From an archaeon (GTDB taxonomy: Archaea > Micrarchaeota > Micrarchaeia > Anstonellales > Anstonellaceae), in NCBI GenBank assembly GCA_020056635.1, contig JAGVHI010000020.1, positions 1-35,494 on the forward strand: 35,494 bases of DNA, in the 5' to 3' direction. Of the stretch, positions 1 through 35,494 are shown piece by piece. Position 1 is the stretch's first letter. Every line of letters begins with the position of its first letter. A model generated the notes under the pieces. That model did no database searches, was not told the origin of the DNA, and saw only the letters and a list, made by a program, of their open reading frames with translations. A program made the position numbers and the translations under genes.

Positions 1-1
1 T

Positions 2-439
2 GACTTGGCAGGATTGAGCAAGCTTGCATTTGATTCACAGCTTGAGTGGCTAGTCAGAGAAAAGGCTGCAAACAAGTACATTGAATTGTCTGACGACTAC
101 GAAGGGCTTCTGGGGATGGCACGAAGGGGGCCTGGCTCTGTACAGTCTAAAGCAGGAAACAAATGCCTGAGCATTTGCATTAGCGAGAATGATTTGACTG
201 GAATAAACAAGCTTGCCAATGATACACGGCTTGAGTATGATGTCAGAGAAAAGGCCCGGGCTGCCATAGAAAAGTTGCAAAAAGAATTGAGCCAGAAACC
301 AGGGATAAATCCACTTGCAGGAGACGGTTTGATTCTTTCAGACACCTCGTTTAAGCCAAACGGGCAAAGATGGATGAGGAATTTGGCGGTCAGGGTGAAG
401 GAAAAAACAACGCACATATTCCTCAAAAGAGTTGCTTAA
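2..439 (+). CDS. HEAT-like alpha-helical repeat protein, 5' truncated by the window edge
   Basis: The frame is open to the window start. Two related units are visible: DLAGLSKLAFDSQLEWLVREKAANKYIEL and DLTGINKLANDTRLEYDVREKARAAIEKL. Confidence 0.6.
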   Translation, partial: DLAGLSKLAFDSQLEWLVREKAANKYIELSDDYEGLLGMARRGPGSVQSKAGNKCLSICISENDLTGINKLANDTRLEYDVREKARAAIEKLQKELSQKPGINPLAGDGLILSDTSFKPNGQRWMRNLAVRVKEKTTHIFLKRVA

Positions 440-492
440 GCCAGATTGGCGTCCAAAGATACCTATATGGGAGGAGAAATTCACTTTGTGCA

Positions 493-716
493 CCATCTAC
501 GCTTAATCCCAAAAACTGCGCAGAAAGGCAAAGAGCGAATTTTCAATATTTCAATTTCTCGGATAGGAACACGAGAATTTAGGCGTCAAAACAGGCGCAA
601 GAAAAAGCCGAAAAATGCCTATTTTTCCCAGTTCCACCTACGCTTAATTTGTTCTCGCGCAAAGCTGCTCAATCATTCGAGAAAATACAGCAAAAATCCG
701 ATTTTACTGACGCCTA
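493..716. repeat. Structured non-coding region with direct and inverted repeats
   Basis: Direct repeat CCA[T/C]CTACGCTTAAT at 493-507 and 634-648. TTCTCG...CGAGAA stem pairs at 556-561/572-577 and 652-657/678-683. Inverted TAGGCGTCA (580-588) / TGACGCCTA (708-716). Confidence 0.6.
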
Positions 717-757
717 GCTTACTCCATATAATATATATGTAATATATCGCGACTACA

Positions 758-1621
758 CTACCTTCTGAATAGTTTTCTTAATGTTTCCCTAATCATCCCC
801 CTAGTGATTACAACCCCATAATGCGAATACTTATACTTCAAAGTCCGTTTTGTAACAAGGATGAAGGACTTATCGTATTCTTTTTGATAATAGGCAAACT
901 TCTTCTCAAGCCAGTCCGGCTGCCTAGATAAGTTCTTGCCAGTCTCGACATCAAAGCAGTAATGCTTGTTCTGGTGCTCCACGACCAAATCTGGGCCATT
1001 TGTCACGTTCATCTCAATTACTTTGCCGTATCTTTTGAGTTCAGCCTCCAGAAGGTAACAGAAGAAGGCATGAACCAAGCTCTCGTTATATCTGGGTTTT
1101 AGCCAGTAATAAGACGCGCCAGAGGTTCCAAAAGGGCTTATTTTCAACGCGCGGTAGCCCTTGGTAAAGAGAGCTTCCTTTTGCCTAAAGGTAAGGTTGC
1201 TCCCCAAATGCAGATTTGCCTCAAGGTCGTATTCCTCCTTTTTGGGCTCTTCTTTCTCATCATCCAGAGCCGTTTCAGGCACTCTTTGGCGCTCAAGCCT
1301 GCGCCATTCCCTCTGCCTCTCGCGCTTTTCTGCCAATTCCCTTTCATGCTCCAATCTCCTTCGTTCTTCCTCCTGCTTTAGCTCCGCCTGGTTCCTCTCG
1401 TACATTTTCCGTAATTCCTCCGGCGTTGGCTTTTTCTCAGGTTCTGGGAAATAAGAGCGAAACTTGTCGTAAATCCATATCGCAAGCAGTACGATTCCAT
1501 ACCCTATTACAAAGGGGAGTAAGATTAGGCCTACAAATCCGACTGCCGCAAGCCCAAGTACGCACCCGATAATGACGAGTGAGCCCTTGACCAGTAGCTC
1601 AAGGGTGTTCTCCATACTCAT
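758..1621 (-). CDS. Membrane-anchored coiled-coil protein with C-terminal PD-(D/E)XK-like nuclease domain
   Basis: Hydrophobic N-terminus, long K/E/R coiled-coil, then C-terminal NGPDLVVEHQNKHYCFDVETGK followed by FILVTKRTL. This resembles the PD...(D/E)xK core. It starts 2 nt after the integrase stop. Confidence 0.65.
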   Translation of the reverse strand: MSMENTLELLVKGSLVIIGCVLGLAAVGFVGLILLPFVIGYGIVLLAIWIYDKFRSYFPEPEKKPTPEELRKMYERNQAELKQEEERRRLEHERELAEKRERQREWRRLERQRVPETALDDEKEEPKKEEYDLEANLHLGSNLTFRQKEALFTKGYRALKISPFGTSGASYYWLKPRYNESLVHAFFCYLLEAELKRYGKVIEMNVTNGPDLVVEHQNKHYCFDVETGKNLSRQPDWLEKKFAYYQKEYDKSFILVTKRTLKYKYSHYGVVITRGMIRETLRKLFRR

Positions 1622-1623
1622 GC

Positions 1624-2823
1624 CTAACCACCCAAGAGAGTTTTGTCAAGCCCTTTCTCAATCACCTTCCTTGCAAGAAATTCCTTTACTTCCGGGTCTT
1701 GGAATAATGCGTTCATCAAGTCGTTTCCCTGCTTGTTGTAATCCTGAATTAGCACTCGCTCATCGAACGGGTTGCCGCATTTCCCGCAAAACGATTGGGT
1801 TGGTGAATTGCGCTCCTTGCAACGGGAACAAATTCTCAAATCCAGTTTTGGCTCTTTTTCAATAGGTTTATCCTTCAGAGAATACATCTGCAAAAGGGTA
1901 GAATCTACATCCCGCCCGGACAAATGAACGTAAGTTGCTGCCATTTCGCTTCCCTGCGTCCATCCAAAATACTCTTTCATTTGCGCTTCCGTTAGCTTTG
2001 AGGCTAGGGACGTTGCCCTCGAATGCCTGAAAAGATGCGGGTAAATGCGTTTCCTTATTCCGCTTACCTTGCTTGCCCTGCGCAGCATGGCAAGAATCGA
2101 AGGATAAGCGCATGGAATGGGCTGATATCTTGCAAGCCTGGCAGGCCAGAGCGGAGCGTCCGGGTTGCCCTTGTCCGGGTGTTCCTGCAACCACTGGCTC
2201 AGTATCTGGACGCTTGCAATTATGCGAACCCGGCGGCTTCCGGTCTTGCCATTTACAATCAAAACAGCCCCATAATTGTCAAACTGGACATTCCTGAGCT
2301 TGAGGTATAGCAACTCACCGATTCTGCATCCAGACTCGTATAATAGCAAAATAAGCGCCTTATCACGCGAATTGGTGGTTGAGTTGGCTATTTTTTGTGC
2401 TTCCTCAACAGTCAATAATTCCTCTGGCAATTTATGCGCCTTGTTGCCAAGTCTCGGCTTGAGCCATTTTATGACTTTGGGAAATTCCTCATCTTTTCCG
2501 AGAAGCCACTTATAGAACATTTTGAGAACAATTTTGAAGTCGTAGCGGGTATATTCGGCATAGTTTTTTGAGTCGAGGTCTGTAACCAGCCGGATCAAGT
2601 CCATTTTCGTAGCTGTTGAAAAATCCTTGTTGAGCCATTGCGCAAGCAGGCGAACGCAGTACATACATTTTACAACCCGCAGTTTTCCCGAGCCTTTGGC
2701 AAGTCGCATCCGTGCGAAATTCTCAATTTGAGTTTTGGCTTTCGCAGGCAAGGCAGATTTTTTCAATCTTCCAAGCTCCTGCTCAAAGTTCGTTTGCGAT
2801 TTGTACATAACGTATTCATTCAA
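1624..2823 (-). CDS. Tyrosine recombinase/integrase with C-terminal zinc ribbon
   Basis: Catalytic motifs: ESGCRIGELLYLKL (R), NGKTGSRRVRI (K), HLFRHSRATSLA (HxxR) and TYVHLSGRD (Y). C-terminal CSRC...CGKC zinc ribbon. TTG start. Confidence 0.93.
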   Translation of the reverse strand: MNEYVMYKSQTNFEQELGRLKKSALPAKAKTQIENFARMRLAKGSGKLRVVKCMYCVRLLAQWLNKDFSTATKMDLIRLVTDLDSKNYAEYTRYDFKIVLKMFYKWLLGKDEEFPKVIKWLKPRLGNKAHKLPEELLTVEEAQKIANSTTNSRDKALILLLYESGCRIGELLYLKLRNVQFDNYGAVLIVNGKTGSRRVRIIASVQILSQWLQEHPDKGNPDAPLWPARLARYQPIPCAYPSILAMLRRASKVSGIRKRIYPHLFRHSRATSLASKLTEAQMKEYFGWTQGSEMAATYVHLSGRDVDSTLLQMYSLKDKPIEKEPKLDLRICSRCKERNSPTQSFCGKCGNPFDERVLIQDYNKQGNDLMNALFQDPEVKEFLARKVIEKGLDKTLLGG

Positions 2824-2940
2824 GGGCTCACCTCACGGAGAGCCCCCTGTCCTGCTCAAAGTAGTATATATAGTTAGGCGAGACAAGCAACGAGGTCAGA
2901 CTCAGGTGATTGACGAGGTAGGCATGATGCTTCTTTTTCA

Positions 2941-2992
2941 TGCCAGTATTATTTGGCAAGGTCTTCTTTATGGTTAGTGCCTAATTCGGCAC
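2941..2992. promoter_or_regulatory. Two small adjacent hairpins/imperfect palindromes upstream of the integrase operon and the GNAT gene
   Basis: TGCCA-N8-TGGCA (2941-2958) and GTGCCTAATTCGGCAC (2977-2992), the latter followed by TTTT. Confidence 0.35.
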
Positions 2993-3077
2993 TTTTGTGC
3001 CTGGTTTACTAGTTGCGGATTGACATTTTATGGAAAAGGAGTAAAAACCTCATAGATGAAAAGCCTGAAAGGGTGTT

Positions 3078-3557
3078 ATGATGCGACCCAAGCTGCGAGA
3101 ACAGAACATCAAAATACGAAAATTCCGAGTAAGCGATGCGTCAAAAGTGAGCAGATTAGTTCGTGGAACTCTCAAAACGGTAAATGCACGCGAATATCCG
3201 AAGAAAACAATTCAAATGTTTGTGAAGTATTTTTCCGCACAAAATATTAAGAAAGACTCCAAGACTGATTCAATCTATCTGGCGTTTGCAGGCAGCAAAC
3301 TTGTCGGCTGCGGCAAGGTTTCCAGAGAAAATTGGATTGGAATGTTATTTCTAAAACCGAGATATATCGGCAAGGGAATCGGGGCTCTGCTTCTTTCCCA
3401 ACTTGAAAAGGCGGCAAAAAAGCACAAAACCAAGGCAATTCATGCTAATTCGGCTCCTGGTGCACTGAGATTCTACATAAAACACGGCTTCAAGAAAGTG
3501 AAAAAAATCAAGAAAGATACTGGCGGAATAGCTTATGTTGTGAAGAAGAAATTATGA
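3078..3557 (+). CDS. GNAT family N-acetyltransferase
   Basis: KIRKFRVSDASKVSRLVR at the N-terminus, LKPRYIGKGIGALLLSQLEKAAKK (acetyl-CoA-binding R/QxxGxG/A-like), then HANSAPGALRFYIKHGFKKVKK. Confidence 0.85.
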   Translation: MMRPKLREQNIKIRKFRVSDASKVSRLVRGTLKTVNAREYPKKTIQMFVKYFSAQNIKKDSKTDSIYLAFAGSKLVGCGKVSRENWIGMLFLKPRYIGKGIGALLLSQLEKAAKKHKTKAIHANSAPGALRFYIKHGFKKVKKIKKDTGGIAYVVKKKL

Positions 3558-3636
3558 AATCGGGTTAGGCTGGTTTGACGCAGGGGCAGCCGTGCATTGA
3601 CAAAAGACAGCGGTACACCTATAGTATCATACAAGA

Positions 3637-3805
3637 TGCAGGGGGAGAGATTTGAACTCTCGAACTCCTAAGAGGCAGGGTATCTTACCCATATTCTTGA
3701 AATTCTTTCTTTTGGGGGTGAAACCCTCACTTCTTTTCTTTCTTCGAAAGAAAAGAGATATGGGTCCTAAGCCCTGCGCATTTGACCAGGCTTTGCTACC
3801 CCTGC
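3637..3805 (-). tRNA. tRNA-Leu (anticodon UAG) containing an 84-nt archaeal intron; CCA not encoded
   Basis: Acceptor GCAGGGG/CCCCTGC, D arm GCA...TGC, anticodon stem CAGGG/CCCTG with loop CUUAGGA, long variable arm CUC-UUAG-GAG, T arm GAGAG-TTCAAAT-CTCTC, discriminator A. Exons 3805-3766 and 3681-3637 give an 85-nt class II tRNA. Confidence 0.92.
3682..3765 (-). other. tRNA-Leu intron at position 37/38 (BHB type)
   Basis: Canonical hBHBh: helix CAGGG/CCCTG, 3-nt bulge AT^A, 4-bp helix CTTA/TAAG, 3-nt bulge GG^A, helix CCCATAT/ATATGGG. Internal 11-bp hairpin at 3732-3756. Confidence 0.92.
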
Positions 3806-3849
3806 GGCATTATTCTGGAAAAAGAGGTTAATTAACCGTTCTACAATAC

Positions 3850-4914
3850 TCAAATCTCAATGGTCTTGTCGCACATTTCTTCTACTTCCTTGAGCAATAC
3901 CTTGTCTGCACTCTTGTCTGTAAGGAGCAGGCAGCCTGCCCCAGTCGCCCGCGCGTCTGTTAGCAGCCTGTGCAGGAATCTTGCGAATAGCTCCCTGTCA
4001 TTGTATATCATCATGGTGGAGACCGAATCAAGCAGTACGAACCTGTCCCCTGGTATCCGATTTAGCGCTTCTTTGACTGATATTGCAATGCTTGATAGGT
4101 TCGAAACATTTCCAATGTAGCGTACCCACTCATTTTTTCCAACTCCGGATTTTGAAATGCAATCAACCACAAGCACCTTGCCAAAATCGATCCCATTGGC
4201 CCCATACTCATGCAACAGGGTTGTATACGGCCTGTTTGCTGAGATAACTATGACCTTGTGGAATTTTTCGGAAAGCAACTTCACCGCAGCAAGGTGCAGC
4301 TTGAGCAGGCTGTCTGAATCAGCTTTGAGCAGTGCGCATCCTTTGTCCGGCACATCCAACAGCTCCTTTTCCATCCTCTCTTCAAACGCAATCCTCCTGC
4401 TCGGCTGTTCCTCAACCTCTACTGCTTCCGCTTCACCTGCAGGAACATTCCGCTCAAGCATAGTTTCATATATCTCCGTGTTTTCGTGCGCAGCATTCGG
4501 CTGAACCCTTGCTTCCCTTGAAAATACCGCATCATATATCTCGGGCTTGTAAACCGGTACCTCGATGACTTTCGCCGCAAGCCCGCGCTTTTGCAAATCA
4601 AGCTGGAGCAACTGCGGGTCAACTGGATGATAATGGGTTATCGCAATCACGTCCGGCTTTTGCTCGATTATCCTCTCAAGTGCATCAGTCGTGCTCCCAA
4701 GCATTACTTCATCAGCAATGCCCAGCAGCCTTACAAGCTCGATACGCTCCTTTTCAGGAAGCTGGAACCGGATCGGGAATTTCCAAGCTGTTTTGTCTGG
4801 CGAAACTACCACTATAAGGCGGTCACCGAGCTTTTTTGCCTCCTGCAAGTAGTGAATATTCCCCGGGTGGAGCCCGTCGAATGCCCCGAATGCCATTATT
4901 GTTTTCCCAGCCAA
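3850..4914 (-). CDS. Cytidylyltransferase (FAD synthase RibL-like) domain fused to a RecA/KaiC-like domain without a clear Walker A
   Basis: N-terminus MAFGAFDGLHPGNIHYLQEAKKLGDRLIVVVSPD; FQLPEKERIELVRLLGIADEVMLG. C-terminal half has a Walker B-like RFVLLDSVSTMMIYND. Confidence 0.75.
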   Translation of the reverse strand: MAGKTIMAFGAFDGLHPGNIHYLQEAKKLGDRLIVVVSPDKTAWKFPIRFQLPEKERIELVRLLGIADEVMLGSTTDALERIIEQKPDVIAITHYHPVDPQLLQLDLQKRGLAAKVIEVPVYKPEIYDAVFSREARVQPNAAHENTEIYETMLERNVPAGEAEAVEVEEQPSRRIAFEERMEKELLDVPDKGCALLKADSDSLLKLHLAAVKLLSEKFHKVIVISANRPYTTLLHEYGANGIDFGKVLVVDCISKSGVGKNEWVRYIGNVSNLSSIAISVKEALNRIPGDRFVLLDSVSTMMIYNDRELFARFLHRLLTDARATGAGCLLLTDKSADKVLLKEVEEMCDKTIEI

Positions 4915-5022
4915 GCAAGCTCACCGGCAGGAGATGCTTTTGGCTGGAATATAAACTAATGCCAAGAGGTTGCCATGGGCTATACCACCTGGCATTTTGG
5001 AAAAAGAAGCAATCCGCCCATT

Positions 5023-5592
5023 CTAGGGAAGCGCAGCTTCGACCATCGGCATCAGCCTTTCTGCATGGGACTTCTGAGTTGTTGCCTCCCTGTGCTTGCC
5101 AACGCTTTGCAATGCAACAGACGCCCTGGAATGCGCGTGGACTGCCATCCCGTGCTCCTCTGCCTGCCTAAAGCACTTGCCTGCCATAGCAAGGTGCGAT
5201 GCAGCACGCTCCACAAGGTTCTTTGCCTTTGCAGGGTCCTTGGCAATCTCAGCAGCCTTCGTATATTCGTCCGCCGCGCTAAGCCGGAGCATCCCAACCT
5301 GCATCGGCTCATTGCACACCTGTGCAGCAACCCCGTATGCGCATGCAGCGCTTGAATGGTCGCCCCTCTGTGCAAACACCTCTCCTGCAGCCGCGTAATC
5401 AAGCCAGTTTTTTTCCCCACCGTTCACGCTTGCGCAAAATACAGAAGGCTTTGCAATACTGGTTGTTTTTACAGCAAGCCACAACTGCGCCTCCATCCTT
5501 TGCCTGGCCTGGTTCGCATTCCCGTTTGCCTGCTGCCCATTGTGTATATTGGCTCTCGTTTTTTCCATCCTATTACCTCCTCTAAGCATCAA
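5023..5592 (-). CDS. TPR/SNAP-like alpha-helical repeat protein, unknown function
   Basis: Ala-rich helical pattern YAAAGEVFAQRGDHSSAACAYGVAAQ...HLAMAGKCFRQAEEHGMAVHAHSRAS. The true start may be the internal MEKTRANI. Confidence 0.65.
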   Translation of the reverse strand: MMLRGGNRMEKTRANIHNGQQANGNANQARQRMEAQLWLAVKTTSIAKPSVFCASVNGGEKNWLDYAAAGEVFAQRGDHSSAACAYGVAAQVCNEPMQVGMLRLSAADEYTKAAEIAKDPAKAKNLVERAASHLAMAGKCFRQAEEHGMAVHAHSRASVALQSVGKHREATTQKSHAERLMPMVEAALP

Positions 5593-5664
5593 TTATTCTA
5601 ATCCTTGATTGTTAATCTTCTGACACTGGCTCTTTATTAAACTGCCTGCCTCAACCCCTATTTG

Positions 5665-6204
5665 ATGGCAAAGATTTATACTCGCACTGGGGATGGCGGG
5701 GAAACAGGCCTTTTGGGCGGGGTTAGGATTGAGAAGGATGCACCCCGTATTGAGGCAATCGGCTCGGTGGATGAAGTAAATGCATCCATAGGCATGGCGC
5801 GAGCCTATTGCAAGGAACCTAAAGTAGGGGCGATTTTAGGCGCAATTCAGTCCGAACTGTTTGACATAGGCGCGGAGCTTGCATCCCCTCACAAGCCAGC
5901 TGCATTCCACACTGACAAAGCCGCAGAGCTTGAGCAATTGATAGACAGGTTCGATTCAGAGCTTGAGGAGCTGACGCAATTCATTTTGCCTGATGGGAGC
6001 ATTCTAGGCTCCAGCCTGCACCTTGCAAGAGTAGTTTGCAGGCGCGCTGAAAGAAGGGTGATTGCGCTTTCGCGCAAGGAAAAACTGAACCCGGCAATCA
6101 AAATCTACCTAAATAGATTGGGAGATTTGCTATTTGTGCTTGCAAGGTATGCGAACAAGAAAGCGGGGATAACTGAAGAGGTTTGGAAAAAAGGCACTGG
6201 ATAG
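5665..6204 (+). CDS. Cob(I)yrinic acid a,c-diamide adenosyltransferase, PduO/MMAB type
   Basis: KIYTRTGDGGETGLLGG N-terminal signature, GSVDEVNASIGMAR, LHLARVVCRRAERRV, YLNRLGDLLFVLARYAN. Confidence 0.93.
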   Translation: MAKIYTRTGDGGETGLLGGVRIEKDAPRIEAIGSVDEVNASIGMARAYCKEPKVGAILGAIQSELFDIGAELASPHKPAAFHTDKAAELEQLIDRFDSELEELTQFILPDGSILGSSLHLARVVCRRAERRVIALSRKEKLNPAIKIYLNRLGDLLFVLARYANKKAGITEEVWKKGTG

Positions 6205-6267
6205 GGGGTTATTTTTTAAACCCTCTTGGGCATAATAGACGATAACAATGCATATTTTCCCGCATTA

Positions 6268-6283
6268 CCATTCAATCGAATGG
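6268..6283 (+). promoter_or_regulatory. Hairpin immediately 5' of the L1 Shine-Dalgarno; candidate leader element
   Basis: CCATTC-AATC-GAATGG perfect 6-bp stem, directly followed by GAGGGG and the ATG at 6295. Confidence 0.3.
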
Positions 6284-6294
6284 GAGGGGCTTAG

Positions 6295-6933
6295 ATGGAC
6301 AAGAAGAAAATAGTAGATGCGCTAACAAAGGCGCTCGAGGACAAGGGAAAGCGCAAATTCTCCCAGTCAGTGGAATTCATAATGAATTTTAGGGGAGTCG
6401 ATTTCACCAAGCCCGAGCACAGGCTCAACATTGATATTGCGCTTCCGAAAGGGAAGGGAAAGGAGCTAAGGATAATTGTTTTTGCGGACGGGCAGCTTGC
6501 GGTGGATGCAAAGAACGCGGGGCTTGAAGTGGTCGGCGGCGCCCAAATCCCATCAATGGCTGCAAACAAGAAGGATTTGAAGAAGCTTGCAAAGCAGTCC
6601 GAGTTCCTTTCGCAGCCCAACCTCATGACAGTGGTTGGTAAAAACCTAGGCCAGGTGCTTGGCACTATGGGAAAGCTGCCAAAGCCGGTTGCCGGATTGG
6701 GCGTTCCGGTAATAACCGAGGCTGCAAAGCAGGCAAGGACAAGGGTAAGGATGGCGTCAAAAGGCAAATACCTGCCGGTTGCGCAGTGCCTGGTGGGAAC
6801 CGAGGCAATGAACATCGAGGATTTGGCTGAGAACATTGATGCGGTTTATGAAAAAGTGAAGGCAAAGGTCACAGAGCCCAACATAAAATCGGCGTTCGTG
6901 AAGCTCACGATGGGCAAGCCGGTCAAAATTTGA
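6295..6933 (+). CDS. rpl1: 50S ribosomal protein L1 (uL1)
   Basis: Archaeal L1 features: FIMNFRGVDFTKPEHRLNIDIALPKGKGK, LGTMGKLPKPV; strong upstream SD GGGAGGGG. Confidence 0.95.
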   Translation: MDKKKIVDALTKALEDKGKRKFSQSVEFIMNFRGVDFTKPEHRLNIDIALPKGKGKELRIIVFADGQLAVDAKNAGLEVVGGAQIPSMAANKKDLKKLAKQSEFLSQPNLMTVVGKNLGQVLGTMGKLPKPVAGLGVPVITEAAKQARTRVRMASKGKYLPVAQCLVGTEAMNIEDLAENIDAVYEKVKAKVTEPNIKSAFVKLTMGKPVKI

Positions 6934-6944
6934 TGGTGAAACTT

Positions 6945-7874
6945 ATGGCTACAAAACGGACAATCAGCAAGGAATCGCACGGGCATCTCCGAGAGGGTAT
7001 AAAGCAGAAGGCCGATGCGGCAGAAAAGCTTGCAGGCGAAATCAAAGGGGCAAAAGTGCTTGCGCTTGTGGACTTGAGGCATTTGCCGGACAGGATACTT
7101 CAGAAAACCAAGAAGCAATTGCGTGGAAAGGCAAAATTCGTGATTGCAAAGAACACGGTGCTAAAGCGCGCAATCGAGAAATCGGGGAAAGGGAAGAAAA
7201 TTGCAGAGCTTCTCACAAGCCCCTCCTCGCTCGTGCTAACTGACATGACTCCGTACGAGCTGTTCAAGTTCTTCAAGCACAACAAGCAGAAAGTTGCAGC
7301 GAAACCCGGGCAGGTAGCACCGTTTGATATTATTGTGCATGAAGGGGAGACAGATTTGCCCCCTGGCCCTGCATTGTCCGAACTGAAAACCGCAGGCATA
7401 CAGGCGCAGGTGAAAGCAGGCAAAATCGTGATTGCGAAGGACTCGACTGTTGCAAAATCGGGCGCAAAAATTTCCGGGATGATTGCAAAAGCATTGCAAA
7501 AGCTGGGAGTGCTTCCGTTCGAAACAGGCGTTTCGATGCTTGCGGCTGACGAGAAAGGGGATTTCTACATGGCGGAAGTGCTCAACATAGACGAGGCGCA
7601 GCTCTCGGGCGACCTGAAGGCTGCTCTTGCGGATGCGATGAACCTGTCAATAAACGCATCCTACCCGACTGATGCAAACATCACAATACTGCTCTCCAGC
7701 GCGTATCGGCAGGCCGATTCGCTTGCTAAGAACGGTGGTCTGTACTCCGAAGTATCGATGGAGTCGCTTCTGGCTACCGCAATCAGGCAGGCAAACGGGT
7801 TGCCAGCGACAGTGATTCCCCCGAGCGGGAATACTGCCGTCGAGTCAGGCTCGCCGGAGAACAAAGGCAGTTGA
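6945..7874 (+). CDS. rplP0: 50S ribosomal stalk protein L10 (uL10/P0)
   Basis: LVDLRHLPDRILQKTKKQLRGKAKFVIAKNTVLKRAI, TPYELFKFFKHNKQKVAAKPGQVAPFDIIVHEGETDLPPGPALSELKTAGIQAQVKAGKIVI. Listed from the first ATG matching MATKRT; the ORF is open from 6930. Confidence 0.95.
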   Translation: MATKRTISKESHGHLREGIKQKADAAEKLAGEIKGAKVLALVDLRHLPDRILQKTKKQLRGKAKFVIAKNTVLKRAIEKSGKGKKIAELLTSPSSLVLTDMTPYELFKFFKHNKQKVAAKPGQVAPFDIIVHEGETDLPPGPALSELKTAGIQAQVKAGKIVIAKDSTVAKSGAKISGMIAKALQKLGVLPFETGVSMLAADEKGDFYMAEVLNIDEAQLSGDLKAALADAMNLSINASYPTDANITILLSSAYRQADSLAKNGGLYSEVSMESLLATAIRQANGLPATVIPPSGNTAVESGSPENKGS

Positions 7875-7907
7875 AACATGAATAGTTGGACTGAAGGAGG
7901 TAATTGT

Positions 7908-8213
7908 ATGAAAGTTGACCCATATCTGCATGCTGTACTGCTCCTGCACGGCGCAGGCAAGGAAGTAAACGACACGCACATCAAGGCGGTGCTCCACGCT
8001 GCAGGCGTGACCGCGGATGAGGCGCGCGCAAAGGTCCTTGCAGAGGCTGTGAAGGGAGTGAACTTCGAGGACCTGCTAAAAGCGGCAGCGATGCCGGTTG
8101 CGGCAGCGCCCGCGGCTGCGGCTCCGGCCGAGCATGGCAAGAAGGAAGAGAAAAAGGATGAGAAGAAGGACGAGGCTGCAGCGGCAGAAGGGCTTGCAAG
8201 CCTGTTCGGATAA
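7908..8213 (+). CDS. rpl12: 50S ribosomal protein P1/L12
   Basis: [15 protein letters not shown]-type P1 fold, Ala-rich hinge, acidic/basic tail ending [16 protein letters not shown] before the ATG at 7908. Confidence 0.95.
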
Positions 8214-8214
8214 A

Positions 8215-8275
8215 TCTCTTTTTCCTTTTTTTCTTTATTTTTTCTAATTTTTCTAATGCACCTCATTTTTTTACG
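8215..8275 (+). terminator. Poly-T archaeal terminator after the stalk operon
   Basis: Successive T tracts CTCTTTTTCCTTTTTTTCTTTATTTTTTCTAATTTTT just after the L12 stop. Confidence 0.6.
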
Positions 8276-8308
8276 AACAATTATTAAGCGCCAAAGCCAG
8301 AGTTATGC

Positions 8309-9571
8309 ATGGGCGACGCGCCTGTGCAAGCACAGAAACCGGCTGTTTCTCAGCAGAGCGAATTCCAGCAATCAGCTCCAATAGCAGAGGCCGGTTCCAA
8401 AAAAGAGCCCCCCTCGCCCCCGCCAGTCCCAGCCACTTTTTCCCAAGGTAAAAATGCAGCTAGCGGGCAAAGGGAAGGGCCCGGATTGCCAACCTCTCCA
8501 GCTTTGGAATCAGAAAAGGCAGAAACAAAAACGCCATCGACCATCTCCAGCCAAAACATCCAGCCCGGCTCACAAACCGACCGGCTGCCAGCTATCCCAA
8601 ACATCCCGCAGGCCGGGGCCGCAGAGGCCCAGATTCCAATCCAAATTCCAAGCGAGGCCGGCAAATCCATGCAAGCTCAGCCAGGCTCCGCACCTCCTGC
8701 CAAAGAGCAATCCCGGCCCCTGCTCACAGAGGCAAGAAAGCGGGAAATAATAGAGCAGGAGAAGGCATGGGTGCAAACCCATTTTCTTGACAGGGCGATA
8801 AAAAATCTCTCGGGCGCGGGATTCGACACCTCTGTAATTGAAAAGAACCGCGAACTGATACAGCAGCGTATCGAAGACGGGCTCAACTCGGCAAAGGCCA
8901 AGGATTATGGGAATGCACCATTTATGGGCAAATGGGGCGAGCGCTTCCTTGCTAAAAACGGAATCGCATTGAACACAAGGCAAATTGAAAAAGCTGCGGG
9001 AGATGCGGAATTCTTCAGCGCGCAGGCGCGGGATGCGCTCTGCCATGAGGTTGCCCATCATCTCCAGTCCCCTGCAGTGGGCCAGCAGAGCCAGCTTCTG
9101 CACAACCTTGGCACGGAAGCAGGCGCTGAGGCGGTTTCGAACACATTGCTCGGGAACCAGACTGCTGACCTTGCATACACAAGCGATTTGCTGCTGCTCT
9201 CAAACGCCCTCTGTGCAAAAGGGGGCGGCGAGGCTCGCATAAAAGAGAATTTTATCAGATATAACTTTTTGGGGTTCGAAGACAAGGAAGCCGCTGGCAG
9301 GCTTGAGGGCGACCTGCAAGCAAATACATCCCAATTTTCAGAAAATGGCATTCCGGAAAATCGCCTTGATAAGCTTCGGCTTTGCCAACACCTTCTCACA
9401 GACAATCCAAATCCCGAGGCAATTCGGCTCTTCTCGGCTTTCACGTCAATACCGCAAGAGGGGATAAACGGCTTCCTGCTCGATGACCTAAACGCCCAAA
9501 TACAGCTGGAGGAATCAAGGCTTTCGGGCAGCCAAATCACTCCAGCCCAGCCAGCGCCAGAAACTCCATAA
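8309..9571 (+). CDS. Putative cytoplasmic zincin metallopeptidase with a disordered Pro/Ser-rich N-terminus
   Basis: ALCHEVAHHLQ (HExxH) followed by TEAGAEAVSNTLLG as possible glutamate ligand. About 130 aa of low-complexity P/S/Q/A-rich N-terminus. No signal peptide visible. Confidence 0.65.
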   Translation: MGDAPVQAQKPAVSQQSEFQQSAPIAEAGSKKEPPSPPPVPATFSQGKNAASGQREGPGLPTSPALESEKAETKTPSTISSQNIQPGSQTDRLPAIPNIPQAGAAEAQIPIQIPSEAGKSMQAQPGSAPPAKEQSRPLLTEARKREIIEQEKAWVQTHFLDRAIKNLSGAGFDTSVIEKNRELIQQRIEDGLNSAKAKDYGNAPFMGKWGERFLAKNGIALNTRQIEKAAGDAEFFSAQARDALCHEVAHHLQSPAVGQQSQLLHNLGTEAGAEAVSNTLLGNQTADLAYTSDLLLLSNALCAKGGGEARIKENFIRYNFLGFEDKEAAGRLEGDLQANTSQFSENGIPENRLDKLRLCQHLLTDNPNPEAIRLFSAFTSIPQEGINGFLLDDLNAQIQLEESRLSGSQITPAQPAPETP

Positions 9572-9576
9572 CCCAA

Positions 9577-10430
9577 TTAGCAGGCCCAGCTATAGCCGTA
9601 CTTTGAAATGTTCGCACGCACGCAAGCGTTATTCTGGCATTCGCAATAGTTCTCTATCTGCCCGCAAGGGAAGGGCGGCTCCAGGTCGCAGATTGCAGTT
9701 TCGCATTCCCACATTTTCCCTTTTGAATCTGGATTCTTGTCCCAATCCGCCTGCCAGCCCTTATTCACGCACACTGCAGGCCCGGAGGGATGGTTTCCTG
9801 AAAGTGTGCAATCAGAATCCATTTGGCATGAGAATTCTGCGCTTGCATTTGTGGCGTTTGCAGCAGGCTCCTTGGCGCACACGTTCCCCCTGCTCTCATC
9901 CTTGCCTCATCTGTAATTGTTGCAATCTGGGTTGCAATGCCCTCGTCAGTTTCATTCCCGAAAGTGATAATCACCTTGTCCAAATTATGGATTTCGTAAT
10001 CAGCGAGCCCATGCACCTCCTTCCCATTCACGAAAAACCGCAGCGTTTTACCGTTCCCGGAGCAGTATTTCTCCCCCATATCCATTGCAATGCAATCCGG
10101 GCTTAGCGTGATATTCAGAGTAGAGAAAAAGTAGCCCCAGGTGGCGCCTGTTGCGTGCTTGTGCACCAAATTCCCGTCCAAATCATGCATGTGCGCAAAA
10201 ACGCTCCCTGTCGCGCAGTTTTCAACTCCGCCGGAATTGTCGGTTTCTGTCATATATTTGGCTTGCGAAAAGTTGTACGCTTGCCCGTTTATGTACAATT
10301 TGAAATCCGAATGCTCGTGCGCGCTTCCCATAGCCCCATACGCGGGTTTCTGGAGGCTGAGGAAAAAATACAGCCCGAGCCCTAGCATCAGCATTATCAC
10401 AAGCAGCTTCCATGTTTTGGGCTTCTCCAT
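9577..10430 (-). CDS. Membrane-anchored extracytoplasmic His-rich/Cys-rich protein, split by an apparent frameshift
   Basis: ORFs 9765-10430 and 9577-9882 (both minus) join in a different frame at a G5 tract (C5 at 9886-9890 on +). N-terminal TM anchor, HEHSDFKLYINGQ, MHDLDGNLVHKHATG; C-terminal Cys-rich segment. Confidence 0.65.
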
Positions 10431-10481
10431 ATCACGCTTTCGAAGCTCCCTTTTTTATTCCCTGCCCCCGCCAATTCGCGT

Positions 10482-11534
10482 ATGGGCTTCTGCTCAAACT
10501 GCGGCTCGTACATGGCTGACAAGGATTACGGCAAATGCTATGTGTGTACAGCAGCCCATGTTTCAGATGATGTTCCGTGCCAGAGGTGCGGCATGTACCT
10601 GCCTCGGCACGAGCTTCAGATGTGGAACGCGCGCTACTACTGCCAATATTGCATAATGGACATCCGGGACGAGGAAAAGGCGTTTGAGAGGCGCGTCCGG
10701 CGCGAGGAGCAGCTTGAGCGCCCGGAAAGGCAGGACAGGTACGATAAGGAGCCGATGCAGCACTACCCAACAGGGGAGCAGTGCCAGCGCTGCGGGAAGG
10801 CGGTTGAAATGCTTTACGATTTCGGGGGAAGAAGGCTGTGCCGCTCATGCCTTGAGGATGAAGGGGGAAAGCCGCCAACCTCCCCAAGCTCGCTTGGCGC
10901 AATGGTTGGGGTGATGCGCGACCTAGGCGAAAGCGGGGTGAAAGTTGTTGAGAAGGCAAGGACTATCGGGGAAAAAATCCGGGAGGCAAGGGAAAAGTCT
11001 GAAGGGATGGGCACTTCCGGGGAAAGAAAGCATGAGCGGACTATTGCAGGGCGGGCAAGGGAAATGCTCGGGTTCGGAGCTGGGAAAGGCGAAAAAGGGG
11101 GCGCTGGCGAGGGAAAACCAGAAGGGGAGGCTGGCAAGGGGGGCGCGGGCAAATCATTTGACATTAAAACACGCTCATTCATCAAGCGTGAGCACGGGCG
11201 GGAAGTAAGGGAGGTTGCGCACGGGGCGGAGGGCGGAATCGAGTTCGACCCTAAAACAAGAAGGTTCGTGGAGCGCGCAAGGGAAGAAAAGGAGGAAAGG
11301 AAGGAAACCGGGCCGCAAACTGATTCGCAGCCGATTTCGCAGGAGGAAAAGGGGCAAGAAAAGCCTTCCCGCGAGCAAACGAGAGATGATGCGCACGAGG
11401 GAAGGGTTCGGCTGCAATCCCATGAACAGTTCGCGCACAGGAAAATGCATCATGATGAAACAAGGGTCGTGGGCGGGCTCTCGCGTTTCCGGCTCCTTGG
11501 GAAAAAACTCGGGAAAGAGAAGAAGGAAAAGTGA
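10482..11534 (+). CDS. Multi-zinc-finger protein with a highly charged low-complexity C-terminus
   Basis: CSNC...CYVC, CQRC...CQYC and CQRC...CRSC pairs, followed by long G/E/K/R-rich sequence. Confidence 0.75.
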   Translation: MGFCSNCGSYMADKDYGKCYVCTAAHVSDDVPCQRCGMYLPRHELQMWNARYYCQYCIMDIRDEEKAFERRVRREEQLERPERQDRYDKEPMQHYPTGEQCQRCGKAVEMLYDFGGRRLCRSCLEDEGGKPPTSPSSLGAMVGVMRDLGESGVKVVEKARTIGEKIREAREKSEGMGTSGERKHERTIAGRAREMLGFGAGKGEKGGAGEGKPEGEAGKGGAGKSFDIKTRSFIKREHGREVREVAHGAEGGIEFDPKTRRFVERAREEKEERKETGPQTDSQPISQEEKGQEKPSREQTRDDAHEGRVRLQSHEQFAHRKMHHDETRVVGGLSRFRLLGKKLGKEKKEK

Positions 11535-11576
11535 AGCATAAAGCAGAATTTATAAACTCCTCTTCGTTATCCACCC

Positions 11577-13394
11577 ATGCCAGACTACGTTTTTGAAGTG
11601 TCCTCGGAAGCAGGAAGGAAAATCGGGGGCATATACACGGTGCTCCAGAGCAAGTCCCGCTACTTGGTGGAAAAATACGGCGAGGGGTACATGCTAATCG
11701 GGATGGACGATGGGAAGCAGCACAATGATTTCAAGCCTGCGCAGCCCCCAAAGCCCATTGCATTGGCTATGGAGAAGGTTAGGGAAAAAGGGGTGGACTG
11801 CAAGTACGGAAAATGGGCGTATGGCAACAACGCCTCTCTTGTGCTGATTGACGCAAAGCGCGCAGCCGACGAGATGATGGAATACGCTGAGAACGGCGGG
11901 GAAAAGACCGACAAGGCGCAAAACTACTGGAAATTCCTGCTCTGGAAGCACTACGGCGTGGACTCGCTCATGGAAGCCTCGTGGGATTTCACCGAGAATG
12001 CAGTTTGGGGCTTCGGGGTCGGCATGTTCTTAGAAGAGCTGTTGCTGCAAAAACCCTACTCTGGCTCAAAATGCGTGGGCCAGTTCCACGAATGGATTTC
12101 GGGCGCAGCGCTCCTTTATTGCAACATGAAAAAGCTGCCGATTGCGACCGTTTTCACCACGCACGCGACCGTGCTTGGCAGGACGCTCTCCTCCTTTGGG
12201 AGGGACGTGCTCTCAGAGGCTTCCTCAAAGGAGCAGATAAACACGAGCGAGGCGTACCACTTCAAGGTGGAGGGCAAGCACAACCTTGAGGCTGCCTGCG
12301 CGCGCGAGTGCACTGTGCTCACCACGGTTTCCGAAACGGTGGGGGAGGAAGTGGAATACATACTCGGGAGGAAGCCGGACGTGATTACTGTGAACGGGTT
12401 TGACGTGGCTGCGATGGAAAAGGAAAACGATGTCGCAAACCTCGCAACCTACATGCACAGCGAGCTTGTGCAGTTTGCCGAGTCGATTTTCCTCCCCTAT
12501 TACCAGATGGATTACACGGATGCCATCCTCACTTACATATCCGGCAGGTACGAGTTTCAGAACAAGGGGTTCGATATCTACATCGAGGCGCTCGGGAAGC
12601 TCAACGAGCGGCTCAAGAAAAGGAAAAGCCCCAAGCGCATAATCGCATTCATATTCGCGCCAAGCGCTGTGCGCGAGCCCAAGGTATCCATAATAAAGAA
12701 CTACCTGCTCCTTGACAAGATAACCGAAGTTACTGACCAGCTTGGCGCATGCAAGGACGGCACGTGCAAGAATTTGCGGGACAGGCTCTCAAGGGTGAAA
12801 AACGAGGAAAAAAAGCGGATGCTCGAGGCTATGGCTGGCGGGTTCATCCGGGAAGGCGCAAAGCCCCCAATCTCGTGCTTCGAGCTCAACTACTCAAACG
12901 ACATAATGCTCAAGGCGTGCTCCGCAGCCGGGCTTGAGAACCGCGAAGAGGATGCGGTGAAGGTCATTTTCTACCCGACTTACGCAAAGCCCAATGACGG
13001 ATTGCTTGACATGAGCTACTACGACATGATAGGCGGCATGGACATCGGCATATTCCCCTCGCGCTACGAGCCCTTCGGCTACACCCCGCTTGAGGCAGGG
13101 CTCAAGCTCAACATCGCAATCACCTCGGACATGACAGGGTTTGGCAGGTATATGTCCAAGAAGGCAAACCTGCAGAACCGTGGGCTGGTGGTGCTGCACA
13201 TGATGGGCAAATCCAAGGATGCTGCAGTGGACGAGCTTGCGTCCGAGCTCGAGCGGATGTACCTGCTTGACAGGAAGGGGCTGCGTGCGCTCCAGCACGA
13301 CGCATACGAGCTTGTGAAGCTTGCGGACTGGAAGGACTTGATAAAGAACTACTTTGATGCATACGAGCTTGCGGAAAGGAAATTCTACAAATAG
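11577..13394 (+). CDS. Glycogen synthase, GT3 (eukaryote-type) family
   Basis: N-terminus FEVSSEAGRKIGGIYTVLQSKSRYLVEKYG; TTHATVLGRTL; IFPSRYEPFGYTPLEAGLKLNIAITSDMTGFG (E-X7-E), typical of GYS-like enzymes. Confidence 0.88.
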   Translation: MPDYVFEVSSEAGRKIGGIYTVLQSKSRYLVEKYGEGYMLIGMDDGKQHNDFKPAQPPKPIALAMEKVREKGVDCKYGKWAYGNNASLVLIDAKRAADEMMEYAENGGEKTDKAQNYWKFLLWKHYGVDSLMEASWDFTENAVWGFGVGMFLEELLLQKPYSGSKCVGQFHEWISGAALLYCNMKKLPIATVFTTHATVLGRTLSSFGRDVLSEASSKEQINTSEAYHFKVEGKHNLEAACARECTVLTTVSETVGEEVEYILGRKPDVITVNGFDVAAMEKENDVANLATYMHSELVQFAESIFLPYYQMDYTDAILTYISGRYEFQNKGFDIYIEALGKLNERLKKRKSPKRIIAFIFAPSAVREPKVSIIKNYLLLDKITEVTDQLGACKDGTCKNLRDRLSRVKNEEKKRMLEAMAGGFIREGAKPPISCFELNYSNDIMLKACSAAGLENREEDAVKVIFYPTYAKPNDGLLDMSYYDMIGGMDIGIFPSRYEPFGYTPLEAGLKLNIAITSDMTGFGRYMSKKANLQNRGLVVLHMMGKSKDAAVDELASELERMYLLDRKGLRALQHDAYELVKLADWKDLIKNYFDAYELAERKFYK

Positions 13395-13460
13395 CGGCAA
13401 TTTGGGGCATACTGCTTGCTTTAAATTCATTTCACAGGAAAAGGTATTTTTGGGTTCTAA

Positions 13461-14537
13461 TTGAGCGGTAAGCATGCAGCGCTGGTGCTGTCAGACGGTT
13501 CGGTTTTCCAGTTTCCGGGGTTCGGGGCATATTCCACCCGCATAGGGGAGCTTGTTTTCAACACCTCGATGACCGGGTACCAGGAGGCACTCACTGACCC
13601 GAGCTACGCAGGCCAGATTCTCACTTTCACCTACCCGCTTGTAGGCAATTACGGGATTTCAAAGGACGATTTTGAGAGCAGCAAGATTCAGGCAGAGGGG
13701 TTTGTGGTAAGGGAAGTGTGCGATGCTCCTGTTCATTCGAATTCTGTGCGAACGCTTGACCGGTTTTTAGAGGATGAGGGGGTTCCGGGCATTTCGCAAT
13801 TAGACACAAGGGCGATTGTGCGCAAAATCCGAAATGTGGGGGTGATGCCAGCCGCTCTCCAGGTTGCGGAGAAAGAAAAGGAAATTGATACGGATGCATT
13901 GCTTGCGAAGGCAAAATCACTTGATTATTCAAAAATAAATTTCGTTGAGCGTGTTTCAAGAAAGGAACCCGAAACTATCGGTTCGGGCAGCAAGACATGC
14001 GTGCTGCTTGATTGCGGGGTGAAAATGGGCATAGTCCGCGAGCTGAACAAGCGGGGAATAGAAGTCGTAATCCTCCCCTACAACTCAACACCTGAAGAAA
14101 TCCTCTCCTACTCGCCTGACGGGATACTCTACTCAAACGGGCCCGGCGACCCGGCCCTAATGCAAAAGGAAGCGCAGGGCATGAAAGAACTTTTTGATTA
14201 CCCGATTTTCGGAATCTGCCTAGGCTGCCAGCTCATGGGGCAGGCTGCGGGAGGGAAAACGTACAAGCTCAAGTTCGGGCACAGGGGCGCAAACCACCCT
14301 GTGCTTGACAGGAATTTGGATAAGGTGGTAATCACTACGCAGAACCACGGGTTTGCGCTATCAGAGGAAGGGCTTTCTGGCTTTAGGGTAACGCATGTAA
14401 ACTGCAATGATGGAACGGTAGAGGGAATTGAGCACGAGGAGCTTCCGATATTCTCTGTGCAGTACCACCCGGAAGCAAACCCGGGCCCTCAGGATTCTGG
14501 CTACCTGTTTGACAAGTTCAAAAAGATGATGAAATGA
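13461..14537 (+). CDS. carA: Carbamoyl-phosphate synthase small subunit (TTG start)
   Basis: SMTGYQEALTDPSYAGQILTFTYPLVGNYG, class I GATase FGICLGCQLMGQAAGGKTYKLKFGHRGANHPV, QYHPEANPGPQDSGYLFDKF. Confidence 0.96.
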   Translation: MSGKHAALVLSDGSVFQFPGFGAYSTRIGELVFNTSMTGYQEALTDPSYAGQILTFTYPLVGNYGISKDDFESSKIQAEGFVVREVCDAPVHSNSVRTLDRFLEDEGVPGISQLDTRAIVRKIRNVGVMPAALQVAEKEKEIDTDALLAKAKSLDYSKINFVERVSRKEPETIGSGSKTCVLLDCGVKMGIVRELNKRGIEVVILPYNSTPEEILSYSPDGILYSNGPGDPALMQKEAQGMKELFDYPIFGICLGCQLMGQAAGGKTYKLKFGHRGANHPVLDRNLDKVVITTQNHGFALSEEGLSGFRVTHVNCNDGTVEGIEHEELPIFSVQYHPEANPGPQDSGYLFDKFKKMMK

Positions 14538-17500
14538 AAAAAAACAAGCCCCTATTCAAGCCTAAAAAAGTGCTCGTGATAGGGAGCGGACCGATCATAA
14601 TCGGGCAGAGCGCGGAATTCGATTACTCGGGCTCGCAGGCGTGTCAGTCGCTTCGCGAGGAAGGGATAACGGTCGTGCTGGTAAATTCCAACCCCGCAAC
14701 CATACAGACCGATTCAGACATTGCAGATATAATCTACATTGAGCCGCTGCGCGTTGAATTCCTTGAGAAAATAATCAAGCGCGAGCGGCCTGACGGGCTG
14801 CTTCCAACCATGGGCGGGCAGACTGGATTGAACCTTGCAGTCGAGCTTGAGAAATCCGGGGTGCTCAAAAAATACAAAGTGAAACTGATCGGCACCGATA
14901 TCAAAGCAATCGAAACAGCTGAGGACAGGGGGAGTTTTGCTGCAATGTGCAAAGAAATTGGCGAACCAATCCCGCAGAGCGTTGCAGCAAATTCGCTTGA
15001 GGCGGCACTCTCTTTCGCATCCGCGCACGGCTATCCCCTGGTGCTGCGGCCCGCTTACACCCTTGGTGGCACTGGGGGCGGGATTGCAAGGGACGAAGAG
15101 CAGCTTAGGGATCTGATGACACTCGGGCTCAACCTCTCTCCCACCAAGCAGGTGCTGGTTGAGGAGAGCATAATTGGCTGGGCTGAGCTTGAGTATGAAG
15201 TGATGCGCGATTCTCAAGACAACTGCATCACGATTTGCAACATGGAGAACATTGACCCGATGGGAATCCACACTGGAGAAAGCGTGGTTGTCGCCCCTTC
15301 TCAAACCCTCTCAGACAACGAATATCACATGCTGCGCAATGCCGCGCTCAAAATAATTCGGAGGCTGAACATAATCGGGGGATGCAACATACAGTTCGCT
15401 CTAAACCAGTCAACCGGGGAATACATGATTGTGGAGGTCAACCCTAGGCTCTCGCGCTCCTCCGCACTTGCATCAAAAGCTACGGGCTACCCGATTGCGC
15501 GCGTGGCTGCAAAGCTTGCGCTTGGGCTGTTATTGCACGAGGTTCAAAACGCAGTTACGAAAACCACCCCAGCATCATTCGAGCCTGCGCTTGACTATGC
15601 TGTGGTGAAAATACCCCGCTGGCCGTTTGACAAGATGCCTGAGGGGAACCGCACGCTTGGCACGCAGATGAAAAGCACTGGCGAAGTTATGGCAATAGGG
15701 CGCACTTTCGAGGAGGCGTTCCTAAAGGCGCTGCGCTCGCTTGAAATCCGCACTCCCAAGCTTGCGGATGCAGACTTGGAGTTCCACATAAAAAGCCCGA
15801 CTGATCTAAGGCACATCGCAATACTTGAGGCATTCAGGCGCGAAACGCTCTCACTTGAGCAGGTGCATTCGCTTTCCGGCATAAACAAATGGTTCCTAAA
15901 AAAGCTGCTTGGGATAGTCGAGCTTGAAAAAAAGCTTTCATCAAGTTCGCTTGAACCAGAACTGCTCTTGCATGCAAAACGCATGGGCTTCTCGGACAGG
16001 TGGATTGCGCAGCTCACTGGAAAAACAGAAATTGAAATGCGCAAAATGCGAAAATCGCTCAATATGCTCCCTGTTTACAAGATGGTGGACACGTGCGCAG
16101 CCGAGTTCGATGCTAAAACCCCGTATTACTATTCCACATATGAGCAGGAGAATGAAAGCACGAGCCGCGGGAAGCGCAGGGTGATAATCATAGGCTCGGG
16201 CCCGATTAGGATTGGGCAGGGGATAGAATTTGATTACTGCTGCTGCCATGCATCCTTCACATTGCGCAAAATGGGAATTGAGAGCGTGATGATAAACAAC
16301 AACCCGGAAACGATAAGCACGGATTTTGACGCAAGCGACAGGCTCTACTTCGAGCCCCTTACTTTCGAAGATGTGATGAATGTGATTGAGCTTGAGCAGC
16401 CAGAAGGGGTAATCGTTTCGCTTGGCGGGCAGACTTCCATCAACCTTGCGGAGCAATTGCACAATGCGGGCGTGCGGATACTCGGGACGCAAATTGAAGG
16501 GATAGATATTGCGGAAGATCGCGACAAGTTCAAGCAATTGCTCCAAAAGCTAAACATCCCTCAGCCAAATAATGGGGTTGCGACAAGCGAAAAGGAAGCT
16601 ATAGCGGTTGCGGAGCGGATAAGCTATCCGATAGTCGTTCGCCCGAGCTATGTTATAGCGGGCAGGGCAATGCAGATAATTTACGATTCAGCCGAGCTTT
16701 CGCAATACATAAACGAGGCTGTGGAAGTGAGCGAGAACCGCCCTGTGCTAATCGACAAGTATGTTGAGCGCGCAATCGAAGTTGAAGTGGACGGGATTTG
16801 CGATGGCAAGCGCCTGTTTGTGGGCGGCATAATGGAGCACATAGAGCGCGCGGGGGTTCATTCCGGGGATGCAAGCTGTGTCACACCCTGCGTTCGGCTC
16901 AAGGAAACGGTGCAAAAGCAGCTGCTTGAATACTCGGAGAAAATTGCCCTTTCGCTAAAAATAATCGGCGCGATAAACATCCAGTATGTTGTGAAGGATG
17001 ATAAGATTCTCGTGCTTGAGGCAAACCCGCGCGCAAGCAGGACAATGCCGTATCTCTCAAAGGCGATTGGGATTCCGCTTCTCAAGGTCGCAACAGAAGT
17101 GACAATGGGCAAATCGCTTGATGAGCTGAATATGCCGCGCAATCCTCCAGTTCTCAAGCATTATGCTGTAAAGAGCGTGGTATTCCCGTTCCTGAAATTG
17201 CGTGGAGTCGATTTCGTGCTCGGGCCGGAAATGAAAAGCACTGGGGAGAGCATGGGAATCGATTTCACTTTCCCGCGCGCATATTACAAGGCATTGCTTG
17301 GCGCAAACCTAAAGCTCAAATTCGCAGGGAATGTTGCAATCAGCCTAAAGGACGGGGACAAGGAGCGGGGAGGGGAGCTTGCATCTGCTTTCCAGTCGCT
17401 TGGGTACAAGGTGAGCGCAACAGACGGGACCGCGAAATACATGAAAGGGGTGCTGAACATGAAGAAAATTTCTGAGGGCACCCCAAATATCCTCTCATTG

Positions 17501-17713
17501 CTCGAATCCGGCTGGCTTGATTTGATAATCAACACGCCAAGCAAAGGCAAGCGCGCGAACACAGACGGGTTTAAGATAAGGCGCGCAGCGCTCGAGCGCA
17601 ACATCCCATGCATCACGAGTTTCGAGGCCGCGCTCGCGCTTGCAGAAGCATTGGCAGAGGCTAAGAACAGCGAGCTTTCGGTGCAGCCAATTTCCGGCTA
17701 TTATGTGAAATAG
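14534..17713 (+). CDS. carB: Carbamoyl-phosphate synthase large subunit
   Basis: VLVIGSGPIIIGQSAEFDYSGSQACQSLREEG and a second copy RRVIIIGSGPIRIGQGIEFDYCCCHASFTLRKMG; ATGA overlap with carA. Confidence 0.97.
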   Translation: MKKNKPLFKPKKVLVIGSGPIIIGQSAEFDYSGSQACQSLREEGITVVLVNSNPATIQTDSDIADIIYIEPLRVEFLEKIIKRERPDGLLPTMGGQTGLNLAVELEKSGVLKKYKVKLIGTDIKAIETAEDRGSFAAMCKEIGEPIPQSVAANSLEAALSFASAHGYPLVLRPAYTLGGTGGGIARDEEQLRDLMTLGLNLSPTKQVLVEESIIGWAELEYEVMRDSQDNCITICNMENIDPMGIHTGESVVVAPSQTLSDNEYHMLRNAALKIIRRLNIIGGCNIQFALNQSTGEYMIVEVNPRLSRSSALASKATGYPIARVAAKLALGLLLHEVQNAVTKTTPASFEPALDYAVVKIPRWPFDKMPEGNRTLGTQMKSTGEVMAIGRTFEEAFLKALRSLEIRTPKLADADLEFHIKSPTDLRHIAILEAFRRETLSLEQVHSLSGINKWFLKKLLGIVELEKKLSSSSLEPELLLHAKRMGFSDRWIAQLTGKTEIEMRKMRKSLNMLPVYKMVDTCAAEFDAKTPYYYSTYEQENESTSRGKRRVIIIGSGPIRIGQGIEFDYCCCHASFTLRKMGIESVMINNNPETISTDFDASDRLYFEPLTFEDVMNVIELEQPEGVIVSLGGQTSINLAEQLHNAGVRILGTQIEGIDIAEDRDKFKQLLQKLNIPQPNNGVATSEKEAIAVAERISYPIVVRPSYVIAGRAMQIIYDSAELSQYINEAVEVSENRPVLIDKYVERAIEVEVDGICDGKRLFVGGIMEHIERAGVHSGDASCVTPCVRLKETVQKQLLEYSEKIALSLKIIGAINIQYVVKDDKILVLEANPRASRTMPYLSKAIGIPLLKVATEVTMGKSLDELNMPRNPPVLKHYAVKSVVFPFLKLRGVDFVLGPEMKSTGESMGIDFTFPRAYYKALLGANLKLKFAGNVAISLKDGDKERGGELASAFQSLGYKVSATDGTAKYMKGVLNMKKISEGTPNILSLLESGWLDLIINTPSKGKRANTDGFKIRRAALERNIPCITSFEAALALAEALAEAKNSELSVQPISGYYVK

Positions 17714-17780
17714 GGCAATTTTGCCGTTTTGCGCCAGCCAACTCTTATAAACATCCGCGCCGAAGAAGCAAACCGGATAT

Positions 17781-20700
17781 ATGATGGGAGAAAATGCGAA
17801 ATTACCAGCATTGGCTCTACTGGCACTGTTGGTTGCAGGCGTGCCTGTAATCTTCTCAGTTCCCACACAGGGAATACCCCTGCTAAATACCTCTTCCGGA
17901 TACAATTTCACCTGGTCCAACCTCACCTGCTACAACCAGAGCACCGCAGGCGCGACTTCAAATGCGTTCGATTTTAGGGCAAATGGCACCTCGCGCGCAG
18001 TGCTGCACATGACTTTTTACACTAATGTAACTAGTGCAGCAAGGGCAGTCAGCGACTATTCCTCATATGCGAACAACGGCACCCTGGGCGACGGGACAGC
18101 GGCAAATGTGCCGCTCTGGAACGCAACAGGGAAATCTGCAGGCGCGTACCCATTTGACGGAATAAACGACATAATAGCAATCCCGGATGCCGCAAGCCTG
18201 GACGGGAATGGGGCGTATAACGAGCTGACCCTTGAAGCCTGGATAAAGTCGAACCTTTCTGCCCAGACTGGCATGATAATAACGAAAAGAAACACCAGCA
18301 CCATAAGCAGCTACCAGCTCGGGTTTGACAGCGTATCCACTGGAAAAATATTCTGCGGCATTTACCCAGTTACTGGTTCGTATGCGGAAGCCCCTGCCGC
18401 TTCCGCCCCTGCAATTGCAGTAGGAGTCTGGTACCACGCGGTCTGCACGTACAAGGATGGGGTTGGGGTAAGGCTCTACGTAAACGGGACCAACGTCACT
18501 GCAAACACTCTCCCGACCTCAAATGTGCGCGACAGCGCAACCCCTGTTCTCATAGGGGCACGGTACAATGGCGGGGTAACGGTGCAGAGGTGGTTCAACG
18601 GGGTTATAGACGAGGTGAGAGTGTACAACCGCGTGCTCTCAGATGCGGAGATACTTAGCCATTACAACCTTGGCTACAGCCGGCTCGTTTCGCAGGAGCT
18701 TCTAAACGACACCACCTACACATGCTCTGTAACCCCAAGCGACGGGTTCACTGATGGCCTAACCAACGTGTCGAACCAGGTTTATGTCAGGATTGAAGGG
18801 GCGCCTTCAGTTTCAATAAACTCCCCGACTGCATCCACATACAACAACCAAACCGTGCTTGTGGACATCACTGGCACCGGGCTTTCTACATGGTACAATT
18901 GGAACGGCACGAACGAGAGCTACTCGACTCCTGTGCAAGTAAATTTCACGGAAGGGGCAAACACGCTCTACGCTTACTCTAATAATTCAACTGGCGGCAT
19001 CGCAGCCGCAAATGTCACATTTACCATCAACCTCTCCGTATCAGATGTGACTTCCCCTACTGTAAATCTGCTATCTCCGCCAAGCGGCACCGCAAGCCTG
19101 AACAGCTCGTACAATTTCACGTGCAATGCATCAGACAACAATATTGTGATGAACGTCACATTCTACCTCTGGAACAGCACGGCGCTTTGGTACAATAACA
19201 GCACATCATCGGCTACTGGGTATGCAAACGGGGCAGTGTTCAATTTTTCCGCATCCGGCATGCCGGTTGACAATTACCAGTGGAACTGCAAGGCATACGA
19301 CAACTCAAGCAACGGCGCATTCGCCGCCTCGAATTACACGCTCACTGTGAATGCACCTACATATGATGATGTATTTTTCAACAGCAGTTTCCAGTCCGGG
19401 AACCTATACAATGTAACTTACGTGAACGGGGATGCAAGCGGGAACCGGAAGTATATTGCGAACATCACGTACCCTGGCATAACTGAGAATTGCAGCAGTG
19501 TGGCGATAACGCAGTACAATTGGTGGTTCTTCTTCAAGATGACAAATGTTTCCGGGAAAAACATCACAGTGAACATCACAAACCCCCTGGCTACTGATTT
19601 GGTGGACCGCTGGCCAAATTTGCGGCCGAGGTACAGCTACGATTTCGGGCTTGGGAACATAAACGATTCATCGAATAACTGGAGCATAGGGACCTGGGCA
19701 GCGCTCATGCCCCCGAACACCTCTTTCAGCGCAGCTGGGTTATGGTTTGCAATGACATTGAACGTGCCGGGCGGGCAGGATACTGCCTATTTGGCTGCCA
19801 ACACCCCATATACTGTGAGAAGAAGGGACTTGTTCTTTGAGAACATCTCTTCCAGCCCATATGTGAACATCACCATCCTGGGTGTCACTACGCTGGGGCT
19901 AAACCTCTCCGCAATAAGCATTACGGACCCTGCTTACCCGGATTCGAGAAAGGTGAAGGTGTATTCAATTGCAAATCAGCACGCAAACGAGGAAACGCAG
20001 GGCAGCTGGTATTCCGAGGGCGCAATCAATTTCCTGCTGAACACAACCAACAGCACTGCAGCCACGCTTAGGCGCAATTACATTTTCAGGTTCGTGCCAA
20101 TCCAAAACGTAGATGGGGTGTACAACGGGAGCGGCAGGTGGAGCCCTGTTTATAACGGCAACACAGTGTACGACCCGAACCGGTGCTGGACCAACGCGAG
20201 GAACGGGGTTGCATCATACAATGTGGTGGACTGGACTTACCAGGATGCGGTCTCATTCGCCCCCAACTGCTCGCTTGACATACACGGCTCGATTAACGGT
20301 GAGAGCCTCAACCCGCCCCCAGGGTATAACTACTTCCTGCACGACGGGCTAGCGGATGCCGCGATGAGCGCTTTCACAATGAATATATCTGCATTCTGGG
20401 AGAATGTGTATTCAACTACAGGCAATGCAGGGATTGCAAGCTCGTTCCCCCCGAACATGCGGCAGTCCCCTGCTGCAATCCACCCATCAACAATGATGGA
20501 AAATACCGCAGGGAATTTCTCAGGCACTGCAATAACCCCTCTTGAAACCACTTGGCAGCGCTATGGAATCGAGCTTTTGCAAGGGATACACGGCTATTAC
20601 AACAACACCGCAAACGAGCCGGAAACCCAATCGCCCGCAGTGAACCTGCTCTCTCCTGTATCAGGCACCAACAGCACCAACAGTTCGTACAATTTCTCTT

Positions 20701-23700
20701 GCAATGCATCAGACAACAATATTGTGATGAACGTCACATTCTACCTCTGGAATAGCACAGCGCTTTGGTTCAATAACAGCACGTCATCGGCTGCTGGATA
20801 CGCAAACGGGACAGTGTTCAATTTTTCCGCATCCGGAATGCCAGTTGATAACTACACCTGGAACTGCAAGGCATACGACAACTCAAGCAACGGCGCATTT
20901 GCAGCCTCTAATTACACGCTCAATGTGAACGTTTCAAGCTACGATGACGTGCTGTTCGACACCACCTTCGAATCCATGAACCTCTATAATGTGGGGTTTG
21001 TTTCAGGCGATGCTTTGGGAAACCGCTACTACAACGCTACGACCTATTTCAACAGCTCCTTCTCATCCACATACAACTGGTGGTTCTTTTTCAGGATGAG
21101 GAATGCCACTGGAAAGAACATATACATAAACCTCACGAACCCGACCGATGCGGACTTCACCTCCAACCGCTGGCCAAACGTGCGCCCTCGCTTTTCCTAT
21201 AATTTCGGAGAAGGGAACGTGAACCTCTCCAACCCTGATTGGGGGGCAGGCGCCTGGTTCAACATTCAATCCAGTTCTGTTTCCTATGCCGGCTCCGCGC
21301 CACGCTGGTATTCTTTCAACATTTCCGCAACGCAGGATACGGTTTGGGTTGCCCCAAGCGTGCCTTACACAGTTACAAGGAGGGACCGTTTCATATCGGA
21401 AATTTCTGGTAGCCCGTACCTGAACATCTCGGTGCTGACAGTTTCGCCAAACGGGTATAATGTAACTGCAATACAGCTTTCCGATTTCAACTACAACGGG
21501 AGCGCAAAAACCAATATTTACATAACCGCGCAGCAGCATGCAAACGAGGAGCCGCAGGGTTCCTGGGCGGCGGAGGGCGCAATAAGGTGGCTGCTTAACG
21601 ATTCGAATATTACTGCAGTTACTATACGCAAGAACTACGACATAAAATTCATCCCAATAATGAATGTTGATGGGGCGAAATGGGGCATGGGCAGGTTCAC
21701 CCCTGAATACGGAGGGAGCCCGAGCCAGTACGACCTGAACCGGCAGTGGGATGATGCAAGGACGCAGGCATCCGGCGTTTACCAAATTGTGAACAAGACA
21801 TGGGTCGATTTTGCAGCTTTTGATGCGGATTCCATAATGGACTGGCACGGCTCAGTGAACGGTGACGGGAGCTCAGGCATCGGGACAAACTACCACCTTG
21901 GCACTTCCTCAACCGCGTTTACGAACATGCTCAACAACATATCAGTTTACTGGCGCTACTACTCTGGCACGAACGGGAATGCTGGAAGCGCAGGCGGCGA
22001 GACCTGCGCAAGCAACGCGGCAACCGCGGGCTATGTGCCCTCATCTAATGTAGAATGGACCATAGCGAATTACAGCGCCGCTCCAACTCTCGCAGGCAAC
22101 AATTCAATCTGGATGGATGACGGGATTAGCCAAATTAGGGGGGTAGACGGTTATTACCAAACCAGGGGCGCAAATGACATCACCGTACCCAATGTATCGC
22201 TCATCTCACCATCAACAAGCACCTCAAGCTCCAACACCTCGTACAATTTCACGTGCAACGCATCCGATAATGAGGTAGTGATGAACGTCACATTCTATCT
22301 CTGGAACAGCACGGCACTTTGGTACAACAATAGCATCTCATCGGCTGCCGGATACGCAAACGGCACCTGGCTTAACTTCAGCGCCTCCTCTCTCCCTGTC
22401 GACAATTACCAATGGAACTGCAAGGCATACGACAACTCAAGCAACGGCGCATTTGCAGCTTCCAATTTTACCTTGAACGTGACCTCCCCAGCCATTCCCG
22501 CGGTTTCGATAGCCTCGCCGAATAATGCAACATACGGCAACGCTACCGTGCTTGTGAACATATCTGCCCCGGGCGCCTCCTCAATCTGGTACAATTGGAA
22601 CGGAACTAATGCAACTTACACTGCGCCAGTAAATATAACTTTCAATGAGGGCTCAAACACGCTTTATGCATACGCAAACAATTCTGTTGGTGCTGAAAAC
22701 TCTACAAGCGTAACATTCTCAATAGACACAATCGCTCCAGCAATCTCAATCACTTCGCCCGCAAACCAAACCTATACCAACGCATCCATCCCCCTCAACA
22801 TTTCTGCTTCTGGCTCAGCAAATATATGGTACAACTGGAACGGGACGAATGCCACATATGCTGCGCCAACCTCCGTGAATTTCACGCAGGGGGCAATAAC
22901 CCTTATCGCGTATGCGAATGATTCTGTGGGAAACCAAAACGCAACGAACGTTTCTTTCTTTATTGACTCCCTCGCCCCGCCCCTTTCCATCATCTCCCCG
23001 GCAAACCAGACATATAACAACCTAACCCTCCTGCTCAACATCTCATCGGTCGGGGCTGCGAGCGTATGGTACGAATATAACGGGACAAACACAAGCTACA
23101 CTTCACCGGTTTACGTGAATTTTTCGGAGGGCGGAAATAGCCTATACGCCTATGCAAACGACTCTCTGGGCAACTTGAATTCGACTTTGGTTTCATTCTA
23201 TGTAACTACTACGGCGCTTTCAGTTGTGATAATCTCCCCCCAGAACGCCACGTACCAAACCCGCAACATATCGGTTTCGCTCTCAAGCACTGGGGCATAT
23301 ACCTGGTACAACTGGGACGGCACCAATATCACGTATTCCAGTCCAGCAAATGTGACATTCAATGAAAGCGGCAACACCCTTTATGCGTATGCAAATGACA
23401 CATTAGGCAATATCACTTCCGCGAACGTTTCATTTTTCGTGGATTCATCGCTCCCTGCAGTATCCCTTGTATCTCCGACCACGCAGGCAGGGAACTACTC
23501 ACGAAGCTGGATTGCGGCAAACGCAACCGCAACCGACTCCTCTCTTGCAAACCTCACAGTATACCTGAACAATTCCACTGCAACATACTCTGCCCAAACC
23601 TCGGCATCATCCCCCCTATTCTACAATTTCACGTCGCTTCCGGACGGATACTATTGGCTCAACGCAACAGCGAACGATTCTGTGGGGAACTCCAACTCAA

Positions 23701-25211
23701 CCTCCCTTGGGCCAATCCTGCTTGACACGGTCGCGCCCTCCTACTCTGCCCCTTACCACCCGGCCAACAACTCAAACCAGACCAACACCAACCTCACTTT
23801 CTCCTGGACTGCAAACGATGATTTCCGCACTCAAATTAGCTGCAACCTGACCCTGGACGGGGCGGTCAACAAGTCGCTTCTGGGCTCAAGCGGTGTTCAG
23901 TTCGACACAAGGGCAACCTCCCTGATATCGGAAGGGCAGCACAACTGGTCGGTCACATGCTGGGATGATCTGAACAACACCGCAACCTCAAGGACTCTTT
24001 ATTTCACCATGCTTTCCTCGGTGGTTGGCAATGCAAGCGATATAGGAACATCCTCCCTGCCAAACGTTAGCGCGCTCATAAACGGGTCTGACGCGGTGAA
24101 CGGCACATATTACAACGAGACTCTGAACATAACCATCGAAAGCTCTGGCCAGCCAGTAGTGGAATTCAGCTACAACTTCACGGACAATTTCATCAACTTC
24201 AGCACTATAAACTTGACAAACGGCACGCAGGGCGGCGCATCCTTCATCGAAATCTCGGGTGTGAACTCAAGCGGTGGGCTTGCTAGCACGAAAACCGCTT
24301 ACATATACGGCGCAAGCGCCTCTTACAACGCAGTCTGCATAAAGGACAGCGAAGGCGCGACTGCGGTTTCCATCTCCTCCGGCTGCACCTCTGCAGGTGA
24401 AACGCAAGTGAGATGCGATGGAACCTCCTCAAATGGATATACTTGCACGCAATCAGGAACGACTCTCACAATTTCCAGCCTGCATCACTCTGCCGCAATC
24501 CAATTCAATATTGCCGCATCAGCCCCATCGCCCCCCTCCGACACATCCCAAGGCGGTGCAGGCGGCGTGCCTTCCGGAAGCACTCCTGAAACAAATTCGC
24601 TTTCATTTGCTTCGCTTACATTGGATGGCGGCACTAGCTGCACTCTCTCGGTCTACCGCGAAATCGAAAGCGGCCTCCCTTCCTCAGAGCTAAAAACAAC
24701 CATCACCAACTCACCGCGGGAGGAGTGTGCCCTTGCGAATGCAACGGTTGAGGATTACATCCCGCCTGAGTTTGCTCCAATTGAGTCAATCACATTCACT
24801 CCGCAATACTCGAGCAGGGCAGGCTCGAATGCCACATTCCTGTTCCAGCAGATTGATCCAGGCGAATCCGTGCAGTTTGTTTATGCAAGCGAGCGGTGGA
24901 TTCCAGCCTCCAAGCTTTCATTCTTCCAGGAGCCGGCCATACGTGCCATGCGCTACCAGCCGCAGGTACCCTCTAATCCCCTTCCCTCCAAGCCCGAGCA
25001 AAATGTGTCCAAGCCGCCTACTCAGCAGCCGGAAAAAAAGCCTCCTGCCGCAAGCCAGCCCCAGCCACCTGGCGAGGAGATTCCCCAACCTTCCATGGAG
25101 GGAATGGTGCTCACTTTGGCGTTTGGCGCGGTGTTCGCAACAATAATAATACTTTCAATCGCTTTCCTGGTGCTCATGCTGTTCAAGAAGCGCAAAAAGC
25201 GCGGCCTATGA
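17781..25211 (+). CDS. Giant (about 2476 aa) membrane-anchored surface protein: LamG-like domain, two M14 carboxypeptidase-like domains, tandem Ig-like repeats
   Basis: Signal peptide LPALALLALLVAGVPVIFS. LamG-like AYPFDGINDIIAIPDAASL...LTLEAWIKS...VDEVRVYNRVLSDAEI. QHANEE(T/P)QGSW and (L/M)D(I/W)HGS(I/V)NG twice. Many NxS/T sequons. C-terminal Pro-rich stalk, TM and KKRKKRGL tail. Confidence 0.9.
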   Translation: MMGENAKLPALALLALLVAGVPVIFSVPTQGIPLLNTSSGYNFTWSNLTCYNQSTAGATSNAFDFRANGTSRAVLHMTFYTNVTSAARAVSDYSSYANNGTLGDGTAANVPLWNATGKSAGAYPFDGINDIIAIPDAASLDGNGAYNELTLEAWIKSNLSAQTGMIITKRNTSTISSYQLGFDSVSTGKIFCGIYPVTGSYAEAPAASAPAIAVGVWYHAVCTYKDGVGVRLYVNGTNVTANTLPTSNVRDSATPVLIGARYNGGVTVQRWFNGVIDEVRVYNRVLSDAEILSHYNLGYSRLVSQELLNDTTYTCSVTPSDGFTDGLTNVSNQVYVRIEGAPSVSINSPTASTYNNQTVLVDITGTGLSTWYNWNGTNESYSTPVQVNFTEGANTLYAYSNNSTGGIAAANVTFTINLSVSDVTSPTVNLLSPPSGTASLNSSYNFTCNASDNNIVMNVTFYLWNSTALWYNNSTSSATGYANGAVFNFSASGMPVDNYQWNCKAYDNSSNGAFAASNYTLTVNAPTYDDVFFNSSFQSGNLYNVTYVNGDASGNRKYIANITYPGITENCSSVAITQYNWWFFFKMTNVSGKNITVNITNPLATDLVDRWPNLRPRYSYDFGLGNINDSSNNWSIGTWAALMPPNTSFSAAGLWFAMTLNVPGGQDTAYLAANTPYTVRRRDLFFENISSSPYVNITILGVTTLGLNLSAISITDPAYPDSRKVKVYSIANQHANEETQGSWYSEGAINFLLNTTNSTAATLRRNYIFRFVPIQNVDGVYNGSGRWSPVYNGNTVYDPNRCWTNARNGVASYNVVDWTYQDAVSFAPNCSLDIHGSINGESLNPPPGYNYFLHDGLADAAMSAFTMNISAFWENVYSTTGNAGIASSFPPNMRQSPAAIHPSTMMENTAGNFSGTAITPLETTWQRYGIELLQGIHGYYNNTANEPETQSPAVNLLSPVSGTNSTNSSYNFSCNASDNNIVMNVTFYLWNSTALWFNNSTSSAAGYANGTVFNFSASGMPVDNYTWNCKAYDNSSNGAFAASNYTLNVNVSSYDDVLFDTTFESMNLYNVGFVSGDALGNRYYNATTYFNSSFSSTYNWWFFFRMRNATGKNIYINLTNPTDADFTSNRWPNVRPRFSYNFGEGNVNLSNPDWGAGAWFNIQSSSVSYAGSAPRWYSFNISATQDTVWVAPSVPYTVTRRDRFISEISGSPYLNISVLTVSPNGYNVTAIQLSDFNYNGSAKTNIYITAQQHANEEPQGSWAAEGAIRWLLNDSNITAVTIRKNYDIKFIPIMNVDGAKWGMGRFTPEYGGSPSQYDLNRQWDDARTQASGVYQIVNKTWVDFAAFDADSIMDWHGSVNGDGSSGIGTNYHLGTSSTAFTNMLNNISVYWRYYSGTNGNAGSAGGETCASNAATAGYVPSSNVEWTIANYSAAPTLAGNNSIWMDDGISQIRGVDGYYQTRGANDITVPNVSLISPSTSTSSSNTSYNFTCNASDNEVVMNVTFYLWNSTALWYNNSISSAAGYANGTWLNFSASSLPVDNYQWNCKAYDNSSNGAFAASNFTLNVTSPAIPAVSIASPNNATYGNATVLVNISAPGASSIWYNWNGTNATYTAPVNITFNEGSNTLYAYANNSVGAENSTSVTFSIDTIAPAISITSPANQTYTNASIPLNISASGSANIWYNWNGTNATYAAPTSVNFTQGAITLIAYANDSVGNQNATNVSFFIDSLAPPLSIISPANQTYNNLTLLLNISSVGAASVWYEYNGTNTSYTSPVYVNFSEGGNSLYAYANDSLGNLNSTLVSFYVTTTALSVVIISPQNATYQTRNISVSLSSTGAYTWYNWDGTNITYSSPANVTFNESGNTLYAYANDTLGNITSANVSFFVDSSLPAVSLVSPTTQAGNYSRSWIAANATATDSSLANLTVYLNNSTATYSAQTSASSPLFYNFTSLPDGYYWLNATANDSVGNSNSTSLGPILLDTVAPSYSAPYHPANNSNQTNTNLTFSWTANDDFRTQISCNLTLDGAVNKSLLGSSGVQFDTRATSLISEGQHNWSVTCWDDLNNTATSRTLYFTMLSSVVGNASDIGTSSLPNVSALINGSDAVNGTYYNETLNITIESSGQPVVEFSYNFTDNFINFSTINLTNGTQGGASFIEISGVNSSGGLASTKTAYIYGASASYNAVCIKDSEGATAVSISSGCTSAGETQVRCDGTSSNGYTCTQSGTTLTISSLHHSAAIQFNIAASAPSPPSDTSQGGAGGVPSGSTPETNSLSFASLTLDGGTSCTLSVYREIESGLPSSELKTTITNSPREECALANATVEDYIPPEFAPIESITFTPQYSSRAGSNATFLFQQIDPGESVQFVYASERWIPASKLSFFQEPAIRAMRYQPQVPSNPLPSKPEQNVSKPPTQQPEKKPPAASQPQPPGEEIPQPSMEGMVLTLAFGAVFATIIILSIAFLVLMLFKKRKKRGL
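18807..19050 (+). repeat. Ig-like repeat B, copy 1 (within the giant surface protein)
   Basis: VSINSPTASTYNNQTVLVDITGTGLSTWYNWNGTNESYSTPVQVNFTEGANTLYAYSNNS matches the later tandem copies. Confidence 0.8.
19101..19352 (+). repeat. Ig-like linker repeat A, copy 1
   Basis: SSYNFTCNASDNNIVMNVTFYLWNSTALWYNNSTSSATGYANG...NCKAYDNSSNGAFAASNYTL; near-identical nucleotides in copies 2 and 3. Confidence 0.9.
20680..20930 (+). repeat. Ig-like linker repeat A, copy 2
   Basis: NSSYNFSCNASDNNIVMNVTFYLWNSTALWFNNSTSSAAGYANG...; shares long identical nucleotide stretches with copy 1. Confidence 0.9.
22233..22482 (+). repeat. Ig-like linker repeat A, copy 3
   Basis: NTSYNFTCNASDNEVVMNVTFYLWNSTALWYNNSISSAAGYANG...NCKAYDNSSNGAFAASNFTL. 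Confidence 0.9.
22504..23460 (+). repeat. Tandem Ig-like repeat B array (four about 80-aa copies)
   Basis: SP-x-NATY/NQTY ... WY(N/E)(W/Y)(N/D)GTN ... NTLYAYANxSxGN recurring about every 240 nt (about 22504, 22741, 22981, 23221). Confidence 0.88.
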
Positions 25212-25221
25212 TGGCAATTTT

Positions 25222-25776
25222 ATGAAAACGCAATTCCTCTCGCACTCGATCGCATTCCTCATAGGCATCCTGCTTGTTCTCGCCCTAATCTCACTTTCCC
25301 CTGATTTCGCATCCACATTGCTTCCAAACTCCTCATTGGTGCAGCCTATTTTCTCCCCGGGCTCGGAAAAGGAAATTATCTCGCTCATCAATTCAGCTTC
25401 AAGCTCGGTCGATGTTGAGGTTTACACATTCACGAACCGCAATATTGCCGATGCGCTCATAAACGCATCGGAGCGGGGGATTCAGGTGCGCGTGATACTC
25501 GAGAGCAGGCTTGTGAACCCCAAATACAACCAGGATACTGCAAGATACCTTTCCGCAAACGGGGTGCAGGTGCGGTTTGCAAGCCCAAAATATGCGCTTA
25601 CGCACTCAAAGCTCATGATAATAGACGGAAAAAAGGTGCTTGTGGGCAGCATAAATTTCAGCAACAACGCGGTGCTGAAGAACCGGGAGGCTGCAGCGGT
25701 AATCTACGGCCCAGCGGTTGCGCAATACGCGGAAATTTTCAAGCAGGACTGGGAAGACGCGCTTGAAATTGATTAA
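25222..25776 (+). CDS. Signal/TM-anchored phospholipase D-family protein (single HKD, Nuc-like)
   Basis: Hydrophobic N-terminus; SVDVEVYTFTNRNIADALINASERGIQVRVILE; HSKLMIIDGKKVLVGSINFSNNA (HxKx4D). Confidence 0.9.
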   Translation: MKTQFLSHSIAFLIGILLVLALISLSPDFASTLLPNSSLVQPIFSPGSEKEIISLINSASSSVDVEVYTFTNRNIADALINASERGIQVRVILESRLVNPKYNQDTARYLSANGVQVRFASPKYALTHSKLMIIDGKKVLVGSINFSNNAVLKNREAAAVIYGPAVAQYAEIFKQDWEDALEID

Positions 25777-25781
25777 GCGCG

Positions 25782-26084
25782 CTATTTCTTCACAAGCTTA
25801 TTGCCAAACAGTGTATCGCCATACGCCTCATCCAACTTGTTTGCCATGAAAAATGCCATTATCATAACCACCATGGCAACAAGGCCTGCGGCAATATGCC
25901 AACCAATCTCCGCGGCAATATCTCCTTTGGCGCCGCAGGAAGATGGGGCAACAAACAAATCATCTATATAATAAAAGAGCAGCAGCGCAGCCAGCATCCA
26001 CGCGAGCCTCTCTCTCAACAATACGCCTGCATTCATTATTTTCCAAAATGAAACTTTCGAGCCCTTCTTTTTCGCACCCGCCAT
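25782..26084 (-). CDS. Small membrane protein, unknown function
   Basis: Two or more hydrophobic segments (LAWMLAALLLFYYIDDLFV; IAAGLVAMVVMIMAFFMA); convergent with the PLD gene. Confidence 0.6.
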   Translation of the reverse strand: MAGAKKKGSKVSFWKIMNAGVLLRERLAWMLAALLLFYYIDDLFVAPSSCGAKGDIAAEIGWHIAAGLVAMVVMIMAFFMANKLDEAYGDTLFGNKLVKK

Positions 26085-26154
26085 TCTACCACCGAAAAGG
26101 CTAATTCGAAGATAAATATAAATTCATCCCCCCAATTCTTATCTGCGACCTCAT

Positions 26155-27609
26155 ATGCCTGACTCCGAGCTTGACCCAAAGGCGCAAAGGAAAGCGATGC
26201 GCAATTCGGACTTAAACGGCATGTCATATGCCGCCATGGTCGGGATGGGCGAATCCTACATCCCCGCAGCCGCGCTCTCGCTTGGCGCAACCGATTTCCA
26301 CATAGGCATGCTTTCTGCGTTCCCGCAATTCCTGGGCGCGGTATTCCAATTTTTTTCCATCCCAGTAATCCGGCTCTTTGGCAGCAGGAAATGGGCGACG
26401 CTTGCAGGGGATCTGTTCCAAGGGCTGGTTTACCTGCCGATTATTGCCCTTTTGCTCTGGCCAGGGGAGCTTTCAGTCCCGCTCCTAATACTCTTTTTCT
26501 CGCTTGGCACGGCTGGCATGCTCATGATCAACCCTGCATGGAGCAGCTGGGTTTCGGACATAGTGCCTGACTCTGCACGCCCCACATTTTTTGCAAGGAG
26601 GAACAGGGTGGTGCAGCTTGTGCTTTTCATCTCGACATTCGGGGCTGGATATGCGCTTCGCGCGCTTGAGCTGAACTATTCTGCGGCAATCGCCTTCTCC
26701 CTCGTATTCCTCGGGGCAGCCATTTCACGCGCATTCTCCGCATATTTCAATTTCCTGATTCCGGACATCAAATACGAAATCCAGCTTTTCCGCGAAATCC
26801 GATTCTCCCAGCTTTTCACGCTTCCAGGGTACCGCAACGAGCTTTGGTTCCTGATGTTCATGGCTCTGATAAACGCAACAACGCAGTTCGCTGCGCCATT
26901 TTTCATCCCGCACATGATCGGGAACCTCCACTTTGACCTAGGGCTTGTAGGCATGCTAATAGCGATACCGGTCATTGCAAAGGTTTTTTTCTTCCCTTAC
27001 TGGGGCTGGGCCGCAGACAGGTTCGGCAACCGCGCGGTCCTTGTTTCCACCTCGTTTTTAACCCCCGCGATGCCGCTTTTCTGGCTCCTCTCCTCAGACC
27101 CTGCCCACATTGTCCTTTTCCAGATTTTCTCAGGGTTTGCATGGGCCGGGTTTGACCTGGCGGCGTTCAACTATGCGCTCTCGCTGGTAGAGCGCGACCT
27201 TCGCCCCTCGTTCATTTCCAAGTACAACGCGTTCAACGGATTTTTCTATGCGCTTGGAGCGGTTTGCGGCGGGCTGTTCCTCTCCCAATTCCCCTCCTTT
27301 GCGCTGCTCGGGTTCGTCGGAATCCCCCTAGTGTTCCTGCTCTCAGGCATCGCCCGCCTAATCACTTTCGTCATTTTCTCTCCCAAGCTCTCCTCTGCCC
27401 ACGAGATAATGAACACCACAAGCGACCGGGCAATGATACTCCAGATCGTGGCGGTCGCCCCAGCCCAGGGCGCAATACAGCAGGTGATGCACGGCTGGAA
27501 CTTCACCCGCAAAGCAGTCCGGCAGGGCGCTGTGCACGGCGGATGGGCAATAAAAGAAGGGATTGGGCGGTCGAAGAGGTTTGTCGAAGGCAAGGTAAGG
27601 AAAATATGA
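26155..27609 (+). CDS. MFS transporter
   Basis: Polytopic, about 12 hydrophobic segments; LGATDFHIGMLSAFPQFLGAVFQ, LIPDIKYEI and WGWAADRFGNRAVLV MFS-like loops. Confidence 0.85.
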   Translation: MPDSELDPKAQRKAMRNSDLNGMSYAAMVGMGESYIPAAALSLGATDFHIGMLSAFPQFLGAVFQFFSIPVIRLFGSRKWATLAGDLFQGLVYLPIIALLLWPGELSVPLLILFFSLGTAGMLMINPAWSSWVSDIVPDSARPTFFARRNRVVQLVLFISTFGAGYALRALELNYSAAIAFSLVFLGAAISRAFSAYFNFLIPDIKYEIQLFREIRFSQLFTLPGYRNELWFLMFMALINATTQFAAPFFIPHMIGNLHFDLGLVGMLIAIPVIAKVFFFPYWGWAADRFGNRAVLVSTSFLTPAMPLFWLLSSDPAHIVLFQIFSGFAWAGFDLAAFNYALSLVERDLRPSFISKYNAFNGFFYALGAVCGGLFLSQFPSFALLGFVGIPLVFLLSGIARLITFVIFSPKLSSAHEIMNTTSDRAMILQIVAVAPAQGAIQQVMHGWNFTRKAVRQGAVHGGWAIKEGIGRSKRFVEGKVRKI

Positions 27610-28001
27610 AACGCCCGTCACTTCAGCCAGCCGCTCTTGTATGCGGCATACTAACGGACGGCGAGCGTGCGCTTTTCCTTATACAAAAGAATTCGCTTGG
27701 GGAAGAATCACTTGAGCTTCCGCATGCTTTCATTTTCGCAGGGGAAAACCCAGTCTCTTCCCTCACTTCCGCATTCCTTCTCCAAACGGGGATAGACGGG
27801 CAGGTGCATGAAATAATCATGCAGGGCAAGTTCAATTCAGGCTCGCGAAAAAGAAAGCGCCTTATTCCTGCCCTGGGGTTTCGGGTTAGCGCAAAAAGCC
27901 ATTCGGCCAAGCTCTTGCCTGCGTTCTTTGGATACAAATGGCTTTTGCGCGAAGAGGCTGTGAAAAAGAAGCTTGCAAAGACTGCAGAATGGCTCCGCTA
28001 A
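27606..28001 (+). CDS. Nudix-like fold protein with a degenerate Nudix box
   Basis: MKRPSLQPAALVCGILTDGERALFLIQKNSLGEESLELPHAFIFAGENPVSSLTSAFLLQTGI has Nudix-like layout but lacks REUxEExGU. Start overlaps the MFS stop (ATGA). Confidence 0.5.
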   Translation: MKRPSLQPAALVCGILTDGERALFLIQKNSLGEESLELPHAFIFAGENPVSSLTSAFLLQTGIDGQVHEIIMQGKFNSGSRKRKRLIPALGFRVSAKSHSAKLLPAFFGYKWLLREEAVKKKLAKTAEWLR

Positions 28002-28048
28002 TTCTGATTTTGCATACCCTTTTATCCTTTTTACCCCCATCCCTATCC

Positions 28049-30832
28049 ATGGATTACGAGGCAAAATGGCAGGCCGTGTGGGCGGAGGAAAAGCTTTTCG
28101 AGCCCGAGGCTGATGCAGGAAAGAAGAAGTTTTTCCTCACTGCGGCATTCCCGTACCCCAATTCGCCGCAGCACATAGGGCACGGCCGCACTTACACCAC
28201 CACGGATGTTTATGCGCGCTACATGCGAATGCAAGGGCGCAATGTGCTATTTCCCATGGGCTTTCACGTCACGGGCACGCCAATACTTGCAATGGCGCGA
28301 AGATTGAAGGAGCAGGACAATGAGCTTCTTGAAATATTCGAAAAAATCTACCACATACCGCGCGAAACCGCGCTTTCGCTATCAGAGCCAGTCCCTCTGG
28401 TTACCTATTTCTCGCAGGAGATTGAGCAGGGAATGAAGGAAATGGGGTATTCGATTGACTGGAGGAGGAAATTCTACTCTTTTGATGCTCATTTCAACAA
28501 GTTCATACAATGGCAGTTTGCAAAACTAAAAGAAAAGGGCTATCTGGTCCAGGGCGAGCACCCTGTCCCCTGGTGCCCGAAAGACGGGAATTCAATTGGA
28601 TCGCACGATACGCAGGGGGATGTGGACCCCCAGCTTGAGGAAGTGACTGCGATAAAATTCGCTTTCAAGGACGGCTCCATACTGGTTTCCACCTACCGCC
28701 CTGAAACAATTTATGGCGTCACAAACATTTGGGTGAACTCGAACTCCAAAATCGTGCTTGTGCGCAACACAAAAACCAACGAACGCTATTACATGGCAGA
28801 GCAGGCGGCAAAAGTACTCTCATACCAGCTTCCCTTGCAGATTGAGCAGCCCATTCCAGTAAATGAACTGCTCGGCTCAAATGCAACCAACCCTGAAACA
28901 AAGGAGCAGGTCCCGATATTCCAGGCAAGCTTTGTGAAACCCTCAGTTGGGACAGGGATAGTAATGTCCGTTCCAGCTCACGCTCCGCTTGATTACCTTG
29001 CGCTTCGCGATGCAGGGCTGGATGACAGGATTGCGCTAAAGCAGGTGCTATCTGTGGAAGGGTTCGGTTCATTCCCTGCAAAGGAGCTTTGCGATGAGAT
29101 GCGGATCCAGGACCAGAACGATGCAGAAGCTGAAAATGCCACAAAAGAGATTTACAAAAAAGAGGCGCACACTGGTAAAATGGTGGTCGGGAAATACGCT
29201 GGAAAAACAGGATTGGAGGCAAAGGAGCTGGTCACCAAATCCCTAATCTCCTCGAACATGGCATTCAAGTTCACCGAAATCTCAAACCAGCCAGTCTATT
29301 GCAGGTGCGGCACGCACGTGGTTGTGAAAAGGGTGTCAGACCAGTGGTTCATAGACTACGGGAACCCAAGCTGGAAGGAGCAGGTGAAAAGCTGCTTTTC
29401 AAAAATGCGAATCCTGCCCCAAAAAACAATTCCCGATTACCTATACACAATCGACTGGCTTAGGGAAAAGGCTTGCACGCGCGCATCCGGGCTTGGAACG
29501 TGCTTCCCGTTCTCCGAGAACCAGATGATTGAAGCGCTCTCGGATTCCACTATTTACATGGCGTTCTACACTATTTCGCACATCCTGAAGAAAGAGAATG
29601 CAAGCGAGCTCAACAACGCATTCTTCGATTACGTGCTGCTGGGCGTGAACGAAGACCTTGCAAGCGAGAGGATGAGGCAATTGCGCAAGGAATTCCTGTA
29701 TTGGTATCCGCTTGACTCACGCCATTCCGCAACCGATTTGGTGCACAATCACCTGACTTACCTGATATTCAATCATGCTGCAGTATTTCCGCCAGAGCTC
29801 TGGCCCAAGCAAATCGTTTCAAACGGGTTCGTGATGATGGAAGGGCAGAAAATGAGCAAATCCTTCGGGAACATACTCCCAATCCGTGCTGCGATTAAGC
29901 AGTATGGCGCGGATGTTGTGCGCTTCCTGGTTGTTTCAGGCGCGGATTTGCCCCAGGATTCGGATTTCAACAAAACAGGCGCTGAAGGGGCAGCGGCCAG
30001 GATTAGGCAGATGCTCAGGTACGCGCACGAAGCGGCAAAGGAAAAGGAGAAGCAGGCGCCGGGCTCTTTTGCAGACAGGTGGCTTGCATCCAAACTGCAT
30101 TCCAAAGTGAAGAATGCCCCCGCACTTTACGAATCTTTCCAGATGCGGGAGCTTTCGCAAGCCCTGTTCTATGATGCAATCAACGAGCTTTCTTATTACC
30201 AGAAGCGTGCGCCAACCCCGCACTTGCGCGAGTTCATGGAATACTGGGCATTGCTCATCGCTCCAATAATGCCTCATGCTTCAGATGAGATATTCTCTGT
30301 TCTTGGAACAAAACTCTACGTTGCGGAAGCTAAGTTCGCATCCGTCTCCCCATTCCCAAAACCTGACGAATCCCGCATAAACCCTCGGTTAGAAAAAGCA
30401 GAAGGATTGGTAAAGGGCACGCTTGAGGATATCCGCTCAATTCTTACGCTGCTAAAAATTGCAAAAGCCAAATCGGTCACTCTTTGCTGCGCATCCGATT
30501 GGAAGCGGGTGATATACGAAACCGTGCGGCAGAAAAAGAAGGCGGATGAGGCAATAAAGGCGATTAAGGATGGGAATTTGGTTCCCAATGAGCGACTTGG
30601 GAATGCAATAGCGCTTGCAATAGTCTATGCAAAAAACCTAAACTCCCTTGATGCTTCGCTTCCGACCCAAGCAGAAGAGCTTGAGGCGCTCACTGATGCG
30701 GTGAAATACCTTGAGAACGAGCTTGGGGGATGCTCAGTCATAGTTGCAGCAGAAGAAAAAGCCCAAGGGGCTGCTGCAGCAAAAGCAAAGAATGCAAACC
30801 CGATGAAACCGAGCATTTATATTGAAAAATGA
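28049..30832 (+). CDS. leuS: Leucyl-tRNA synthetase (archaeal type)
   Basis: AAFPYPNSPQHIGHGRTYTTTDVYARYMRMQGRNVLFPMGFHVTGTPI, editing-domain YRPETIYGVTNIWVN, GQKMSKSFGNILPI. Confidence 0.96.
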   Translation: MDYEAKWQAVWAEEKLFEPEADAGKKKFFLTAAFPYPNSPQHIGHGRTYTTTDVYARYMRMQGRNVLFPMGFHVTGTPILAMARRLKEQDNELLEIFEKIYHIPRETALSLSEPVPLVTYFSQEIEQGMKEMGYSIDWRRKFYSFDAHFNKFIQWQFAKLKEKGYLVQGEHPVPWCPKDGNSIGSHDTQGDVDPQLEEVTAIKFAFKDGSILVSTYRPETIYGVTNIWVNSNSKIVLVRNTKTNERYYMAEQAAKVLSYQLPLQIEQPIPVNELLGSNATNPETKEQVPIFQASFVKPSVGTGIVMSVPAHAPLDYLALRDAGLDDRIALKQVLSVEGFGSFPAKELCDEMRIQDQNDAEAENATKEIYKKEAHTGKMVVGKYAGKTGLEAKELVTKSLISSNMAFKFTEISNQPVYCRCGTHVVVKRVSDQWFIDYGNPSWKEQVKSCFSKMRILPQKTIPDYLYTIDWLREKACTRASGLGTCFPFSENQMIEALSDSTIYMAFYTISHILKKENASELNNAFFDYVLLGVNEDLASERMRQLRKEFLYWYPLDSRHSATDLVHNHLTYLIFNHAAVFPPELWPKQIVSNGFVMMEGQKMSKSFGNILPIRAAIKQYGADVVRFLVVSGADLPQDSDFNKTGAEGAAARIRQMLRYAHEAAKEKEKQAPGSFADRWLASKLHSKVKNAPALYESFQMRELSQALFYDAINELSYYQKRAPTPHLREFMEYWALLIAPIMPHASDEIFSVLGTKLYVAEAKFASVSPFPKPDESRINPRLEKAEGLVKGTLEDIRSILTLLKIAKAKSVTLCCASDWKRVIYETVRQKKKADEAIKAIKDGNLVPNERLGNAIALAIVYAKNLNSLDASLPTQAEELEALTDAVKYLENELGGCSVIVAAEEKAQGAAAAKAKNANPMKPSIYIEK

Positions 30833-30847
30833 GCTGAATTCGAGTTG

Positions 30848-31327
30848 ATGGGCATGCAAATCAATCCTAATCTACCCAGAACAACTTCTCGCAAGGTGCC
30901 AATCTCCTGCATAATCAGCATGCCTTCACGGGCTTCTCCAAAATCTATCCCAATACTCCAGCCTGATAGAAAAATTGGGAAACGGCAGGCAAGCCGGGCA
31001 GCCAAACTGCACCTCTATGCATGCAGGGAGGTCGCGGCGTGCGTAAAGAAGCTTCAGGGATGCGGGGCTGATGTCTCACTCGGCATTACCAAGAAAAAGT
31101 CAATCCCAATAACACTTATCCGCTCCGGCTTCCCAAATGCCGATTTGAAAAAAAGCGCCCGCATAACTGGCAGGGCGATAGACACGTTTCGGGGGCTGCA
31201 TTCGGACATCATCCGGCTTGATCCTGCAGGCGGGGACCGCCTCCACGAGCTCTCCAATATCCTTACTGCATTGGACATGAAGGTGGGAACAGAGAAGCTG
31301 GCGCGGAATGCCAAGGCACGAACCTAG
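30848..31327 (+). CDS. Hypothetical basic protein
   Basis: Open frame with sensible downstream composition between leuS and a membrane gene; no recognised motif. Start uncertain. Confidence 0.4.
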   Translation: MGMQINPNLPRTTSRKVPISCIISMPSRASPKSIPILQPDRKIGKRQASRAAKLHLYACREVAACVKKLQGCGADVSLGITKKKSIPITLIRSGFPNADLKKSARITGRAIDTFRGLHSDIIRLDPAGGDRLHELSNILTALDMKVGTEKLARNAKART

Positions 31328-31340
31328 CGTGGTGCTTTTT

Positions 31341-31655
31341 ATGTTCAATTCCAAAATCCAAAAAAGCCTTCTGTTCGGCGCATTAGCAGGCATAATAGAC
31401 GTTATCCCGATGCTTTTGCAGAACCTCACTTGGGATGCGAACCTCTCCGCTTTCGCGCAGTGGGTTGTTGCAGGCTTTCTGATTTCAACCTCTGAATTGA
31501 AGCTTCCGGGCTACCAAAAAGGGCTGCTAATATCACTCCTCTTGCTTATCCCAGTTGGAATACTGGTGGGCTGGAAAGAGCCAATGAGCCTGATTCCAAT
31601 GTTCGCAATGACCGTAATCCTTGGAAGCGCGCTCGGGCATTTGCTGGAAAAATAG
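31341..31655 (+). CDS. Small polytopic membrane protein, unknown function
   Basis: ATG start MFNSKIQKSLLFGALAGIIDVIPMLLQ; about four hydrophobic segments. Confidence 0.65.
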   Translation: MFNSKIQKSLLFGALAGIIDVIPMLLQNLTWDANLSAFAQWVVAGFLISTSELKLPGYQKGLLISLLLLIPVGILVGWKEPMSLIPMFAMTVILGSALGHLLEK

Positions 31656-31722
31656 CTCCCTCCATCCACTGGAATCCGTTTTCGCCAAAAGGAATTAAAT
31701 CCTCCCCTTCCCTTCCAAGCGC

Positions 31723-32694
31723 ATGCTCCAGGAGCTAATCACGCTTGTAATATTCATATTCATCCTCTCAAAGGCGGCATCAGCCGTAGTTGAGAATGCC
31801 TCCAAGCTTGCAAGGTTTTTTGGAATAAGCCAGCTTGCAATAGGGTTCCTTCTCATAGCAGTTGCAACCTCCCTACCGGAGCTTTCGGTTTCGGTCGCAT
31901 CGTCGGTTGCAGGGGAGGGCGCTATCGCAGCAGGGAATGTTTTTGGCTCCAATATCGCAAACGTGCTCCTGATACTTGGCATCGGGGCGTTCCTGTACGG
32001 GTTCAAAGTCGGAAAGGAGAACCTTGAGGGAATCGCGCTCGTGCTGGTTCTCACAACTATAATCTCGGTTTACATACTGTTCCATTCGCAAATCACTGGA
32101 AACGCGCTTGGGCTGTACGAGGGCATCTTGTTGCTCCTGATTGCAGGATGGTATGCATTCCGCATCCTTGGCAGCAAGAGGAAGGTTTCCGAGGAGCGGG
32201 GCAACGGCAAGGTCACAATGCGCGAGGGGCTGAGGGCGTTCCTTTTTTTTGCGGCCGGAATGGTTTTAGTGATGGTAAGCTCAAGCCTTGTGGTGGATTC
32301 TGCAGTCAAACTTGCAAATGTGCTTGGGCTTGCGGAGAGCTTCATAGGCGCAACCTTGATTGCAATCGGGACATCGCTTCCGGAGCTTTCAATAGATCTG
32401 CAGGCGCTCCGTAAAAAGCAGTACGGGCTTGCGCTGGGGGATGCAATAGGCAGCAACATGGCAAACATCACCTTGGTGCTTGGAGTTGCGGCTGCAATCA
32501 ACCCAATTTCTGTGCAGTTGAGCGTATTCTCTGCAGCATTGCTTTTTGCGGTGGTTGCAAACGTGGTATTCCTGTATATTGCTGCGGTAAAGAAGCAGTT
32601 TGACAGGCGCGACGGGACAATGATGGTCGCGCTATACGCGCTCTACCTAATCGTAATATTCTTCTTGCAGTTCGGGGAAAAAGTTCAAATCTAG
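31723..32694 (+). CDS. CaCA family sodium/calcium exchanger (YrbG-like)
   Basis: Two alpha repeats: VATSLPELSVSVASSVAGEGAIAAGNVFGSNIANVLLILG and IGTSLPELSIDLQALRKKQYGLALGDAIGSNMANITLVLG. Confidence 0.94.
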   Translation: MLQELITLVIFIFILSKAASAVVENASKLARFFGISQLAIGFLLIAVATSLPELSVSVASSVAGEGAIAAGNVFGSNIANVLLILGIGAFLYGFKVGKENLEGIALVLVLTTIISVYILFHSQITGNALGLYEGILLLLIAGWYAFRILGSKRKVSEERGNGKVTMREGLRAFLFFAAGMVLVMVSSSLVVDSAVKLANVLGLAESFIGATLIAIGTSLPELSIDLQALRKKQYGLALGDAIGSNMANITLVLGVAAAINPISVQLSVFSAALLFAVVANVVFLYIAAVKKQFDRRDGTMMVALYALYLIVIFFLQFGEKVQI

Positions 32695-32739
32695 CGCCCG
32701 CTCCATAGCCCTTTTATTCCTTTTTTCCAGAACACCCTT

Positions 32740-34044
32740 ATGGCAGACGGGTTCAGCTCCAAAACAGCATTTGTCCTGGCATCCATAGGCGCGGCAGTGG
32801 GCTTGGGGAACATCTGGAGGTTCCCATACATTGCAAGCGAGCACGGGGGAATCTGGTTTCTTATTCCCTATCTTGTGTGCCTGCTTGTGATAGGCATCCC
32901 GCTATTCCTGCTCGAGGCGGGGCAGGGATTCCTTAACAAAAAGGGGTATTTCAAATCCATCGAGGCAAGCAAGAACCTCAAATTCATAAGGGCTCCGTTA
33001 AGAAAAGCGATCGGAACTTTCCCAGTGCTCGTGAGCACGGTGATACTTGGATATTACTCCGCATTATGTGCATGGAGTGTCTGGTTCGCTGTTGAATTCA
33101 TCCTTGGGAACAATCCGACTTTCGGGCTCATGCAGGCAAGCTACACCCCAGTTCTCGCATTCATAATAGTATTTGCAGCAGCATGCTACGTTTCATTCAG
33201 GGGCATAAGCAAGGGAATCGAGCCAGTTACCGGCTATCTTGTGCCCCTGCTGTTCATTTTCCTCCTCCTGCTATTCGCATACGCACTCCTGCTTCCTGGC
33301 TCAATTGGGCAGCTGGAAAAGCTATTTGCCGGAAACTCTGAAAAGCTGATCGACCCGCGGACCTGGTATTATGCGCTCTCGCAGGTTCTCTTCTCGCTCT
33401 CAGTCGGCTACGGGATAATGTACACATACGGCATGCACCTGAAAAGCGGGAAGGGGATATTCTCATCCGGGTTCCAGGTCGCGGGAGCCGACACTGCTGC
33501 ATCTTTGCTTGCATTCTTCACAGTTGTCATGGTTTCTGCTGCAGCCGGCCCTGCAGCAAACGGGCTTGCGCTCTCATTTGAAACTCTCCCGGCATTTTTT
33601 GCAAGCCAAGGGCTGCTTGGGGCGATAATCGGGGCTTCATTTTTCATCCTTCTTTTCAGCGCGGCATTCACCTCCATAATCTCAATGCTTGAGCACACAA
33701 TGGTTTCAACATCGTTCGTAGGCGCCATGGGCAAGGTTGCAATCTCGGCAGGGATTTTCATCATAGGCATGCTCTCAGTGCTTTCCTATTCCCCTGCAGA
33801 GCTGCAGCTTTTCGGGAAGCCGGTGCTTGACCTGCTCGATTTTGTTTTCGGCACTTTCCTTGCCCCATTCTCAGCGCTGGTGGTGGCGTTCGGGTGCGCG
33901 TACCTGCTCCCGCACCATAAAATCGCAAAGGCCATAGGGCTGCCTGCAAAATATTGGGGCCTTTTTTCGCTTGCGGCGGGCAAAGTTGTTCCTGCCGCAT
34001 TGATTCTGCTCATAATATTCTCGCAGCTCTCAGGCTTGTACTGA
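32740..34044 (+). CDS. Neurotransmitter:sodium symporter (SNF) family transporter
   Basis: FVLASIGAAVGLGNIWRFPYIASEHGGIWFLIPYLVCLLVIGIPLFLLEAGQG; polytopic. Confidence 0.94.
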   Translation: MADGFSSKTAFVLASIGAAVGLGNIWRFPYIASEHGGIWFLIPYLVCLLVIGIPLFLLEAGQGFLNKKGYFKSIEASKNLKFIRAPLRKAIGTFPVLVSTVILGYYSALCAWSVWFAVEFILGNNPTFGLMQASYTPVLAFIIVFAAACYVSFRGISKGIEPVTGYLVPLLFIFLLLLFAYALLLPGSIGQLEKLFAGNSEKLIDPRTWYYALSQVLFSLSVGYGIMYTYGMHLKSGKGIFSSGFQVAGADTAASLLAFFTVVMVSAAAGPAANGLALSFETLPAFFASQGLLGAIIGASFFILLFSAAFTSIISMLEHTMVSTSFVGAMGKVAISAGIFIIGMLSVLSYSPAELQLFGKPVLDLLDFVFGTFLAPFSALVVAFGCAYLLPHHKIAKAIGLPAKYWGLFSLAAGKVVPAALILLIIFSQLSGLY

Positions 34045-34083
34045 TAATCCTCTCTGTTCAGTGGGAGCTTATTTAAATTTAAG

Positions 34084-34773
34084 TTGAGAAAGGAATTCGT
34101 GCAAAGGCCTAGCCTAAACTTTCAGCGGATGCTTCCAACGATGCCGGAGCGCAAGCCTGCCGCGCAGCAAGCCCCTGCCACTATGACGGAGGGGGCGATG
34201 GATTCAAAGCAGCATCGGCGCGCATCCGAGCTGGGGCTATGGAAGCTGAAAGCATTGACAATCCTCAAGGAGAGGGCATCGCGCGCCTTTATCTCCTGCG
34301 TTGTCGAGCTTCGGAGACAGGGTGCTGAAGTGAAAATGGAATCCACATTTATCCTCACTTCAACGCGCGACGGGTTGGAAGACATGCTTGGGCTGGAGGG
34401 AATAGAGCTTGCGGAGGGCGGGCTTGAAAAGCTTGGGTGCATGGCATCGGACAGCATAGTGCTGGCTGGCAAGGCTGGCGATGATTTTCTCATCAGTATG
34501 GGTGGAAATTCAGTAAGCGTTTACCGCACAGAGCTGCCTTTTCGTATAGCCCATTCCAGCTTTGCAATCGCCGCTGACTTGGAGGCATGCGACAGGAGCC
34601 TCGAGAACTACAAGACGAGCGCCGCGGAATTGCATGAACGCACCGAACGCCTTGGTTTGGAATGCCTTGTGCATGGCTACAGCAATGTTGCCGATTATCT
34701 GCGCATCCAGCTGGGCGTCGAGAAACTCCGGAGGAAAAACACAGGAATGGCCCGTGCTGCTCCGGTTGCATAG
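34084..34773 (+). CDS. Hypothetical protein, unknown function
   Basis: Open frame between the NSS and Trm5 genes; start TTG 34084 or ATG 34129. Confidence 0.5.
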   Translation: MRKEFVQRPSLNFQRMLPTMPERKPAAQQAPATMTEGAMDSKQHRRASELGLWKLKALTILKERASRAFISCVVELRRQGAEVKMESTFILTSTRDGLEDMLGLEGIELAEGGLEKLGCMASDSIVLAGKAGDDFLISMGGNSVSVYRTELPFRIAHSSFAIAADLEACDRSLENYKTSAAELHERTERLGLECLVHGYSNVADYLRIQLGVEKLRRKNTGMARAAPVA

Positions 34774-34804
34774 CCTTTTTATCCACCTTCTTTCCCATCC
34801 CATT

Positions 34805-35494
34805 ATGGTTCTCTGTGCAAAAGTGCCTAAAGAAACGGCCGAACCCACAAGAAAAATACTGTTAGCAAAGGGCTTTCTCGACACGCTTCACGAAGTCGGG
34901 CACGATTCCAAATTCGTATATTTCCCTGTAATTGGGAATCCAACGGGAAATTTCAAACTGGTAGAAAAAAAGCTCAAGAAACGTGTTATGAAACCATACT
35001 CCTTGCGCGAGGCATTGGAAGGGAAACTTTCATTGGCTGAACTGGACCAGCTGGTGTCTTCATTCGATATCATCGGATCTATCGCAATTGTTGAAATACC
35101 TGATTCGCTTGTGAAACATGAGAAAGATATTGCAAAAGCCGTAATGGCAGTGCATGGGAACGTGAAGACAGTTGCAAAAAAACTAAGTGCAATGGAAGGA
35201 GTGTTCAGGGTTCGGAAATTGAAAGTGATTGGTGGCAAAAAAACTCTTGAAACTGAATACCACGAGCACGGGTGCAGGATGCTTCTGGATGTTTCGAAGG
35301 TTTATTTCTCCCCAAGGTTGGCAACCGAGCGGAAAAGGATTGCAGAGCAGGTGAAAGCGAATGAACAAGTACTGGTAATGTTTGCGGGAGTGGGTCCATT
35401 TGCGCTTGTGATTGCAAAAAAGCAGCCAAGCGCAAAAATTGTTGCAATAGAATTGAATCCCGCAGCTGTGAAGTACATGAAACAGAACGTGGAA
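34805..35494 (+). CDS. trm5: tRNA (guanine37-N1)-methyltransferase, Trm5 family, 3' truncated by the window edge
   Basis: ATG at 34805, open to the end and therefore absent from the ORF track. KVYFSPRLATERKRIAEQVKANEQVLVMFAGVGPFALVIAKKQPSAKIVAIELNPAAVKYMKQNV is the Met-10+/Trm5 SAM-binding core. Confidence 0.92.
   Translation, partial: MVLCAKVPKETAEPTRKILLAKGFLDTLHEVGHDSKFVYFPVIGNPTGNFKLVEKKLKKRVMKPYSLREALEGKLSLAELDQLVSSFDIIGSIAIVEIPDSLVKHEKDIAKAVMAVHGNVKTVAKKLSAMEGVFRVRKLKVIGGKKTLETEYHEHGCRMLLDVSKVYFSPRLATERKRIAEQVKANEQVLVMFAGVGPFALVIAKKQPSAKIVAIELNPAAVKYMKQNVE

Follow-up and report, generated by a model that had tools for sequence, protein, structure and literature searches.

A tyrosine recombinase (integrase) gene and the gene for a membrane-anchored, PD-(D/E)XK-like protein directly downstream of it make up the core of a Candidatus Micrarchaeota integrative element that sits at the 3′ end of a tRNA-Leu gene. 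The nuclease-like domain of this protein also forms the C-terminal end of VirB4-type ATPases. We tentatively propose, somewhat short of an even chance, that this small element with its relaxase-like membrane nuclease is an archaeal equivalent of the integrative mobilizable elements (IMEs) of bacteria, its function being read from gene context and predicted fold.

RESULTS

An integrase gene coupled to a gene for a membrane protein

The window, i.e., the whole stretch of DNA analyzed (35,494 nucleotides), is the complete contig C4 of a 1.1-Mb source genome that is 79% complete. Its named close relatives are Ca. Micrarchaeota, including Ca. Fermentimicrarchaeum limneticum Sv326. Elsewhere in the window, an ORF of 2,476 aa (17781-25211, forward strand) is very long given a genome of about 1.1 Mb. 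The features of the element are listed in Table 1.

Table 1. Features of the tRNA-Leu element in the window
Feature	Position	Strand	Basis or remark
DnaJ-repeat protein, cargo, 3′ part	5..439	+	Sequence; cut at contig end
Conserved noncoding region with AAGCGYA and TGCGCA repeats; candidate cis-acting site (oriT or origin)	484..757	-	
Membrane-anchored PD-(D/E)XK-like protein	758..1621	-	287 aa
Nuclease-like domain (residues 129-287)	761..1237	-	AF2 pLDDT 91.9
Acidic residues of the nuclease-like domain	D211, 989-991; D224, 950-952; E226, 944-946	-	24-homologue alignment
Charged, coiled-coil-like linker	1238..1444	-	Sequence
Hydrophobic anchor (residues about 6-52), space for two membrane helices	1466..1606	-	Hydropathy
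Tyrosine recombinase (integrase) with C-terminal zinc ribbon	1624..2823	-	TTG start, 399 aa; zinc ribbon match below cut-off
Conserved integrase leader	2824..3000	-	blastn between copies
GNAT acetyltransferase, cargo between left end and integrase	3078..3557	+	PF13673, E 1.1e-20
Left end (LE), common to other copies	3572..3647	-	86% identity over 72 nt with G013 left ends
Attachment core CTCCCCCTGCA, last 11 nt of the tRNA; recurs at the elements' right end	3637..3647	-	
tRNA-Leu(TAG) with intron, integration target	3637..3805	-	ARAGORN, introns allowed

The catalytic domain of the integrase (PF00589; E 1.9e-17; 64 bits against a cut-off of 27.1) identifies it as a tyrosine recombinase, and the protein was matched in Pfam, NCBIfam, and PHROGs; the match to a zinc ribbon at its C terminus was weak. 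The downstream ORF had no match in any of four profile libraries, those three included. As a preliminary description of this DNA had noted, the integrase stop codon (TAG, 1626-1624) is followed by GC and then by the ATG of the next ORF at 1621, leaving a gap of 2 nt. Coupling with gaps of 1 to 2 nt was found in seven loci of four genomes (G000 C4, two copies on G013 C17, G013 C31, G018 C4, G018 C153, and G012 C144). As the downstream ORF is also under purifying selection between close copies (dN/dS 0.07 to 0.27), the pair is more than a chance association.

Three more distant loci (in G098, G279, and G299) have a three-gene version, integrase-X-nuclease, with short gaps or overlaps. Protein X comprises 123 to 233 residues with a coiled-coil-like part, and hydrophobic segments were seen in it in G279 and G299. 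Thus, membrane part and nuclease form a single protein in the first set of loci but two separate proteins in the second. The recurring linkage to zinc-ribbon integrases expected from the preliminary description was borne out by this survey of neighborhoods, and we have little doubt that the integrase and membrane-nuclease architecture is real, recurrent, and under selection. One nuclease gene (G013 C44) has no integrase within 11 kb upstream; the copies of G009 and G103 lie at contig ends, and that of G096 is disrupted by IS630.

At L044:6243-7541, an IS630 transposase is in frame with the nuclease domain. A functional transposase-nuclease fusion was considered there and rejected, because the nuclease portion starts in the middle of the protein, at EKEVYG, which indicates that an IS probably inserted into a nuclease gene. 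A reverse transcriptase gene lies beside the integrase-nuclease pair of one element (L039:3836-4969, reverse strand), and others lie near VirB4-nuclease operons (L047 and L049); these are possibly diversity-generating retroelements.

A tRNA-Leu integrative element is built around the pair

The integration target was missed by a default ARAGORN scan and found once introns were allowed. The same left end occurs on several tRNA-Leu genes of other genomes. At two element left ends (L038:14418-14640 and L049 near 17359), tRNA-Leu genes with an apparent T-loop intron went undetected by ARAGORN. The right end of the elements, CATCATCCTTGWGTTNCYCYCCCTGCA, has 13 exact matches and three further matches that deviate by one or two mismatches, spread over ten genomes; its reversed sequence, used as a control, gave zero matches. 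Like an IME, the element thus has an integrase and, where a tRNA gene ends, attachment sites in direct repeat.

Homology between copies extends past both genes. Shared 2.6-kb blocks had suggested that the pair might be a 2.5-kb transposon of its own, which we rejected when the true right end was located beyond variable cargo. Nor does the pair stand free as a minimal module, as had been supposed: it is confirmed as the core of a tRNA-Leu element with cargo, and kindred integrases also occur without the nuclease (G000 C12, G000 C20, G013 C29, G016 C144, and G063 C81). The GNAT gene is cargo of this kind, missing from the aligned G013 and G018 copies. The DnaJ-repeat gene at the edge of the window probably has its 5′ part at C12:1-978, the part that PF00226 matches. 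Since one gene thus seems to be divided between two contig ends, the element probably extends from C4:3647 to C4:1 and then from C12:1 to C12:2974, about 6.6 kb, with the join deduced from the sequences of the two ends.

The repeat-rich noncoding region directly follows the nuclease gene and is retained in copies without an integrase. Its repeats therefore make it a candidate site of action of the nuclease. A structured RNA was also considered for this region and rejected (covariation term -0.17).

The right end often abuts the next left end, showing that elements lie in tandem. On contig C12 of the source genome, one element (2964-8541) carries a radical SAM gene, an integrase 93% identical to that of the window, ankyrin and ParE-like genes, and no nuclease, and it adjoins a tandem element without an integrase (8541-12973). 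Three elements follow each other on G013 C29. A complete relative (G013 C17, 6121-14418) consists of integrase, nuclease, and lipoprotein-like cargo without secretion genes; the absence of any match to type IV secretion system (T4SS) proteins in it agrees with the lack of an own mating apparatus in IMEs. On the Sv326 chromosome (G098:C1), three equal-score integrase matches at 341197, 367186, and 393175 are spaced by exactly 25,989 bases, suggesting that a segment of about 26 kb is present in three tandem copies.

These copies bear on two other functions of the nuclease. It might be an integrase accessory factor, acting in excision or integration through directionality or end processing, like XisH for the fdxN element, and its strict coupling to the integrase in two- and three-gene versions would agree with this, as does the presence of XisH among its structural neighbors (see below). 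However, the 93% identical integrase of the same genome occurs without a nuclease, tyrosine recombination is an established reaction that requires no additional nuclease, and neither the membrane anchor nor the ATPase fusions described below would be explained; we regard this function as quite improbable. The ParE-like cargo indicates that toxin-type functions occur in these elements, and the nuclease itself might be an addiction or maintenance toxin that damages cells losing the element. Yet no small antitoxin-like partner is conserved with it, its coupled partner being the integrase, which leaves a toxin role only a very slight chance.

The C-terminal domain has a predicted PD-(D/E)XK-like fold with an E-x-E active-site pattern

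The membrane protein contains, as previously described, an N-terminal hydrophobic anchor, in which 29 windows of 19 residues exceed a hydropathy of 1.6, a charged coiled-coil-like linker, and a GPDLV...DVETGK segment. In the AF2 model of the C-terminal domain, one helix and a few strands precede a core ordered helix, three strands, helix, strand; the model of the VirB4-fused domain (pLDDT 89.6) agrees in this order. Foldseek neighbors were mostly of the PD-(D/E)XK class, namely, Cdn1/Can2, the small subunit of R.BspD6I, Hjc, XPF/Hef, XisH, and YaeQ, with a best E-value of 2e-3 and every E-value above 1e-3. A C-terminal fold other than PD-(D/E)XK, which would have refuted the nuclease assignment made earlier, was thus not indicated, and the models support a PD-(D/E)XK-like fold with an alpha-beta-beta-beta-alpha-beta core and acidic residues on predicted strands 2 and 3.

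Alignment of 24 homologues revealed invariant residues that include H184, D211, E226-T227-G228, and V256 (H56, D83, E98, T99, G100, and V128 in domain numbering), with D or E at position 224 throughout. All 24 share the pattern D-x12-(D/E)-x-E-T-G, in which a glutamate takes the place of the usual lysine. The (D/E)-x-K of the superfamily is thus absent, and the lysine of DVETGK, first taken for the catalytic residue, is not conserved among these homologues. E-x-E active sites do occur among active PD-(D/E)XK enzymes, such as BamHI.

The missing canonical lysine would be accounted for if the domain were a catalytically inactive tether that binds element DNA and holds it at the membrane for partition or transfer without cutting. 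Conservation of D, D/E, and E in both standalone and VirB4-fused forms is hard to explain without metal binding, however, and BamHI is an active enzyme with an E-x-E site; we find such a tether decidedly improbable.

Relatives of the domain were found neither in plasmids (queried with the window domain) nor in phages (queried with the VirB4-fused domain) nor in IMG/VR (queried with the standalone alignment).

The same domain terminates VirB4 ATPases, and a distant version terminates HerA-like ones

Large ATPases that end in the same domain match VirB4 (CD1110-type, E 1e-72). They belong to a conserved operon encoding an N6/N4 methylase, a T4SS pilin, membrane proteins, PrgI, and VirB4-nuclease. 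An Orc1/Cdc6 gene lies near it, in many cases together with an integrase gene of the family described above, at tRNA-Leu. The methylase gene comes first in most of these operons (e.g., L050:2378-3229). Among 99 relatives, 18 of the 20 strongest VirB4 proteins carry the domain, and one of the two exceptions is cut by a contig end; more distant VirB4 proteins were without it. VirB4 fusions are also present in Nanoarchaeota and Woesearchaeota.

In a domain tree rooted by midpoint only, all standalone copies and the copy disrupted by IS630 cluster together (100/100) within the VirB4 forms, so that a single detachment is the simplest history. Two of the ten genomes with the standalone form harbor a VirB4-nuclease element and three more a nuclease-less VirB4; neither was found in the window's own genome, at 79% completeness.

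Some 85 genomes, most of which belong to families f13 and f17, encode a HerA/VirD4-like ATPase that ends in a distant version of the domain, with about one copy in each, as judged from four proteins that were read and from frame length for the others. Examples that appear to be chromosomal are L160:1-1884, L161:1384-3072 (reverse strand), L162, and L163. In the HerA-linked relatives, the stretch before the core is longer and, by eye, winged-helix-like.

A membrane-tethered restriction or exclusion nuclease, which would protect the resident element by cutting the incoming DNA of other elements at its entry site, could be envisioned from the membrane location and from the restriction enzymes and CRISPR ancillary nucleases Can2 and Cdn1 among the best Foldseek matches. 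The methylase that opens the operons of the VirB4-fusion ICEs could then provide the protection in a restriction pair. This role would explain why the large elements have a methylase, but it leaves unexplained the standalone copies, which have no adjacent relative of it. Moreover, no PADLOC family of known anti-phage defense systems was matched at E-values up to 1, and DNA processing agrees better than defense with a domain that is fused to a transfer ATPase and coupled to an integrase. We therefore consider restriction or exclusion unlikely.

The domain has no significant match to the Replic_Relax family

One of the 24 members reached PF13814 (Replic_Relax), with an E-value of 0.0069 that falls short of the cut-off, and hhalign comparison with two Replic_Relax proteins was not significant (probability under 1%). 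Membership in the MOBC/Replic_Relax family was rejected on these results. PF03432, the classical relaxase family and the only relaxase family in that search, was absent from 99 genomes. A true Replic_Relax protein (PF13814; G030:C7:20515-21063, L129) lies near a VirD4-like ATPase in a related genome, with a VirB4 on the same contig, and is possibly a MOBC-type relaxase.

DISCUSSION

The domain described here follows DNA pumps, the membrane, and integrases, and all three associations would be explained by a nuclease that readies the DNA of the element for transfer. Its presence as the standard C-terminal part of VirB4 in ICE-like elements shifts its likely role from defense or exclusion to the processing of DNA for transfer. 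We envision that the integrase acts on two sites, the attachment site of the element and the 11-nt core in which the tRNA gene ends, and recombines them, as suggested by the sites themselves; recombination between a core and an attachment site is established for the tyrosine integrase family. The membrane-held nuclease would then process the excised DNA; the most likely way is a nick at a cis-acting site, for which the repeat-rich region is a candidate. It would hand the processed DNA to a DNA pump of the VirB4/HerA type, supplied by a helper. The coupled protein would thereby fill the role of a relaxase, much as MOBC relaxases do in bacteria. Counting against this reading are the nonsignificant Replic_Relax comparisons, the Foldseek E-values, the small share of carrier genomes (two of ten) with a VirB4-nuclease element, and the integrases of the family that lack the nuclease.

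This candidate matters because published reviews describe archaeal relaxases as unknown (PMC9905601, PMC12857230, PMC11389934): archaeal conjugative elements have no known relaxase (PMC9905601, PMC12857230, PMC6563490), and the discovery of archaeal mobilizable elements has lagged for lack of one (PMC11389934). The domain is a candidate for the enzyme, missing so far, that would process DNA in archaeal transfer, and its threefold tie to DNA-pumping ATPases, membrane anchors, and integrases singles out a definite protein with its active-site residues and possible DNA targets. The analysis also defines a family of tRNA-Leu elements, arranged in tandem and with exchangeable cargo, in hosts with genomes of about 1 Mb. 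A broader generalization, possible although we rate it as somewhat unlikely, is that in DPANN archaea the missing relaxase of conjugation is the VirB4-fused PD-(D/E)XK domain, and that the integrase and membrane-nuclease elements are the first recognized archaeal mobilizable elements, equipped with their own detached copy. The literature searched, with partial coverage, contained no description of the module or of the VirB4-nuclease fusion.

Several known systems resemble parts of this arrangement. XisH of the fdxN element likewise links an endonuclease-like fold to a site-specific recombinase and is a Foldseek neighbor of the window domain. Its partner, XisF, is a serine recombinase, and to our knowledge XisH has neither a membrane anchor nor VirB4 relatives.

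We know of no membrane anchor in NurA, the nuclease of TdtA/NurA transjugation in Thermus thermophilus. The corresponding element, ICETh1, is also a tRNA-end element with a XerC-type integrase, a HerA-superfamily ATPase, and a nuclease, and its efficient transfer requires the nuclease encoded next to the HerA-like ATPase (PMC5365140). In contrast to the window domain, NurA is a separate protein of RNase H fold (PMC9905601); the fold predicted here is not RNase H-like but PD-(D/E)XK.

MOBC relaxases are PD-(D/E)XK enzymes, and TraX of pAD1 binds direct repeats (PMC12857230). Like the present domain, they combine a nuclease of the PD-(D/E)XK type with a link to conjugation (PMC12857230), and a Replic_Relax protein read for comparison has a PD-x(n)-E-x-E pattern, with a DUF87 ATPase gene directly upstream of its gene. 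The domain described here differs in residing on VirB4, or on a membrane anchor beside an integrase, and the window protein seems to be without a full N-terminal winged helix. Bacterial IMEs, finally, differ from this archaeal element in that its putative relaxase comes from a different sequence family and its oriT and helper are putative, but they have in common with it an own integrase, integration at a tRNA end, the lack of an own mating apparatus, variable cargo, and tandem insertion.
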